Origin: Acidocella sp.
GTDB lineage: Bacteria > Pseudomonadota > Alphaproteobacteria > Acetobacterales > Acetobacteraceae
Direction of reading: 5' to 3'
Length of the DNA: 64,000 nucleotides
Assembly (NCBI RefSeq): GCF_027352905.1
Contig: NZ_DAIEIF010000019.1
Coordinates: 1 to 64,000, forward strand
Positions 1-64,000 of the stretch are shown here, piece by piece; position 1 is the stretch's first letter, and every line of letters starts with the position of its first letter. Below the pieces are notes generated by a model. It had not been told where the DNA came from. It made no database searches and saw only the letters and a list, made by a program, of their open reading frames with translations. A program made the position numbers and the translations under genes.

Positions 1-865
1 CCTTGGCGGCGATGCGGCTGCCCATGAGGCCGGCGAAGGCGGAGGTTTGCTTGCGGTTGAAATCACCCTCCAGCCCGTGGCCGATGGCCTCATGGAGCAA
101 AATGCCGGGCCAGCCGGCGCCCAGGACCACGGGCATTTCACCGGCGGGGGCGGGGATGCTCTCAAGGTTCACGGCGGCTTGGCGGATGGCCTCATGCACG
201 GCGCCCTGCCAGTAGGCGGGGGCGATGAACGGCGCGTAAGAGGTGCGCCCGCCCGCGCCGTGGGAGCCGGACTCGCGCCGGCCGTTGTGTTCCAGCACGA
301 CGGAGATGTTGAGGCGGACCAGGGGGCGAAGGTCGGCCAGGCGGGTGGCGTCGGCGCGGATGATTTCCACCGCCTGCCATTCGCCCGCGATGCTGGCCAT
401 GACCTGGATAACGCGCGGGTCGGCCGCGCGGGCGAAGGCATCAATCTCCTGCAGCAGGGCGGCGCGGGTCGAAAACGGCATTTCGGCCAGCGGGTTCAGC
501 CCCGCGTAGAGCGCGGCGGGCGCGGCGGCGGGGCCGGCGGCGGTGAGGGAGTGTTCCTGGGATTTGGCGGCCTTGATGGTGGCGGCGGCGCGGGCCAGGG
601 CGGCATCGGTGATTTCGCCGGCATGGGCGTAGTAGCTGGCCTCGCCCAGCACCGCGCGCAGGCCGAAGCCGCGCCGGGTATCAAAACTGGCGGAACGGAT
701 GCGCCCGTCCTCCAGGCTGATGGACTCTGACTCGCGGTATTCCAGGAACAGCTCGCCGTCGTCCGCGCCGTCGGTCGCGGTGGCGATGTGGCGGGCGGCG
801 GTGTGCGGGTCCAGCCCGTCGGTGCTGTGGAAGAGGGTGGCGGCGGTGGTCAGGGCTTCGGACAA
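1..865 (-). CDS. tldD: TldD metalloprotease (3' end outside window)
   Basis: Subunit of the TldD/PmbA zinc protease pair, which acts on small peptides and modified peptides in the cytoplasm. Reading the minus strand gives a TldD-like protein with the signature HEAIGHGLEGDF. The HExxxH zinc motif spans residues 258 to 263, close to its usual place in the roughly 480-residue family. The C-terminal part lies beyond base 1. I chose a TTG start at 865 because GGAG lies 9 bases upstream and the codon sits one base after the stop of the preceding gene, implying translational coupling; an upstream in-frame TTG is possible. It is the last visible gene of a ctaA-ctaA2-tldD run. Confidence 0.85.
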   Translation of the reverse strand, partial: MSEALTTAATLFHSTDGLDPHTAARHIATATDGADDGELFLEYRESESISLEDGRIRSASFDTRRGFGLRAVLGEASYYAHAGEITDAALARAAATIKAAKSQEHSLTAAGPAAAPAALYAGLNPLAEMPFSTRAALLQEIDAFARAADPRVIQVMASIAGEWQAVEIIRADATRLADLRPLVRLNISVVLEHNGRRESGSHGAGGRTSYAPFIAPAYWQGAVHEAIRQAAVNLESIPAPAGEMPVVLGAGWPGILLHEAIGHGLEGDFNRKQTSAFAGLMGSRIAAK

Positions 866-866
866 T

Positions 867-1931
867 TCATTCTGCTCCAACAGCAAGGGATGGGCTGAGA
901 CGCGGCGCCGCGGTGGCGCCGCGCAGGCCGTGGCGGGCGAGGGTGGTGGCGCCGAAAAGCAGCACGGCGTTGAGTTCGTGGACGTAGCCCAGCTCGGGCG
1001 CGGCCAGGATAAGGGTGGCCATTCCGAGCAGGTATTGCAACGCCACCAGGGCGGCGACGATGAGAAAATTGTCACGCAGGGCGGGCGGCAGCGGGGCGCG
1101 CAGGCCGATGATGGCGGTGGCGAGCACGGTGAGCGCGGTGATGGTGGCGAGCAGGCGGTGGCAGAACTGCACGGTGGCCTGGTTGACGATGAAGTTCCAC
1201 CAGAGCGGCTGGATGGCGAGGAAGCCTTGCGGGACCCATTTTCCGTCCATGGTGGGGAAGGTGTTGAACACGCTGATGGCGTTGGTGGTGGCGACCAGCG
1301 CGCCATAAAACATGGTGAGGAGGATGAGCACGAGGCTGGCGCTGGTGAGGCGGCGCAGGGTTTGGGCGCCGGGCAGATGCGCGGGGGTTGGGGTGCGGAT
1401 GCTCAGCCCGGTCCAGAGCAGGGCGAAGAGAACCATCATGGCGGTAACCAGATGCGGCCCGGCCCAGGCGGGCGGCGGGGAGAGCACACCGGGCTGCATG
1501 CCGGTCTGCACCATATACCAGCCATAGGTGGCCTGGCCCGCGCCAGCCAGGAAGATGGCGCCGAGCCAGAGCTTGAGGCGGCGCGAGAGCTGCCCGGTGG
1601 ACCAGAAATAGATGAAGGGGATGATGAAGGTGAGCGCGATCAGCCGGCCCCAGCAGCGGTCAAGGAACATCGGCCAGAACAGCGCCTTGTAGGCGGCGAG
1701 GCTGATGGGGTGGGACTGGAAGAGCGCGGTTTTCTGGTAGAGGCCGAAGAGGTAGGACCAGTCAGCGGCGGTGAGGGGCGGGATGAAGCCGGTGATGGGC
1801 CGCCAGACCTGGATGGAGAAGCCCGCGTTGATGGTGCGCGCGTGGCCGCCGCCGATGACCATGCCGAAGATCATGCAGGCGAGCAGGATGAGCCAGTTGC
1901 CGACTTGCTTATTCGGCCGCGCGGCGCTCAT
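867..1931 (-). CDS. Second heme A synthase (COX15/CtaA) paralogue lacking the first-half active-site pair
   Basis: A 354-residue membrane protein, homologous over its whole length to the protein encoded directly upstream, with the eight-helix CtaA/COX15 layout. Three of the four heme-ligand histidines are present (H160 in helix 4, H258 in FCHRLLA, H318 in VHELNAV). The first-half motif W-P-E-Y-x-H-R-x-W-G-R reads W-P-M-F-L-D-R-C-W-G-R here, so the conserved Glu and His are Met88 and Asp91. The ATG overlaps the upstream stop by four bases (ATGA), so the two are coupled. It may be a non-catalytic partner or a changed enzyme. The frame is open throughout, so it is not an obvious pseudogene. Confidence 0.8.
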   Translation of the reverse strand: MSAARPNKQVGNWLILLACMIFGMVIGGGHARTINAGFSIQVWRPITGFIPPLTAADWSYLFGLYQKTALFQSHPISLAAYKALFWPMFLDRCWGRLIALTFIIPFIYFWSTGQLSRRLKLWLGAIFLAGAGQATYGWYMVQTGMQPGVLSPPPAWAGPHLVTAMMVLFALLWTGLSIRTPTPAHLPGAQTLRRLTSASLVLILLTMFYGALVATTNAISVFNTFPTMDGKWVPQGFLAIQPLWWNFIVNQATVQFCHRLLATITALTVLATAIIGLRAPLPPALRDNFLIVAALVALQYLLGMATLILAAPELGYVHELNAVLLFGATTLARHGLRGATAAPRLSPSLAVGAE

Positions 1932-2998
1932 GCGGTGGCGCCGCGCAGGCGGTGCAGCAGCAGGATGCAGGCGGTGAGGAGGAGCACCGCGTTCATCTGG
2001 TGGGCGACGCCGAGATCATAGCGCCCGGAGACGAGGGCGGTGACGCCCAGGGCGAATTGCAGCAGCACCAGCCCGCCAATGGCGAGGGCGGTGTCGCGCA
2101 CCGGGGCGGGGGCCTCCCCGCGCAGGGCGCGCACGGCGAGGGTGAGCAGGGCCAGCGTGGCCAGAACGGCGAGAAGCTGATGGCCGAAAATGATGGCGGC
2201 GGGGCTGTTCAGCACACCGGTTCCCGGCCAGCCGGGCGGCGGCGCGCCGGTGCCGATATTCCGCGCCAGGCTGAAATCCGCGATGCCATGAATGCCGGAG
2301 ACCATGGTGCCGCCCCACATCGCCAGCAACAGCAAGGCGAAGGCGGCCAGGGTATGGCGGCGCAGCCCGCGCAGGCCGGGATAGCGCGGCGCCTCGGGAG
2401 CGCGCACCACCAGCGCCGTCCACAGGACCGCGCCGAACAGGAACATGGCGGCGAAGAAATGCAGGGAAAGCCGCCAGCCCTGCACCGCCACGGACTCCGG
2501 CCGGAAGCCGGAGGCGACCATGAACCAGCCGATGAAGCCTTGCAGGCCGCCCAGGCAGAAAAGCAGCGCCAGCCATGGGATCAACCGTTTCTCGATCCGC
2601 CCGGAGAGGGCGAAGACGATGAGCGGCACCAGCAGGACCGCGCCCATCAGCCGCCCCCAGAGCCGGTGGATATATTCCGGCCAGAAGAGCTGCTTGAATC
2701 CGGCGAGGTCCATGCCCGGATGGAGAAGCTGGTATTGCGGAATGGTCTGGTAAAGCGCGAAGACCTTGTTCCAGGCCTCCTGGGAGAGCGGCGGCAGCAC
2801 GCCGATGATCGGCTCCCATTTCATGATCGAGAGGCCGGAGCCGGAATCGCGGGTATAGCCGCCAATTCCCACCATGACCCAGATCATGAAGGCGAGCAGC
2901 AGCAGCCAGTTGGAAACCAGGCGGCGGTTGGCCGGGCTGGCCGCGCCCTCGGCGGGGCGGATCGGGGCGAAGGGACGGGCGGCGGACGGGCTGGGCAC
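1928..2998 (-). CDS. ctaA: Heme A synthase (COX15/CtaA)
   Basis: Oxidises the C8 methyl of heme O to the formyl group of heme A for aa3-type cytochrome oxidase, in the cytoplasmic membrane. The 356 residues include the N-terminal GGYTRDSGSGLS loop, the active-site motif WPEYIHRLWGR (E108, H111), H180 in helix 4, H273 in FGHQLLAV and H333 in AHQMNAV, i.e. the full set of one Glu and four His. The GTG start at 2998 is preceded by AAGGAG with a 7-base gap. It heads a coupled run with a degenerate paralogue and tldD. Confidence 0.92.
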   Translation of the reverse strand: MPSPSAARPFAPIRPAEGAASPANRRLVSNWLLLLAFMIWVMVGIGGYTRDSGSGLSIMKWEPIIGVLPPLSQEAWNKVFALYQTIPQYQLLHPGMDLAGFKQLFWPEYIHRLWGRLMGAVLLVPLIVFALSGRIEKRLIPWLALLFCLGGLQGFIGWFMVASGFRPESVAVQGWRLSLHFFAAMFLFGAVLWTALVVRAPEAPRYPGLRGLRRHTLAAFALLLLAMWGGTMVSGIHGIADFSLARNIGTGAPPPGWPGTGVLNSPAAIIFGHQLLAVLATLALLTLAVRALRGEAPAPVRDTALAIGGLVLLQFALGVTALVSGRYDLGVAHQMNAVLLLTACILLLHRLRGATA

Positions 2999-3078
2999 GG
3001 ATGGGCTCCTTCAGGCTCTGCCGCCAAAATTACCCCCGCGCGGCGGACTCCGCCAGGGCCGCGGCGGAATGGCTGGCC

Positions 3079-3558
3079 TCAATAGGGCACCCGCTCCGCC
3101 CGGTCCAACCATGCCTGGTAGGAGGCCCGCGCCTCCTCGACGAATTCGGCGAGCTGGATGGCGGGGGTGGCGCGCGCCTCCGGCGGCTTCGCCAGTTCGC
3201 GGTAGAATTGCTGGTCGTCGAAGCCGATCCGCTCGGCATCCTCAGGCGCGCAGGCGTAATAGACCTTGCCGATCCGCGCCCAGAAAATCGCCGACATACA
3301 CATCGGGCAGGGCATGCCGTTCACGTAGATTTCCGTGCCGGAGAGGTCGAAATCGCCCTCATTGCGGGCGGCGTCGCGGATGGCGGTGACTTCCGCGTGG
3401 GCGGTGGGATCGAGGCTGGAGAGGACGCGGTTATGCCCCTCCCCCACCACGCGGCCATCGCGGACGATGACGGCTCCGAACGGGCCGCCATGGCCGCCCG
3501 CCACACCCTGCCGCGCCAGCGCGATGGCGCGGCGCATGAACGCCTCGTGCCCGCTCAT
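3079..3558 (-). CDS. guaD: Guanine deaminase-type nucleoside deaminase
   Basis: Zinc hydrolase of the cytidine/deoxycytidylate deaminase fold, expected to convert guanine to xanthine. It has the HAE (THAEVTAI) and PCPMC zinc motifs, and the GFDD stretch and C-terminal QAW segment resemble Bacillus GuaD rather than TadA. Length is 159 residues with the start at 3558, where AGGAG lies 7 bases upstream; an ATG six bases earlier sits too close to that site. folE follows closely upstream on the same strand. A different purine or cytosine substrate cannot be excluded. Confidence 0.85.
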   Translation of the reverse strand: MSGHEAFMRRAIALARQGVAGGHGGPFGAVIVRDGRVVGEGHNRVLSSLDPTAHAEVTAIRDAARNEGDFDLSGTEIYVNGMPCPMCMSAIFWARIGKVYYACAPEDAERIGFDDQQFYRELAKPPEARATPAIQLAEFVEEARASYQAWLDRAERVPY

Positions 3559-3568
3559 TCCCATTCTC

Positions 3569-4216
3569 CTATTCCGCCGTGCAGCTCCGGCTCTGAATCA
3601 TCGCGAAAAACTCCCGCCGGGTGGACGGATTCTCCCGGAACTCGCCCAGCATATGGCTGGTGACCATGCCCACCCCCGGCTTGTGCACGCCGCGGGTGGA
3701 GATGCATTGATGATTGGCCTCGATCACCACCGCCACGCCGCGCGGCTGAAGCACGTGTTGGATGGCGTTGGCGATCTGCGCCGTCATCTTCTCCTGGATC
3801 TGGAAGCGCTTGGCATAGGCGTCCACCACCCGGGCGAGCTTGGAGATGCCCACGACCCGCTTGCCCGGCAGATAGGCGACATGCGCCCGGCCGATGATGG
3901 GGACCATGTGATGCTCGCAATGGCTCTCCAGCCGGATGTCCCGGAGCAGGACGATCTCATCGTAATCCTCGATCTCCTCGAAGGTGCGGGAGAGCAGGGC
4001 GACAGGGTCCTCCGCGTAGCCGCGGAAGAACTCCTCATAGGCCTTCACCACCCGGCGGGGCGTGTCCCGCAGTCCCTCGCGCGCCGGATCCTCCCCCGCC
4101 CAAAGCAAGAGGGTGCGCACCGCCGCCTCCGCCTCCGCGCGGCTGGGCCGCGCCGGGCCTTGCCGGGACGGGGTTTGGGAAATGGCGGGCGAATCGCTGG
4201 TCAAATTATGCTCCAT
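3569..4216 (-). CDS. folE: GTP cyclohydrolase I
   Basis: Opens GTP to 7,8-dihydroneopterin triphosphate, the first step of folate (and queuosine) synthesis; cytosolic decamer. The 215 residues contain the zinc and active-site signature C-E-H-H ([17 protein letters not shown]), the VVGISKLAR segment and HQCISTRGV with the second zinc Cys. The family is usually 180 to 220 residues, so this is complete. The Shine-Dalgarno sequence before the ATG is weak. guaD lies 10 bases downstream and apaG 30 bases upstream on the same strand. Confidence 0.95.
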
Positions 4217-4246
4217 AGGGACGAGGGGCGGCTCCTTCGCCGGATT

Positions 4247-4651
4247 TCAATGCAACCGGCTGTTCTGGTGCGGGCTGTCGAGGCTGAAGGCGGGCACCGC
4301 CACGTCGAACCCCATGCCTGAGGGCACCAGACGCATGTGATAGGCCCCGGCCATGAACCCGGTGGGGGTGGGAAGCGGCACGCCGGAGGTGTATTCGAAA
4401 TGCTCGCCCGGCCCCAGCACCGGCTGCTCGCCCACCACCCCCTCGCCATGCACGCGCCGCACCTGCCCGGCGGCATCGGTGATGTGCCAGGTGCGTTTGA
4501 GCAGCTGCACCGTCTCCACGCCCTGGTTGATGATGGTGATGTGGTAGGCCCAGAAGTAACGGTCATGCTCCGGCTGGGATTGCTCGGCCAGATAGGCGAC
4601 GCGTACCCGCACGGTGATGTCGTTCGTCGTCGCCTCGAAGCCGGGTTCCAT
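4247..4651 (-). CDS. apaG: ApaG family protein
   Basis: Small beta-sandwich protein of 134 residues, full length for the family, linked in enteric bacteria to cobalt resistance and Ap4A metabolism; the molecular role is unclear. Supporting segments are the N-terminal TTNDITVRVRVAYL, then FWAYHITIINQG, RTWHITDAAG and the glycine-rich YTSGVPLPTPTGFMAGAYH, all in the usual order. It is transcribed towards folE and is divergent from the TPR lipoprotein gene, with a shared 91-base intergenic region. Confidence 0.93.
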   Translation of the reverse strand: MEPGFEATTNDITVRVRVAYLAEQSQPEHDRYFWAYHITIINQGVETVQLLKRTWHITDAAGQVRRVHGEGVVGEQPVLGPGEHFEYTSGVPLPTPTGFMAGAYHMRLVPSGMGFDVAVPAFSLDSPHQNSRLH

Positions 4652-4742
4652 GGGGAAAGCCTATCCCAGCCGCGCCGGCTCGACAAGAAATCAGGGCCAA
4701 GAGGTTTTTTGCCGCGTCACGGCGCGGCTGCTACAGGAGGGC

Positions 4743-6473
4743 ATGCCTATCTTCCTCCCGCCCGGCCGCGCCGCGCTTGCCGCCTGCATCCTGCTTTCCG
4801 CTTGCGCCGCGACCCCTGGGGATGGCCCCTCCGCCTCTGCCTCCTCCAACGCCCCCGAACGGGCCGCCACCATCACGGCGCCGGACCCGGCCTATGGCGC
4901 GTTCCTCGCGGCGCGCTACGCGGATGCCATCGGCGACCCGGCCAGCGCCGCCAAATTCTACACCACCGCCCTTAAATACGTGCCCAAGAAACGTGAATTG
5001 CTGCAAGAGGGGTTCCTGGCCAGCGTGCTGGCCGGCAGCCCGGAAGCGGCGCGGCTGGCGCCGCTCCTGCCTGGCAACGCCCTCGCCATTCTCGTGCGCG
5101 GGGACGAGGCGGCGCTGCGGGGCGATTACGCCACCGCGGCGCGGTTCTTCGCCACCCTGCCGGAGGATCAGCTTTCCATGCTGATCAAGCCCTTGCTCAT
5201 CGCCTGGACCCAGCTCGGCCAGGGCAATGAGCAGGCGGCGCTGAACACGCTCGGCCCCTCCTTCAATAATGATGCGTTCGGCATCGTCTATGTGCTCAAC
5301 GCGGCGCTGATCGCCGATGCGGCGGGCGACACCAAGAGCGCCGCCCAGCTCTACGGGGCAATCTCCGACGCCTCCGCCAATCTGCGGCTGGCCGAGATTC
5401 TCGCCAGCTGGTACGCCCGCCAGGGCCAGCCGGACCAGGCGCGGCTGGTGCTGGAGGCGCTGATGGAGGCGCATCCGGACCTTGCCATCGCCCGCCCCCA
5501 GCTTGAGGCGCACATGGCGAGGCCGGTCATCTCCACGCCCGAGCAGGGGCTGGCGGAGGCCTATCTCACCCTGGCGGCCTCGCTCTCCCAGCCGCAGGCG
5601 GTGTTTCTGCGCACCGTGTTCCTGCGCTTCGCCCTGGAATTGCGCCCGGACCTCTCCGCCGCGCGGCTCATCCTCGCCAGCACCCAGATCAACGCCGCCG
5701 ATCCCTCGTACACACCCAGCAAGGTGGAGATGCGCAACGCCCTCGCCACGCTGACGCCCATCCCCCCCGGGGACCCGCTCTACGCGCCGGCGGCGGTGCA
5801 GGAGGCCAATCTGCTCAACAGCCTGGGCGAGCCGGACCAGGCCGAGGCGCTGCTGGACAGGCTGCTCGCGACCTATCCGGACGATGCCGGGCTGCTGGCC
5901 CTGGCAGGAGATATCCGCCGCACCTCCGGCGCATGCCGGCAGGCCCTGCCTTATTACCAAAAGGCCATCGCGGCGGTGGGCGAGCCGCCGCCACCCACCG
6001 CCTGGCCGCTGTTTTTCGACCGAGGCATCTGCGAGGATGAGACCGGTAACTGGGCGGCGGCGGAGCCGGATATCGAAACGGCGCTAAAGCTCTCGCCCAG
6101 CCAGCCTTACGTGCTGAATTACCTCGCTTATAGCTGGGCGCTGCGGGATGAAAACCTGCCTCAGGCCCAGGCGATGCTGACCAAGGCGGTGGCATTGGAC
6201 CCCAATGATGGGGCGGTGCTGGATTCCCTGGGGTTCGTCGAGCTGAAGCTGGGCAATACCAACAAGGCGCTGGCCCTGCTCATCCAGGCGGTTCAGCTTT
6301 CCCCCGACGATCCGGAGGTCAACGCCCATCTGGGCGACGCGTTCTGGCAGGCGGGTCAGCCTTTGCAGGCGGCGTATCAATGGGGCCGGGCGCTCAACCT
6401 TCATCCGGACGCGAAGCTCGCCGCCGCGCTGCGGGAAAAACTCGCCACGCATTTCGGCGGGCCGGCCTCGTGA
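4743..6473 (+). CDS. Tetratricopeptide-repeat lipoprotein
   Basis: A 576-residue TPR protein. The N-terminus is a short hydrophobic signal ending in the lipobox L-S-A-C (Cys21), so it is probably anchored to a membrane from the periplasmic side. Multiple degenerate 34-residue TPR units follow; the clearest are near the C-terminus (for example around [20 protein letters not shown] and [14 protein letters not shown]), of the type found before ispE in many alphaproteobacteria. I took the ATG at 4743 because AGGAGG stands two bases before it; a longer frame starting at 4614 would overlap apaG. Its stop overlaps the ispE start (GTGA), so the genes are coupled. Substrate or partner is unknown. Confidence 0.85.
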
Positions 6474-7321
6474 GGCTGGCCAGCTTCGCCCCCGCCAAGG
6501 TCAATCTCTATCTCCACGTCACCGGCAAACGGGCGGATGGCTACCATCTGCTAGACAGCCTCGCCGTGTTTCCGGCGGTGGGCGACCGGGTGGAGGCGGA
6601 GGCGGCGGCGGAATTATCGCTCGATCTCGGCGGCCCCTTCGGCGCGGCGCTGCGGGGCGAGACGGATAATCTGCTGCTGCGGGCGGCGCGCGCCCTGGCG
6701 CCCGGGCGGGGCGCGGCGCTGCGCCTGGAAAAGAACCTGCCGGTGGCCTCCGGCATTGGCGGCGGCTCGGCGGATGCGGCGGCGGCGCTCCGGGTCCTGA
6801 GCCGCCTCTGGGGGGTGAACGCGGCGGATCTGCCCCGCCTCGCCCTGGGGCTGGGGGCGGATGTGCCGGTATGCCTGCGCCGCGCGCCGGCGCGGATGCA
6901 GGGGATCGGCGAATTGCTGGCGCCAGCACCCCGCCTGCCCGAATTCGGCATATTGCTCGCCAATCCCGGCGTGGCCGTGTCGACCCCCGCCGTGTTCAAG
7001 GCCCGTACCGGCGGCGATTCATCACCCGCGCCGCTGCCCCCGCTCTGGCCGGACGCCACCGCCATGGCCCAAGACCTCGCCCGTTGCCGCAATGATCTCC
7101 AGGCCGCCGCCATCGGCCTGCAACCCGTCATCGGTACGGTGCTGGCCGCGCTCGCCGCCCTGCCCGGCGCGCTCCTGGCGCGGATGAGCGGCTCGGGCGC
7201 GACCTGCTTCGCCCTGTTCACCACGCCAGGGGAGGCGCGCGCCGCCGCCGCCAGGCTCAACCCGGCCGCCTGGTGGCGCTGGGGCGGGGGGCTTTACCAT
7301 CCGCCCCCGGACGGCATATGA
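6470..7321 (+). CDS. ispE: 4-diphosphocytidyl-2-C-methyl-D-erythritol kinase
   Basis: ATP-dependent GHMP kinase of the MEP isoprenoid pathway. The protein has 283 residues: [11 protein letters not shown] at the N-terminus (catalytic Lys region), the GHMP ATP loop [17 protein letters not shown] near residue 95, LGADVPVCL, and a C-terminal [12 protein letters not shown] motif. The GTG start at 6470 overlaps the TPR-gene stop by four bases. The MEP pathway fits an alphaproteobacterium that also carries the hopanoid gene hpnK. Confidence 0.95.
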
Positions 7322-7335
7322 GACACCCGGCCCGG

Positions 7336-7410
7336 TGGGACGTCGCCAAGCGGTAAGGCAGCGGATTTTGATTCCGCCATGCGGAGGTTCGAATCCTCCC
7401 GTCCCAGCCA
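7336..7410 (+). tRNA. tRNA-Gln (anticodon TTG)
   Basis: A complete cloverleaf: the acceptor stem TGGGACG (7336-7342) pairs with CGTCCCA (7400-7406), with discriminator G and an encoded CCA to 7410. The anticodon stem GCGGA/TCCGC encloses the loop TT-TTG-AT (anticodon 7368-7370), and the T arm carries GGTTCGAATCC. The aromatic-catabolism block begins directly downstream. I saw no repeat of the tRNA 3' end elsewhere in the window. Confidence 0.95.
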
Positions 7411-7484
7411 GATTTTCCGCAACGTATTGACCCTGCGGATGACGCGGCCCAAACTACCCGGCAAACAGGAGGGAGGTTGCGCTT

Positions 7485-7510
7485 CTAGGGCGTTTTCACA
7501 AACGCCTTGG
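7485..7510 (+). promoter_or_regulatory. Hairpin in leader of the acyl-CoA synthetase operon
   Basis: GGCGTTT (7489-7495) and AAACGCC (7500-7506) form a perfect 7-bp stem with a TCAC loop; with wobble pairs the stem extends to 11 bp (7485-7510). It ends next to the only plausible ribosome site (GGAG, 7509-7512) of the following gene, so it could hide that site or act as an attenuator. No T-tract follows, so a simple terminator is less likely. Confidence 0.4.
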
Positions 7511-7524
7511 AGAAACGATCCAAA

Positions 7525-9669
7525 ATGAAAAACACATCAGTCACAGAACATTCTTTTCGCCCGTCTCTCGCCCCGTTATTCGATCCCCGGGCCATCGCCA
7601 TTTATGGCGCGTCCTCGGACCCCACGAAAATCGGCGGCCGCCCGCTCGATTTTCTCAAGAAAAGCGGGTTCGACGGCCCGCTTTACCCGATCAACCCAAA
7701 ATCGCCCGAGATTCAGGGCCTGCCCGCCTACCCCTCCATCGCCGCCTTGCCGGGTCCGGCGGATCTCGCGATCGTCGCCGTGCCCGCCCCCGCCGTGGTC
7801 GCCGCGCTCGAGGATTGCGCCGCGCATGGCGTGCGCGGGGCGGTGGTGCTGAGCGCCGGCTTCGCCGAGGTGGGCGGCGCGGGCGCGGTGTGGCAGGCGG
7901 AGATCAGCGCTTTGGCGGCGCGCAGCGGCATGCGCGTGGTGGGCCCCAATTGCATGGGGCTCATCAATGTGCGGCGCCGGCTGCTCGGCACCTTCACCCC
8001 CAGCGCGGCGGGGTTCGGTCTGGTGCCGGGCAGCATCAGCCTCGTCAGCCAGAGCGGCGCGTTCGGCGGTTATTGCCTGTCGCTGATCCGCCAGCGCCAG
8101 CTCGGTCTGAATTACTGGATCACCACCGGCAATCAGAGCGATGTCGATTTCGCCGATTGCGTCGCGTTCTTCGCCGAGGACGAGGAGACGCGGGTGATCG
8201 CCGGGTATCTGGAAGCCGCAACGGATAAGGACCGGCTGTTCCGCGCCCTGGCGCTGGCCCGCGCCCGGGGCAAGCGCGTGGTGGTGCTGAAGGTCGGGCG
8301 CTCGGAAGCGGGGGCGCAGGCCACGGCCTCGCACACCGCCTCGCTGGCCGGGTCGGACGCGGTATATGAGGGCGTGTTCCAGCAATTCGGCGTGTTCCGC
8401 GCCCGCAGCATCGATGAATTCTTCGATATCGCCTATGCCGCCTCCTCATCCGCGCCGCTGCCGCGGGGCAAGAGGCTGGGGGTGCTCACCGTCTCGGGCG
8501 GGGTGGGCGCGCTGATGGCCGATGTGGCGGAGGAGGCCGGGCTGGACATGCCGCCCATGCCGGAGGAGGCGCAGCAGCGGCTGAAAACCCTGGTGCCGTT
8601 TTGCGGCCCGCGCAACCCGGTGGACATGACGGCCCAGCTCGTCAACGACCTCACCCTCTTCGGGCGGAATTTCGAAATCATGCTGGCGGAGGGCGGCTAT
8701 GACCTCATCGTCGCCTTTCTCTCCAGCGTCGGCCAGGTGAAGGATCTGTCCGTCATCCTGCTCGACCAGCTGAAGGCGATCTTGCAGCGCCATCCGGACC
8801 GGACGATCATCACCGTGATGCTCGCCACCCCCGAGGTGCACCGGCTTTTCAACGAGGCGGGGGCGATGCTGTTCGACGAGCCGACGCGCGCGATCCGCGC
8901 CGCCGGGGCGCTCGTCCATTTCGGCCAATCGTTCGGTCTGGCGGAGCAGGAGGATGCGCCGCCGCCCTTGCCCGCGGCCGCGCTGCCGCCGCCGCGGCAG
9001 GAGGTGAACGAGATCGAGGCCAAGGCGGTGCTGGCCAGCGCAGGCATCCCGGTGGTGCGCGAGCATCTCGCCGCGGATGAGGAGGCTGCGGCGCGCCTGG
9101 CCGGGGAGATCGGCTATCCGGTGGTGCTGAAAATCGCCTCGCCCGATATCGCCCATAAAAGCGAGATCGGCGGCGTGATCGTCGGCCTGCGCGACGAGGC
9201 GCGGCTGCGGGAAGGCTTTAACGCCCTGATAACGCGGGCGCGGCAGGCGGCGCCACGGGCGCGGCTGGAGGGCGTGGTCGTCGCGCAGATGGCGGGGCCG
9301 GGGGTGGAGACCATACTGGGCGTGGTGCGCGACCCGGTCTTCGGCGCGGTGGTGATGTTCGGGCTGGGTGGCATCTTCGTGGAGGTGTTCAAGGACGTCG
9401 CCTTCCGCGCCGCCCCCTTTGGCGTCGCCACGGCGCGGGCGATGATCGCCGAGACACGCGGCCGGGCGCTGCTGGAAGGTGTGCGCGGCCAGCCCCCGGC
9501 GGATATCGAGGCGCTGGCGCAGGCCATGGCGGCGCTTTCCGTCTATGCCGCCCGCCATGCGGACGCGATCGAGAGCATCGACATCAACCCGCTGCTCGTC
9601 CTGCCGCGCGGGCAGGGCGTGCTCGCCCTGGACGCGCTGATCGTGCCGCGCGCCGCCGGCCAGGCATGA
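7525..9669 (+). CDS. NDP-forming acyl-CoA synthetase (fused alpha-beta acetate-CoA ligase family)
   Basis: A 714-residue protein joining a CoA-binding Rossmann domain (AIYGASSDPTKIGG near the start), a succinyl-CoA-ligase-like domain with the phospho-histidine motif ASHTASLAGSD, and a C-terminal ATP-grasp domain (VVLKIASPDIAHKSEIGG). It should form acyl-CoA from a carboxylic acid with ADP or GDP release; the substrate is not evident. I prefer the ATG at 7525 over a TTG at 7507, with GGAG 12 bases upstream. It leads a forward operon with a thiolase homologue, a DUF35 protein and an SDR, which suggests activation of an aromatic or side-chain acid. Unlike the Pat-type protein at 49460, its catalytic His is intact. 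Confidence 0.85.
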   Translation: MKNTSVTEHSFRPSLAPLFDPRAIAIYGASSDPTKIGGRPLDFLKKSGFDGPLYPINPKSPEIQGLPAYPSIAALPGPADLAIVAVPAPAVVAALEDCAAHGVRGAVVLSAGFAEVGGAGAVWQAEISALAARSGMRVVGPNCMGLINVRRRLLGTFTPSAAGFGLVPGSISLVSQSGAFGGYCLSLIRQRQLGLNYWITTGNQSDVDFADCVAFFAEDEETRVIAGYLEAATDKDRLFRALALARARGKRVVVLKVGRSEAGAQATASHTASLAGSDAVYEGVFQQFGVFRARSIDEFFDIAYAASSSAPLPRGKRLGVLTVSGGVGALMADVAEEAGLDMPPMPEEAQQRLKTLVPFCGPRNPVDMTAQLVNDLTLFGRNFEIMLAEGGYDLIVAFLSSVGQVKDLSVILLDQLKAILQRHPDRTIITVMLATPEVHRLFNEAGAMLFDEPTRAIRAAGALVHFGQSFGLAEQEDAPPPLPAAALPPPRQEVNEIEAKAVLASAGIPVVREHLAADEEAAARLAGEIGYPVVLKIASPDIAHKSEIGGVIVGLRDEARLREGFNALITRARQAAPRARLEGVVVAQMAGPGVETILGVVRDPVFGAVVMFGLGGIFVEVFKDVAFRAAPFGVATARAMIAETRGRALLEGVRGQPPADIEALAQAMAALSVYAARHADAIESIDINPLLVLPRGQGVLALDALIVPRAAGQA

Positions 9670-9706
9670 CGCCTGGTTTCGTTTCACCCGCAAAGAAAGT
9701 GAGTTC

Positions 9707-10873
9707 ATGAGCATCAAAAACCAAGCCTGTATCGTCGGCGCCTATGAGCACCCGACCCGCAAGGCGCCGGACAAGACCGTCGCCCAGCTGCATGCCGAAT
9801 GCGCGCGCGGCGCGCTGGAGGATGCGGGCCTCTCTTTGAAGGATGTGGACGGTTATTTCTGCGCCGGGGACGCGCCCGGCCTCGGCGTGCTCAGTATGGT
9901 GGATTACATGGGGCTGCGCCCGCGCCACGTCGATTCGACCGAGATGGGGGGCTCCTCTTACATCGCCCATGTCTCCCACGCGGCGCAGGCCATCATGGCA
10001 GGCAAGTGCAACGTGGCGCTCATCACCCTGGCCGGGCGGCCGCGTTCCGAGGCATCGAGCGGCACGCAGCCGCGCAATTTCGGCCCCAACGTGCCGGAAT
10101 CGCCCTTCGAGACCCCGTTCGGCCCGGTGACGATCAATCTTTACGCGGTGGTCGCGCAGCGCCACATGTATGAGTTCGGCACGACGCCCGAACAGCTCGC
10201 CTGGATCAAGGTCGCGGCCTCCCACCAGGCCCAGCACAACCCGAACGCGATGCTGCGCGAGGTGGTGACGGTGGAGGAGGTGGTGAATTCGCCGATGATC
10301 GCCGACCCGCTGCACAAGCTCGATTGTTGCGTGGTCAGCGATGGCGGCGGCGCGCTGATCGTGGCCCGGCCCGAGATCGCGCGCTCGCTCAAGCGCCCCA
10401 TCGTCAACGTGCTGGGCGCGGGTGAGGCGCCAAAAGGGTTGAATGGCGGCAAGCTCGATCTTTCCTATTCCGGCGCGGTCTGGGCGGGGCAGCGCGCCTT
10501 CGCCGAGGCGGGGATCAAGCCGGCGGACATCCAGTATGTTTCGATCTATGACAGCTTCACCATCACGGTGCTGATGCAGATCGAGGATCTGGGTTTCTGC
10601 AAGAAGGGCGAGGGCGGCAAATTCGTCGCCGACGGCAATCTCATCTCCGGCGTCGGCAAGCTGCCCTTCAATACCGATGGCGGCGGGCTGTGCAACAACC
10701 ATCCGGCCAATCGCGGCGGCATCACCAAGGTGATCGAGGCCGTGCGCCAGCTGCGCGGCGAGGCCCACCCGGCCGTGCAGGTGAAGAACTGCACGCTGGC
10801 CCTGGCCCAGGGAACGGGCGGACGCCTCGGCGCCCTGCATGGCAGCGCCACCCTGATCATGGAAAGGATTTGA
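9707..10873 (+). CDS. Thiolase-superfamily protein, cysteine-less (possible acyl-CoA retro-aldolase)
   Basis: A 388-residue SCP2-type thiolase homologue. The region that carries the nucleophilic Cys in true thiolases reads TEMGGSSYIAH, with no Cys. IYDSFTITVLMQIEDLGFC and the C-terminal GGGLCNNHPANRGG (with its His) are family landmarks. A DUF35 protein follows four bases later. Known pairs of this kind include Ltp2-ChsH2 (steroid side-chain retro-aldolase), where the DUF35 partner completes the active site. I infer C-C bond cleavage or Claisen-type chemistry on a CoA ester rather than ordinary thiolysis. The start ATG at 9707 is preceded by the purine-rich AAGAAAGTGAG. Confidence 0.75.
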   Translation: MSIKNQACIVGAYEHPTRKAPDKTVAQLHAECARGALEDAGLSLKDVDGYFCAGDAPGLGVLSMVDYMGLRPRHVDSTEMGGSSYIAHVSHAAQAIMAGKCNVALITLAGRPRSEASSGTQPRNFGPNVPESPFETPFGPVTINLYAVVAQRHMYEFGTTPEQLAWIKVAASHQAQHNPNAMLREVVTVEEVVNSPMIADPLHKLDCCVVSDGGGALIVARPEIARSLKRPIVNVLGAGEAPKGLNGGKLDLSYSGAVWAGQRAFAEAGIKPADIQYVSIYDSFTITVLMQIEDLGFCKKGEGGKFVADGNLISGVGKLPFNTDGGGLCNNHPANRGGITKVIEAVRQLRGEAHPAVQVKNCTLALAQGTGGRLGALHGSATLIMERI

Positions 10874-10877
10874 CATC

Positions 10878-11282
10878 GTGACGAACCAGACCGCCGAGCG
10901 CAGCATCGCCAACCCCGAGATCTGGCCCGATAACAAGGAATTCTGGGCCGCCATGCAGACCGGCAAGCTGCTCGTCAAGCATTGCCGCGCCTGCGGCGAA
11001 TCGCACTGGTACCCCCGCCCACTCTGCCCGTTCTGCATGAGCGCGGATACCGATTGGCGCGAGTCCGCCGGCACGGGAACCATCTACACCTTCAGCGTCA
11101 ACCGGCGCGTCGGCCCGGTGCCGTATGTGATCGCCTATGTCACGCTGGATGAGGGCGTCACCATGCTGACCAATATCGTCGATTGTGATTTCGACAAGAT
11201 CCGCATCGGCGACCGGGTGCGCATGGTTCCCAAGCCGAGCGAAAACGGCACCATGGTGCCGATGTTCACGCCAGCCGCATAA
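10878..11282 (+). CDS. DUF35 Zn-ribbon/OB-fold partner of the thiolase homologue
   Basis: A 134-residue protein with a four-Cys zinc ribbon (CRAC and CPFC) followed by an OB fold (GTIYTFSVNRR, VTMLTNIVDC, IGDRVRMV). Such proteins bind thiolase-like subunits and the CoA moiety. It starts with GTG at 10878, just after the thiolase-homologue stop, and precedes an SDR gene by 17 bases. A second, distinct thiolase/DUF35 pair lies at 13727-15291. Confidence 0.85.
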   Translation: MTNQTAERSIANPEIWPDNKEFWAAMQTGKLLVKHCRACGESHWYPRPLCPFCMSADTDWRESAGTGTIYTFSVNRRVGPVPYVIAYVTLDEGVTMLTNIVDCDFDKIRIGDRVRMVPKPSENGTMVPMFTPAA

Positions 11283-11299
11283 AAGGAAAGGAAACCCGC

Positions 11300-12058
11300 A
11301 TGTTCAACGGAAAAGCGCTTGAAAACAAGGTCGCCATGGTCACCGGCGCTGGGCAGGGCATTGGGGCGGGCATTGCCCGCGCCTATGCCGCCCAGGCCGC
11401 GCGGGTGGCGGTGGTGGACTGGAACGGCGAGGCCGCGCAAAAAATGGCGGAGCAATTGCGCGCCCAGGGACAAGAGGCGCTGGGCGTCGCCTGCGACGTC
11501 TCGGACCGCGCCTCGGTGGACGCGGCGGTGGCGGAGATCACCGCCAAGCTCGGCCCGGTGGAGATTCTCGTCAATAATGCCGGCATCACCCGCACCGCCA
11601 TGCTGCATAAGATGACCCAGGCCCAGTGGGACCAGGTGCTGGCGGTGCATCTCACCGGCAGCTTCAACTGCCTGCAGGCCGTGGTGGGCGGCATGATGGA
11701 GCGGCGCAGCGGCCGCATCATCAACACCGTCTCCGCCGCCGGGATTCTCGGCACCATCGGCCAGATCAATTACGGCGCCGCCAAATCCGGCCTGCTCGGC
11801 TTCACCAAATCGGCGGCGCGGGAGCTGGCACGGTATAACATCCTGGTCAACGCGGTGGCGCCCGGCGCGGCAACACCGATGACGGAGACCATCCGCACCG
11901 ATCCGCGCTTCAAGGAGCAATATCTGCAACGCCTGCCGCTCGGCCGCTGGGCCGAGCCGGATGAGATCGCGCCGGTCTTCGTCTTCCTGGCCTCGCCGGG
12001 GGCGAGCTATGTCACCGGCCAGGTCGTGGGCGCCGATGGCGGGCTCTCCATCCACTGA
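11300..12058 (+). CDS. Short-chain dehydrogenase/reductase (FabG-like)
   Basis: A 252-residue classical SDR: TGAGQGIG cofactor loop, Asp after beta-2 (VVDWNG, suggesting NAD preference), NNAG, catalytic Ser in NTVSAAG, YxxxK as YGAAK, and a C-terminal VTGQVVGADGG. Its place after a CoA ligase, thiolase homologue and DUF35 protein suggests oxidation or reduction of a hydroxyacyl-CoA. It could alternatively be a dihydrodiol dehydrogenase, which is otherwise missing from the Rieske pathway here. AAAGGAAAGGAAA provides the ribosome site. Last gene of the forward operon. Confidence 0.85.
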   Translation: MFNGKALENKVAMVTGAGQGIGAGIARAYAAQAARVAVVDWNGEAAQKMAEQLRAQGQEALGVACDVSDRASVDAAVAEITAKLGPVEILVNNAGITRTAMLHKMTQAQWDQVLAVHLTGSFNCLQAVVGGMMERRSGRIINTVSAAGILGTIGQINYGAAKSGLLGFTKSAARELARYNILVNAVAPGAATPMTETIRTDPRFKEQYLQRLPLGRWAEPDEIAPVFVFLASPGASYVTGQVVGADGGLSIH

Positions 12059-12107
12059 GACACGCCGCGCGAGGGGTATGAGCGCGATAACCGCGCGATC
12101 CGGGCGT

Positions 12108-12137
12108 CCGGCGTAGCGGCATCAGCCGTTACGCCGG
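12108..12137. terminator. Hairpin between convergent operons
   Basis: CCGGCGTAGCGGC (12108-12120), loop ATCA, and GCCGTTACGCCGG (12125-12137) form a 13-bp stem with one G-T wobble. It sits between the converging SDR and acyl-CoA synthetase genes and covers the latter's stop codon. Neither strand has a clear T-tract, so a bidirectional terminator is only a likely reading. Confidence 0.45.
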
Positions 12138-13706
12138 CGTCATCCAGGGAATGTTGGCCGGGTTCTGCAAAATCAGATCGCGCAGGAATGTCTTGCGGAT
12201 CTTGGCGGAGGCGGTGCGGGGCAGCGGCTCCTCCATGAAAATGGTGTGTTTGGGCCATTCCGGCTTGCCCAGCTTGCCGGCGCAATGCTGGAGCAGCATC
12301 TCGTGGCTGACTTCCACGCCCGGCCGCGCCCGCACCACCGCCACCACCGCCTCGCCCCATTCCGGATGAGGAATGCCGATGACCGCGACCTCCTCCACGC
12401 CGGGATGGGTGTCCAGTACCGCCTCGACGGTTGAGGGAAAGACGTTGATGGCGCCGGTGATGATGAGAAAATCCTTGCGGTCGTGGAGAAAAAGGTAGCC
12501 ATCCTTGTCCATGCTGGCGATATCGCCGCAGCGCAGCCAGCCATCCGGGGTCAACACCTCCGCCGTTTTCTTCGGCAGGTTGAGATAGCCTTTCATCACC
12601 GTCGGACCGCGCAACCATAAATCGCCCTGGCTACCGCGCGGCAATTCCGTGCCGGTCTCGTCGCGGATGCTCGCCTCGAAATGCACCCCGCAACGGCCGA
12701 CCGAGGCCAGAAGCTCCGGCCGGGCGGCAAGCGCCTGCCGGTAGTCGCGCGCGGTCATGAAGGTGACCCAGCCACCCTCGGTGAGACCATAGGTTTGCAT
12801 CATTTCGAAATCCGGCCAGGTCGCGTGAATTTCGTGGATGAGATCGGCCGAGGCGGGAGAGGAGCCGAAGATCACCCGCCGGACGGAGGAGAAATCATAT
12901 CCGCCCTCCCGGTAGGCGCGCATCACCCAGCGCAGGGCCGTGGGCACGTTGAGAAAAACGGTGACGCCGAACCGCTCGATATCGCGCATGAAGCGCTGCA
13001 CCTCGAATTGCCGTTCCGGGATGACATGGGTCATGCCATTGGCGAGGCCCAGCACGTTCATCGCGATCACCACCCAGGCCGCCGAGGCGGGCATATACCA
13101 GACATCATCCGGGCTGAACGCCAGGCCGAGCACGGTATGGATAACAATATGATAGAGCCCGTCATGGCTCAGCATGACGCCTTTGGGCAAGCCGCTGGTG
13201 CCGGAGGTGTAGCTGATGAACAGGGTGTCATCCGCCACGATCTCCGGCCAGGCGGGGGCGCGGCCCATCTCCGCAGCGATCAGCGCCTCGTAATCGAGCG
13301 GCAGCCCGTGCCCGGTCCCCAGCCCCACCAGGACGAGACCCCGCGCGGCGGCCTCATCGAGCAGGCCGCGCACCGGCCCGGCGAGCTCCGCGTCCACGAA
13401 GAGCAGCTTGACCGCGCTATCCTCCAGGACGTGCCGGATCTCCGCCTCGGCATAGCGCGGATTGACGCCGACCCGGATCATCCCGGTTTTCATGCAGGCG
13501 AAGAAATGTTCGTAAATTTCCAGCCCCTCCGGGGCAAAAATCGCGACGGTGTCGCCCTTGCCCAGCCCCAGCGCCTGCAAGGCGCTGCCCAGCGCGTCGG
13601 AGCGCCGGTCCATCTCGGCCCAGCTCGGCGCGCGGGCGCCGCAATAATAGGCGATTTTATCAGGAAAATTTCGCGCGCAGCGTTTGATCAGATCACGGGG
13701 AAGCAT
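12129..13706 (-). CDS. AMP-forming acyl-CoA synthetase
   Basis: A 525-residue ANL-family ligase. Motifs: the P-loop YTSGTSGLPKG, YGLTEGG, the hinge region LRCGDIASMDKDGYLFLHDRKDF, and a C-terminal Lys in RTASAKIRKTF. It should activate a carboxylic acid to its CoA ester. I chose the ATG at 13706 (GAGGG six bases upstream) over the ATG at 13724. It is the last gene of the operon Rieske alpha-Rieske beta-thiolase homologue-DUF35-ligase, so the substrate may be an aromatic or side-chain acid. Confidence 0.85.
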   Translation of the reverse strand: MLPRDLIKRCARNFPDKIAYYCGARAPSWAEMDRRSDALGSALQALGLGKGDTVAIFAPEGLEIYEHFFACMKTGMIRVGVNPRYAEAEIRHVLEDSAVKLLFVDAELAGPVRGLLDEAAARGLVLVGLGTGHGLPLDYEALIAAEMGRAPAWPEIVADDTLFISYTSGTSGLPKGVMLSHDGLYHIVIHTVLGLAFSPDDVWYMPASAAWVVIAMNVLGLANGMTHVIPERQFEVQRFMRDIERFGVTVFLNVPTALRWVMRAYREGGYDFSSVRRVIFGSSPASADLIHEIHATWPDFEMMQTYGLTEGGWVTFMTARDYRQALAARPELLASVGRCGVHFEASIRDETGTELPRGSQGDLWLRGPTVMKGYLNLPKKTAEVLTPDGWLRCGDIASMDKDGYLFLHDRKDFLIITGAINVFPSTVEAVLDTHPGVEEVAVIGIPHPEWGEAVVAVVRARPGVEVSHEMLLQHCAGKLGKPEWPKHTIFMEEPLPRTASAKIRKTFLRDLILQNPANIPWMTPA

Positions 13707-13726
13707 ATTCCACCCTCTGCTCATGG

Positions 13727-14104
13727 TTAGGCGAGATGCGCGCTGGCGCGGCCGGATTCCACCGTCACCCGCACCGGCGCGCCCTGGCGCAATGGGTCTT
13801 CCGCCCCGCCTTGCCAAGGCAGCAGCAGCCGCACCCCTTCCTGTAACTCCACCATCGCCACCCGGTAGGGCGGCGGAAACTCCGGCGCGAAACCCCGGCG
13901 ATAGGTGACCCAGGCGCAGAGCCTGCCCGCGCCCGCCGCCGGGCGCCAGGCGATCCCGGCGCTGTCACAATAGCGGCACACGCGCGCGCCATAAGGCAAG
14001 GCGCGGCTGCACGCGGCGCAGACGCAATAACGCAACTCACCCTGGGCCAGCCCCTCGTAAAATGGCTGGCTCCACGTGTCGGTCGAAGGCGCGAACACGG
14101 ACAT
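13727..14104 (-). CDS. DUF35 Zn-ribbon/OB-fold protein (second copy)
   Basis: A 125-residue protein with the ribbon cysteines CAAC and CRYC and an OB-fold tail (RLCAWVTYRRGF, VAMVELQEGVRLL, GAPVRVTVESG). It lies 11 bases downstream of an Ltp2-like thiolase homologue, the usual ChsH2-type arrangement, and presumably forms a complex with it. Sequence differs strongly from the copy at 10878. Confidence 0.82.
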   Translation of the reverse strand: MSVFAPSTDTWSQPFYEGLAQGELRYCVCAACSRALPYGARVCRYCDSAGIAWRPAAGAGRLCAWVTYRRGFAPEFPPPYRVAMVELQEGVRLLLPWQGGAEDPLRQGAPVRVTVESGRASAHLA

Positions 14105-14115
14105 CTTCCTCTCCC

Positions 14116-15291
14116 TTACAGCCGCGCCTCGCGCGACATCAGCAGCGCGGCGTGGTATTCGAGCCGGCCGCCATTGCCGGTCACCAGCATGAGGCCCGGG
14201 TTTTGCAATTGGTTATCCCCGCTCTCGCCGCGCAATTGCAGCATGGCCTCGGCGATGGGCGTCATCCCCTGCAGATAAAAGCCGGAGAGCTGGCCGCCGC
14301 CGGTATTGCAGGGCAGCCGGCCGCCGGGGGCCGTCTCGCCCGCGGCAACGAAGGCCGCCGCCTCGCCGGGCTTGCAAATTCCGTATTCCTCCAGCGCCAG
14401 CAACACCACGAAGGAGAAGGCGTCATAGATCTGGCAGGCGGAAATATCGGCCGGGGTGACACCCGCCATGGCATAGGCCATGCGCCCGGCCCGCCCGGCG
14501 CCGGTCAGCGCCTCGCCCCGGCCATGAAAGCCTTGAAAGCCGCCATGCCCTTGCCCCCAGCCATGCAGATAGACGGGCGGCGCCGGCCCGTCCTGGGCGC
14601 GCGCGGCGGCGCTCACCACCACCGCCACCGCGCCGTTCACGGGGTAGGCGCAATCCGGCAGGCGGAACGGCTCGACGATCCAGGGCGCGGCGAGATAAGC
14701 CTCGCGGGTCAGCGGCGCGCGCAAAAAGGCGCGTGGGTTGCGCTCGGCCCAGGCGCGCTGGCCCAGCGCCACCGGGGCAAAGGCGGTATCGTCCAGCCCG
14801 TAATGGGCGAGATATTCCTGCGCCGCCATCGCATAGGCGCCCGTGGCGCCGAACAGGCCACACTGCTTCTCCCACCCCTCGATGCCGCTGATCGGCACCG
14901 GCTCGGCGAAGGCCTGGCCCGCCGTCGTCGCCGGGCGGATGGGATCGTCGGCGAACACGCAAACCACATGGCGCGCCATGCCGGTCATCACCGCCATGGC
15001 GGCATATTGCACGGTCTGCGCGGCGGAGGAGCCCTCCGCCTCGATGCCGCTCATCATCCGCAGATTGGCGAGTTGCAGATCCTCCTGCAAATGCAGCGGC
15101 AGCGCCTCGGGCGGCGCCAGGGGGCTGCGGTTGATGAGCAGCCCGTCAATCTCATCGCGCCGCAGCCCGGCATCCTTGACCGCGGCGAGAATGGCCTCCA
15201 CCGCGAGCTGCCGGGCACTGCCGGTGAAATTGCGCGAAAGCTGTCCGAGACCAAACCCGGTCAAAGCCGCCTTCGCCTGGGATGAAGCCAT
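14116..15291 (-). CDS. Ltp2-like thiolase homologue (probable acyl-CoA retro-aldolase)
   Basis: A 391-residue thiolase-fold protein without the catalytic Cys: the segment reads GIEAEGSSAAQT. It carries the two tyrosine contexts expected of Ltp2-type retro-aldolases, QIYDAFSFVVLLALEEYGIC and GGGQLSGFYLQGMTPIAEA (where true thiolases have GH). The Ltp2 comparison is from memory of the family. With its DUF35 neighbour I infer retro-aldol cleavage of a beta-hydroxyacyl-CoA to acetyl- or propionyl-CoA plus a carbonyl compound. It lies 25 bases after the Rieske beta subunit and before a CoA ligase. Confidence 0.75.
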   Translation of the reverse strand: MASSQAKAALTGFGLGQLSRNFTGSARQLAVEAILAAVKDAGLRRDEIDGLLINRSPLAPPEALPLHLQEDLQLANLRMMSGIEAEGSSAAQTVQYAAMAVMTGMARHVVCVFADDPIRPATTAGQAFAEPVPISGIEGWEKQCGLFGATGAYAMAAQEYLAHYGLDDTAFAPVALGQRAWAERNPRAFLRAPLTREAYLAAPWIVEPFRLPDCAYPVNGAVAVVVSAAARAQDGPAPPVYLHGWGQGHGGFQGFHGRGEALTGAGRAGRMAYAMAGVTPADISACQIYDAFSFVVLLALEEYGICKPGEAAAFVAAGETAPGGRLPCNTGGGQLSGFYLQGMTPIAEAMLQLRGESGDNQLQNPGLMLVTGNGGRLEYHAALLMSREARL

Positions 15292-15316
15292 CTCGTTTCC
15301 TCGTGTTTTGTTGAAT

Positions 15317-15832
15317 TTACAGAATGAACGCGGCGGTCAAAATCGGTTCGCCAGCCTCCACCAGCATGATCTTTTTGTAATACATCTTGATCTCGCCATC
15401 GGGGTATTGCCGCAGCCGGTATTCCACCCCGCCCGGCCACACATCCAGCATCCGCGTGGACTGCACCTGCAATTCATAGACCACGAAATTCGCGTGAACG
15501 AGATATTCCTCCGTCCCCTGCTGCTTGGGCGCGGCCATTTTCTCGATCTCGATATTGCTCACCAGCCGGCGCATCGGCGAGACGGGCAATTGCGCGTGAC
15601 GCTTGCCGGTCTTCAGCTGCGCGATACGCGTCGCGAGGCGCTTGCGGTTATCGGCCGTGATGGAAACCGTCCGCTCCGGATCCGCCTCGGGGTCGTCGGT
15701 GGGAATCCAGTAATACATATCCTCGTCCACGAGGTTTTCCCAATCCTCATAGCGGGACTGGTCGGCGAAGCGCGCCTCCTTGTACAAAAACGCCTCGATC
15801 CGCCGTTGTTCCTCCACGGTCACCAGCTGCAT
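15317..15832 (-). CDS. Ring-hydroxylating dioxygenase small (beta) subunit, system 1
   Basis: A 171-residue protein of the NTF2-like fold used for structural beta subunits of Rieske oxygenases. Recognisable parts are EAFLYKEARFADQSRYEDW near the N-terminus, YYWIPTDD, RRLVSNIEI and the C-terminal YYKKIMLVEAGEPI. It follows the alpha subunit by about 64 bases and should pair with it. Two such alpha-beta sets occur in the window; this one has no ferredoxin or reductase of its own nearby. Confidence 0.85.
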   Translation of the reverse strand: MQLVTVEEQRRIEAFLYKEARFADQSRYEDWENLVDEDMYYWIPTDDPEADPERTVSITADNRKRLATRIAQLKTGKRHAQLPVSPMRRLVSNIEIEKMAAPKQQGTEEYLVHANFVVYELQVQSTRMLDVWPGGVEYRLRQYPDGEIKMYYKKIMLVEAGEPILTAAFIL

Positions 15833-15896
15833 GCCCTGTATCCTGATATTTTGTTGGAATGGCGCGGAGACGGAATGGGCCGCCTCCGCGAATATG

Positions 15897-17198
15897 TCAC
15901 CGCGTGGCGGCGGCGTTGCGCGTCATCACCTTGCGGTATTGATGCCAGAAGCCGCGATTGGTCGTCTCATCCGTGACATGGCCGAGCCGCACGCCATCCG
16001 CGCGAACCTCCTCGCGCTCCTCGCCCCGGCTCAGGTCGAGCCAGGCATCGCCCGAGCGCAGGGCGATCTGCTGACGCTCGGAAATCACGCCGTCATCGGC
16101 GAGGAGAAACGCGCTGGGCCCCAGCGCTCCTTCCGATTGACGGAGGATACGGATATTCACCTCGTCCGGGACGCCGCCGAGCAGAAGCGGCGTGTGCCAT
16201 TGCACGCATTCATTCACGCCGAGCGGCTCGAACATCACGATATTCATTTCACCAAGAAACAAATTCGGGAAGATCACCGCGTGCGGCGGCCCCTTGGCGA
16301 GAATCTCATGCGCCTTCTCGTGCCCGTAAGCCTCCTCCATCGCCCTCACGTATTCGGGATAGCGCGACGAATCGGAGAGGCCGAGCCACGCCATCTCCCC
16401 CACGTAAGAGGGCGAGAAATCCAGCTCGGTATGGCCGTTGCCCCAATCGATCGTCAGCGATTTCAGCGATTCCTCCGGCGCCAGCGCGGCCTCGTCATAT
16501 TGCGATCGGATGACGCGCCCAAAGGAGGAATGGACGAAATTGACATGATAGCCATCGGTGTCGTTTTCCGGCAGCATCTTCCAATTGCCGCGGATCTTGT
16601 GCCGCACCCAGCCGGCGGTGAGCTTGATCTCCTGGGTGGGAGACATCTGCAAGGCGCGGTCGATCAACAATTTGCCATTGCCGAGATGGTCGTCGAGGCT
16701 GCCCGCATCCGGGCTGAAGCTGGCAAAGACGAAGCCGCGATAACTATCGATCAGCGGCAACACCTTCAGCCCATACTCCGCCGGATCGTGGCGGAAACCG
16801 CCGGGATAGGGAACGTCGAGCAGCTTGCCGTCCAGGCCGAACACCCAGCCATGATAGGCGCAGGTGAAATTCTTCAGGCTGCCCTTCTGCTGCACGCACA
16901 GCATGTTGCCGCGATGGGTGCAGCGGTTCTTGAGCACGGTGATCTTGCCCTCGCGCGTGCGCACAAGAAGAACCGGCACCTCGCCAATGGTGCGCCGGAC
17001 ATATTGGCCGGGCTTCGCCACCTCCGATTCATGGCCGATATAGACCCAGCCGCCATAAAAGATCTTTTCCAGCTCGTCGCGATAAACCGCCTCGCTGGTG
17101 TAGAGCGAGCCGCTGATGCGGTCCTTCTGAATCAATTCCTCATAATCAATGCCGTCCGCCTTGCTCCGAGCTTCCGGCCTTTGCGCTGTCATGGACAT
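15897..17198 (-). CDS. Ring-hydroxylating dioxygenase large (alpha) subunit, system 1
   Basis: A 433-residue Rieske non-heme iron oxygenase alpha subunit. The [2Fe-2S] ligands are C93, H95, C113 and H116 (CTHRG... CAYHGW, the usual 17-residue spacing). The mononuclear iron site has D215 and H218/H223 in NDTDGYHVNFVH. I start at ATG 17198, with AGGAG seven bases upstream. Substrate cannot be read from sequence. Transcription with an Ltp2-like aldolase, DUF35 and CoA ligase is unusual and suggests an aromatic acid or alkyl-side-chain substrate. It probably borrows the ferredoxin and reductase of system 2. Confidence 0.9.
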   Translation of the reverse strand: MSMTAQRPEARSKADGIDYEELIQKDRISGSLYTSEAVYRDELEKIFYGGWVYIGHESEVAKPGQYVRRTIGEVPVLLVRTREGKITVLKNRCTHRGNMLCVQQKGSLKNFTCAYHGWVFGLDGKLLDVPYPGGFRHDPAEYGLKVLPLIDSYRGFVFASFSPDAGSLDDHLGNGKLLIDRALQMSPTQEIKLTAGWVRHKIRGNWKMLPENDTDGYHVNFVHSSFGRVIRSQYDEAALAPEESLKSLTIDWGNGHTELDFSPSYVGEMAWLGLSDSSRYPEYVRAMEEAYGHEKAHEILAKGPPHAVIFPNLFLGEMNIVMFEPLGVNECVQWHTPLLLGGVPDEVNIRILRQSEGALGPSAFLLADDGVISERQQIALRSGDAWLDLSRGEEREEVRADGVRLGHVTDETTNRGFWHQYRKVMTRNAAATR

Positions 17199-17354
17199 CT
17201 TGTTTCTCCTCACGCGCTATCAGTATCTGTGAACAAATCGCGGCGATCATTCCACGATCCCGCCGTTCCAGGCAAGGAAAGTTTGAATATCTGACCATAT
17301 CTATTTGAAAAATCCATCTTGCCGACTCATGAATTTTCGTTTCGGTGCGCGCAT
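17199..17354 (-). promoter_or_regulatory. Promoter region of the Rieske system 1 operon
   Basis: AT-richer gap between the end of the 14-gene operon and the alpha subunit on the same strand. It contains two direct repeats ATATCT (17287-17292 and 17297-17302) spaced 10 bp, one helical turn, and AAATCGC-G-GCGAT near 17235. I saw no convincing -35/-10 pair. Confidence 0.35.
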
Positions 17355-17552
17355 TCATGGGTCTCCGGGAGGTTTGCTCTTGAACTCTCCCGCCACGGCG
17401 AAGTGCCAGGGCGGCACCTCGCGCAGGATGACGCGCACGGCCTCTTTGGGCGCGCCGATGGAGGAAACGATGGCTTCCGTCACCTCCTTCACCAGCCTTT
17501 CCTTGGCCGTGAAGCTGCGGCCCTCGATGAGCGTGATCTCGACGATGGGCAT
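17355..17552 (-). CDS. xylH: 4-oxalocrotonate tautomerase
   Basis: A 65-residue tautomerase with the catalytic Pro directly after the initiator Met (MPIVEITLIEGRS) and the usual KERLVKEVTEAIV helix. It isomerises 2-hydroxymuconate to 2-oxo-3-hexenedioate in the dehydrogenase branch of catechol meta-cleavage. Last gene of the 14-gene operon, starting two bases after the decarboxylase stop. The family is 60 to 75 residues, so it is complete. Confidence 0.9.
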   Translation of the reverse strand: MPIVEITLIEGRSFTAKERLVKEVTEAIVSSIGAPKEAVRVILREVPPWHFAVAGEFKSKPPGDP

Positions 17553-17554
17553 GG

Positions 17555-18328
17555 CTAGGCCTCCACGGTGAAGGACACCGCTCCCAGATTTTGAATCGCC
17601 GCCCGGATGTGCTCGCCCGGGCGCAGGGCATGGGCGGCGGTGGCCGCCCCGGCCAGGAGAATGTCGCCCGGCATCAGGCTCTCCCCCGCGCGGCCGAGAA
17701 GACGCGCCGCCGCGACGAGCGCCCGCACGGGGTGACCGAGAATGGCGGCGCTGCTGCCGATCTCCACGGCGCGCCCATCCACCTCGAGCACAATGCCGAG
17801 ATTGGCGACATCCGTCTCCGGCCTCACCCATGAGCCGATGAAAAACGCCGAGGAGGAGGAATTATCGGCGATGACGTCCGGCAGGGAGAATTTGAAATTG
17901 GCGTAGCGGCTGTCGATGATCTCCATCGCCGGGGCCACCGCCTCCACCGCCCGCATCGCCTCCACCGCCGAAACCTCGCCGGCGAGGGGTTTGCCGATGA
18001 TATAGGCGATCTCGGGCTCGGCGCGCGGATGCACGAAGGCGGAGCGGCGCAAGCTCCCCCCTTCCTGCTGGCGCATGGCGTTGGTCAGCCGGCCCCAGGT
18101 CACCTCCGAGACGCCGACCTGCTGCATTTTGGCGCGCGAGGTCAGGCCCATCTTGAAGCCCGCCCGCGTCTCGCCCCGCTGCCAGCGGCGCTGGATGGAG
18201 AGGCGCTGGATGGCATAGGCGTCCTCGGTGGTGAGGTCGGGATGCGTCTCGATCAGCTGCGCCGTGGCGGTGGCAGTGCGCGCCGCCTCGTCCAGCCGCG
18301 CCGCCAGGGCGGCGAGACCGGCGCTCAT
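17555..18328 (-). CDS. xylI: 4-oxalocrotonate (2-oxo-3-hexenedioate) decarboxylase
   Basis: A 257-residue member of the fumarylacetoacetate-hydrolase-like hydratase/decarboxylase family. [29 protein letters not shown] and the acidic metal-site segment [16 protein letters not shown] are landmarks. [12 protein letters not shown] resembles XylI/DmpH rather than the hydratase encoded at 20305. It decarboxylates 2-oxo-3-hexenedioate to 2-oxopent-4-enoate, probably in a complex with the hydratase. The start overlaps the aldolase stop by four bases (ATGA). Confidence 0.87.
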
Positions 18329-19362
18329 GCCGCCTCGCCCCGCTGCTTGAGAATGTCGAGCGCCACGTCGATGATCATGTCCTCCTGGCCGCCGACCATG
18401 CGCCTGCGGCCGAGCTCGGTGAGAATCTCGCGCGTATCCACCCCATAGGCTTTGGAGGCATTCTCCGCGTGGCGTAGAAAGGAGGAATACACCCCCGCAT
18501 AGCCAAGGGAGAGGCTCTCCCGGTCCACCCGCACCGGCCGGTCCTGCAAGGGCCGCACCAGATCATCCGCCGCATCCATCAGCCGGGAGAGGTCGCAGCC
18601 GGTCTCGATGCCATAGCGGTCGAGCACCGCCACCAGCGCCTCCAGCGGCGCGTTGCCCGCCCCGGCCCCCATCCCGGCCAGCGAGGCGTCCACCCGCACG
18701 GCCCCGGCCTTGATGCCGGCCACGGCATTGGCCACGCCGAGGGTGAGGTTGTGGTGGGTATGCACCCCCACCTCGGTTTCCGGCCGCAAAGCCGCGCGCA
18801 GCGCCTGCACCCGCTCGGTATATTGCTCGGGCAGCAGCGCTCCGGCGCTGTCGGTCACGTACACGCATTCGGCGCCATAGCTCTCCATCAGCCGCGCCTG
18901 CGCGGCCAGCGCCTCGGGCGGCGCCATATGCGCCATCATCAGGAAGCCCACCGTATCCATGCCGAGATTGCGCGCCGCCTCGATATGCTGGCGCGCCACA
19001 TCCGCCTCGGTGCAATGGGTGGCGATGCGCACCGAGCGCGCCCCCGCCTCGCGGGCGAGGCGCAGATCTTGCACGGTGGCGATGCCCGGCAGCATCAGGA
19101 TGGTGACCACCGCATGCGCGCACACCTCGGCCACCGCGGCGATCCATTCCGCGTCGTCATGCGCGCCGAAACCGTAATTGAAGGTGGCTCCGGTGATCCC
19201 GTCGCCATGGCTGATCTCGATGGCGTCCACCCGGGCGGCATCCAGCGCGCGGGCAATGGCCCGCACCGTCTCCAGCCCGTATTGGTGGCGGATGGCGTGC
19301 ATGCCATCGCGCAAGGTCACGTCCTGAACGTAGAGCTTATCAGGGTTGGGGCGGGCCATCAC
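18325..19362 (-). CDS. xylK: 4-hydroxy-2-oxovalerate aldolase
   Basis: Class II pyruvate aldolase of the DmpG/BphI type, 345 residues. It cleaves 4-hydroxy-2-oxovalerate to pyruvate and acetaldehyde and channels the aldehyde to the partner dehydrogenase. Motifs: [14 protein letters not shown] (catalytic Arg and metal Asp), [22 protein letters not shown] (metal His pair), [10 protein letters not shown]. The start overlaps the dehydrogenase stop by four bases, matching the obligate complex of the two enzymes. Confidence 0.95.
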
Positions 19363-20300
19363 GCGGCCTCCTTCATCAATTCGCGCGCGGCCCAGCGGTC
19401 GGCGGTCACCAGCGCGGCGGAGGTCATGATATCGAGATTGCCGGCATAGGCGGGCAGGTAATGCGCCGCCCCCTCAACCTCGAGCAGAATGGTGGTCTTC
19501 AACCCGCTGGAAGGGCCGATGCCGGGGATGCGCACCGGCGCGTTGCCGCCGATCGTCTCGAACTGCACCTTCTGCTTCAGCCGGTAGCCGGGCACATAGG
19601 CCTGCACGGTCTTCTCCATCTCGGCGATGGAAGCCTCGATCGCCTCGCGCGTGCCGCCCTGGGACAGCACGAAGATGGTGTCGCGCATGATCAGCGGCGG
19701 CTCCGCCGGGTTGAGGATGATGACCGCCTTGCCGCGCTCGGCGCCGCCCAGCGTCTCGATCGCGTGGGAGGTGGTCTCGGTGAATTCGTCGATATTGGCG
19801 CGGGTGCCGGGCCCGGCGGATTTGGAGGCGATGGAGGCGACGATCTCGGCGTAGATCACCCGGTCCACGGCGCGCTTGACCGCGTGGACCATGGGGATGG
19901 TCGCTTGGCCGCCGCAGGTGACCATATTGACGTTCGGCGCGTCGAGATTGGCGTCGCCATTGATGGCGGGGATGGTGAAGGGTCCGATCGCCGCGGGGGT
20001 GAGGTCGATCACCTTCTTGCCATCCTGCTGGAGAATTTCATTATTCTTGAAATGCGCCCCGGCCGAGGTGGCATCGAACACCACCTTGATCTCGCCATAG
20101 CCGGGCAGGGCGCGTAGCCCCGCTATGCCCTCATGCGTCACCGGCACGCCGAGCCGCTTGGCGCGGGCCAGCCCGTCCGAATCCGGATCGATGCCGACCA
20201 TCGCCCCCATTTCCAGATTGCGCGAGCCGCGCATGATCTTGATCATCAGGTCGGTGCCGATATTGCCGGAGCCGATGATCGCGGCTTTGATTTTGCCCAT
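19359..20300 (-). CDS. xylQ: Acetaldehyde dehydrogenase (acylating)
   Basis: A 313-residue DmpF-type enzyme that oxidises acetaldehyde to acetyl-CoA with NAD and CoA, complexed with the aldolase. It has the GSGNIGTDL Rossmann loop and the catalytic Cys in [14 protein letters not shown]. The ATG at 20300 gives the standard length (about 312 residues); a longer frame would overlap the hydratase gene. It starts just after the hydratase stop. Confidence 0.95.
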
Positions 20301-20304
20301 TCCA

Positions 20305-21093
20305 CTATTCCTTTGCAAAGGCCGCGCGCACCGCGCCCAGCCCCTCGATACGCACATCGAACACGTCGCCGGGCCGCGCCGCCACCATCGGGCCGAGCGC
20401 GCCGGAAAGAATGGTGTCGCCCGCCCGCAGCGGGCGGCCGAGCCGCGCCATGGTCTTCGCCAGCCAGAGGGCCGCGTTGAGCGGCGAGCCCAGGCAGGCC
20501 GCCCCCGCCCCCACCGAGACCGGCTCCCCCGCCCGCTCCATCACCATGCCGCATAAAAGCGGGTCGAAACCGGTGAGCCGCGCCGGGCGGGAACCCAGCA
20601 CGTACAGCCCGGAGGAGGCGTTATCGGCGATGGTGTCGGTGATGCGGATGTCCCAATTGGCAATGCGCGAGCAGACGATCTCCACCGCCGGCACGGCGTA
20701 TTCGACGGCGAGAAAGAGATCAGCCACGGTCAGCTCCGCATCGGCCAGGTCGCGGCCGAGGATGAAGGCGATCTCCGCCTCCACCTTGGGCTGCAACACC
20801 TCGCGCGCGGCGATATCCTCGCCATCGCCCCGCGCCATATCGGCGAAGAGCATGCCGTAATCGGGCTGGTCCACGCCCAGCTGGCGCTGCACCGCGAGCG
20901 AGGTGAGGCCGATCTTGCGCCCGACCAGCCGCCGCCCGGCCGCCAGCGCGCGCTCCGTGTTCAGCGCCTGCACCGAATAGGCGGCGGCCACATCGCCCTC
21001 CGGCAAAAGGCCGCGCACCGGGGCAATGGGCGCGCCGTCCCGCCCGGCGGCGAAGAGAAGATCGGCGGCGGTCTGGATATTGGTCCCGTCCAT
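20305..21093 (-). CDS. xylJ: 2-oxopent-4-enoate hydratase
   Basis: A 262-residue hydratase of the MhpD/DmpE family, forming 4-hydroxy-2-oxovalerate. [31 protein letters not shown] and [16 protein letters not shown] correspond to the metal and substrate site. It is a paralogue of the decarboxylase at 17555, and in known meta pathways the two associate. The start lies 12 bases after the dehydrogenase stop in the operon. Confidence 0.92.
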
Positions 21094-21105
21094 CAGCGCG
21101 CGGCC

Positions 21106-22614
21106 TTAAAGCTTGATGCAAACATTGCTGATTTCCGTATAGAATTCGAGGGAATGCACACCCCCCTCGCGCCCGATGCCGGAGGCCTTGGCGCCGCCGA
21201 ACGCGGTGCGCAAATCACGCAGGAACCAGGAATTGACCCAACAGATCCCCACCTCCAGCCGCGCCGCGACGCGATGGGCGCGGGAGAGGTTTTCCGTCCA
21301 TAGCGCGGCGGCGAGCCCGTAGGGCGTGTTATTCGCCAGGCTTACCGCCTCCTCCTCGGTGTCGAAGGGGCGGACATGGCAGCACGGGCCGAAAATCTCC
21401 TCGGTCACGGCGGGGTGGTCATCGGCCAGGCCGGTCCAGATGGTCGGTTCGATCCAATATCCCCCCGCCAGTTCGCCCGGCATCTGCGGCACGCCGCCAC
21501 CGGTGACGATGCGGGCCCCGGAGGCCGCCGCCCTCTCGTAATAGGAGAGCACCTTGCGGCGCTGTGTCTCCGAGATCATCGGCCCCAGCCCGGTCGCCGG
21601 GTCTTCCGGGCGGCCGGGGCGCAACGCCTCCGCCCCCGCCTTGAGCCGGGCGAGAAACGCCTCGAAAACCGGGCGCTGCACATAGACCCGCTCGGTGCCC
21701 AGGCAAACCTGGCCGCAATTGGCGAAGACCGAGCGCAGCGTGCCCTCCACCGCCTTGTCCATGTCGCAATCGGCGAAGATGAGGGCGGGGTTCTTGCCGC
21801 CCAATTCCAGCGAGACCGGGCGGATGCCCTTGGCCGCCGCCTGCATGATCGCCTCGCCCGAACGGGTGGAGCCGGTGAAGGTGATGCCGTTGACGCCCGG
21901 ATGCCGGGTGAGAAGCTCGCCCGCAGAGCCGGGACCGAAGCCGTGGACGACGTTATAGACGCCGGGGGGAATGCCCGCCTCGTTCATCACCTCGCCCAGC
22001 AGCGTCGTGGTGAGGGGCGTGGCCTCGGAGGGTTTGACGACGACGGTGTTGCCCAGCGCCAGCGCGGGGCCCACCTTCCAGGTCATCAGCAGCAGAGGCA
22101 GGTTCCAGGGCGAAATCACGCCGATCACCCCGCGCGGGCGCCGCAGGGCATAATTGAGCGCGCCCTTGCCATCCGGCGTGTCGGTGGTGAAGGTCTCGGT
22201 GGAGATCGTCTTCGCCACATCGGTGAACATGGTGAAATTGGCGGCCCCGCGCGGAATGTCGATATGCGCGGCGAGCGACATCGGCTTGCCGGTATCCAGG
22301 CACTCCGCCTCGAGAAAATCGTCGAAGCGCTTGTTGATCCCGGCGGCCAGGGCGGCGAGCAGGCCGGTGCGCTCGCTCACCGTCATCCGTCCCCAGGGTC
22401 CAGCGAGCGCGGCGCGGGCGGAATTCACCGCCGCGTCCACCTCCGCCGCCCCGGCCTCGGGCACATGGCCGATGCGTGAGCCATCCAGCGGGCAAAGATT
22501 GTCCCAGCCCTTGCCGCTCGCCCCCTGGGTGAAGGCCCCATTGATGAAATGCGCCGCATCCCGGCGGGGGTTGAAGCCGGCTTGGCCGCGGCGCGGCTGC
22601 GAGAGAAAATTCAT
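21106..22614 (-). CDS. xylG: 2-hydroxymuconic semialdehyde dehydrogenase
   Basis: A 502-residue aldehyde dehydrogenase, oxidising the catechol ring-cleavage product to 2-hydroxymuconate with NAD. FTGSTRSGE, the general-base Glu in LELGGKNPAL and the catalytic Cys in NCGQVCLGTE are present. I start at ATG 22614, 10 bases after the DUF336 gene; a longer frame to 22680 would overlap that gene. It feeds the tautomerase and decarboxylase encoded downstream. Confidence 0.93.
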   Translation of the reverse strand: MNFLSQPRRGQAGFNPRRDAAHFINGAFTQGASGKGWDNLCPLDGSRIGHVPEAGAAEVDAAVNSARAALAGPWGRMTVSERTGLLAALAAGINKRFDDFLEAECLDTGKPMSLAAHIDIPRGAANFTMFTDVAKTISTETFTTDTPDGKGALNYALRRPRGVIGVISPWNLPLLLMTWKVGPALALGNTVVVKPSEATPLTTTLLGEVMNEAGIPPGVYNVVHGFGPGSAGELLTRHPGVNGITFTGSTRSGEAIMQAAAKGIRPVSLELGGKNPALIFADCDMDKAVEGTLRSVFANCGQVCLGTERVYVQRPVFEAFLARLKAGAEALRPGRPEDPATGLGPMISETQRRKVLSYYERAAASGARIVTGGGVPQMPGELAGGYWIEPTIWTGLADDHPAVTEEIFGPCCHVRPFDTEEEAVSLANNTPYGLAAALWTENLSRAHRVAARLEVGICWVNSWFLRDLRTAFGGAKASGIGREGGVHSLEFYTEISNVCIKL

Positions 22615-22624
22615 GGCGTTCCGA

Positions 22625-23053
22625 TCACGCTGAAAGTCCAAGGGCGGCGAGCCCGGCGGCGGCGGCGGCGCGGTCGTCATCCTCGCTGCCGCCCGACACG
22701 CCGATACCGCCGATCACCGCGCCCTCGTGAGACATGGGCAATCCGCCGCCGAACAGCACCACGTTCGGCCGCGCCGCGATGCCCGCCAGCAGCACGGGGT
22801 TGCCGCTCAGCCCCGCCGCCAGCCCCTCCGTGCTGGCCTTGAAGATGGCGGCGGTCCAGGCCTTGTCGTGGGCGATGCCGATGGAGGCGGCGAAGGCGCC
22901 GTCCCCGCGCAGGCTGGCGACGAGATGCCCGCCCGGATCCACCACCGCGGCGACCACGGCCACGCCCCGCGCCGCCGCCGCCGCCACCGCCGCCTTCACC
23001 GCGGCGAGCGCGGCCTCGGCGGTGACGGCGCGTAGATCACGGGCGAGGCTCAC
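22625..23053 (-). CDS. GlcG/HbpS (DUF336) family protein
   Basis: A 142-residue alanine-rich protein with the DUF336 pattern: VVDPGGHLVASLRGDGA, GIAHDKAWTAA, FGGGLPMSHEG and VIGGIGVSGG. Members bind heme or cobalamin in some species, and short forms are frequent in aromatic-degradation operons, where their role is not settled. Here it lies between the catechol dioxygenase and the semialdehyde dehydrogenase, so a protective or accessory role for an intermediate or the iron enzyme is conceivable. Confidence 0.85.
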   Translation of the reverse strand: MSLARDLRAVTAEAALAAVKAAVAAAAARGVAVVAAVVDPGGHLVASLRGDGAFAASIGIAHDKAWTAAIFKASTEGLAAGLSGNPVLLAGIAARPNVVLFGGGLPMSHEGAVIGGIGVSGGSEDDDRAAAAAGLAALGLSA

Positions 23054-23081
23054 GCCCGCCTCCGGCCGGTGACGCGCCGCA

Positions 23082-24002
23082 TCAGGTCATCACGTTCAGG
23101 AAGGATTCGGGGGCCTGACGTTCGTAATAGAACAAGCCTTTTCCAATCTGGGTCTCGTCCCAGGTGCGGGTGGGATTGTCGGGATAATAAGTGTAGTCCC
23201 CGGTGAAAACTTCGTTCCGGTTGCCGGAGGGATCAAAGAAATAGATGGTCCGTCCTTGAGTGAGGCCATGCCGGGTCGGCCCGATATCGTGGGATATATC
23301 GTAGCGCGTGATGATATCGGCGGCATGGCCGATATCCGCCCAGCTCTCCAATTCGAAGGAAACGTGATGCAGCTTCGCAGGCTCGCCAAATTTGACGAAG
23401 GCGATGTCATGCGCCTTCATGCCGCAGCTCAAAAAGACCGCCGTCAAACCATCCGGCGTATCGACCCGCTCAGTGCAACGGAAATCCAGCACTTTCTCGA
23501 AAAAATCCAGCGCCTTGTCGATATCCGGTCCGAGCAGCAGGACGTGATCAAAACGGCGCACCCTCATGCCATGCGGCTCCACATCCCACACATCCGGGTT
23601 ATGGGTCGGCGGCTTCGGGTCGGAGAGATCGGCATGGGCATAAAGCTCGATGCGATGGCCGGTGCAGACGGTGAAGCCGATACGCCGGCCCAAGCCCGGC
23701 TGCTCGCCAGCGGGCACATGCTCCACGGGATAGCCAAAGGCGGAGACACGTTTCTCCAGCGCGTCAAGATCGGCCTCGGAGGCCACCTTGAAACCCGCCA
23801 CGTCGATCCCGGCGCGATCCGCCTCGCGCAGCACGAGACTGTGATGGTCGAATTCATCCGCCGCCTTGAGATAGACGCGGCCATCGCCGCCCCGCGTCAC
23901 CTCATGCAGGCCGACCCGCTTGGTATAATGCTCCAGCGCCTTTTCCATATCCAAAACCCGTATCTGGGCGAAGCCTGGACGCAACACTCCGGTCATAGCC
24001 AT
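23082..24002 (-). CDS. xylE: Catechol 2,3-dioxygenase
   Basis: Extradiol Fe(II) ring-cleavage enzyme converting catechol to 2-hydroxymuconic semialdehyde. The 306-residue protein aligns by eye with XylE along its length: RPGFAQIRVLDMEKALEHY at the start, iron ligands H153 (RRFDHVLLLG), His in LHHVSFELE (212/213) and E264 (NRNEVF). GPTRHGLTQGRTIYFFDPSG is the C-terminal signature. ATG 24002 has AGGAG eight bases upstream. The XylT-type ferredoxin gene ends one base before it. Confidence 0.96.
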   Translation of the reverse strand: MAMTGVLRPGFAQIRVLDMEKALEHYTKRVGLHEVTRGGDGRVYLKAADEFDHHSLVLREADRAGIDVAGFKVASEADLDALEKRVSAFGYPVEHVPAGEQPGLGRRIGFTVCTGHRIELYAHADLSDPKPPTHNPDVWDVEPHGMRVRRFDHVLLLGPDIDKALDFFEKVLDFRCTERVDTPDGLTAVFLSCGMKAHDIAFVKFGEPAKLHHVSFELESWADIGHAADIITRYDISHDIGPTRHGLTQGRTIYFFDPSGNRNEVFTGDYTYYPDNPTRTWDETQIGKGLFYYERQAPESFLNVMT

Positions 24003-24003
24003 T

Positions 24004-24357
24004 TTATTTCTCCTCGCTTGTCGTGGCCGTTTTCGTTTTACTGGCGACTTGCGGCGGCTCGATCCGCAATTCGATATCGGAAAGGGGATAGATGGAGCAG
24101 GACAGGACAAGTCCCGCCTCGCTCTCCTCCTCGGAAATATGCGCCTGGCTCATCAGATCCTTCCGGTACGCGCCGGAGAGAACCCGCGCCCGGCAAATGC
24201 CGCAGCCGCCCCGCCGGCAACCCACCGGCAATTTATAGGGGAGGTTCTTCAGCCGGCCGAAGCTCTGCGCCCGCTCCATCGCCACCAGGGCGCGCTCGCC
24301 CTCATAGCAGGTGGCCTCGCCCGCGCCCTCGACGGCGATTTTAAATGCCGCCGGCAT
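24004..24357 (-). CDS. xylT: XylT-type plant-like [2Fe-2S] ferredoxin
   Basis: A 117-residue chloroplast-type ferredoxin with the cluster motif GCRRGGCGIC (C-x4-C-x2-C) and the fourth Cys in LSCSIYP. In TOL and dmp systems the gene directly upstream of catechol 2,3-dioxygenase encodes a ferredoxin that re-reduces the oxidised iron of that enzyme; the position here is the same. It could also carry electrons to the Rieske oxygenases, but a dedicated Rieske ferredoxin is encoded at 27268. Confidence 0.88.
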   Translation of the reverse strand: MPAAFKIAVEGAGEATCYEGERALVAMERAQSFGRLKNLPYKLPVGCRRGGCGICRARVLSGAYRKDLMSQAHISEEESEAGLVLSCSIYPLSDIELRIEPPQVASKTKTATTSEEK

Positions 24358-24402
24358 CAGCGTTTCGTCCCTGACATGCGTTTGCTTCCCATCGCGCCCC
24401 GC

Positions 24403-25412
24403 TCAGCCATTCGGCTCGAACAAGATTTTGAGCGCCTCGCCCTTCAGCGCCAGGGCGAAGCCTTCCTCGGCGGCTTGCAGAGGCAGGCGATGGCTGACCA
24501 GCGGCGCCAAATCCACCCGGCCGGAGCGCAAAAGCTCGGTGGAACGCTCCCAACTCTCAAACAGGCGCCGCCCGTGCAGGCCGCGCACGATCAGTCCTTT
24601 CAACACCCAGCGTTCGAGATTGACGCCGACAGCGCCCTCCGCCACGCCGAGCAGCCGGATTTCGCCCCCCGGCGTCATCGCCTCGCCGATCGCGTCAAGC
24701 GCCCCGGCATTGGCGGAGTAGTCGATCGCCACATCCACGCCGCGCCCGCCGCACAGCCGCCTCACCGTCTCGACGAGATTATCCCGCCCGGGCTCGATCA
24801 TATGGGTGGCGCCCATCCCCTCCGCTGATCGCAGCCGGTAGCCGTTGACATCCACCGCGATCACCCGCGCCGCCCCCAGCGCCCGCGCCACCGCCACGTT
24901 CATCAGGCCGATCGGCCCGCAGCCGGAGATGAGGACGTTGAGGCCGGACACGCCCGAACCCTCCAGGCTCGCATGCACGGCGATGCCGAACGGCTCCATC
25001 ATCGCCGCCGCCTCGGCCGGCACGTCCTCCGGCACCGGCCAGAGCACACGCTCCGGCAGCAACACCTCGGAAGCGAACCCGCCATTGAAATCAATGCCGG
25101 GATAGAGCGTATGCGGGCACACATGGGCAGGTGGCTCTCCACGCTCACCCGCATGCCGGGCCGCAGCCGCCGCACCGCCGGGCCGGTTTCCAGCACGATG
25201 CCGCTCACCTCATGGCCGAGAATGGTGGGCGGGCGCATGCGCTGCGCAAACGCCCCCCATTTATAGATCAGCAAATCGGTGCCGCAAATTCCCGCCGCCT
25301 CCACCCGGAGCCTCACCTCGTCGCCCTCGGGCGGGGCCGGGCGGTCGACGAGCGCCGCCGCCACCTGGCCGTATCCCGGCGAGAGCTTTTGAATGGCGAG
25401 CATCCCGGTCAT
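24403..25412 (-). pseudogene. Zn-dependent alcohol dehydrogenase (Tdh-like), broken by an out-of-frame deletion
   Basis: Two frames together give a medium-chain zinc dehydrogenase. The first (25412 to about 25125) has the catalytic zinc Cys (AAGICGTDLLIYKW) and GHE, and ends VSVESHLP. The second resumes as HVCPHTLYPGIDFNGG and continues through the Rossmann loop SGCGPIGLMNVAVA to the stop. Between them the structural-zinc lobe (normally CGxCxxCRxG) is absent and the frame shifts, so roughly 37 to 40 bases were lost near 25122-25130. Both a catalytic-site half and a cofactor half survive but in different frames. It lies after the Rieske beta subunit, where benD/xylL-type diol dehydrogenases often sit. 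Confidence 0.78.
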
Positions 25413-25422
25413 CCCCACCCTT

Positions 25423-25917
25423 TCAGATATTGTAGATGTCGAGCGAGGTGGAGATGAGATCGTTACAGAGCACGATCTTTTTCGCGGCGATGCGCAGGCC
25501 TTGGGCATCGCCTACCAAACGATAGAGATAGGAGCCGAAATAGGTCACCGACGCGCCCTTACGAAAGGCGGAGGCCATCCAGCGCGCGGTCACCCGGAAA
25601 CCGGCTTCCGTTTTCTCGATACGGGGATTGGCGGTGATATGGCTGGTGCGCGGCAGCGGCGTCGAGGCGCTCGAATGGCCGGTCCGGATGCGGAACACCC
25701 GGTCCTCCAAACCGCCGCGCCCCTTGTAATACATCAACGACATCTCGGATTGCGGATCGGCGGTCAATTCCAGCTCCGAATCCCAGGATGGCACCCAGAA
25801 CTCCACGTCATCGGTGAATAGGGCCAGCCAGCGGTCCCAGTCGCGGTTATCCAGGCTCTCCGCCTCCTCCGCGAGAAGATCCTCGATGGCGAAACGCTCC
25901 TCGGGCGAGACCCGCAT
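25423..25917 (-). CDS. benB: Benzoate/toluate dioxygenase-like beta subunit (system 2)
   Basis: A 164-residue beta subunit of an alpha3-beta3 Rieske oxygenase. EDLLAEEAESLDNRDWDRWLALF, the VEFWVPSWD strand and the C-terminal KKIVLCNDLI match the BenB/XylY pattern. The ATG at 25917 overlaps the alpha stop (TGATG). An earlier in-frame start would lie within the alpha gene and is not needed. Confidence 0.88.
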   Translation of the reverse strand: MRVSPEERFAIEDLLAEEAESLDNRDWDRWLALFTDDVEFWVPSWDSELELTADPQSEMSLMYYKGRGGLEDRVFRIRTGHSSASTPLPRTSHITANPRIEKTEAGFRVTARWMASAFRKGASVTYFGSYLYRLVGDAQGLRIAAKKIVLCNDLISTSLDIYNI

Positions 25918-27263
25918 CAACGCTCTCCCGCCCGCATGAGTTCGAGCCATCTTTTATGCTGGGCGACGAATATTCCCTCATCCTCGATCTTGGTGCCGCT
26001 CGACCGCGGGGAAAGGCCAAGCCCACGCGCGAAGTCATCCGCCCCCGCGACCTCATGCGCGGCGCCGCGCGACATGTCGTTCCAGCGCATCGCCGCATGG
26101 GCGGTATAGCCGCGCTGGGCCTCGCAAAACTCGGTCAGATCGTCAGGCGTCGCCATGCCGCTGGCGTTGAAGAAATCCTCGTATTGGCGGATGCGATGCG
26201 CCCGCGCCTTGGGCGATTCGCCCTTGGGGGCGAAGCAATAGATGGTGACCTCGGTCTTATCCACGGCGATAGGCCGGAAAATCCGGATCTGGGTGCTCAT
26301 CTGGTCCATGAGAAAGACATTGGGGTAAAGCAACAGGTTGCGCGACATCTCCACCGCCCAGCTGGCCGCCGCCTCACCCATGCGCCGGGCGAGCTCCTCG
26401 CGCACCGGGTAGAGAGGACGGTCCTGCGGGTTGGAAAACTCCGACCAGATGATGGTATGGCCATTGCCGAGATCGTAATATCCGCCGCGGGATTTGGGGA
26501 AATCCCCGACATTCATCGCCTTGGTCTTCTCGCCCGCCGCCTTGGAGATGGCGCGGTGGCGCATGGTCTCGACGTAATTGGCATGCACGGCGGCGACATG
26601 ATAGCCATCCACCCCGTTCTCGGCCTGCAATTTCCAGTTGCCATCATAGGTGTAGGTCGAGCTGCCTTTGAGAATCTCGATCCCTTCCGGGGATTGATCG
26701 ACGATAACATCGATGAAGGTCTTGCTCTCGGCCAGATAATCTTCAATCGGCTCGACTTCGTCATTGAGCGAGGCGAAAAGAAAGCCGCGATAATTGCCGA
26801 GCTTGAGCCGCCTCAGGCCGAGCTTCGCCTTGTCGAACTCGTCCGGATAGCCGCCGCCTTTTTCATTCATCGGCGAAATCAGCTGGCCATTATCATTGAA
26901 AGCCCAGCCATGAAACGGGCAGACGAAATTGGCCTTGCTGCCCTTGACCTCGCGGCAGAGCGTGGCGCCGCGATGCGGGCAGATATTGGCGAACACATTA
27001 ATCTCGCCCGCCTTGTTGCGCGAGACGATGACAGGCACCCGCCCCACCCAGGTCGTGAAAAAGGATTTAGGCGCCGGCAGCTGGCTTTCATGGCCGATGA
27101 ACACCCAGATCTTTTCCCAGATCGCCTTGAATTCCGCCTCGAACAACGCGGGATCGGTGAAAATGCTCCGGTCGACCCGGCGCAAGCCGCCATCATCCTC
27201 CAGCAACGCGTCGAGGCCGCCGCCGGAATACCGTCCTTGCCTGAAACTCTCGATCGCATCCAT
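25917..27263 (-). CDS. benA: Benzoate/toluate 1,2-dioxygenase-like alpha subunit (system 2)
   Basis: A 448-residue Rieske oxygenase alpha subunit. Cluster ligands are C95, H97, C115 and H118 (CPHRG... CPFHGW); the iron site is D219, H222 and H227 (GVDGYHVAAVH). Long stretches look like BenA/XylX: STYTYDGNWK, NLLLYPNVFLMDQ, TEVTIYCFAPKGES, RQYEDFFNASGMATPDD, NDMSRGA. The likely reaction is 1,2-dihydroxylation of benzoate or a substituted benzoate, but the related 2-halobenzoate and anthranilate enzymes, which yield catechol directly, cannot be excluded. Unusually for this subfamily, no BenC-type fused reductase is present. Confidence 0.88.
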   Translation of the reverse strand: MDAIESFRQGRYSGGGLDALLEDDGGLRRVDRSIFTDPALFEAEFKAIWEKIWVFIGHESQLPAPKSFFTTWVGRVPVIVSRNKAGEINVFANICPHRGATLCREVKGSKANFVCPFHGWAFNDNGQLISPMNEKGGGYPDEFDKAKLGLRRLKLGNYRGFLFASLNDEVEPIEDYLAESKTFIDVIVDQSPEGIEILKGSSTYTYDGNWKLQAENGVDGYHVAAVHANYVETMRHRAISKAAGEKTKAMNVGDFPKSRGGYYDLGNGHTIIWSEFSNPQDRPLYPVREELARRMGEAAASWAVEMSRNLLLYPNVFLMDQMSTQIRIFRPIAVDKTEVTIYCFAPKGESPKARAHRIRQYEDFFNASGMATPDDLTEFCEAQRGYTAHAAMRWNDMSRGAAHEVAGADDFARGLGLSPRSSGTKIEDEGIFVAQHKRWLELMRAGER

Positions 27264-27267
27264 AACT

Positions 27268-27627
27268 TTATTCCTTGTTGTTTTCTAAATGGCGCGCCGG
27301 CTCCAACTCCGCCCACACCTCGCCGTCGACGATGCTCACCGGATAGACGGCGATGCTGACGGTGCAGGGATATTTGCGGGCCTCGCCGGTCCTGATATCG
27401 AAACTACCGCCATGAAAGGGGCATTCCACCTCGCCATTGGCCAACACCTCGCCATCGGCGAGCGAGGCTTCGCCATGGCTGCATGTATCATCCGTCACGT
27501 AATATCCGTCTTCCAGCCGGTACACCGCGAGCGGCGCCCGCCCTTCGATCTCCACCTGCACGGCGCAGCCCTCCGGCACGGCGCTGCAAGCGATCAGGCG
27601 GGTCAGGCGGGGCGAGTCTTGGCTCAT
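27268..27627 (-). CDS. Rieske-type [2Fe-2S] ferredoxin
   Basis: A 119-residue soluble ferredoxin with C-S-H and C-P-F-H cluster motifs 17 residues apart (DDTCSHGEASL and VECPFHGGSFD). It is the electron carrier of three-component dioxygenases (BphA3/NahAb/CarAc type). It starts at ATG 27627 and ends four bases before the system 2 alpha gene, so it should feed that oxygenase, and perhaps system 1, with electrons from the reductase at 29469. Confidence 0.92.
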   Translation of the reverse strand: MSQDSPRLTRLIACSAVPEGCAVQVEIEGRAPLAVYRLEDGYYVTDDTCSHGEASLADGEVLANGEVECPFHGGSFDIRTGEARKYPCTVSIAVYPVSIVDGEVWAELEPARHLENNKE

Positions 27628-27664
27628 CTTCTCGGCGTTTCCTTCCACAAAATCCGTCAAACGC

Positions 27665-28534
27665 TCAGCCGGCGGGGGCCAAAGCGGGCCGGGCCGGCTG
27701 CGCGGCCCGGTCGGCCTCGGCGAAAAAGTCCTCCACGAGCCGCGCGAAGCGGCCGGCATGCTCGATCTGCGTCCAGTGCCCGCATTCGCCGAACACATGG
27801 AGCTGGGAGTGGGGAATCAGCTGGTGCAACCGGTAGGAAACCTCGAGAGGAATCACCTTATCTTCGCGTCCGTGAACCACCAGCGTCTCATGGGGAAGCC
27901 GGGCGATCTTCTCTTCCGGGCTCGCCAGCGCGGCAATCCAGCGCTGGCGCGGCGCGGGAAACATGGCGGAGAACGCTTCCTGCGCGCCGGGGCGGATGCT
28001 GGCGCGATAACGCAGCTCGGCGAGCCCATCGCTCACCAATGCCTGGTTGAAGGCGAAATAATCCATGCATTTGCGCATATTGGCGACGGAAGGCTCGTAG
28101 CCCCACACGGTGTCCAACCCCTCGGTGAGGGGGAACTCCACCCCCGCCGCGCCCATCAGCACCAGGCGGCGGAACCGCTGGGGATGGCGGATGGCGGCGG
28201 CGAGCGAAAGAGCGCCGCCAAACGAGTTGCCGATCACATCGGCTTGCTCGACATCCAGCGCATCCATCAAAGCGAGCAGCTGGCTGATCCATGTATCCAG
28301 ATCATAGCGTATGCCCTCGGGGCGGTCGGTGAAGCCGAACCCCACCATATCGGGCGCGATGACCCGGCGGGTCTTCTCCAGCTCCGGAATGACGAGACGC
28401 CAGTTGGCCCAGGCGCTCACCCCCGGGCCGGAGCCATGGATGAGCAGCACCGGGAACCCCTCGCCCCGGTCATGCAGATTGGTCCGGATACCACCGGCCA
28501 TGACAGATTGCCCGATTTCGGGATTTTCTTGCAT
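27665..28534 (-). CDS. xylF: 2-hydroxymuconic semialdehyde hydrolase
   Basis: An alpha/beta hydrolase of 289 residues for meta-cleavage products. Triad: Ser in GNSFGGALS, Asp in GREDKVIPLE, His in ECGHWTQIE; HGSGPGVSAWANW carries the oxyanion loop. It releases formate (or a carboxylate) and 2-oxopent-4-enoate, the hydrolytic branch that parallels the dehydrogenase branch. First gene of the 14-gene operon; ATG 28534 faces the divergent GntR gene across about 170 bases. Confidence 0.9.
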   Translation of the reverse strand: MQENPEIGQSVMAGGIRTNLHDRGEGFPVLLIHGSGPGVSAWANWRLVIPELEKTRRVIAPDMVGFGFTDRPEGIRYDLDTWISQLLALMDALDVEQADVIGNSFGGALSLAAAIRHPQRFRRLVLMGAAGVEFPLTEGLDTVWGYEPSVANMRKCMDYFAFNQALVSDGLAELRYRASIRPGAQEAFSAMFPAPRQRWIAALASPEEKIARLPHETLVVHGREDKVIPLEVSYRLHQLIPHSQLHVFGECGHWTQIEHAGRFARLVEDFFAEADRAAQPARPALAPAG

Positions 28535-28701
28535 GAGGCTTCTTCTCCCTGCCGGGTCGATCCTCCGGCTTAATATCGTCTTTACCACGCTACCCAACAA
28601 AAAAACTTCTATCAAGAGGAATTTGGATAATATCGATTTTATTGCGGCGCGGAGCGGGATGGTCTATGTCCAATCGCACCCGCAGGAGAGAAGGCGCAAA
28701 A
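28535..28701. promoter_or_regulatory. Divergent promoter/operator region of the meta-cleavage operon and its GntR gene
   Basis: AT-rich gap between xylF (minus) and the GntR regulator (plus). TAATATCG occurs twice in direct orientation (28571-28578 and 28628-28635), 57 bp apart; these are candidate half-sites for the GntR protein. CAGGAGAGAAGG before the GntR ATG is its ribosome site. No strong sigma-70 hexamer pair is evident. Confidence 0.45.
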
Positions 28702-29466
28702 ATGGATCAATCCTTGTTCACCGGGCCGCCCGCCGTCATAAACGGGATCACCCCCGCGCCGGAACGCGCCCGGACGAGCATCGAGGAAACCTATCTTTCG
28801 CTCCGCCAGGAAATTCTCAACGGCGCGCTGCCGCAAGGCTCCAAGCTTCACCTGGAGGGCTTGCGCGCGCGCCATGGCATCAGCACCACGACGGTGCGCG
28901 AGGCCCTTACCCGGCTCATCGGCGACCGGCTGGTGGTGGCGGAAGGGCAGAAAGGATTCCGCGTCGCCCCGATGTCCTTGGCCGACCTTGAAGACCTGAC
29001 CTATGCCCGCATGCAGATCGAATGCCTCGCCCTGGCGGACAGCGTCCGCCATGGCGATGACGAATGGGAGGTGCGGGTGGTGGCGGCCTATCACCGGCTC
29101 GGCATTACCGAGGACCGGCTGCGCGCCGCGCCCGCCCTCCATTTCGACACCTGGGAGCGGCAGAATATGGAGTTCCACGCCGCGCTGGTCTCGGGCGCCC
29201 GCTCCCAATGGCTGGAGCGGATGCGGATGATCCTCTTCCATAATTCCGAGCGGTACCGGCGGCTCTCGGCAACCAAGGGTCCGCCGCCGCTCAAGGTGCG
29301 CGACGAGCATACCGCGATTTTCGAGGCGGCGATCCGCCGCGACGCCGAGGCCGCGGTCGAGGCGATGCGCGTCCATATCGAGCGCGCTTTCAATGTGATC
29401 AAATCCGCCCATCTGCTGCCCGAATCCGGCGGCGGCGCGGCCCTCCCCACCTCACGGAACGCCTGA
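28702..29466 (+). CDS. GntR-family (FadR/FCD type) transcriptional regulator
   Basis: A 254-residue protein with an N-terminal winged helix (LRQEILNGALPQGSKL, then HGISTTTVREALTRLIGDRLV) and an all-helical FCD effector domain (NMEFHAALVSGA, VRDEHTAIFEAAIRRDAEAA). It is divergent from the 14-gene meta operon and is the obvious candidate for its control in response to an aromatic acid or pathway intermediate. The ATG at 28702 is favoured by the ribosome site; an ATG at 28666 would add 12 residues. Confidence 0.87.
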   Translation: MDQSLFTGPPAVINGITPAPERARTSIEETYLSLRQEILNGALPQGSKLHLEGLRARHGISTTTVREALTRLIGDRLVVAEGQKGFRVAPMSLADLEDLTYARMQIECLALADSVRHGDDEWEVRVVAAYHRLGITEDRLRAAPALHFDTWERQNMEFHAALVSGARSQWLERMRMILFHNSERYRRLSATKGPPPLKVRDEHTAIFEAAIRRDAEAAVEAMRVHIERAFNVIKSAHLLPESGGGAALPTSRNA

Positions 29467-29468
29467 CC

Positions 29469-30665
29469 ATGCCCGCCTCACCCGTCATCGTCATCGGCGC
29501 CGGCCTGGCCGGAGCCAGCTTCGTCTCGGAGCTGCGGGGGCTCGGCCATCAGGGCGAGATCATCCTGATCGGCGATGAGGGCCGCCCGCCCTATGACCGC
29601 CCGCCGCTTTCTAAGGCCTATCTTCTCTCCGGCGATGCCGCCCCCCTCGCCCTCGCCTTGCCGCATCTCGACCATTGCGAGCAGATACTGGACGACCCGG
29701 CGGTGGAGGTGGACGCGGCGGCGCGGCGCGTGACCCTCAAATCCGGGCGGCGGCTGGATTATGCCACGCTGGTCTTCGCCACCGGGGCCGCCGCCAAGCC
29801 GCCCCCGCCGCTCGGCCTCGCCGCGCCGGTGCTCAGCCTGCGCACGCAGGACGACGCGGACGCGCTGCGGGCGCGGCTGCTGGCGGGCGGACATCTCGGC
29901 ATCATCGGCGGCGGCATCATTGGCCTTGAGGTCGCGGCGACGGCGCGAACCCTCGGCCTCGAGGTCACGGTCATCGAGGCCGCCGACCGGCTGCTCAGCC
30001 GCAATGCCAGCCCTGCCCTCGCCCGGTTTCTGTTCGAAGCCCATAGCGGCAAGGGCGTGACCTTCCATTTCGGCGGCATGGGCGCGGCAAGCGGGGAGGA
30101 GATCAGCCTCGCCGATGGCGCCCGCCTCCGCCCGGACACGGTATTATGGGCGACCGGCGCCAACCCGAATGACGGCCTCGCCCGCGCCGCGGGGATCGAA
30201 TGTGACCACGGTATTCTGGTGGACGAGCTTGGCCGCACCAGCGCGGCGGGCGTTTTCGCCATCGGCGATGTCGCCCGCCTCAAAAGCGCGGCGGGCGGCG
30301 GGCCGAGCCGCCACGAGACCTGGACGGCCGCGCGCGACCACGCGGCCAATGCCGCCCGCCTCCTCATGGACCCCTCCTTCCGGCCGGACAGCACGGCCTT
30401 TTATTTCTGGACGGATCAGTACGAGCACAAAATCCATGTCATCGGCGCGCCCATGGCCAAGGAGAACGTGATTCAAACCGGCAAATCCCCGGACTCCTTC
30501 GCCATCTATCATGTCGAGGACGGCATCCTCGCCGGTGTCAGCCTCGTCAATAATCCCCGCTTGCTGGGCCCGGCCAAGCGCGCCATCGCCCGCCGCCCGC
30601 GCGTGGACCCCGCCCAGCTTTCCAGCCCCGCCTTCGACCTGCGCGCGGTTTTGCAACCCGCTTGA
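29469..30665 (+). CDS. FAD-dependent ferredoxin reductase (BphA4 type)
   Basis: A 398-residue NADH:ferredoxin reductase of the BphA4/putidaredoxin-reductase family. Landmarks: FAD loop VIGAGLAGASF, RPPYDRPPLSKAYL, NAD loop IIGGGIIGLEVAATA, second FAD motif GVFAIGDVA, and ETWTAARDHAANAA. It starts two bases after the GntR stop. It supplies electrons to the Rieske ferredoxin and so to the oxygenases. Confidence 0.92.
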   Translation: MPASPVIVIGAGLAGASFVSELRGLGHQGEIILIGDEGRPPYDRPPLSKAYLLSGDAAPLALALPHLDHCEQILDDPAVEVDAAARRVTLKSGRRLDYATLVFATGAAAKPPPPLGLAAPVLSLRTQDDADALRARLLAGGHLGIIGGGIIGLEVAATARTLGLEVTVIEAADRLLSRNASPALARFLFEAHSGKGVTFHFGGMGAASGEEISLADGARLRPDTVLWATGANPNDGLARAAGIECDHGILVDELGRTSAAGVFAIGDVARLKSAAGGGPSRHETWTAARDHAANAARLLMDPSFRPDSTAFYFWTDQYEHKIHVIGAPMAKENVIQTGKSPDSFAIYHVEDGILAGVSLVNNPRLLGPAKRAIARRPRVDPAQLSSPAFDLRAVLQPA

Positions 30666-30744
30666 GCCATATGCGGCTGCAACAACCATTTGCCCAACGC
30701 CCCGCCTTGCGTCATGATCGGCGCGTCCAGGAGGGAACAAATCC

Positions 30745-31056
30745 ATGATCGCCATCACCGTCATCTATCCGTACCAGCCGGATTACCATTTCGATTTCGA
30801 TTACTATTTGAACAAGCATATGCCGCTGGTGGAAAAGCGCTGGGGGCCGATGGGCCTAGGCAAGACCACCGTTCTCGCGGGCCAGCCCGGTCCGGATGGC
30901 AAGCCGCCCCTCTACGCCGTCATGACGATTATTGAATTCGAGAGCGCCGAGGCGTTTCAAAAGGCCGCCGCCGCCCATGGCGGCGAGCTGTTCGGAGACG
31001 TGCCGAATTTCACCAATATCCCGGCGGTCTCGCAACTCAACCAGATCAAACTTTAA
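30745..31056 (+). CDS. EthD-family dimeric alpha/beta-barrel protein
   Basis: A 103-residue protein of the EthD type: IAITVIYPYQPDYHFDFDYYLNKHMPLV followed by GKPPLYAVMTIIEFES. Small ferredoxin-like barrels of this type are common next to aromatic and ether oxygenases, acting as lyases, decarboxylases or accessory proteins; the reaction here is unknown. AGGAGG is placed about 10 bases before the ATG. It follows the reductase gene by 79 bases. Confidence 0.82.
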   Translation: MIAITVIYPYQPDYHFDFDYYLNKHMPLVEKRWGPMGLGKTTVLAGQPGPDGKPPLYAVMTIIEFESAEAFQKAAAAHGGELFGDVPNFTNIPAVSQLNQIKL

Positions 31057-31061
31057 ACGGC

Positions 31062-31586
31062 GTGCCTGCCACCCCCGCCACGAACGTGTGCTTCATCGTC
31101 GTCATGGGGGTGTCGGGGTGCGGCAAAACCACCATCGCCTCGCTGCTGGCCAGCCACCTCGGCTGGGAGTTCATCGACGCCGACTCGCTCCACCCGCCAG
31201 CGAATGTCGAAAAGATGAGCCATGGCATCCCATTGACCGACGCCGATCGCGAACCCTGGCTGAAAGAGATCGCCCGCGTTCTCGGGGGCTGGCGGCAGGC
31301 GGGAAAACAGGGGGTCATCGCCTGTTCCGCCCTGCGCCAGCGCTACCGGGACCTTATCCGGGCGGGGGCTGATGATGTCGTCTTCGTCTATTTGCGGGGT
31401 GACCGCGCGCTGATCCGCCAGCGCCTGGCCGCCCGCCAGGGCCATTACATGCCGGTCAGCCTGCTCGACAGCCAGTTCGCCGCGCTGGAAGAGCCGGGAC
31501 CGGAGGAGCCCGCCATCGCCGTGGATATAGATGCGCCGCCCCAGGCGCTGGCGGCCAGAATTCTAGCAACGCTGCGCCTGGGCTGA
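31062..31586 (+). CDS. gntK: Gluconokinase
   Basis: A 174-residue P-loop kinase: VVMGVSGCGKTTIASLLA (Walker A), then DADSLHPPANVEKMSHGIPLTDADR, the family signature, and ALRQRYRDLIR. It phosphorylates gluconate to 6-phosphogluconate. The GTG start lies five bases after the EthD gene, so they are co-transcribed, which is odd for a sugar-acid kinase within an aromatic locus. Length is normal for the family. Confidence 0.9.
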   Translation: MPATPATNVCFIVVMGVSGCGKTTIASLLASHLGWEFIDADSLHPPANVEKMSHGIPLTDADREPWLKEIARVLGGWRQAGKQGVIACSALRQRYRDLIRAGADDVVFVYLRGDRALIRQRLAARQGHYMPVSLLDSQFAALEEPGPEEPAIAVDIDAPPQALAARILATLRLG

Positions 31587-31595
31587 GTCCGGAAA

Positions 31596-33259
31596 TTATT
31601 TGCGCAACTCCCGCCGTAAAATCTTTCCCGTCACCGTTTTTGGCAATTCCTCGACAATCTCGACGATACGCGGATATTTATAGGCGGCCATCCTTTCCCG
31701 GCAGAAGAGAATGATCTCCTCCTCCGTCACCGTCTGCCCTGGCTTGAGGCTGACCACCGCCTTCACCGTCTCGCCGCGATACTCATCCGCCTCGCCCACC
31801 ACTCCGGCCTCGCGGATCGCCGGTGGGTATAGAGCACGTCCTCGACCTCGCGCGGCCATACCTTGTAGCCGGCGGCGTTGATCATGTCCTTCTTGCGGTC
31901 GACCAGATAGAACCAGCCTTGCGGATCCATGAAGCCGACATCCCCGGTATGCAGCCAGCCGCCGCGAATGGCGGCGGCGCTCTCCTTGGGCTTGTTCCAA
32001 TAGCCAGGCACAACCATCGGCCCGCGCGCGACGATCTCGCCGATCTCTCCCACCGGCAGGTCGTGCCCCTCATCGTCGCAAACCCGCGCCACGGTGTTGA
32101 ACACCGGCACGCCGATGGCCAGCGCGCCCGAGACAGGGTCCACCGGCGCCTCGCGGGTCAGCGGCACGGCGAGAATGGGCGAATTCGTCTCGGTCAGCCC
32201 ATAGCCGTTATGGATATAATGCCCGAAGGTCGCGCGGAACTGTTCGACGACCGAAGGCGGAATCGGCGCCCCCCCTGAATAAACCTTGGTCATCGTCGCC
32301 AGTTTTTCCCGGCACGCTTCCTTGTGGTTGAGCATGGCGATGAAGACGGTGATCGAGCCGATGGTGAATTCCGCCTTATGTTCGGCGATGGCGTCCATGA
32401 CCACGCCGGCCTCGAATCTGAACGCCAGAATTAACGGCGCGGCGGTGATCAAAGCGGCGCCGAAATGGCCGATGAGGCCGGTGATGTGGAACAGGGGCGC
32501 CACGCCGAGAATCGGCCCGCCCTCCCGCAGCTTCATCCACTCCCGGTAGGTCTGGGAATTGAAGGCGACATTGCCATGGGTGTTGGTGGCGCCCTTCGGC
32601 ACGCCGGTGGTGCCGGAGGTGTAGACGAGAAAGGCGATGTCCCCTGGCTGGTACCGGGGCTGGGCGCGCGGCTTTTCACCGGCGCGGCGCTCGACGATGT
32701 CGCGAAAATCCGGCGTCCCGGCAAATACACGGCGGTGAATGCCGTTGAACAGCCGGGGATCGTTGCGGGTCTGGAATTCCGCCGCCGTGGTGGTTATGAT
32801 CACCTGCGGACAATGGCGCTCCGGCCCCAGCCGGGTGACGAATTGTTCGTAGAGCGAGCCATGGCAGATCAGCGCCTTCGGCGTGCAATCATCGAAGAGA
32901 ATGCCAATCTCCCGGTCCCGGTTCATCGGATTGACGGGCACGGCGATGCCGCCCGCTTTCCAGGCCGCGATCACCGCGATGGGAAATTGCGGAACATTCT
33001 GCAAATACACCGCCAGCCGGTCGCCCGGGGCGAAGCCGGCTTCCTCCAGCTCCGCCGCCAGCGCGTCACTCAGCCGGTCCAGCTCGGCATAGCTGAGCCG
33101 GGCGTCGAAATAGAGAATGGCGGGAGCTTCCGGCGCCCGCGCGGCGGCGGCACGGAACATCGCCAGCGCATCGGTAAAATCGGGAACGATCTCCGCTGGC
33201 TGCCCGGGGTCATAGAGATGCAACCAGGGCTTCGCTTCATAGAATTTGTCGCCCATCAT
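31596..33259 (-). pseudogene. AMP-forming acyl-CoA synthetase with a single-base frameshift near 31822-31826
   Basis: Frame 1 (33259 to about 31825) holds most of an ANL ligase: YTSGTTGVPKGATNTHG, GYGLTETNSP, GGWLHTGDVGFMD, DRKKDMINAAGYKVWPREVEDVLYTH. Frame 2 continues PAIREAGVVG-x-x-DEYRGETVKAVVSLKPG and ends with PKTVTGKILRRELRK, which carries the catalytic Lys. Adding one C in the run at the junction restores YTHPAIREAGVVG, so a one-base loss in a C/G run explains it, either real or a sequencing error. As written, the protein lacks its C-terminal domain. It probably activated an aromatic or aliphatic acid and starts 10 bases after the cyclase stop. Confidence 0.8.
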
Positions 33260-33269
33260 CTTGCCCGCT

Positions 33270-34241
33270 TTATTTGATCGCGACCGGGTTGACGGGAGCG
33301 CCGGTGCCGCCCACCACCTTCAAGGGAGCCGCGACATAGAGAAAGCTGTATTGTCTGTCCCCGGCGCAATCCTCGGCGAGCTTGTCGAGCGAGGCGATCT
33401 CCGTGAAAGTCACGCCGAGATTCCTCATCAGCGCGTTATGCAGCGGCAACGCAACGCCGGAGACCGGGTCCACCGTCACTTCATTGGCGATCGTATCCGT
33501 GACGAGATTGGGAATCTCCATTTCATGAAACCACTTGACGAGTTCCGGGCTATAGGTCAGGCCGGGCTCGATAAAATTCTTGTAAAACTCCACCTTGTCG
33601 CGGGCGTAAAAACTGCCGATCCAGCCGGTACGGATCACCAATATGTCGTGCTTCTCGATCCTCGCGCCCTGGGCTGCGGCGGCCTTCATCACGTCCTCAT
33701 GGGTAAAGGTCTCGCCCGGCTCCAGCACATCCTTGCCGCGGAAGCGGGCCATATCGATGAGAATGCCTCGCCCGACGACGCCACGCTCGGCAATCGGCAG
33801 CACGCTCGCCTTGTCCATTTTGCCGGCGGTGGTCTTGGCGTCATAGCCGTTATAAAGCTGGTCGTCACACCATACATGGCCGAGCGCGTCATACTGGGTC
33901 GAGCCCTGCAGATACATGATCAGCATGTCGTCGGCATATTCCGCATGGCCGGGGAAGGGCACCCCCTTGCCGCAAAGATAATGGCCCTTATCCATAACGT
34001 TGATCCGCACCGGCTGGGCCCGCCCCGGCCAGACCGGATCGCCCTGGGGGTGACCCATCAATACCTGCAAGGTGAAGGTCTTGCCGGAGGAGACCGCGCG
34101 CACCCCGCGCAGAACCTCCTCTCGCGTCAGAAAATTGAGCGAGCCGACCTCGTCTTCCTCGCCCCAGCGGCCCCAGTTGCGGGGGTCGTTCTTGAGCAAT
34201 TCGCCCACGGGAATTTCGGCGCGCAGCGTTTGACTGGACAT
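33270..34241 (-). CDS. Cyclase-family (kynurenine formamidase-like) metal hydrolase
   Basis: A 323-residue protein of the cyclase/formamidase fold (PF04199-like). The long-form signatures are NDPRNWGRWGEEDEVGSLNF, GSTQYDALGHVW (metal-site His and Asp) and GRGILIDMARFRG. Members hydrolyse amides or lactones, or act on cyclic acids; the substrate here is unknown. AGGAGG lies about nine bases before the ATG. It is co-directional with the ligase downstream and the membrane protein and outer-membrane channel upstream. Confidence 0.8.
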   Translation of the reverse strand: MSSQTLRAEIPVGELLKNDPRNWGRWGEEDEVGSLNFLTREEVLRGVRAVSSGKTFTLQVLMGHPQGDPVWPGRAQPVRINVMDKGHYLCGKGVPFPGHAEYADDMLIMYLQGSTQYDALGHVWCDDQLYNGYDAKTTAGKMDKASVLPIAERGVVGRGILIDMARFRGKDVLEPGETFTHEDVMKAAAAQGARIEKHDILVIRTGWIGSFYARDKVEFYKNFIEPGLTYSPELVKWFHEMEIPNLVTDTIANEVTVDPVSGVALPLHNALMRNLGVTFTEIASLDKLAEDCAGDRQYSFLYVAAPLKVVGGTGAPVNPVAIK

Positions 34242-34308
34242 GCTGGTGTCTCCTCCTGTCCGGCTCTTCGGCCTTCTTTGCCAGCCTGCCTCCACAGGGC
34301 GGAAACCG

Positions 34309-34980
34309 TCAAGCCAAACCTTCGCCCGTGGCTTCCCCCGCCTTGGCCGCGAAGGACAGAATCAACCCGAGACAAATTCCCAAATAAGCCGCGAAGAGAA
34401 CCCGCCAGACCGGCGGCAGCAAAAAAGTGATCGTCTGCGCCGGAACCCAGAAAAACAGCATGGAGAGCAAAATGGTCTTGCACCATTGCGGGGCTTCCGG
34501 CCGCCTGAACAAATCCCAGGGCGCTATGAATCCGTCATCCAGAATGGAATTTGCCCAATAATGCACGAACATAACAAAAAATGCGATTCCGCCAAAGAAA
34601 TTAATCCACATGCTGACCCAGAACGGGTACGGAAAGGCGGGCCACATATGATGGGCGACGAGGCTCGCCAAGCCGGTATCGAAAAGGGGAAACGCGGCGG
34701 TCAGCCAAATTCCGACCACGCCCCAGATCAGGAACCGGAATGCAAGTTTGGGCGGAAGCCAGTGCCCAACCACAATCCGGTCTTTCAGACATTCGCCGAA
34801 TGTCGCCAATATGCCGAATTTAACAAATCCCGTCGCATAGGGGTGCGATATCGTCGCCGCCGCGACAGCATCCGATTCGATCCAGAGAAAGACCGAAAAG
34901 GCGATGAAAAACAACGCGGCCATCGCATCACCCAGCATATGAGAGCCGGGCCGCGCCGGATTTGAAACCATCAACACCAT
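34309..34980 (-). CDS. Integral membrane protein, unknown function
   Basis: A 223-residue protein with about five or six hydrophobic segments (near residues 18-35, 82-100, 120-142, 168-190 and 192-212). I do not recognise a family with confidence. The C-terminal stretch FFWVPAQTITFLLPPVWRVLF recalls by eye the W-P-Q-x-x-N-F-x-x-x-P-x-x-x-R signature of Mpv17/PMP22 proteins, but the N-F is not conserved. GAGG stands 7-8 bases before the ATG. Base composition is AT-richer than the flanks. Its place between a cyclase and an outer-membrane aromatic channel suggests uptake or membrane adaptation. Confidence 0.6.
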   Translation of the reverse strand: MVLMVSNPARPGSHMLGDAMAALFFIAFSVFLWIESDAVAAATISHPYATGFVKFGILATFGECLKDRIVVGHWLPPKLAFRFLIWGVVGIWLTAAFPLFDTGLASLVAHHMWPAFPYPFWVSMWINFFGGIAFFVMFVHYWANSILDDGFIAPWDLFRRPEAPQWCKTILLSMLFFWVPAQTITFLLPPVWRVLFAAYLGICLGLILSFAAKAGEATGEGLA

Positions 34981-35014
34981 GAAACGCCTCGCTCTTATGT
35001 TATGGTTCTTAAAA

Positions 35015-35998
35015 TTAAAAACGCGTGGTGAGCCTTAAATCAAAGGCATCCCCGCCCACGCCGTTATTTGTGGTGACGCTGTGCCCCCACAACGCGGTTA
35101 TCCCCATTCCACTCTTGAACTGGTACCCGATCACTGGCCCGATGGAAAAACTACGATAGATCGAACCTGGAACCGGCTGCCCATTCAGTGTGTCTTTTTG
35201 TAGCTGAAATGAATTGAAGATGGCTCCCCCAAAACTCCATGCGCCGAAAGTTTTTGTCAGGGTATAATCACCCACAAAAAAATCACCGGTATGGTAATGA
35301 TACCCGTTGAGCCAGGAAACCGCACCGTAAGGATTTTGGTAATAGAACGAAGCCTCCGAAGTGGTCGGCCCAAGGGTGAGCGAAACACGCAGACCAACGT
35401 TCAGCGTCCAGCCATTATCCATCCAAGTCAAGCCTAGGGAAGGCATAAACGATGAATAGGAGTTTCCGGTCGGGGCGCCGCCGTTTTTAAGAGATCCCCT
35501 ATAGAGATCCAGCTTGTCGTTGGTCTGGTCTGGCAACAAGAACGCCGCCGTGGTGCTGACAAAGAGATGCTGAGACAAAGTCCAGGACAGAATGGCTGGC
35601 GCTATGACGGTATTGAACAGCCCCAAATTTCCTGGGCCCGGCGTAGCGCGCTGGAGTGGCTGATAGCTATTGTAAACAAATGGAATCGCTACGGCGACGC
35701 CATAATTGGCGCCCAGAACCGTAATCCCAGGCACCCACAATAATGTCGGCACTTCGATGAGCGCATTGATGGAGGCGCTGGGAATTTTATTTCCCACCGA
35801 ATCGAACGTCTCGAATTGGGCAAAATAATTATCCAGTTGCCCATAGACGCCAGGCGGCGGCAGAACCCCCTCCGGAGTTGCCGATTTGATGTTGGGCAAT
35901 TCACCTGTCCACATCTCATTGGCTTTGGCCATTTGAGTCTGCATAACGGTGACGGCGGCAATCGCGGCCAATCCGCGGACCGTCGTTGTTTTTCTCAT
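35015..35998 (-). CDS. Outer-membrane channel of the phenol/meta-pathway transporter family
   Basis: A 327-residue beta-barrel protein similar to the Phenol_MetA_deg/SphA family (PF13557-like), found in aromatic-degradation loci for uptake of hydrophobic substrates. It begins with a signal peptide (MRKTTTVRGLAAIAAVTVM, cleavage probably after A-K-A near residue 26), has many amphipathic strands rich in Tyr, Phe and Gly, and ends in Phe (LRLTTRF), as outer-membrane proteins do. ATG 35998 has GGAGG five bases upstream. Lower GC than the neighbouring catabolic genes. Confidence 0.8.
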   Translation of the reverse strand: MRKTTTVRGLAAIAAVTVMQTQMAKANEMWTGELPNIKSATPEGVLPPPGVYGQLDNYFAQFETFDSVGNKIPSASINALIEVPTLLWVPGITVLGANYGVAVAIPFVYNSYQPLQRATPGPGNLGLFNTVIAPAILSWTLSQHLFVSTTAAFLLPDQTNDKLDLYRGSLKNGGAPTGNSYSSFMPSLGLTWMDNGWTLNVGLRVSLTLGPTTSEASFYYQNPYGAVSWLNGYHYHTGDFFVGDYTLTKTFGAWSFGGAIFNSFQLQKDTLNGQPVPGSIYRSFSIGPVIGYQFKSGMGITALWGHSVTTNNGVGGDAFDLRLTTRF

Positions 35999-36065
35999 GT
36001 TTCCTCCCGGTTTTTTGGACAATTTAATTAAAAAACGTTTTAACCCTCCCCGAGCGAAGCCAAAC

Positions 36066-36085
36066 AAATCGCCTCACAGCGATTT
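36066..36085. promoter_or_regulatory. Inverted repeat upstream of the outer-membrane channel gene
   Basis: AAATCGC-CTCACA-GCGATTT: perfect 7-bp arms with a 6-bp spacer, 68 bp before the channel start codon. This is the size and position expected of a regulator operator. The regulator is unknown. Confidence 0.45.
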
Positions 36086-36338
36086 AGTCCAGCTAAGCGC
36101 CGAAAAACACTGCGGCCCATATAATAAATATCTTGCGAAGCTCACTCTTAGGAAAAAGAGATTAACAAAACCCTGAGCCGTATCGAGATCAAGCCCTCAT
36201 TGCTAACCGCAAACAGCCTCCCTTCTTTTGTGCCCTGATCAAATGGTTTCAAAGGATGAATATTCGATCTTGTAGTTTCTGCAACCATTAATTGTCATTA
36301 AAGTTTTTCAGAGAGAAAGTCTTCTGTCAAGCAAAACA

Positions 36339-36365
36339 TGCAACCTTCAGCAATTGCCGGTTGCA
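36339..36365. promoter_or_regulatory. TGCAACC inverted repeat upstream of metY
   Basis: TGCAACC (36339-36345) and GGTTGCA (36359-36365) form a perfect 7-bp inverted repeat with a 13-base spacer. A third direct copy of TGCAACC lies at 36280-36286. Three copies in 90 bp suggest binding sites for a regulator of metY or of the divergent channel gene. Confidence 0.4.
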
Positions 36366-36470
36366 ACAAACACCAGCCTTGGCCAGGTCCTGTCCCTCCC
36401 GGCGCACCTTGCCGTAAAAACGGTTCGATGCGATGCTGTCAGAGATAATCATTCAGGCCAGGACCGCTTC

Positions 36471-37763
36471 ATGCCTCTTCCCTCTCCGCACCCCGAGACG
36501 CTCGCCCTGCATGCCGGCTGGCGGGCCGACCCCGCGACCCATGCGGTGGCGGTGCCGGTCTACCAGACCACCTCCTACCAGTTCGAGAGTCCGGAACAGG
36601 CCGCCAATCTTTTCGCGCTCAAGGAATTCGGCAACATCTATACCCGGATGATGAATCCCACCACGGATGTGCTGGAGAAGCGGCTGGCGGCGCTGGAGGG
36701 CGGGGTGGCGGCGCTGGCGGTCGCCTCGGGGCAAACCGCCTCCGCCTATGCTGTCCAAACCCTCGCCCGCGCCGGGGATAACATCGTCGCCTCCACCGAT
36801 CTCTACGGCGGTACCTGGAACCTCTTCGCCAACACGCTGAAGGAGCAAGGGCTGGAGGTCCGCTTCGTGGACCCGGCGGACCCGCACGCCTTCGCCAACG
36901 CCACGGATGCGCGCACCCGCGCCTATTACGCCGAAACCCTGCCCAACCCCAAGCTGCGGGTCTTTCCCATCGCCGAGGTCGCGGAGATCGGCCGCAAGCA
37001 AGGCATTCCGCTGATCATGGATAATACCGCCGCGCCGCTGCTCGCCCGGCCCTTCGAGCATGGGGCGGCGGTGGTGATGTATTCCACCACCAAATTCATC
37101 GGTGGCCACGGCACGTCCATCGGCGGCGCCATCATCGATGGCGGCAATTTCGATTGGGCCGCCCATCCGCAGCGCCAGCCCCTGCTCAACACGCCGGACG
37201 CCAGCTATCACGGCGCGGTCTGGAGCGAGGCGGTCAAGCCCCTCGGCCCCATCGCCTATATCATCCGGGCGCGGGTGGTGCTGCTGCGCGATCTGGGCGG
37301 CGCGCTCTCACCCTTCAACGCCTTCCAGCTTCTTCAGGGGCTGGAGACGCTGCCCCTGCGCATGGCCCGCCATTGCGAGAACGCGGCGGCGGTGGCCCAA
37401 TTCCTGGCGAACCGCGCCGAGGTTGCGCGCGTCATCTATCCTGGTTTCGGCGGGGCGAACGCGGAGCTGACGGCGAAATACCTGCCGCGCGGCCAGGGCG
37501 GGCTGCTCGGCTTCGAGCTCAAAGCCGGGGCGGAGGCGGGGCGGCGCTTCATCTCCGCCTTGCAGCTTTTCTATCATGTCGCCAATATCGGCGATGCCCG
37601 CTCGCTCGCCATCCACCCGGCCAGCACCACCCACAGCCAGTTGAGCCCGGCGGACCAGGCGGCGGCGGGCGTCACCCCGGGCTATGTGCGCCTCTCCATC
37701 GGTATCGAGCATATCGACGATATTCTCGCGGATCTCGCCCAGGCTCTCGCGGCGGCAGGCTAG
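36471..37763 (+). CDS. metY: O-acetylhomoserine sulfhydrylase
   Basis: A 430-residue PLP enzyme of the Cys/Met metabolism family that makes homocysteine from O-acetylhomoserine and sulfide. Landmarks: VYQTTSYQFESPEQAANLFAL, YTRMMNPTTDVLEKRLAALEGG, ASGQTAS, DNTAAPLL, the PLP Lys in MYSTTKFIGGHG, and IHPASTTHSQLS. I start at ATG 36471 (AGGA nine bases upstream); the frame extends to 36354 but that part looks non-coding. It marks the return to housekeeping genes on the right of the catabolic block. Confidence 0.92.
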   Translation: MPLPSPHPETLALHAGWRADPATHAVAVPVYQTTSYQFESPEQAANLFALKEFGNIYTRMMNPTTDVLEKRLAALEGGVAALAVASGQTASAYAVQTLARAGDNIVASTDLYGGTWNLFANTLKEQGLEVRFVDPADPHAFANATDARTRAYYAETLPNPKLRVFPIAEVAEIGRKQGIPLIMDNTAAPLLARPFEHGAAVVMYSTTKFIGGHGTSIGGAIIDGGNFDWAAHPQRQPLLNTPDASYHGAVWSEAVKPLGPIAYIIRARVVLLRDLGGALSPFNAFQLLQGLETLPLRMARHCENAAAVAQFLANRAEVARVIYPGFGGANAELTAKYLPRGQGGLLGFELKAGAEAGRRFISALQLFYHVANIGDARSLAIHPASTTHSQLSPADQAAAGVTPGYVRLSIGIEHIDDILADLAQALAAAG

Positions 37764-37814
37764 GCGCGCGCCCGCTTCTCATTCAAAAGCCTTCGAGTTT
37801 GACGGAAAGAGATC

Positions 37815-39596
37815 GTGCCGGAATTTTTCACGCTGCAAGAGCTACTGCTTCCCGGCCTCGAATTCCCTTGCTCCGATAAGCTTTACGTCAGGATCAAGAC
37901 CGCCGCCTCCGCGCGGCGGCAATATCGAAGTCTTACCCTCTTTCCCGCGCGCGGGCGGGTCTCGTTCGACAGTTTTTTCAACGCCCTTTCGGTCGGCACG
38001 CTCAAACGCGCCACCATCATCGAGGATCTGTTCCTCCTGCTCGAGGGGCGGGGCGATTTCATTCTCCGGGTGGGCATTCACCGCAACGGTCAAGCGCATC
38101 GCTGGGTGCAGGAATACGGGATCAGCCTGCCATCCCCGCCTCTTGCCCTGCCCTGGGCGGAGCTGGAGGACGGCTTGCTTCACATCGAGCTTGAATCCCT
38201 GGGCGGCGGCGAGATCAGCGGCGGGCGGTATCTAACCCGCACGGCGCCTCTGGCGCCGGTGAGGCTCGGCATCGTCATCACCCATTTCAACCGTCAATTC
38301 TATGTCGTGCCGGCCATCGCCCGCATCGGCGCGGCTCTCGCCAACCGGCCCGATCTGGCCGGAAAGATCGAACTGGTCGTGGTCGATAATTCGCGCAATC
38401 TCACCCGGCAGGAGGCGGGCGCCGCCACAGTGCTGCCCAACCCGAATTATGGCGGCTCCGGCGGCTTCGCGCGCGGCCTGATCTATCTCAAGGATCACGG
38501 CTTCACCCATTGCCTGTTCATGGATGACGATGCCAGTTGTGAGATCGACAGCATCTTCCGCGCCCACTCCCTTCTCGCCTATGCGCGCGATCCGGCTTTG
38601 GCGATCTCGGGGGCGCTGCTGCGCGAGCTCGAACCATACCGGTTGTTCGAGAAAGGAGCGGCGTACGCCAATGGCCGTACCCGGCCTCTGAATCATAACC
38701 GCGACATGCGCGAGACGCAGCAATTGCTGGAAGCGGAGACGCGGCGCGAGCGCGCGGATTACGGCGCCTGGTGGTTCTTCGGGTTCAGAATAGACCAGGC
38801 GAAGGCGTTCCCGTTTCCCTTCTTCGTGCGCGGCGACGACATTCTGTTCAGCCTGAATAATGGTTTTCATGTCGAAACCATCAATGGTGTCGCCTGCTGG
38901 GGTGAGGATTTTCAGCTCAAGGAAAATCCCGGCACCCGGTATCAGGGTTTGCGGGCCATGCTCACCATCGCCCTGCAAACGGGCTCACCGGGCCGCCTGC
39001 AAATGTTCCGCATCATGCTGGGCTGGGTGCTCTCCAGCCTGTTCTCCTATAATTACGCCAGCGCCGAGGCCATCATCCTCGCCATCCGTGATGTCGGCAA
39101 AGGCCCCGCCTTCTGGCGGGAAAATCTGGACAACAGCGCGCCACGGGCCGAACTCGCGCCCTTGAACGCCAGGGAAAAACTGGAAAAAATCGACCTGGCG
39201 GATTTCAGCCTCGCCTATCGGGGCGATACCGAGCCGGGAGCGCGGCGCTGGCTGCGCCTCCTCTCCCTCAACGGCATGCTGCTGCCCGGCTTCCTTCTGC
39301 GCGACCAAACCGTGTTCGAGCATAAATCCTTCCGCGCCTCCTACCGGCGCATCTTCCGGTTCCGTCACGTCCTTTATTATTACGAGGCGATGGGCCTCGG
39401 CTATGTCGCCCATTACGACCGCCGCCTGTTTTTCCGCGCCCTCTGCGGTTTCATGAAGATCTCGGCCCGCTTCCTGGTGACTCTGCCCAGGCTGAGAGAG
39501 GCGTATCAACGCGCCCTGCCGGAGATGACCAGCGAGGCCTTCTGGCGGCGGCTTTATGCCGAAACGGCTCAGCCGCGCAAGATGGATTGCGAATAG
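37815..39596 (+). CDS. GlfT2-like galactofuranosyltransferase-type glycosyltransferase
   Basis: A 593-residue GT-A glycosyltransferase. An N-terminal beta-rich domain precedes the GT2-like core: RLGIVITHFNRQ, LPNPNYGGSGGFARGL, the metal motif LFMDDDAS, WWFFGFRID, FFVRGDDILFSL, then a helical C-terminal domain. This order resembles GlfT2 of mycobacteria and related Gram-negative enzymes for galactofuran or O-antigen. The GTG start at 37815 follows GGAAAGAG. The donor sugar is inferred only. Its 3' end overlaps the convergent phosphatase gene by 28 bases. Confidence 0.8.
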   Translation: MPEFFTLQELLLPGLEFPCSDKLYVRIKTAASARRQYRSLTLFPARGRVSFDSFFNALSVGTLKRATIIEDLFLLLEGRGDFILRVGIHRNGQAHRWVQEYGISLPSPPLALPWAELEDGLLHIELESLGGGEISGGRYLTRTAPLAPVRLGIVITHFNRQFYVVPAIARIGAALANRPDLAGKIELVVVDNSRNLTRQEAGAATVLPNPNYGGSGGFARGLIYLKDHGFTHCLFMDDDASCEIDSIFRAHSLLAYARDPALAISGALLRELEPYRLFEKGAAYANGRTRPLNHNRDMRETQQLLEAETRRERADYGAWWFFGFRIDQAKAFPFPFFVRGDDILFSLNNGFHVETINGVACWGEDFQLKENPGTRYQGLRAMLTIALQTGSPGRLQMFRIMLGWVLSSLFSYNYASAEAIILAIRDVGKGPAFWRENLDNSAPRAELAPLNAREKLEKIDLADFSLAYRGDTEPGARRWLRLLSLNGMLLPGFLLRDQTVFEHKSFRASYRRIFRFRHVLYYYEAMGLGYVAHYDRRLFFRALCGFMKISARFLVTLPRLREAYQRALPEMTSEAFWRRLYAETAQPRKMDCE

Positions 39597-40504
39597 AGCG
39601 CGTTGCCGCTCGCATCCATCAACGCCCAGTCGAGCCGCGCGGCGGAGAGCCGCGCCACCATGAAGCCATGCGCGCCGGAGGCGAAGCCGCCGCGGATCGC
39701 CGGGCCGGGCTGATAGGTCTCGGAGCCGGCGCCAGTGCAAATGTAGGAGATGCCGTTCATCTGCACCGCCTGCAGCACATGGTCGTGGCCGCAAATATAA
39801 ACCGGCACCCGATGCGCCCGCAAAACCGGGTCCAGCCGGGCGATGAGATCGGGCTGGTCCGGCCCCTCATAGCCGGGGTCGGCGGCGTGGGCGCCATAAA
39901 TCGGGTGGTGGCCGATGACGATGTTCCAGTCGGCGGTGGAGGCGGCGAGTCCCGCCGCCAGCCAGTCCAGCTGGGCCTGGCTGTCCTGGCCGTTCACCGC
40001 CACCCGCGTGCCGTAATATTTGCGGATGAAGGGCGAGGTGTCGAGGTAATAGAAGGCGGCGCGGCCGCCGCCGGGCAAATCCAGGCTCTGCATGTAATAG
40101 CGCGCGGGCAGCCGCCAGCGCGGGCTTTGGCGCGCATAATCCAGCTGCGCCTGCACATTGCCGCGGTAATCATGGTTGCCCAGAATCACCTGCCAGGGGG
40201 TTTGCAACGCGGGCGCGGTGTACACCTCCTCGAAGGATCTTCGCCATTGCGGGTCGGAGACCGAATCCACGCCGTTCTCGTAGAAATTATCCCCTACAGA
40301 GACCACGAAACGGCTGCCGATGGCGGCGGCGGTTACCCCCATCTGCCGCGCCACGGCGCGCTGGTGGTGGTGCCCAAGCCGGCCCCAATCCCCCACCAGC
40401 AAAAAATTCAGCCCTGCCTCCCCGGCCTCGGCCGGGCGGGCAAGGGCGGCGCCCGTCCCCAGCGCGGCGCCGGCCGTGGTAAACTCGCGTCGGCTCAGTT
40501 TCAT
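39569..40504 (-). CDS. Tat-exported metallophosphoesterase (purple-acid-phosphatase-like)
   Basis: A 311-residue calcineurin-like phosphoesterase. The N-terminus has a twin-arginine signal (KLSRREFTTAGAALG, cleavage near AEA). The metal motifs occur in order: VGDWGR, VGDNFYENGV, LGNHDYRG, IGHHPIYG and GHDH. It is expected to be a periplasmic acid phosphatase. The ATG overlaps the folC stop by four bases, so it is the last gene of the run starting with dnaB. Confidence 0.87.
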   Translation of the reverse strand: MKLSRREFTTAGAALGTGAALARPAEAGEAGLNFLLVGDWGRLGHHHQRAVARQMGVTAAAIGSRFVVSVGDNFYENGVDSVSDPQWRRSFEEVYTAPALQTPWQVILGNHDYRGNVQAQLDYARQSPRWRLPARYYMQSLDLPGGGRAAFYYLDTSPFIRKYYGTRVAVNGQDSQAQLDWLAAGLAASTADWNIVIGHHPIYGAHAADPGYEGPDQPDLIARLDPVLRAHRVPVYICGHDHVLQAVQMNGISYICTGAGSETYQPGPAIRGGFASGAHGFMVARLSAARLDWALMDASGNALYSQSILRG

Positions 40505-41802
40505 CGCCCGGCTCCTGCCTCCACCAGCCCGTCATCCAGCTTCAGCACCTCGCCCGCCAGATACAGGCTGCCACAAATCAGCACCCGCCGGGCGCGGCTC
40601 TGGCGCAACGCGCCCCGCACATCCGGCCCGGCCACGGCGCCGCCGCCCGCCGCCTCGATGATCCGCTCCACCGGCAGGGCGAGATGCTGGCCCGGCTCCG
40701 CCACCGCGAAGAGCCGCGCCGCCTCCGGCCGCACGATGCGGATGAATTCCGCCACGTCCTTCGATTGCTTCATGCCGAGAATCACGTCGGTCGGGCCGTC
40801 CCATTCCCGCAATTGCGCGGCGATGATCTCCGCCCCGCCGGGGTTGTGCGCTCCGTCCAGCCATAATTCGCCCCGCGGCAGCAGCGCCGCCAGCCGCCCA
40901 TGCAGCCTTTGCAGCCGGGCGGGCCAATGGGCGGCGCGCAGCCCCGCCGCCATCACCTCTGGCGCCAGGCGGAACCCCGCGGCCCTCAGCGCGGCGAGGG
41001 CGATCCCCGCATTCTCGATCTGATGCGCCCCGGCCAGGGCCGGTCGGGGCAGGGCGATACCGTCGAACACCATTCCCGCCCCCTCCAGCTCCACCGTCCA
41101 TTCCCGCCCCCGCCGCAGATGCGGCGCGCCCCGGCTCGCCGCCTCGGCGGCGAGGCGGGCCAGCACCCCGGCGGGCTGATAGCCGGTGACCACCGGCACG
41201 CCCGGCTTGATGATGCCCGCCTTTTCCCCGGCGATCAGCTCCAGCGTCGCGCCGAGAAACTCCTGGTGGTCGAGCGAGATGGCGGTAATCGCGCAGGCGG
41301 CGGGCGAGACCACGTTGGTGGCGTCCAGCCGCCCGCCCAGCCCCACCTCGATCAGGCAAAGGTCAGCGGGCACCCGCGCGAACAGCCAGAGCGCCGCGGC
41401 GGTGACCGCCTCGAACACGGTGATCTGCTGCTCGGCATTGGCGCGCTCGACCGCATCCAGCGCCTCGGCCAGCAGCGCGTCCTCCACCGGCGCGCCCTGC
41501 AGGCGGATGCGTTCATTGAAACGCACCAGATGCGGCGAGGTGAAGACATGGGCCCGCATCCCCGCCGCCGCCGCCACCGCCTGGGCGATGGCGCAGACCG
41601 AGCCCTTGCCATTGGTGCCCGCCACGTGGATGACCGGCGGCAGGCGGGTTTGCGGCTCGCCCAGCGCGGTCAGCAGCCGGCGCAACCGCTCCAGGCTGAG
41701 GTCGATGAGGCGCGGATAGCTGGCGTGCAGCCGTTCCAGCGCCGCGCCCGCGCGGCGGCGGGCGGCGGAGGCCCCGGCCTCGGCCTGCAGCTCGTTGCTC
41801 AA
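40501..41802 (-). CDS. folC: Folylpolyglutamate synthase / dihydrofolate synthase
   Basis: Mur-ligase-family enzyme adding glutamate to dihydropteroate and folates. P-loop HVAGTNGKGSVCAIAQA, FTSPHLVRFNERIRL, EVGLGGRLDATNV, SLDHQEFLG, GEKAGIIKPG and DGAHNPGGAE are all present. I take a TTG start at 41802 that overlaps the accD stop (TTGA), giving 433 residues; a second TTG at 41826 is possible. accD-folC order is common in alphaproteobacteria. Confidence 0.93.
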   Translation of the reverse strand: MSNELQAEAGASAARRRAGAALERLHASYPRLIDLSLERLRRLLTALGEPQTRLPPVIHVAGTNGKGSVCAIAQAVAAAAGMRAHVFTSPHLVRFNERIRLQGAPVEDALLAEALDAVERANAEQQITVFEAVTAAALWLFARVPADLCLIEVGLGGRLDATNVVSPAACAITAISLDHQEFLGATLELIAGEKAGIIKPGVPVVTGYQPAGVLARLAAEAASRGAPHLRRGREWTVELEGAGMVFDGIALPRPALAGAHQIENAGIALAALRAAGFRLAPEVMAAGLRAAHWPARLQRLHGRLAALLPRGELWLDGAHNPGGAEIIAAQLREWDGPTDVILGMKQSKDVAEFIRIVRPEAARLFAVAEPGQHLALPVERIIEAAGGGAVAGPDVRGALRQSRARRVLICGSLYLAGEVLKLDDGLVEAGAGR

Positions 41803-42659
41803 GCCGCCATTTGTCGGGCGGTGCAAAACCCGACCAGCCGCGCCAGCATCGGGGTGAGGTCGCCGCGCTTCACCACCATATCGATGATGCCATGCGCGTG
41901 CAGATATTCGGCGCGCTGGAATCCCTCGGGGAGTTTCTCGCGCACCGTCTGCTCGATCACGCGCGCCCCGGCAAAGCCGATCAGCGCCCCCGGCTCGGCG
42001 ATCTGGATATCCCCCAGCATGGCGAAGGAGGCGCTGACCCCGCCAGTGGTCGGGTCGGTCAGCACGACGATATAGGGCAGCCCGGCCTCCTTCACCATCT
42101 GGCTGGCGATGACCGAGCGCGGCATCTGCATCAGGCTGATGGCGCCTTCCTGCATCCGCGCCCCGCCCGAGGCGGTATAGACGATCAGTGGCGCGGCCTG
42201 CAGCACCGCCAGCCGGGCGGCGGCCACCAGCCCCTCGCCCACGGCGGCGCCCATCGAGCCGCCCATGAAGTCGAAGGACATCGCCGCCACCACGGCATTC
42301 ACCCCGCCCAGCGTGCCATGCGCCACCAGAATGGCGTCATCCTGGCGGGTCTTGTCCCGCGCCTCCTTCAGCCGGTCGGTATAACGCTTCTGGTCGCGGA
42401 ATTTCAGCGGGTCCGGCACCGCCTTGGGCAGTTCGATCCGGGTATATTTGCCCTCATCGAAGGTCCAGGCCAGGCGGTCCTGGGCGGTGGCCCGCATATG
42501 GAAGCCGCAATGCGGGCAAACCTTCTTGGCCGCCGCCAGCTCGGTATGGAAGATCATCTGCTGGCAGGAAGGGCATTGGTGCCAGAGATTATCCGGCACC
42601 TCCTTGCGGCCCAGCAGGGTGCGGATCTTCGGGCGGACGAATTCGGTGAGCCAGCTCAT
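41799..42659 (-). CDS. accD: Acetyl-CoA carboxylase carboxyltransferase subunit beta
   Basis: A 286-residue zinc-ribbon carboxyltransferase subunit (CPSC and CPHC), with MGGSMGAAVGEGL, YTASGGARMQEGAISLMQM and DPTTGGVSASFAMLGD. It makes malonyl-CoA with AccA, supplying fatty-acid synthesis. It lies downstream of a patatin-fusion gene and mlaEF in the same direction, so lipid supply, turnover and transport genes are adjacent here. Confidence 0.96.
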   Translation of the reverse strand: MSWLTEFVRPKIRTLLGRKEVPDNLWHQCPSCQQMIFHTELAAAKKVCPHCGFHMRATAQDRLAWTFDEGKYTRIELPKAVPDPLKFRDQKRYTDRLKEARDKTRQDDAILVAHGTLGGVNAVVAAMSFDFMGGSMGAAVGEGLVAAARLAVLQAAPLIVYTASGGARMQEGAISLMQMPRSVIASQMVKEAGLPYIVVLTDPTTGGVSASFAMLGDIQIAEPGALIGFAGARVIEQTVREKLPEGFQRAEYLHAHGIIDMVVKRGDLTPMLARLVGFCTARQMAA

Positions 42660-42766
42660 GGCCGGGAATTACCCGCTTTGGCCCAGGAAAGAAAGCCGCG
42701 CGCCAAAGCGAAACCGGCCGGCGGCCCGGCCCCATCCGGACGGACCCATCTTCCGGGCCGGCGGGA

Positions 42767-45169
42767 TCAAGCCGCGCCGGCGGGCTTGCCCCGGCCCTGG
42801 TGGCGGTATGAGGCGCTGGCCAGCTGGAGGTCCACATCCGCGCCCTCCGGCATCATCGAGGCATGGCGGGAAGTATCCGCCTCTGCCTCCATTCCGGTGC
42901 GGCCTTGCGCGCCCGGACCCTCCCCCGCCAGCGTCGCCTTGGCCAGCCGGTAGCCCTGCTCCTTGTTGGCATTGATCGCGATGTCCGAGAAATCATAATC
43001 GCGCGAGGCCGGCTCTCCCTGCTGGCCCTGGCGAATGAAACGGGTGATGTGGGTGGCGGAGCCATCCCCCATCAACTCGATATAGATCGGCCGCTGGCGC
43101 AGCTTGGCCCGCAGCGTGGGCTCAACCGCCTCCAGCACGCTATCCACCAGCTGGCGGTAGGAGGCGGTCAGCTCCCGCCAGCGCAGGTCCCGGCGCACGC
43201 GCTCGGCGAAGACGATCTCGTCCCGCCGCGCCATCACCTCCGCGAGATTATTCGGCAGCGGCCGCTCCCCGGCATAGAGATCGACGATGAAGACCCGCTT
43301 GCCCTCCAGCCCGCAGCGCTCGGTCACCATGTCGAGGGGCGAGTTGCTGACCAGCCCGCCATCCCAATAGGCCTCGCCCTCCACCTTGGTCCAGGGAAAG
43401 CCGGGGGGCAGGCTGCCGCTCGCCAGCACATGGTCCGGCGTCATGTCGTCCACATAGCTGTCGAAAATCTCCAGCTTGCCGGTCGTCACCTTCACCGCCC
43501 CCACCAGGAGCCGCACGGGGCTGGCCCGCAGCCGGGGAAAATCCACATAGCGGGCGATCAGCTCGCGCATCGGGCTGGGGTCGTAGAAGCTGAGCCATTC
43601 CGAGGGCGGCGGCGGCAGTTGAAAACATTGGGGCAGCCAGCGCGGGCGGAAGAAACGGGGCACCCCGAAGGTGAGGATCTCCACGGAGGTGATCGCCCGC
43701 GCCATGTTCTCCCCCAGCATCCGGGGGGTTTCAACCGCAAGCTCAGACCAGAAGGAGGCCAGCGCCTGGGTGGCGTGGCGCGGATTGCCGGCGATGATCG
43801 CGCCGTTGAGCGCGCCGATGGATACGCCCGCGACGATATCGGGGTAGATCCCCTCCTCCTCCATCGCCCGCACGATCCCGCATTCGAACGCGCCCATGGC
43901 GCCGCCGCCCTGCAGCACCAGCGCGGTCTGGGTGGGGATGTGGTCGAGGCTGAATTCCGGGTCGGCCAGCCTGTCCTTGACGGCGGCGAGGTTCACCCGG
44001 TGGCGGATAAATCCCTCGACACTGCGCGTCTCCTTGACCGGGCGGTTGACGGAGAGCAGGGCGCGGGGAACATTGTTCTTGAGGTAGAACAACGCCAGCG
44101 AGCCCGATTCCAGCGAGCCGCGGGCGATCCGCTCATCCGCCTCCTCCGGCGCGCCCAGCATGCTGAAGCTGACATCGCCGATATCGCAGAAGAAATAGGA
44201 AACCTCGTCGAAGCGCAGGCGGTGGCCGAGCATGTTGCGGGCCGCGAGCTTGCCCTGTTTCACGGCGTGGTCCCAATGCTCGATATGGCGGCGGCGCATG
44301 AAAACCGGGTCGTCGTAATTCACCACATCCCCGGCCGCGAAAATATTCGGCACGTTGGTCCGCAGCCGGTCGTCCACGAGCACGAACCCGTCCTCCAGCG
44401 CGATGCCGCTGCCCTTCAGATACTCCGTGGATGGCGCCATGCCCATGCTGACCACCATCATGTCGCACTCTATATGCTCCCCCGCGCGGGTGGTGACGGC
44501 GCTGATCCGCGCCTCGCCATGGATGGCGGCCACCGTATCCTCGAGCAGAATTCTCGCCCCCTTCTCTTCCGCGTGGCGCTTGAAGAAGGCGGAGACGTAA
44601 TCGGCCTCGACATGCGGCAGCAGCCGGTCCTCCCGCTCGACGATGGTCACGGCCACGCCCAGCGCGGCCAGGGACATGCCGATTTCCATGCCGAGAAAGC
44701 TGCCGCCCAGAATCACCGCGCGCCGCGCCCCCGCCGCGATGTCCTGGCGGATCGCCTGGCATTGCTCCTTATGGCGAAGATAATGGATGCCGGGCAGGCC
44801 GGCCTTCTCGATATCCAGCCGCACCGGCTCCGTCCCGGTGGCGATCAGCAGGCGCTGGTAGCGGAGCGTCTCGCCCGTCTCGGTGAGAACGGTGGAAGCC
44901 GCGGCATCGACCATCACGGCCCGGGTGTTCAACACCAGATCGATGCGCTTGCGCTCGAAAAAATCACTCGGATAGACCTGTATCTGCGCGTCCGTGACTC
45001 CGCCGAGAAGATATTGCTTAGACAAGGCGGGCCGGTAATAAGGCGGGCTATGCGCCGCGGAGAGCATCATCACCGTGCCATCCTCGCGCTCCAGCCGCAG
45101 CATCGCCGCCGCCGCCGCCGCCGCGCCCCCGCTGCCGAGGATGAGATAATCGACGTCCCGTTCCGGCAT
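42767..45169 (-). CDS. Fusion: FAD/NAD(P) oxidoreductase + patatin-like phospholipase + DUF3734
   Basis: One open frame of 800 residues. Residues 1-400 form a ferredoxin-reductase/AIF-like flavoprotein: FAD loop LGSGGAA (11-17), NAD loop ILGGSFLGMEIG (153-164), ATG-type TGT (111-113), FAAGDV (277-282) and HWDHAVKQGKLAARNMLG (298-315). Residues 415-610 form a patatin lipase: oxyanion loop GGGAMGAFECG (421-431), nucleophile S450 in GVSIG and D603 in WDGG. A DUF3734-like tail (about 690-745) follows, as in many bacterial patatins. I start at ATG 45169 (GAGAGG two bases upstream). It lies 69 bases after mlaF on the same strand, suggesting redox-linked phospholipid turnover. The fusion is seen; the function is inferred. 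Confidence 0.85.
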   Translation of the reverse strand: MPERDVDYLILGSGGAAAAAAAMLRLEREDGTVMMLSAAHSPPYYRPALSKQYLLGGVTDAQIQVYPSDFFERKRIDLVLNTRAVMVDAAASTVLTETGETLRYQRLLIATGTEPVRLDIEKAGLPGIHYLRHKEQCQAIRQDIAAGARRAVILGGSFLGMEIGMSLAALGVAVTIVEREDRLLPHVEADYVSAFFKRHAEEKGARILLEDTVAAIHGEARISAVTTRAGEHIECDMMVVSMGMAPSTEYLKGSGIALEDGFVLVDDRLRTNVPNIFAAGDVVNYDDPVFMRRRHIEHWDHAVKQGKLAARNMLGHRLRFDEVSYFFCDIGDVSFSMLGAPEEADERIARGSLESGSLALFYLKNNVPRALLSVNRPVKETRSVEGFIRHRVNLAAVKDRLADPEFSLDHIPTQTALVLQGGGAMGAFECGIVRAMEEEGIYPDIVAGVSIGALNGAIIAGNPRHATQALASFWSELAVETPRMLGENMARAITSVEILTFGVPRFFRPRWLPQCFQLPPPPSEWLSFYDPSPMRELIARYVDFPRLRASPVRLLVGAVKVTTGKLEIFDSYVDDMTPDHVLASGSLPPGFPWTKVEGEAYWDGGLVSNSPLDMVTERCGLEGKRVFIVDLYAGERPLPNNLAEVMARRDEIVFAERVRRDLRWRELTASYRQLVDSVLEAVEPTLRAKLRQRPIYIELMGDGSATHITRFIRQGQQGEPASRDYDFSDIAINANKEQGYRLAKATLAGEGPGAQGRTGMEAEADTSRHASMMPEGADVDLQLASASYRHQGRGKPAGAA

Positions 45170-45238
45170 GGCCTCTCTCCTACCTTCGCCCATGAGCCGC
45201 GCCGGAAGCCGAGGCGGCCGTCCGGCCAAGACCTCGTT

Positions 45239-46009
45239 TTAACGGCGCAGCGCCATCTTGATCGGCCCATGGGCGCGGCCATGGGTGAATTGCTCCACCA
45301 CCGGGTCGGTGCAGGTCATCAATTCGCCCGCCGGCCCGGTCCAGGTGATGCGGCCTTCATACAGCATCGCCGCCCGGTCGGCGATGCGCTGGGCGGAGGC
45401 CATGTCATGGGTGATGGCGACCGAGGTGCTGCCCAGTTTTTTCACGCAATCCACGATCAGCTCGTCGATCACCGCGCCCATGATCGGGTCGAGGCCGGTG
45501 GTCGGCTCATCGAGAAAAATGATCGCCGGGCGCGCGGCGATGGCGCGGGCCAGCCCCACGCGCTTCTGCATGCCGCCCGACAATTCGGCAGGGGAAAGCC
45601 CCGCCACGTCCGGCCCCAGCCCCACCTGCGCCAGCACCTCCACCGCCACGTCGCGCGCCCGCGCGCGGCTCACCTTTTTCTGGGCCAGCAGGCCGAAGGC
45701 CACATTCTCCCACACCGGCAGAGAGTCGAACAACGCCCCGTTCTGGAACAGCATGCCGATCTGCTCGCGCAGCGCCCGCGCCTGATGGCGGGGCGCCTTC
45801 AGCACGTCCACGCCGTCGATCTCGATGCTGCCGCCATCGGCGGGGATGAGGCCGAGAATACATTTGAGCAGCACGGATTTGCCGGTGCCGGAGCCGCCGA
45901 TCACCACCATGCCGGTGCCGGTCGCGACATCGAGATCCACCCCATCCAGCACTTTTTTCGGCCCGAAATGCTTCTTCAGACCCCGGATGCGGATCTTCGG
46001 CCCGCTCAT
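45239..46009 (-). CDS. mlaF: Phospholipid-transport ABC ATPase (MlaF)
   Basis: A 256-residue ABC ATPase: Walker A GGSGTGKSVL, signature LSGGMQKRVGLARA, Walker B IIFLDEPTTGLDP and ITHDMASA. It pairs with MlaE in transport of phospholipids between the inner membrane and the periplasm. The start overlaps the mlaE stop by four bases. No mlaD substrate-binding gene follows; its place is taken by the oxidoreductase/patatin fusion. Confidence 0.93.
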   Translation of the reverse strand: MSGPKIRIRGLKKHFGPKKVLDGVDLDVATGTGMVVIGGSGTGKSVLLKCILGLIPADGGSIEIDGVDVLKAPRHQARALREQIGMLFQNGALFDSLPVWENVAFGLLAQKKVSRARARDVAVEVLAQVGLGPDVAGLSPAELSGGMQKRVGLARAIAARPAIIFLDEPTTGLDPIMGAVIDELIVDCVKKLGSTSVAITHDMASAQRIADRAAMLYEGRITWTGPAGELMTCTDPVVEQFTHGRAHGPIKMALRR

Positions 46010-46791
46010 TTGACGAACAGCACCTGGGTGAGCACGTAATCCAGCGCCAGGATGAGGATGGAGGCTGACACCACCGCCGAGGTGGTGGCCGCGCCCACCC
46101 CTTGCGCTCCCCCGCGCGAGCGGTAGCCGTTGAAACATCCCATCAGGGCGATGACGAAGCCGAACACCGCCGCCTTGATCAGGCCGGAGACCACGTCCTG
46201 CGTCTGGAGCGTGTTGAAGGTGCTGGTGAGATAGCCGCCGGAGGAAAACCCCAGCTTGTTGGTGGCGACGAGAAATCCGCCCAGCACGCCGATTATGTCG
46301 GCCAGCAGCACCAGCGCCGGCAGGGCGAGGGTGCCCGCCAGCAGCCTTGGCGCCACCAGATATTTCATCGGCTCGGTGGCGAGGGTGGAGAGCGCATCGA
46401 TCTGGTCGGTCACCCGCATGGTGCCGAGTTCCGCCGCCATCGCCGCCCCGGCCCGGCCGGAAACCATCAGCCCGGCCAGCACCGGCCCCAATTCGCGCGT
46501 GACCGAGAGCACCACCACGGAGGCGATGGCGCTTTCCGCCCCGAAGCGGGAGAAGCCGGTATAGGATTGCAGGGCCAGCACCATGCCGGTGAACAGCGCG
46601 GTGAGCGCCACCACCGGCAGGGAGAAATAGCCGATCTCCATGAAGGCGCGGCCGAGCTGGCGCGGATAATAAGGCGGCAAGACCACGTGGGCGATGCCGG
46701 AGGCCGCGAACATCCCCAGCTCGCCGATATATTCGACGATGCCGAGCACGAAGGCGCCAAGCCAGGCCACCCCATCCAGCAGGGCGTTCAT
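46006..46791 (-). CDS. mlaE: Phospholipid-transport ABC permease (MlaE)
   Basis: A 261-residue MlaE/DUF140 permease with about five transmembrane segments. ALFTGMVLALQSYTGFSRFGAE, TRELGPVLAGLMVSGRAGAAMAAELGTM and DALSTLATEPMKYLVAPRLLA are family signatures. It overlaps alr (ATGA) upstream and mlaF downstream, forming a coupled alr-mlaE-mlaF unit. Confidence 0.94.
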   Translation of the reverse strand: MNALLDGVAWLGAFVLGIVEYIGELGMFAASGIAHVVLPPYYPRQLGRAFMEIGYFSLPVVALTALFTGMVLALQSYTGFSRFGAESAIASVVVLSVTRELGPVLAGLMVSGRAGAAMAAELGTMRVTDQIDALSTLATEPMKYLVAPRLLAGTLALPALVLLADIIGVLGGFLVATNKLGFSSGGYLTSTFNTLQTQDVVSGLIKAAVFGFVIALMGCFNGYRSRGGAQGVGAATTSAVVSASILILALDYVLTQVLFVK

Positions 46792-47861
46792 GCTCCGAGA
46801 TACCGGCGCTGATACCGCCGCCCCAGCGAGGTGAGGATTTCATAGCCGATGGTCCCGGCCTCCCGCGCCAGCTCATCCGCGCCGTGGCGGGCGCCGAGCA
46901 GGACCAGCGTATCGCCGGGATTGGCCGGCACATCGGTGACATCGAACATGGCGAGATCCATCGACACCCGGCCTACCAGGGGAACCGGGGTATCGTCAAA
47001 ACACGCATGGCCCTGGTTGGAGAGGGCGCGGTGCAGCCCATCGGCATAGCCGGCGCCGATGGTGGCGATGCGGCTTGGCCGCGCCGCCCGCCAGCTGCCG
47101 CCATATCCCACCTCCCCGCCGGGCGGCACGTCATGGATCTGCAAAATCGGCGCGCTGAGCCGCACCGCCGGCGCCATCGGCGCCGGCTGGGCCGGGCTGG
47201 TGTTGAGCCCGTAAAGCGCCGCGCCGGGGCGGGTGAGGTCGAGATGGAATTCCGGCCCGAGAAACATGCCCGGCGAATTGGCGAGGCTGCGCCGCGCGCC
47301 GGGGAAGCCGGCCGCCAAAGCGAGAAAATCCTCCAGCTGGCGGGCGTTGCGCGGGTCCTCCGGCGCCTCGGCGGCGATGAAATGACTCATCACCGCCGCG
47401 ACCCCGATCCCCTCCAGCAGCGCGGGATCATCGCGCAGCGCCGCCGCCTCCCGGGCGCCGAGGCCGAGCCGGTTCATGCCAGTGTCGAAATGCAGAAAGG
47501 CGGGCAGGGGCCGCTCCCCGCTCCGCGCCGCCCGCCGCCAGCGCGCCACATCCTCCAGCGTCGCCAGCACGGGGGTGATGCGGTGACGGAGAAATTCCGC
47601 CGCCGCGTGCGGGGCGAGCCCGTTCAGCGTGAGGATGCGCGCCGGCGGGGGCAGCGCCTCGCGCAGCGCCACGGCCTCGGCCAGATGCGCGGTGAAAAAA
47701 ATGCCGCAGCCCGCCTGGGCCAAAGCCGGGGCCACCCGCGCCGCCCCCAGCCCATAGGCGTCGGCCTTCACCACCGCGGCGGTCTCGCCCCGGTTCATCC
47801 CGGCGAGATACCGCCAGTTCGCGGCGATGGCGGCGAGATCGATCTCCAGCAGCGCGGTCAA
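46788..47861 (-). CDS. alr: Alanine racemase
   Basis: A 357-residue fold-type III PLP enzyme supplying D-alanine for peptidoglycan. PLP Lys in AVVKADAYGLG, HFDTGMNRLGL, and the catalytic Tyr in GEVGYGGSWRA, with GRVSMDLAMFDVTD near the C-terminus. It lies nine bases after dnaB, a pairing common in alphaproteobacteria. Confidence 0.95.
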   Translation of the reverse strand: MTALLEIDLAAIAANWRYLAGMNRGETAAVVKADAYGLGAARVAPALAQAGCGIFFTAHLAEAVALREALPPPARILTLNGLAPHAAAEFLRHRITPVLATLEDVARWRRAARSGERPLPAFLHFDTGMNRLGLGAREAAALRDDPALLEGIGVAAVMSHFIAAEAPEDPRNARQLEDFLALAAGFPGARRSLANSPGMFLGPEFHLDLTRPGAALYGLNTSPAQPAPMAPAVRLSAPILQIHDVPPGGEVGYGGSWRAARPSRIATIGAGYADGLHRALSNQGHACFDDTPVPLVGRVSMDLAMFDVTDVPANPGDTLVLLGARHGADELAREAGTIGYEILTSLGRRYQRRYLGA

Positions 47862-47870
47862 CGCGGCGCG

Positions 47871-49358
47871 TCAATGGTCATGGATGGTGTCCAGATCCGC
47901 GAAGCGGGTGAACTCGCCCTCGAAGAACAGGTCGATCTTGCCCGTCGGCCCGTGGCGCTGCTTGGCGATGATCAGCTCCGCCTTCTGGTACACGGCCTGC
48001 ATATCCGCCTGCCATTTCTCATGCGCCTCCTGGAATTTGTCGTCGCGCTCGAAGCCGGTGATCTTCGGCTCGCGCTGGGCGAGGTAATACTCGTCGCGAT
48101 AGACAAACATCACCATGTCCGCATCCTGCTCGATCGAGCCGGATTCGCGCAGATCGGCGAGCTGGGGGCGCTTGTCCTCGCGCGATTCCACCGAGCGGGA
48201 AAGCTGGGAGAGGGCGAGCACCGGCACGGCCAGCTCCTTGGCGAGCGCCTTCAGCCCCTGGGTGATCTGGCTGATCTCCAGCACGCGGCTCTCCGGGCGG
48301 GTGCCCAGCGCCGGGCGCATCAGCTGGAGATAATCCACGATCACCAGCCCCAGCCCCTGGGTGCGCTGCAAGCGGCGGCAGCGCGTGCGCAGGGCGGAGA
48401 GGGTGATGGCGGGCGTGTCGTCGATCACCAGCGGGATATCGGCGATCTCGCGGCTGACGCGGACGAAATGGTCGAAATCTTTGGCCGAGATCTCGCCCCG
48501 GCGGATCTTGTCGCCGGAGACGCGCGCCTCCTCGGCCAGCAGGCGGGTGGCGAGCTGGTCGGCGCTCATCTCCAGCGAGAAGATGGCAACGCATTCCCTC
48601 GCCATCGCGTTGGGCGTCTCGGCGCGGGCATTGGCCAGCATCGCCCGCGCCGCGCCGAAGGCGATCTTGGTGGCGAGCGCCGTCTTGCCCATGCCGGGCC
48701 GCCCGGCGAGGATGACGAGGTCGGATTTATGCAGCCCGCCGGTGCGCTTGTTGAGATCGCGCAGCCCGGTATCGAGGCCGGAGACCGCGCCCTGGTTGCG
48801 GAATGCCTTTTCCGCGAGGTCGATGGCCTGGATCAGCGCGTCGTGGAAAGAGATGCCCTTGCCCTCGGCCCCGCCTTTGGTGGCGAGGTTGAACAGCGCC
48901 TGCTCCGCCTTCTCGATCTGGGCGCCCCCATCCAGCTCCGGCTCGCCGCCATGGGCGTCGTTGACCATCACCTCGCCCAGATCGATCAGCTGGCGGCGCA
49001 GCCAGGCGTCGTGGATCAGCCGCCCGTAATCCCCGGCATTGATGATGCCGACCATGGCGGCGAGCAGCTGGGCCAGATAGGCGGCGCCTCCCAGCTCGGC
49101 CAGCACCCCGGCATGCTCCAGCTCGGCGCGCAATGTCACCGGGTCCGCCACCTGGTTCTGCTCGCAGCGCCGGGCGATGGCCTGGTAGATCCGCCCATGC
49201 CCGGGATCGGCGAAATGCTCGGGCAGCAGAAAATCGGAGACCCGCTCATAGGCCTTGTTATTGGCGAGCAGCGCGCCCAGCAATGCCTGCTCGGCCTGGA
49301 TGTTGCTGGGCGGCAGGCGGGGGCCCAAGCCGGGCGGAACGAGGTCGAGCGTATCCAT
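47871..49358 (-). CDS. dnaB: Replicative DNA helicase DnaB
   Basis: A 495-residue hexameric fork helicase. An N-terminal primase-binding domain (NIQAEQALLGALLANNKAYE) precedes the RecA core with Walker A AGRPGMGKTALA, SLEMSADQLATRLL and LVIVDYLQLM, and the C-terminal DKRPQLADLRESGSIEQDADM. No intein is present. First gene of a long reverse run and divergent from the Pat-type gene. Confidence 0.96.
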   Translation of the reverse strand: MDTLDLVPPGLGPRLPPSNIQAEQALLGALLANNKAYERVSDFLLPEHFADPGHGRIYQAIARRCEQNQVADPVTLRAELEHAGVLAELGGAAYLAQLLAAMVGIINAGDYGRLIHDAWLRRQLIDLGEVMVNDAHGGEPELDGGAQIEKAEQALFNLATKGGAEGKGISFHDALIQAIDLAEKAFRNQGAVSGLDTGLRDLNKRTGGLHKSDLVILAGRPGMGKTALATKIAFGAARAMLANARAETPNAMARECVAIFSLEMSADQLATRLLAEEARVSGDKIRRGEISAKDFDHFVRVSREIADIPLVIDDTPAITLSALRTRCRRLQRTQGLGLVIVDYLQLMRPALGTRPESRVLEISQITQGLKALAKELAVPVLALSQLSRSVESREDKRPQLADLRESGSIEQDADMVMFVYRDEYYLAQREPKITGFERDDKFQEAHEKWQADMQAVYQKAELIIAKQRHGPTGKIDLFFEGEFTRFADLDTIHDH

Positions 49359-49417
49359 CCCCGCCTCTTACCCCACCCCGGGCCGCCCCCGCCAGGGTGG
49401 CGGGCGTGGCGGGGGCG

Positions 49418-49436
49418 CCTGAATCAGGTGTATAAT
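49418..49436 (+). promoter_or_regulatory. Promoter -10 with adjacent palindrome before the Pat-type gene
   Basis: A perfect TATAAT lies at 49431-49436, about 24 bases before the ATG at 49460. Immediately upstream, CCTGA-A-TCAGG (49418-49428) is an 11-base palindrome lying just upstream of the -10, which could be an operator. No clear -35 is visible. AGGAG before the ATG supplies the ribosome site. Confidence 0.5.
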
Positions 49437-49459
49437 GGGGATAAGCAGGAGCGGGCGGC

Positions 49460-52036
49460 ATGACCACCACGGCGGCAAAGCGGAAATTCGACCCCGAGCG
49501 CGTCTTTCATCCCGGCTCGGTCTGCCTGAGCGGCAGCCGCACGGAGCTGGGGCGGCGCGTGCTCGCCAATCTGCGCGGCGGCGGCTTCACGGGGTCCATC
49601 GGCGCCGCCGAGGACGCCCCGGTGGAAAACGCCGATCTCGCCCTGGTCGCGGATGACGAGCCGGAGATTCCGGCGGCGCTGGCCGCGCACGCGGCGCGCG
49701 GGGCGCGGGCGGCGATGGTGCTCTCCCCCATGCCGGCGGGCGGGCTGCGGGAGATGGCGCTGGCGGCGGGCATCCGCGCGCTGGGGCCGCATAGTTTCGG
49801 CATGGTGCTGCCGGGGCTCGGCCTCAACGCCAGCCCCTTCACCCTCACCCCGCCGCGCGGGCGGGTGGCGCTGGTCGGGCAATCCGCCGCCATCGCCCGC
49901 GCCGTCAGCGACTGGGCGGTGCCCAACGGCGTCGGCTTCAGCCATCTCATCGGCATTGGCGGCAATGGCGGCACCATCGGCTACGGGCTGGTGCTCGACC
50001 ATCTGGGGCGCGACCCCAACACCGCGGCGATCATGGTCGAGATCGGCCGGCTGCGCAGCCCGCCCGCCTTCTTCTCCGCCGCGCGCATGGCGGCGCGGCT
50101 GCGCCCGGTGGTGGCCATCGCCCCCGGCCTGCGCCAGCGCGATCCCTCCGGCAATGGCCATGCGGCGATGGCGGCCGCGCTCGCCCGTGTCGGCGTCCTG
50201 CTCACCGGCTCCATCACCGAGTTTCTCGCCGCGGCGGAAACCCTCACCCGCGTCCGCCCCGCCCGCAACGAGACCCTGGCGATCATCAGCAACTCCGCCG
50301 CGCTGGGAAGGCTGGCGGCGGACGAGGCGCTGCGCGCGGGGCTGCGCCTCACCACCCTGGCCCCCGAGACCGCGCAGGTGCTCAGCCTTGGGCCCGGCGC
50401 CCCGCCCGAGCCCGCCGGGCCGATCTTCGCGGGCCGGCGCAGCCCCACCGCGCTCGCGGATGTGGCGGCGCTGCTCTCCGCCGCGCCGGAGGTGGGCGGC
50501 ATCCTCGTCATCCATGCCCCCTCGGGCGGGGATGACCACGCCGCCATCGCCGCCCTCACCGCCTGCGCCCGCGCCGTGAAAATCCCCCTGCTCATCGCCG
50601 TGCTGGGCGAGGCGACAGGGCTCGAGCACCGCCATGCCCTCAGCCAGGCGCGGCTCGCCTGTTTCGACAGTCCGGAGGCCGCCATCGCCGGCTTCCGGCA
50701 TTTGCTGGAAAACCGCCGCAACCGCGCCCAGGCGCGCGAGCTGCCGGCCTCCGCCGTGCTGAACGAGCAGCCCAACCAGGCCAGCGTCATCGGCCGCATC
50801 CAGGCCGCCCGCGCCGAGGGCCGCGTCCAGCTGGTCCAGGACGAGGCGCTGGCCGTCATCAGCGCCTACCATATCCCGGTGCTGGAAAGCCGCCACGTCA
50901 CCACCCCGGAGGATGCCGCCGCCGCCGCCGCCGAGCTCGGCTTTCCGGCGGTGGTCAAGCTCTCCCATCCGGACGTGCCCACCCACCACCTCACCGGCTC
51001 GGTCGAGCTCAACCTGCCGGACGCCGCCTCCGTCGCCGGCGCCGCCCGCGCCATCCTGGCCCGGCTGGCGCTGGTGGCGGGGGCGGACCCATCCAAGGCC
51101 GGCTTCGTCGTCCAGCCCCAGGTGCCGCACGGCACCATGCTGCGCATCGGCGTGGCGGACGACCCGGTGCTGGGGCCGGTCATCCAGTTCGGCGAGGGCG
51201 GGGGCGACCCGGAGAACCGCCCGCCCGCCGCCGCCGGGGTGCCGCCGCTCAACCTCGCCCTCGCCCGCGCCCTCATCCGCCGCTCCAGCGTCGCCCAGCG
51301 CCTCGCCGCCCATCGCGGGCTGGAGGGCGCGGATGAGGAGGCCATCGCCGCCACTCTGGTGCGGGTCTCGCAACTCATCATCGACACGCCGGAAATCCTC
51401 GCCCTGGAGGTGGACCCGCTCTTCGCCCTCGCCCATGGCGTCGTCGCGGCCAGCGCCCGGCTCTGGCTACGCCCGGAGGGTCAGGCGCGGCCGCCTCTCA
51501 TCATCGCCCCCTACCCCAGCGAGCTGACCCGTCATTACACCGCGCGCGGGCAGAATTTCCTCATCCGCCCGGTCCGCCCGGAGGATGCCGACGCCCACGC
51601 CGCCATGCTGTCCCGCTTCACCCCGGAGGATATGCGCTTCCGCTTCTTCTCCCCCATGCGCCAGCTGCCCGCCGAGCAGATCGTCCGCCTCACCGATATC
51701 GACTACACCCGCGAGATGGCGCTGATCGCCGTGCACGAGGCCACGGGCGAGACGGTGGGCGTGGCGCGGCTCGTCCGCAACGACACGGATGGCGCCACCG
51801 CCGAATTCGCCGTCGCGGTCGAGCCGGCCTTCAAGAAATTCGGTCTGGCCACGGTGCTGATGCGCAACATCATCGCCTGGGGCCGCGCCCAGGGCGTCCG
51901 CGAGATCATCGGCCAGATCCTCGCCGATAACGCGCCGATGCTCGCCTTCATCCGCCGCCTCGGCTTCTCGGTCTCGCGCATGCGGGAGGAGCCGGATGTG
52001 ATGGAGGCGCGGCTCGAATTCCAGCAACCCCCTTGA
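49460..52036 (+). CDS. Pat-type protein: acyl-CoA-synthetase-like domains fused to a GNAT acetyltransferase
   Basis: An 858-residue protein with the order of Pat/PatZ lysine acetyltransferases: CoA-binding domain, succinyl-CoA-ligase-like domains, ATP-grasp (AAELGFPAVVKLSHPDV) and a C-terminal GNAT domain (FLIRPVRPEDADAH, FAVAVEPAFKKFGLATVLM, LADNAPMLAFIRRLGFSV). The synthetase phospho-His motif (SHT) is replaced by GNGHAAM, as expected for regulatory rather than catalytic domains. It probably acetylates acyl-CoA synthetases and other enzymes in response to acetyl-CoA, which matters here because several such ligases are encoded nearby. Confidence 0.87.
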   Translation: MTTTAAKRKFDPERVFHPGSVCLSGSRTELGRRVLANLRGGGFTGSIGAAEDAPVENADLALVADDEPEIPAALAAHAARGARAAMVLSPMPAGGLREMALAAGIRALGPHSFGMVLPGLGLNASPFTLTPPRGRVALVGQSAAIARAVSDWAVPNGVGFSHLIGIGGNGGTIGYGLVLDHLGRDPNTAAIMVEIGRLRSPPAFFSAARMAARLRPVVAIAPGLRQRDPSGNGHAAMAAALARVGVLLTGSITEFLAAAETLTRVRPARNETLAIISNSAALGRLAADEALRAGLRLTTLAPETAQVLSLGPGAPPEPAGPIFAGRRSPTALADVAALLSAAPEVGGILVIHAPSGGDDHAAIAALTACARAVKIPLLIAVLGEATGLEHRHALSQARLACFDSPEAAIAGFRHLLENRRNRAQARELPASAVLNEQPNQASVIGRIQAARAEGRVQLVQDEALAVISAYHIPVLESRHVTTPEDAAAAAAELGFPAVVKLSHPDVPTHHLTGSVELNLPDAASVAGAARAILARLALVAGADPSKAGFVVQPQVPHGTMLRIGVADDPVLGPVIQFGEGGGDPENRPPAAAGVPPLNLALARALIRRSSVAQRLAAHRGLEGADEEAIAATLVRVSQLIIDTPEILALEVDPLFALAHGVVAASARLWLRPEGQARPPLIIAPYPSELTRHYTARGQNFLIRPVRPEDADAHAAMLSRFTPEDMRFRFFSPMRQLPAEQIVRLTDIDYTREMALIAVHEATGETVGVARLVRNDTDGATAEFAVAVEPAFKKFGLATVLMRNIIAWGRAQGVREIIGQILADNAPMLAFIRRLGFSVSRMREEPDVMEARLEFQQPP

Positions 52037-52121
52037 ATTTCCCGCCGCCGCGTGCCAAAGGGCCGCCTTCCCTGCCGGGTGCGTGGCATCGCGCCCGGCT
52101 ATGCTCGCCCCAATCCCGGGT

Positions 52122-52137
52122 GGTCCAGACCAGGACC
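52122..52137 (+). promoter_or_regulatory. Hairpin in the rpsF leader
   Basis: GGTCC (52122-52126) and GGACC (52133-52137) pair around AGACCA, about 30 bases before the rpsF start and followed by CGGAGCTGATCC. S6:S18-responsive leaders occur in many bacteria, but I cannot confirm the consensus here. Confidence 0.3.
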
Positions 52138-52166
52138 GGAGCTGATCCAGCCAGAGGGAGACGCAT

Positions 52167-52640
52167 ATGCCGCTTTATGAAACCGTGGTGATCGCGCGCA
52201 GCGAGATCACCCAGGCCCAGGCCGACGCCGTGGCCGACGCCGCGATCCAGGTCATCGAGACCGATGGCGGCGCGCTGAAGAAGCGCGAATATTGGGGCCT
52301 GCGCCCGCTCGCCTACCGCATCAAGAAGAACCGCAAGGGCCATTACATGCTGCTCGGCCTGGACGCGCCCGCCGCCGCCATGCAGGAGATGGAGCGCCAG
52401 CTCAGCCTGCACGAGGACGTGCTGCGCTTCCTCACCGTGCGCGTCGAGGAGATCTCCGAGGAGCCCTCCGCCATCCTCTCCCGCAAATCCGATGAGCGGG
52501 ACCGCAATTTCCGTGGCCCCAAGCCGGCCGGCCGCTTCGAGAGCGGTCGTAAGCGCGGCTTCGATGAGCGTGAGGAATTCCGCGCGCGGGACGAATACCG
52601 CGCCGACCGTGACGAATTCAGTGTCGAGGAGGACGCCTGA
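52167..52640 (+). CDS. rpsF: 30S ribosomal protein S6
   Basis: A 157-residue S6 with the usual start [21 protein letters not shown] and [24 protein letters not shown]; a charged C-terminal extension rich in Arg, Asp and Glu follows, as in other alphaproteobacteria. GAGGGAG is seven bases before the ATG. The stop overlaps rpsR (TGATG). Confidence 0.97.
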
Positions 52641-52915
52641 TGTCCGAAACCAGCGAAACCGCGCCCGGCCTGCGCCGCCCCGCCGTGGGTGCCCGCCGCC
52701 CCTTCTTCCGCCGCAAGAAATCCTGCCCCTTCTCCGGTCCCGGCGCCCCGGCGATCGATTATAAGGATGTGCGGCTGCTCTCGCGCTTCCTCTCGGAGCG
52801 CGGCAAGATCGTGCCGTCGCGCATCACCGCCGTCTCCGGCAAGAAGCAGCGCGAGCTGGCGCGGGCGATCAAGCGCGCCCGCTTCCTGGCGCTGCTCCCC
52901 TATGTGCTTAACTGA
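52640..52915 (+). CDS. rpsR: 30S ribosomal protein S18
   Basis: A 91-residue S18: [35 protein letters not shown], the canonical motif [23 protein letters not shown] and the terminal LALLPYV. The N-terminal 20 residues are a typical variable tail. It starts on the last base of the rpsF stop, so translation is coupled. Confidence 0.97.
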
Positions 52916-52927
52916 GGAGGGCGGATC

Positions 52928-53488
52928 ATGGCGAATGTCGATCTGATCCTGCTCCAGCGGGTCGAGAAGCTGGGGCAGATGGGCGATCTGGTGTCGGTGA
53001 AACCCGGCTACGCCCGCAATTTTTTGCTGCCGCAGGGCAAGGCGGTGCGCGCCACCCAGGCGAATAAGGAGCGGTTCGAGCGTGAGCGCGCCCAGCTCGA
53101 GGCCCAGAACCTCAAGCGCCGCGAGGAGGCCGAGCGCGTGGCCGAACGCGTCGCCGGGCTGACGGTGACGCTGATCCGCCAGGCCTCGGAATCCGGCGCG
53201 CTCTATGGTTCCGTCTCCAGCCACGATATCGCGGAGGCGGCCTCGGCGGCCGGGCTCAACATCGATCGCGGCCAGGTGCTGCTCGTCCACCCGATCAAGA
53301 CGCTCGGCATCTCCACCGTCCGCGTCGCGCTGCATCCGGAAGTCATCATCGAGGTGAGGGTCAACACCGCCCGCTCGCCGGAAGAGGCGGAGAAGCAGGC
53401 TCGCGGCGAGAGCATCGGCCGTGAGGAAGACGAACGGCCAGAGCTGGGGCCCCTCTTCGGCCAGGAGGAGGAAAGCCCGGCGGCGTGA
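52928..53488 (+). CDS. rplI: 50S ribosomal protein L9
   Basis: A 186-residue L9: [37 protein letters not shown] (rRNA-binding N-domain), a long connecting helix and a C-domain ending in a charged tail. GAGGAGGG precedes the ATG. Third gene of the rpsF-rpsR-rplI operon, followed by a strong terminator. Confidence 0.97.
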
Positions 53489-53512
53489 GCGCCCGGCGGC
53501 CAGCGTGAAACA

Positions 53513-53539
53513 CCCCCGCGATTTTCGCGGGGGTTTTTT
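53513..53539 (+). terminator. Rho-independent terminator after rplI
   Basis: CCCCCGCG (53513-53520), loop ATTTT, CGCGGGGG (53526-53533), then six T (53534-53539). Perfect 8-bp GC stem with a T-tract, 24 bases after the L9 stop. Confidence 0.95.
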
Positions 53540-53609
53540 CTTGCCCGGATTGTCTTCCGGATTATTAATTGCCAATTTCCATAAGCTTTGGAATGAGGAG
53601 GCTGGCGCC

Positions 53610-54851
53610 ATGGGGCTGTACCGAAAGATTCTGGACTACTCCCTGACCCGGCTGGTGCGGCGCGGCGCCTTCACCGTCATCTGGCCGGATGGCTCGCGCT
53701 CCGAATATGGCGGCGCCCCCGGCTTCCGCGCCGGCATCGCCATCAAGGACGAGCGGACGCTCAAGCGTCTCGCCCTCAACCCCGCCTTGGCGCTGGGCGA
53801 GGCCTATATGGACGGCACGCTGGAACCGCTGGATGGCACCATTCACGACGTGCTCTCCGTGCTGATGGACAATCAGAACCATGTCCGCCTGCCCATCCTC
53901 ACCGTGGCGGAGAAGGCCCGCCTGGCGCTACGCCCCATTCTCCAGGCCAATAACGCCCTGCGCGCCCGGCGCAACGTCGCCCATCATTACGACCTCAACG
54001 GGCGGCTCTATTCCCTCTTTCTCGACCGCGACCGCCAGTATAGCTGCGCCTATTTCACCTCGGACGACATGACGCTGGAGGCGGCGCAGCTCGCCAAGAA
54101 GCGCCACATCGCCGCCAAGCTCAAGCTGGACCGCCCGGATCTGGAGGTGCTGGACATTGGCTGCGGCTGGGGCGGCATGGCCCTCACCCTGGCGCGGGAA
54201 TTCGGCGCGCGCGTCACCGGCATCACCCTTTCGGCGGAGCAGCTCGCCGCCGCCCGCGCCCGCGCCGCGGAGGAAGGCCTGGCGGAGCGGGTGAGCTTCG
54301 AGCTGATGGATTACCGGGCCATGCGCCGGCCCTTCGACCGCATCGTCTCGGTCGGCATGTTCGAGCATGTCGGCGCGCCCAACTACCTCACCTTCTTCAA
54401 AACCGTGAAGACCTGCCTCAAACCGGACGGGGTGGCGCTGATCCATTCCATCGGCCGGTTCGACGGGCCGGGCGCCACCAACCCCTGGATCGCCAAATAC
54501 ATCTTTCCCGGCGGCTATTCCCCCGCCCTCTCGGAGGTGCTGGGGCCGGTGGAAAAAGCCGGGCTCAAGACCACGGACATCGAAATCCTGCGCCTGCATT
54601 ACGCCAAGACGCTGTCCCATTGGCGCCGCCGCTTCGCCGCCAACCGCGACACCATCGCCACCATCTATGACGAGCGCTTCTGCCGGATGTTCGAGTTCTA
54701 TCTCTCCGGCTCGGAGCTGGCCTTCCGTCTCGCCGATCACATGAATTTCCAGATCCAGCTGGTGCGCGACCAGCACGCCCTGCCCCTCACGCGGGATTAC
54801 ATGGCCGAGGCGGAGCGCCAGGCCGCCCGCCTCACCCCGGCGGCGGAATGA
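53610..54851 (+). CDS. cfa: Cyclopropane-fatty-acyl-phospholipid synthase
   Basis: A 413-residue SAM-dependent enzyme that methylenates unsaturated fatty acids of membrane phospholipids. SAM loop VLDIGCGWGGMALTLA, MFEHVGAPNYLTFF and HSIGRFDGPGATNPWIAKYIFPGGY are family signatures; the N-terminal half holds the lipid-binding domain. ATG 53610 is preceded by AGGAGG; the longer open frame overlaps the rplI end. The stop overlaps the S49 peptidase start by four bases. Confidence 0.93.
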   Translation: MGLYRKILDYSLTRLVRRGAFTVIWPDGSRSEYGGAPGFRAGIAIKDERTLKRLALNPALALGEAYMDGTLEPLDGTIHDVLSVLMDNQNHVRLPILTVAEKARLALRPILQANNALRARRNVAHHYDLNGRLYSLFLDRDRQYSCAYFTSDDMTLEAAQLAKKRHIAAKLKLDRPDLEVLDIGCGWGGMALTLAREFGARVTGITLSAEQLAAARARAAEEGLAERVSFELMDYRAMRRPFDRIVSVGMFEHVGAPNYLTFFKTVKTCLKPDGVALIHSIGRFDGPGATNPWIAKYIFPGGYSPALSEVLGPVEKAGLKTTDIEILRLHYAKTLSHWRRRFAANRDTIATIYDERFCRMFEFYLSGSELAFRLADHMNFQIQLVRDQHALPLTRDYMAEAERQAARLTPAAE

Positions 54852-55642
54852 GGCTGCCCTTCACCCGGCCCAAAATCCCCGTCATCCAGCTGCGCGGCAT
54901 CATCGCCGCGCGGCCCGGCCTGCTCAATCTGGATGGATGCGCCCCGGCGCTGGAGCGCGGCTTCGCCTTGGCGCGCAAGCGCGGCCATCTCATCCTCGCC
55001 ATAGACAGCCCGGGCGGCTCGGCCACCCAGTCCGACCTCATCGGCCAGATGATCCGCCGCCAAGCCGAGACAAACAAAGTCGAGGTATCGGCGGTGATCG
55101 GCGATCTCGGCGCCTCCGGCGGATACTGGCTTGCCTGCGCGGCGGACCGCGTCTTCGCCTCGCGCCTGTCCATCGTCGGCTCCATCGGCGTCGTCTCGGA
55201 GGGGTTCGGCTTCGCCGATTTCATCCGCCGCCACGGCGTCGAGCGCCGGGTGCTGACGGCGGGCGAGCACAAGCGCCGCAACGACATCTTCGCCCCGCGC
55301 CGCCCGGAGGACGAGGCCTTCACCCAAGCCCTGCTCGACGAGGTGCATGAGATGTTCAAGGGCTGGGTCCGCGCCCGCCGCGGCGCCCGGCTGAGCGCGG
55401 ATGAAGCCCAGATTTTCGATGGCGGCTACATGCTGGGCGAGCGCGCCCGCGCGCTCGGCCTCATCGATGGCTTCGCCGATGTCGACCAGCTGGTGAAGGA
55501 GCTGGGCGGTGAGAAGGCAAGGCCCCTCTGGCTGCGCCCGCGCCCGCCGAGCGGCCTGCTGCGCCTGCTCATGCGCAACGCCGCCGAGGCCGCTTTGGAC
55601 GCGGCGGAGGAGCGCGCCGCCACGCCCACCCTTCTCGCATGA
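54848..55642 (+). CDS. S49-family serine peptidase (SppA/SohB-like)
   Basis: A 264-residue signal-peptide-peptidase-like protein. IDSPGGSATQSD, the catalytic Ser in LGASGGYWLACAADRV, VGSIGVV and the catalytic Lys in TAGEHKRR follow the SppA order. It lacks an obvious N-terminal membrane anchor, so it is either soluble or peripheral. Translationally coupled to cfa. Confidence 0.88.
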   Translation: MRLPFTRPKIPVIQLRGIIAARPGLLNLDGCAPALERGFALARKRGHLILAIDSPGGSATQSDLIGQMIRRQAETNKVEVSAVIGDLGASGGYWLACAADRVFASRLSIVGSIGVVSEGFGFADFIRRHGVERRVLTAGEHKRRNDIFAPRRPEDEAFTQALLDEVHEMFKGWVRARRGARLSADEAQIFDGGYMLGERARALGLIDGFADVDQLVKELGGEKARPLWLRPRPPSGLLRLLMRNAAEAALDAAEERAATPTLLA

Positions 55643-56416
55643 TCAGTCCAGCAGCGCCTCGAATTCCCCCACGTGGTCGTAATCCGGCATCAGCCGGGTG
55701 AGCGTGGCGTCCCGCCTGGTGGCGGGGTGGGTGTAGATCTCGGTGCGGCCCTCGGGCAGATTGGCGAGTATCCGCTCGATGCGCGCGCGGGTCATCCGGC
55801 CGGACCATTTGAGGCCGAACACCTGGTCCGGCACCTCCAGCCCCCGCGCCTGCCAGCGCAACAGCCGCGTCCAGGCATAAAGCGCGCGGTCGCCCCAGCC
55901 CACCCGCGCCCCCAGCGCCGCCATCACCCCCGGCGGCTCGGCGGGCACGCGCAGCCGCCTCAGCCCGTAACGGCGGCCGGTCTCGATCATCATCCGGGCG
56001 ATGGTCGGGTGCAGGAGAAAATGCTTATGCGCGTCGGCATGGTGCAATGCGAGGCCGGTGGCGGCGAAGGCGGCGAATTGCGCCTCGATCTCGGCCCGCA
56101 ATTCCCGCCGCGCGGCGGGGGAGAAAAAATACCGCGCGCCCAGCCGGGCCTGGCTGCCGGAAAACCGGCCATCCGGCCCGGTGATATGGGACAGGCGGGC
56201 ATGGCCCAGCGCCGAATCCCCCTCCACCAGCACCAGATGCAGCCCCACCTTCAACCCCGGCAGATCCCGCGCCCGGCGCACCGCATCCGCCGCCGCCGGG
56301 GCGGCCACCATCAGGCTGGCCTGGCTCAGCCGCCCGCGCCGGTGCGCCTGCTCCACCGCCTCGTTGACCGCTTCCGTCAATCCGAAATCATCGGCGGAGA
56401 AAACGACCTCGCGCAA
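55643..56416 (-). CDS. hpnK: Hopanoid biosynthesis-associated protein HpnK (YdjC/ChbG family)
   Basis: A 257-residue carbohydrate-deacetylase-like protein: metal motif FSADDFGLTEAVNEA, GLHLVLVEG, and HHADAHKHFLLHP (metal His pair). The LHADAHKH style and length fit HpnK, found with hopanoid genes; no other hopanoid gene is in the window. I take the TTG at 56416, just after the upstream stop; the open frame to 56581 would overlap the DUF1178 gene. Its stop abuts that of the convergent S49 peptidase gene. Confidence 0.82.
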   Translation of the reverse strand: MREVVFSADDFGLTEAVNEAVEQAHRRGRLSQASLMVAAPAAADAVRRARDLPGLKVGLHLVLVEGDSALGHARLSHITGPDGRFSGSQARLGARYFFSPAARRELRAEIEAQFAAFAATGLALHHADAHKHFLLHPTIARMMIETGRRYGLRRLRVPAEPPGVMAALGARVGWGDRALYAWTRLLRWQARGLEVPDQVFGLKWSGRMTRARIERILANLPEGRTEIYTHPATRRDATLTRLMPDYDHVGEFEALLD

Positions 56417-56420
56417 GGGG

Positions 56421-56909
56421 TCAGCTATCGTTGCGCGGCACCCAGGGGATGCGGGCGAAGGCGATGCCGTCCTCGGCCAGGCCCTCGGCCTCCTCCGGGG
56501 AGCTTTCGCCGTAAATGCCGCGGGCCGGCGCCTCGCCATAATGGATGCGCCGCGCCTCCTCGGCGAAATCCGCGCCGACATAGTCGCAATTCTTCTCCAC
56601 CTCTTCGCGCAAGGCGCGCAGCGCCGTCCGCACGGCGTCGGGCATCGCCCCGCCCGCCGCCTGGGCCAGGGCCGGCACCGCCGTGCGCGGCGGCGGGGTT
56701 TCGGGCGTCTCCGCGGCAGGCGGGGGGGAGGCGCGCCGCCCGCCCTTGCGGGGGATGGCGGGCGCCATCAGCGCGCGCGCCACCTGGGTGCCGCCGCAGG
56801 CCGGGCAGGTCACCAGCCCGGTCCGCGCCTGGGTCTCGAACCCCTCGCTGTTCTGGAACCAGCCGTCGAATTCATGCCCGGCGGCGCAGCGCAGCTGATA
56901 ATGGATCAT
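56421..56909 (-). CDS. DUF1178 family protein
   Basis: A 162-residue protein with a zinc-ribbon N-terminus (MIHYQLRCAAGHEFDGWFQNS, then VTCPACGG), a proline/alanine-rich linker and the conserved C-terminal part (NCDYVGADFAEEARRIHYGE, RGIYGESSPEEAEGL). Widespread in alphaproteobacteria; function unknown. It overlaps grxC by four bases and is part of the grxC-DUF1178-hpnK run. Confidence 0.9.
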   Translation of the reverse strand: MIHYQLRCAAGHEFDGWFQNSEGFETQARTGLVTCPACGGTQVARALMAPAIPRKGGRRASPPPAAETPETPPPRTAVPALAQAAGGAMPDAVRTALRALREEVEKNCDYVGADFAEEARRIHYGEAPARGIYGESSPEEAEGLAEDGIAFARIPWVPRNDS

Positions 56910-57166
56910 GGCCCCGCCAGCAGCGCGTCCAGCTTGCCCGCGCGTTCCAGCGTCAGCAAATCGTCGCTGCCGCCGATATGCCGCCCGCCGATGAAGATCT
57001 GCGGCACGGTGGTGCGGCCGCCCGAACGCTCTATCGCCTCCGCCCGGGCGGGGGAGCCCTGCGGAGCGCTGATTTCCTTGAAATTCGCCCCCTTCTCGCG
57101 CAGCAGCGCGAGAGCCCGTGCGCAATAGGGGCAATAGGGTTGGGTATAAACTTCAATATCCGCCAT
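56906..57166 (-). CDS. grxC: Glutaredoxin 3
   Basis: An 86-residue glutaredoxin with the redox pair C12-P-Y-C15, the cis-Pro segment TTVPQIFIGG and the GSDDL glutathione site. Reduces disulfides with glutathione in the cytoplasm. Coupled to the DUF1178 gene through an ATGA overlap. Confidence 0.95.
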   Translation of the reverse strand: MADIEVYTQPYCPYCARALALLREKGANFKEISAPQGSPARAEAIERSGGRTTVPQIFIGGRHIGGSDDLLTLERAGKLDALLAGP

Positions 57167-57228
57167 TCCTGTCCAATACCCAAGACGCCATCAAAAGCAA
57201 GGCGGCCAAAGCCCCGCATAAATCCGGC

Positions 57229-57950
57229 CTATTGCAGGCGCGGGTCAGCCACGCGCGCAACGGTGAGCACCTCCACCGCCACCGCCCCGGCGTCCCGCAG
57301 CGCCAGGGCGCATTGATGCGCCGTCGCGCCGATGGTCATCACGTCATCCACCAGCAGCACCCGCTTGCCGGCGAGCCGGGCGGCGGGATGGGCATGGATC
57401 GCGCCCGCGAGCTCGGCCTGGCGCTCGGCCATTCCCAGCCCCTCCAATTCCCGGGTGGGCCGCGCGCGGGTGAGCGCATCCAGCGCCAGGGGCCGCCCGG
57501 TGAGCCGGGCGAGGCCGATGGCGAGCTGCGCCGCCTGGTTGTAGCGCCGCCGCCGCAGCCGCGCGGGGTGCAGCGGCACCGGCACCAGCAGATCCGCGGC
57601 TTGCAGCATGGCCTCGCCGGGGCGGCGCATCAGCCGGGCCAGCCCCTGGGCCGCCTCGCTCTGGTCGCCATATTTCAAGGGCAGGATCATGCGACGGGCC
57701 GTGTCGTCATAGCGCAGCGCCGCGCGGGCCCGGTCATAGGCCGGGGCGAGGCGGCGCAGCACGCGCAAACGCCGCCCTCCAGCGCGAAGGGGAACGGCAC
57801 GCCGCAGCGCTCGCAAAGCGGCGCGGTGATGAACTCGGCCTTGCTGAAACATTTGGCGCAGAATTGCCCCTCCGCCTCCACCGTCTCCGAGCAGGCGAGA
57901 CAAGAGGGCGGCAGCACGCTATCCAAAATCCAGCGGAACAGGGGTTTCAT
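57229..57950 (-). pseudogene. comF: ComF-like phosphoribosyltransferase with a frameshift near 57743-57746
   Basis: Frame 1 (from 57950) encodes the double zinc ribbon: CLAC, CAKC, CERC and CACC. Frame 2 carries PAYDRARAALRYDDTARRM, the PRTase core VPVPLHPARLRRRRYNQA and the PRPP loop VLLVDDVMTIGATAH to the stop at 57229. One additional C in the run of four at 57743-57746 would join them as AASPPAYDRA, so the break is a single-base loss in a homopolymer, either real or a read error. The ATG shares bases with the ATG of the divergent methyltransferase gene. ComF proteins act in DNA uptake or recycling. Confidence 0.8.
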
Positions 57951-58728
57951 GGTTCAGCCGATCTTCGATTTCAATGCGATGGTGAAACACCGGGAGCGGG
58001 CGGCGGCGCGGTTGGCCACGATCGCCCCGGTGCTGGCGGATCTCACGGAGCGGCTGCTCGGCCGGCTGGCCTACACCAGCCGCCGCTTCACCCGCGCGCT
58101 CGATTTCGGCGGGCGGGGCGCGGTCGCCCCGGCGCTCATCCGGCGCGGCCTGCTCGTGGATAGCGCCGATTTCTCTCCCGCCTTGGCGGCGGGGGCGGGC
58201 GGGAGGCCCCTCATTCTCCCCGGCCCGGACGATTTCGGGCTGGAAGCGGGGCGGTATGATCTCGTCATCGCTCCGTTCTCGCTGCATGGGCTGGATGATC
58301 TGCCGGGCGCGCTCATCCAGCTCCGCCGGGCGATGAAGCCGGAGGGGCTGCTGCTCGCCAGCCTGCCGGCGCTGGGCACGCTGCACGAGCTGCGCCTCGC
58401 CTTGCTGGAGGCCGAGGAGGAGCTGACCGGCAAGGTCAGCCCGCGCGTCTCGCCCTTTCCGGAATTGCGGGATTGCGCGGCGCTGCTCCAGCGCGCCGGC
58501 TTCGCCCTGCCGGTCGCGGATATCGAGGAGCTGGAGTTTCTGTACGCCAGCCCGCTCGCCTTGCTGCATGAGCTGCGGGACGCGGGCGAGACCAACGCTC
58601 TGGCCGGGCGCAGCCGGGTCATCCCCCCGCGCGCCCTCTTCGCCGCCGCCCTGGCGCGCATGCCCCGCCGGGAGGGGCGGCTGGCCGCGCGGCTGCGCAT
58701 GGCGGTGCTCACCGGCTGGTCCTCATAA
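57949..58728 (+). CDS. SAM-dependent methyltransferase (BioC/NDUFAF5-like)
   Basis: A 259-residue class I methyltransferase-like protein: FDFNAMVKHRERAAARL at the N-terminus, ALDFGGRGAVAP as the SAM loop, YDLVIAPFSLHGLDDLPGAL and MKPEGLLLASLPAL. The family is usually placed beside comF and grxC in alphaproteobacteria. AGGGG lies six bases before the ATG. Possible complex I assembly or hydroxylation role by analogy with NDUFAF5; substrate not evident. Confidence 0.85.
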   Translation: MVQPIFDFNAMVKHRERAAARLATIAPVLADLTERLLGRLAYTSRRFTRALDFGGRGAVAPALIRRGLLVDSADFSPALAAGAGGRPLILPGPDDFGLEAGRYDLVIAPFSLHGLDDLPGALIQLRRAMKPEGLLLASLPALGTLHELRLALLEAEEELTGKVSPRVSPFPELRDCAALLQRAGFALPVADIEELEFLYASPLALLHELRDAGETNALAGRSRVIPPRALFAAALARMPRREGRLAARLRMAVLTGWSS

Positions 58729-59478
58729 CAGCCCCGCCTTGCGGAAGCTCACCCAGCGGCCATTCCCCACCACCACGTGGTCATGCAGCACCACGGAAAG
58801 AGCGCTGGCGGCGCGCTTGATCTCGCGGGTCATCACGATGTCCTCCTCGGAGGGGGAGGGGTCCCCGCTGGGGTGGTTATGGACGAGGATGATGGCGGTC
58901 GAGCCCAATTCGAGCGCCCGCTTCACCACCTCGCGCGGGTAGACGGGCGTGTGATTCACCGTGCCGGTGGCCTGGGGGCTATCGGCGAGCAGGCGGTTGC
59001 GGTTGTCGAGATAGAGAACGCGGAATTGCTCGACCTTCTCCCGCGCCAGCACCGCCTGGAGATATTCCATCAGGCGCTCCCAATTGCTGAGCACGGGGCG
59101 GTAGAGCACCTCCGCCTTGGCGAGGCGCTGGGCCGCCGCCTGCACCAGCTTCAGCGCCGCCACGCCCGCCTGGCCCAGCCCCTCCACCCCCAGCAACTCC
59201 GGCACCGGGGCGGAGATGGCGTTGGCATAGGAGCCGAATTTCGCGAGCAGCGCCCGGGCGATGGGCTTGGTGTCACGCCGGGGCAGGGCGAGAAACAGGG
59301 TCATCTCGATCAGCTCATGGTCGGCGAGCGCCTCCGGTCCGGCGGTGAGAAACCGCGCCCGCAGCCGGCCCCGGTGCCCCTCAACCCCCAGGGATTGCGG
59401 GGCGGGGCGGATCTCGGGCGACAACGCGTCCAGCATCGCCGCCTCCGCAAACCCCCCTGCCGCCTGACGTTTCTTCAT
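58723..59478 (-). CDS. radC: RadC-family JAB-domain protein
   Basis: A 251-residue protein with a helix-hairpin-helix-like N-terminal part (LLGVEGLGQAGVAALK) and the JAMM metal site HNHPSGDPSPSEED. Despite its name, a role in DNA repair is unproven. I start at ATG 59478; a later ATG at 59436 is possible. The 3' end overlaps the convergent methyltransferase gene by six bases, and the promoter lies in the AT-rich gap 59479-59541. Confidence 0.9.
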   Translation of the reverse strand: MKKRQAAGGFAEAAMLDALSPEIRPAPQSLGVEGHRGRLRARFLTAGPEALADHELIEMTLFLALPRRDTKPIARALLAKFGSYANAISAPVPELLGVEGLGQAGVAALKLVQAAAQRLAKAEVLYRPVLSNWERLMEYLQAVLAREKVEQFRVLYLDNRNRLLADSPQATGTVNHTPVYPREVVKRALELGSTAIILVHNHPSGDPSPSEEDIVMTREIKRAASALSVVLHDHVVVGNGRWVSFRKAGLL

Positions 59479-59541
59479 GCCTGGTAAAAATAGCACAAAA
59501 TTTCACGCATCATAAGAAATTTTTATACAAACCTAAACTAT

Positions 59542-62500
59542 TTAAGCTTCATTATCGCCTTTTGCTTCGCCCGGAGCGTGTTCGCCACTCAACACCAGAT
59601 AAACCGCCGGCACAACGAAAATGGTGAACAGCGTGCCGATGGCAAGCCCCCCCGCGATCACCATCCCCATGGCATAGCGCGAGGCCGCCCCCGCCCCGCT
59701 CGCGAAGATCAGCGGCAACACCCCCACCACCATCGCCGCCGTCGTCATCAAAATCGGGCGCAAACGGATATTGGCGGCGTATTCGATCGCGGCGCGCTTG
59801 CCCATGCCGCGCTGGCGCGCCTCGTTCGCCACCTCGGTCATCAGGATGCCATGCTTGGAGACCAGGCCCATCAGCGTCACCAGCCCGACCTCGGTGTAGA
59901 TGTTGAGGCTCAGCCCGTAGAAGCCGACATAGATGAACACCATCGCCCCGGCGATGGACATCGGCACCGAGACGAGGATGATGAAGGGGTCGCGGAAGGA
60001 ATTGAACAGGGCGGCGAGCGCCAGGAAAATGATGATCACCGCGAAGACGAAGGTGAAGATGAAGGCGCTGCTGGTCTGGACGAACTGGCGCATCGGCCCG
60101 CCATAATCTAGGCTGTCCTCGGGCCGCAGGGTCCGCCCGGCCAGGCCGCGCAGCGTGGCGAGCGCGTCCGCCTCCGCCACGCCGGGCGCCGCCACGCCCT
60201 GGATGGTGGCGGAATTCTGCTGCTGGAAGTGGTTGAGCGTCTCGGGGATCACGCTCTGCCGGATGGTGGCGATGGCGGCGAGCGGCACATTGATGCCATT
60301 GGCGGAGAGCACGTAATAATTTTCGAGATCGGCGACATTCAGCCGCGCCCGCCGCTCGGTCTGGGGGATCACCTTATAAGACCGGCCATCCAGATCGAAA
60401 TAATTGACATAGCCGCCGCCCAGCGCCTGGCTCAGCGCCGCGCCCACATCGCTCATGCTCAGCCCCAGCGCCGCGGCCTTGTCGCGGTCCACCACCACCG
60501 TCGCCTGGGGCTGGTCGAGCTTGAGGTCGCTTTGCAGAAAGATGAATTTCCCGCTCTTCAGCGCCGCCGCCAGCAAGGCCTGGGATTCCGGGTAGAGCTG
60601 GCCGAAGCCGCCAGTGCTCTTGATAACGAACTGCACCGGCAGGCCGGACGCGCCGGGCAAGGCGGGGATGGGAAAGGCGACGACCTGCTGCCCCGCATCC
60701 ACCTCGTTGGCGGTCTGCTGCATCAGGGTCTGCAACCGCGGCGCGGGCCGCCGCGTCCCCCAGGGCTTCAGCACCGCCCCCAATATGTTCGTCCCCGGCA
60801 CGTCGATCTGGAAGGTGTCGCTCACATCCGGATAGGCGAGCAGCGCCGCGTTGAGATGCGTGTCCCACATTGCCCGCTGGCTGATGGTGGCATCCGGCGC
60901 CGAGGTGCTGGCGAGCAGCACCACGCCCTGATCCTCCTGCGGCGCCAGCTCTGCCGCGGCGCCCTGGACGAGAAAATAAATGCTGGCCAGCACCAGCGCG
61001 GCAAAGACGAGCGTGACCGGCAGCGTCTCCAGGCTCGCCTCCAACAGCCTCGTATAGGCGCGGTGCAGCCGGGCGAAGCCCGCGTCGATCGCGTTGATCA
61101 GCCGGCCCTCCCAATTCGGCTGGGCGCGGTCGATATGGCGGAGAAACCGCGCGCTCAGCATCGGCGTCAGGGTCAGCGCCACCACCGCCGAGATCGTCAC
61201 CGCCCCCGCCAGGGTCAGGGCGAATTCGGTGAACAGCGCGCCGGTGAGGCCGGTTTGGAAGGCGATGGGCACATAGACCGCGATCAACACCACCGTCATC
61301 GCCACGATCGGCCCGCCCAGCTCCGCCGCCGCCATGCGCGCCGCCCGCGCCGGGCGCTCGCCGAGATCGAGATGGCGGTGGACGTTTTCCACCACGATGA
61401 TCGCGTCATCCACCACCAGGCCGATCGCCAGCACCAGCGCCAGCAGGGTGAGCAGGTTGATGGAGAAGCCCAGCGCCGCCATCATCCCGAACGTGCCGAT
61501 CAGCGAGAGCGGGATCGCCACCACCGGGATCAGCACCGAGCGGGGCGAGCCGAGAAAGGCGAACACCACCAGCGTGACGATCAGCAGCGCCTCCACCAGC
61601 GAGGCCGCCACCTCGCGGATGGAGGCGTGCACGAACACGGTGGAATCATAGACGACACGGCCTTCGAGCCCGGTCGGCAGATTGGCCTCGATCTGCGGCA
61701 TGACCCGGCGGATGCCGCCGATGACGGCGAGCAGATTGGCCTGCGGCGCCACCTTGATGCCGATATAGACCCCCGCCTTGTTGTTGAAGGTCACGTGCTG
61801 CTCATAGCTGTCGGCGCCCAGCTCCACGCTCGCCACGTCCCGCAGGCGGATCAGCGCGCCGTTCTGCTGGCGCAGGATGAGCTGGCGGAATTCCTCCGGG
61901 CTGTGCAGGCCGGTGGTGGCGTCCAGGCTCACCTGCGTCATCGTCCCCTTGGTGTTGCCAAGGGCGGAGATGAAATCATTGGCCGCGAGGGCGTTCCACA
62001 CATCGGTGGGGGTGAGGCCGAAGGAGGCGAGCTTGCGCGGGTCGAGCCAGATGCGCATCGCGTAATTCTGCCCGCCGAGAATCTCGGCCGTCTGCACCCC
62101 CGCCACCGCCTGCAATTGCGGCTGGACGACGCGGGTGATGTAGTCGGTGATCTGGTTGGCCCTCAGCGCCGTGCTGCGGAAGCCGATATACATGGCGTCC
62201 ACCTCCTGGCCCACGGCCAGGGTGATCACCGGCTGCTGCGTGCCGGAGGGCAGCTGGTTGAGCACCGAGTTCACCCGCGCGGAAATCTCGCTCAGCGCCG
62301 CGTCCGGGTTGTGGTTCAGCACCAGGTTGACCGTGATGGTGGAGAGGCTGGTCTGGCTGGTGGAGGTCATGTAGTCGATCCCGCTCACCTGGGCGATGGC
62401 GTTTTCCAGCGGCGTGGTGACGAAACCGGCGATGGTGGCGGGAGCCGCGCCGGGATAGGTGGTGCTGACGGTGATGACCGCGTTCTCGGTCTGCGGGAAT

Positions 62501-62610
62501 TGCTGCACCGGCAGGGTGAACACCGCGCGCAGCCCCAGCACCAGGATCAGCACCGAGACGGCGAGGGAGAGCACCGGCCGGGCGATGAACAGGTCGGTGA
62601 GGCGCTTCAT
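59542..62610 (-). CDS. RND multidrug efflux permease (HAE1 type)
   Basis: A 1022-residue inner-membrane RND pump. N-terminal FIARPVLSLAVSVLILVLG, proton-relay pair in LVVDDAIIVVENV, porter subdomains in two halves, and SKHGILMTEVANEARQRG with RLRPILMTTAAMVVGVLPL in the second half. About 12 transmembrane segments. Co-transcribed with the adaptor and outer-membrane genes; drives export of drugs or aromatic toxins. Confidence 0.93.
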   Translation of the reverse strand: MKRLTDLFIARPVLSLAVSVLILVLGLRAVFTLPVQQFPQTENAVITVSTTYPGAAPATIAGFVTTPLENAIAQVSGIDYMTSTSQTSLSTITVNLVLNHNPDAALSEISARVNSVLNQLPSGTQQPVITLAVGQEVDAMYIGFRSTALRANQITDYITRVVQPQLQAVAGVQTAEILGGQNYAMRIWLDPRKLASFGLTPTDVWNALAANDFISALGNTKGTMTQVSLDATTGLHSPEEFRQLILRQQNGALIRLRDVASVELGADSYEQHVTFNNKAGVYIGIKVAPQANLLAVIGGIRRVMPQIEANLPTGLEGRVVYDSTVFVHASIREVAASLVEALLIVTLVVFAFLGSPRSVLIPVVAIPLSLIGTFGMMAALGFSINLLTLLALVLAIGLVVDDAIIVVENVHRHLDLGERPARAARMAAAELGGPIVAMTVVLIAVYVPIAFQTGLTGALFTEFALTLAGAVTISAVVALTLTPMLSARFLRHIDRAQPNWEGRLINAIDAGFARLHRAYTRLLEASLETLPVTLVFAALVLASIYFLVQGAAAELAPQEDQGVVLLASTSAPDATISQRAMWDTHLNAALLAYPDVSDTFQIDVPGTNILGAVLKPWGTRRPAPRLQTLMQQTANEVDAGQQVVAFPIPALPGASGLPVQFVIKSTGGFGQLYPESQALLAAALKSGKFIFLQSDLKLDQPQATVVVDRDKAAALGLSMSDVGAALSQALGGGYVNYFDLDGRSYKVIPQTERRARLNVADLENYYVLSANGINVPLAAIATIRQSVIPETLNHFQQQNSATIQGVAAPGVAEADALATLRGLAGRTLRPEDSLDYGGPMRQFVQTSSAFIFTFVFAVIIIFLALAALFNSFRDPFIILVSVPMSIAGAMVFIYVGFYGLSLNIYTEVGLVTLMGLVSKHGILMTEVANEARQRGMGKRAAIEYAANIRLRPILMTTAAMVVGVLPLIFASGAGAASRYAMGMVIAGGLAIGTLFTIFVVPAVYLVLSGEHAPGEAKGDNEA

Positions 62611-62617
62611 CCCCGCC

Positions 62618-63766
62618 TCATTCGTTCGGCGGGCTGGGGCTGGCGTCGTTGGCGGGCTGCACCTCGTTATTGATGACCACCGCCGCGCCGTTATGCAGCT
62701 TCACCTGTCCGGCCGTCACCACCTCATCGCCGGGCCGCACCCCGGCCAGCACCTGCACCTGGTCGCCGCGCGTCGCCCCCAGCGTCACGAAGACCTGTTC
62801 CGCCACCAGCGCCGCGTGGCCCGCCGCATCCTTGCCCCGCCGCACCAGATAAACCGTGTCGCCATAAGAGCTGTAGGCGATGGCGGCTTGCGGCAGGGTG
62901 ACGGCCCGGACCGGCGCGCCGCTCTCCACCGAGACGGCGGCGAACATGCCCGGGCGCAGCCTCAGGCCGGGATTGGGGAGCGTGGCCCGCACCGCGACGG
63001 AGCGGGTGGCGGCGTCCACCGTCGCGCCGATGGCGCTGATCCGCGCCGCAAACAGCGCGCCGGGATAGGCGTCGACCCCCAGATCCACGGCCTGTCCCGG
63101 CGCCAGAAGGGCGAGGGCCTGCTGGGGCAGATAAAAATCCACGAAAAGCGGGTCGAGCTGCTCCAGCGTCACGATCGCCGTGCCGGGCTGGAGATACTGG
63201 CCGAGATTGACCTGCCTGATGCCGAGCCGCCCGGCAAAGGGCGCGCGCACCACCTTCTCGGCCATCAGCGCCCGCTGCGCCGCCACCTGGGCAAGGGCGG
63301 AATCGAGATTGGCGCGGTCGGTATCCACCACCGCCTGGGAGACGGCCTCGGCGGCGAATTGCTTCTGGTCGCGCGCATAGGTGATGGCGTCGAGCCGGGC
63401 CGCCGCCTCCAGCTGGGCGAGCACGGCGGGGTCGTTATTGGGCCGCAGCGTCAGCAGCACCTGCCCCGCCCGCACATCCTTGCCGGATTCGAAGCCGATC
63501 GTATCGACGATCCCGCCGATCTCGGCGGAAAGCGGCGCGCCGTTGATGGCGGTGATGGTGCCGATGGATGAGAGGGTGGGCTGCCACAGGCTCGTCGCCG
63601 CCTCGATGGTGGCGACGCTCTGCACCTGGTTGGCGAAGCCCTTGAGAATATGGCCGATGATGAGGCTGCGCAGCACGCCCCATCCGATCAGCAGGGCCGC
63701 CGCCACCCCCAGCGCCGCCAGCATCACGGCCATGCGCCGCCCCGTTCCCGCCCCCTTGCCGCTCAT
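62618..63766 (-). CDS. RND membrane-fusion (periplasmic adaptor) protein
   Basis: A 382-residue adaptor. One N-terminal transmembrane anchor (RMAVMLAALGVAAALLIGWG), a lipoyl/barrel-sandwich segment (SAEIGGIVDTIGFESGKDVRAGQ), a coiled-coil hairpin and VVRAPFAGRLGIRQVNLGQYL. The ATG at 63766 overlaps the upstream gene's stop (ATGA). It ends eight bases before the permease start. Confidence 0.92.
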   Translation of the reverse strand: MSGKGAGTGRRMAVMLAALGVAAALLIGWGVLRSLIIGHILKGFANQVQSVATIEAATSLWQPTLSSIGTITAINGAPLSAEIGGIVDTIGFESGKDVRAGQVLLTLRPNNDPAVLAQLEAAARLDAITYARDQKQFAAEAVSQAVVDTDRANLDSALAQVAAQRALMAEKVVRAPFAGRLGIRQVNLGQYLQPGTAIVTLEQLDPLFVDFYLPQQALALLAPGQAVDLGVDAYPGALFAARISAIGATVDAATRSVAVRATLPNPGLRLRPGMFAAVSVESGAPVRAVTLPQAAIAYSSYGDTVYLVRRGKDAAGHAALVAEQVFVTLGATRGDQVQVLAGVRPGDEVVTAGQVKLHNGAAVVINNEVQPANDASPSPPNE

Positions 63767-64000
63767 GGAATCACTCCGCAACATGCCGAGGCGACATCCC
63801 GCCGGTGCCACCAGCCGCCCCCCAGCGCCTGGTAGAGCGCCGCCGTATCGGCGAGCCGCGCCGCCCGCGCCCGCACCGCCGCCATCACCGCGTTCTCATA
63901 GCTCGTCTCCGCCGTCAGCACGGCGGTGAAGGATTGCCCGCCCAGCCGGTATTGCGCCTCGGTGACGCCGAGGCTGCGCGCCGCCGCCTGGCGGGCGAGA
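63763..64000 (-). CDS. Outer-membrane efflux factor (NodT/OprM type), 5' part outside window
   Basis: Reading in from base 64000 on the minus strand gives the last 78 residues of an outer-membrane factor: AARSLGVTEAQYRLGGQSF, SYENAVMAAVRARAARLADTAALYQALGGGWW, then the stop at 63763. The periodic Tyr/Leu pattern and the terminal LYQALGGGW are typical of NodT-type factors. First gene of the tripartite efflux operon visible here. Confidence 0.8.
   Translation of the reverse strand, partial: LARQAAARSLGVTEAQYRLGGQSFTAVLTAETSYENAVMAAVRARAARLADTAALYQALGGGWWHRRDVASACCGVIP

Follow-up and report, generated by a model that had tools for sequence, protein, structure and literature searches.

Here, we report a gene of Acidocella sp. 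that joins an NADH/FAD reductase, a patatin, and a DUF3734 domain in a single protein. On balance, we favor reading the product as a PatD-type hydrolase of PHB or 3-hydroxybutyrate esters with NADH/FAD redox coupling, at slightly better than even chances. A redox-linked enzyme of PHB breakdown is more likely than a membrane phospholipase, because the same fusion often adjoins PHB-breakdown genes in other genomes. PHB serves both to store carbon and as a sink for electrons, and the tie of its mobilization to redox state is poorly understood. "Window" denotes the whole 64,000-nucleotide stretch analyzed (contig NZ_DAIEIF010000019.1, positions 1 to 64,000).

Results

The gene (Table 1) lies on the minus strand, has no internal stop, and begins with an ATG preceded by a ribosome site (GGAGAG). 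All four Pfam matches (Pyr_redox_2, Reductase_C, Patatin, and DUF3734) exceed curated cut-offs; Patatin (PF01734) scored 101.7 bits against a cut-off of 27.7, and DUF3734, C-terminal to the patatin, scored 62.3 bits against 22. The reductase motifs GxGxxA (residues 12 to 17), GGSFLGME of the second Rossmann fold (155 to 162), and GD (280 to 281) are intact, as are the patatin oxyanion loop GGGxxG (421 to 426), GVSIG with Ser450, and Asp603-Gly-Gly. Among 54 aligned fusions, these motifs are invariant or nearly so, with Ser450 and Asp603 invariant. An earlier note, made from the sequence alone, had described one frame of reductase, patatin, and DUF3734 with its nucleotide-binding loops, oxyanion loop, and catalytic dyad intact, and that description is borne out. 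It had also allowed for a hidden stop at residues 400 to 415 splitting two genes; none is present, and 72 other loci read through the same junction, which also rules out a sequencing or assembly chimera. A recent foreign insert does not show in composition (GC3, 0.86, versus 0.84 to 0.90 in neighboring genes). A 1,058-residue open frame runs antisense to the fusion and mlaF (window 42863-46039, plus strand), and high GC content is its likeliest cause.

Table 1. Features of the fusion gene and its neighbors (window positions; residues are those of the fusion protein)
Feature	Position	Strand	Basis or remark
Fusion gene, NADH/FAD reductase + patatin + DUF3734	42767..45169	-	800 codons
Pyr_redox_2, residues 7-306, FAD and NAD(P) Rossmann folds, ferredoxin-reductase type	44252..45151	-	Pfam, 4e-57
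Reductase_C, residues 325-409	43943..44197	-	Pfam, E 4.4e-8, above cut-off
Inter-domain junction, residues 388-419, constant length	43913..44008	-	Alignment of 54 fusions
Patatin catalytic domain, residues 417-614	43328..43921	-	Pfam, 8e-29; fold matches PlpD/CapV/patatin, Z 24-26
Patatin nucleophile Ser450	43820-43822	-	GVSIG motif
Patatin Asp603	43361-43363	-	Asp603-Gly-Gly
DUF3734, residues 652-748	42926..43216	-	Pfam, 6e-17
C-terminal tail, residues 751-800 + stop, not conserved	42767..42919	-	pLDDT <50, low confidence
mlaE-mlaF pair, upstream neighbors by position, not conserved with fusion	45239..46791	-	mlaE 46006-46791, mlaF 45239-46006
accD-folC, downstream neighbors by position	40501..42659	-	accD 41799-42659

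The whole protein was modeled with AlphaFold2 (input excluding rows from plasmid records; mean pLDDT, 83.7; pTM, 0.82), and we read the model as holding the two halves in a predicted fixed arrangement. The N-terminal half matched 3lxd (Z, 46.0; rmsd, 2.0; 407 residues aligned) and has a ferredoxin-reductase fold of the disulfide-free BphA4 type. The position of Glu178, where the second strand of the NAD domain ends, holds an acidic residue in 48 of the 54 fusions, which suggests NADH as the reductant. Because a structure search with the 800-residue model listed reductases only, a separate model of the patatin half was built and searched; this half has a patatin fold (PlpD Z, 26.0; rmsd, 3.2 over 244 residues; CapV, CapE, and patatin Z, about 24). 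The junction from Ile388 to Leu419 measures 31 residues in every one of the 54 aligned fusions, and such constancy does not look like that of a free linker. Extra conservation of Reductase_C as a sign of an interface, judged against stand-alone reductases, amounted to little and was not used as evidence.

As the earlier note had proposed, the same architecture was searched for, together with its gene neighbors. The search yielded 73 single-ORF fusion loci (50 clusters at 80% identity), mostly proteobacterial. Four of 38 same-genus genomes carry the fusion, one of them in a copy interrupted by stops, as do 2 of 385 class genomes (the window's own included), five plasmids, and dozens of other genomes, with hosts among the alpha-, beta-, and gammaproteobacteria, Desulfarculales, and one Myxococcota-assigned MAG. 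It is rare and sporadic yet widespread. The patatin-domain tree has a branch (100% support) that parts the 73 fusions from 31 stand-alone patatins, and in a tree of the reductase half the fusion members likewise fall on one side of a branch (98% support); because both trees are quick ones with long branches, they support a single origin but do not prove it. Fusions from betaproteobacteria nest among sequences of acetic acid bacteria and Xanthobacter, and several copies are plasmid-borne, some on conjugative plasmids. This mixing of bacterial groups, with the plasmid copies, makes horizontal transfer likely. One near relative adjoins an apparent transposase gene. Besides spreading, the gene is subject to decay, since a same-genus copy (G045:C33) is truncated, with two TAG stops; it lies close to transposase-fragment-like sequences. 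One stand-alone patatin (G004:C108:8245-9054) is about 43% identical to the patatin half of the fusion, above the other stand-alone ones, and has no detectable reductase half nearby; we are unsure of its position in the tree.

In the window, the gene order is dnaB, alr, mlaE, and mlaF upstream and accD and folC downstream, so the fusion follows mlaE-mlaF and precedes accD, as first described. The accD-folC pair is kept at 29 of 29 same-genus accD loci (the window's own aside), and at none of these do mlaF or the fusion lie upstream of accD in the stretch examined; likewise, neither the fusion nor accD lies downstream of mlaF at any of 29 same-genus mlaF loci. Many same-genus loci have a bioD-like gene downstream of mlaEF, contrary to the suggestion that mlaD might belong in the fusion's place. 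The order mlaEF-fusion-accD is private to the window's genome, and the apparent operon therefore cannot be used to infer function. Elsewhere in the window, positions 14116-30665 resemble an aromatic-degradation block (gene names from translations alone), with two Rieske dioxygenase large subunits and their small subunits (15317-17213 and 25423-27263, both minus strand), meta-cleavage lower-pathway-like genes (17555-22680, minus strand), and a stand-alone ferredoxin-reductase-like gene (29469-30665, plus strand) 28% identical to the reductase half of the fusion.

At least one PHB gene (3-hydroxybutyrate dehydrogenase, acetoacetate decarboxylase, phasin, or PHB depolymerase) was found at 30 of the 73 fusion loci, at most 300 bases from the fusion in 28 of them. 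By kind, 3-hydroxybutyrate dehydrogenase occurred at 17 loci, phasin at 12, acetoacetate decarboxylase at 11, and PHB depolymerase at 9; by cluster (80% identity), 15 of 50 were positive. No PHB gene was found near the fusion at the other 43 loci, the window's among them, which weighs against the PHB reading. Near flanks (406 kb) held many matches of all four kinds and far flanks (801 kb) depolymerase matches only, from two loci, in raw counts that enter some genes twice (two queries matching one ORF). Neighbors were assigned with the curated models PHB_DH, PHB_depo_C, ADC, and Phasin_2. Among 120 adjacent genes scanned, there were 15 SDR/PHB_DH (including scores below the PHB_DH cut-off), 7 PHB_depo_C, 3 ADC, and 3 Phasin_2.

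Annotated records of Tardibacter and Sphingopyxis plasmids have the order adc-fusion-bdhA with a phasin close by, and a Cupriavidus record has phaZ beside the fusion. PhaZ, the intracellular PHB depolymerase (TIGR01849/PF06850) counted as a fusion neighbor at nine loci above, is of the alpha/beta-hydrolase type, with no sequence kinship to the patatin. Acidocella aminolytica carries adc-bdhA-fusion in one copy and fusion-adc-bdhA in another, the latter with a phasin-like gene after it that narrowly misses the Pfam cut-off. Some fusions of Burkholderia and Cupriavidus relatives (L029, L084, L086 to L090, and L101) lie near CBS, BON-domain-like, PolX, GroEL, or formate-dehydrogenase genes besides phaZ, surroundings that hint at an island for stress or low oxygen.

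The family shares its Patatin and DUF3734 domains and its bdhA/adc neighborhood with stand-alone DUF3734 patatins; L. pneumophila PatD, of the Legionella bdhA-patD operon, matches these patatins in its bdhA neighborhood and is a putative DUF3734 protein. Stand-alone DUF3734 patatins adjoin bdhA and/or adc at 10 of 14 class-level loci and at most same-genus loci. One stands in a patatin-adc-bdhA operon on Rhizobium plasmid pRL9, and plasmids of two Legionella species carry one beside a 3-hydroxybutyrate dehydrogenase. These PatD types consist of a lone patatin, about 350 to 450 residues long and about 31 to 39% identical to the window's patatin half; they have no flavin module, whereas the fusion has one, and the fusion patatins fall outside them in their own clade, the fully supported one described above. 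PhaZh1, a patatin of Haloferax mediterranei, is reported to depolymerize PHA to 3-hydroxybutyrate and adjoins bdhA (PMC11205408, PMC4823750). It too is a single patatin protein, unlike the fusion, and is likened to it by description and bdhA neighborhood rather than by sequence. Against the PHB reading, knocking out patatin-like PHB proteins changed little in Haloferax (PMC4823750) and in Synechocystis (PMC7203880).

The bdhA/adc linkage holds for the fusion family overall; in the window's own genome, the adc-bdhA pair lies on another contig (C13), where the 3-hydroxybutyrate dehydrogenase scores above its curated cut-off. The patatin that normally accompanies this pair in the genus is missing there, and the genome encodes no DUF3734 protein besides the fusion; on these two grounds, the fusion may do the work of PatD from its own, distant locus. 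The genome has phaR and phasins. Alone among 38 genus genomes, it gave no PhaC_N match (estimated completeness, 99%), and next to phaR stands a PhaC-like alpha/beta hydrolase of 407 residues that carries a GYCMGG box. The missing PhaC_N is either a gap or a real loss of PHA synthase, and the missing canonical PhaC is the main evidence against the PHB reading.

Discussion

We propose that the fusion would act in the cytoplasm as a bifunctional enzyme of PHB/3-hydroxybutyrate metabolism. Its patatin-DUF3734 half, of PatD type, would use the Ser450/Asp603 dyad to hydrolyze PHB or 3-hydroxybutyrate oligomers, and the 3-hydroxybutyrate released would pass to the dehydrogenase/decarboxylase pair encoded on the other contig. 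The N-terminal NADH-type FAD reductase, held to the hydrolase at the fixed junction, would probably make depolymerization respond to the NADH/NAD+ balance, which 3-hydroxybutyrate oxidation shifts, either by sensing NADH or by transferring electrons to some acceptor.

This proposal is built on the architecture, the intact motifs, one clade for each half, the fixed junction, the PHB neighborhood, and the bdhA linkage of the stand-alone patatins. Its parts differ in strength. PHB is taken as the substrate because of gene neighborhood and family, and a PHB/3-hydroxybutyrate-ester hydrolase is probable, at roughly two chances in three. Coupling of the halves is proposed because they are fused, joined at a fixed junction, and intact in their motifs; that NADH is the reductant is suggested by the acidic residue 178, and functional NADH coupling remains tentative, with the balance tilted against it.

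That the reductase is instead an ordinary donor to a ferredoxin and an oxygenase or P450, with the patatin freeing an acyl substrate and the two fused for co-expression alone, we think unlikely. The best fold and family relatives are indeed ferredoxin reductases: the whole N-terminal half, Reductase_C included, shares the fold of the BphA4, TodA, and putidaredoxin reductase family at 24 to 28% identity, and aromatic dioxygenase genes lie a few kilobases off on the Tardibacter and Sphingopyxis fusion plasmids. However, those dioxygenases possess their own reductase, and unlike members of that family the fusion carries a hydrolase. Among the curated ferredoxin-reductase models listed, no cut-off was reached (AndAa, 224.8 bits versus 650; HcaD, 208.7 versus 450), and none of 70 fusions had a 2Fe-2S or Rieske small protein within four genes, by a weak motif test that covers near and not distant partners.

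The earlier note had favored a phospholipase whose action on membrane phospholipids, perhaps oxidized ones, depends on redox state, with the products taken by the adjacent Mla transporter. The patatin fold with its intact dyad, nearest solved folds that are phospholipases (PlpD, CapV, and patatin), and mlaEF directly upstream in the window agree with it. Nevertheless, the gene order behind it is private, same-genus mlaEF and accD lying apart with no fusion there, and no Mla gene is among the commonest neighbors of other fusions; Mla/phospholipid coupling was accordingly rejected as an explanation of the context. We consider the phospholipase quite unlikely. The general idea of a redox-linked hydrolase stays plausible and the Mla and phospholipid link is unsupported, since a patatin half of the bdhA-linked PatD type with recurrent PHB neighbors points to PHB rather than phospholipid.

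It is improbable that the flavin half works like AIF/FSP1, as an NADH:quinone or lipid-peroxide reductase guarding the surface of a PHB granule or membrane while the patatin clears damaged acyl chains: apoptosis-inducing factor is a structural relative of the reductase half (Z, about 38 to 40) but ranks below the ferredoxin reductases, and quinone or peroxide genes are absent among the commonest neighbors. An anti-phage role as a CBASS-like effector phospholipase that includes a redox sensor is very improbable, for despite the CapV/CapE-like fold (Z, about 24) and weak local PADLOC and CBASS_lipase matches, the CBASS_lipase (CapV) score is 36.3 bits against a cut-off of 200, no cyclase occurs in the 25 commonest families of adjacent genes, and the neighbors are metabolic.

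In a literature search that left most subscription journals outside, we found no paper describing the fusion, none naming DUF3734, and none mentioning a patatin, a pyridine nucleotide-disulfide oxidoreductase, and a fusion together; the parts are known and the fusion itself is apparently undescribed, in line with the earlier note, whose author knew of no characterized enzyme of this kind.

Plasmid records annotate the fusion only as an FAD-dependent oxidoreductase, and such records conceal a hydrolase. That the fusion represents a horizontally spread family whose members rigidly join a flavoprotein that reads NADH to a PHB-depolymerizing patatin, so that the NADH/NAD+ ratio gates breakdown, is a rather doubtful extension; if true, it would place a direct redox gate on PHB breakdown within one polypeptide.
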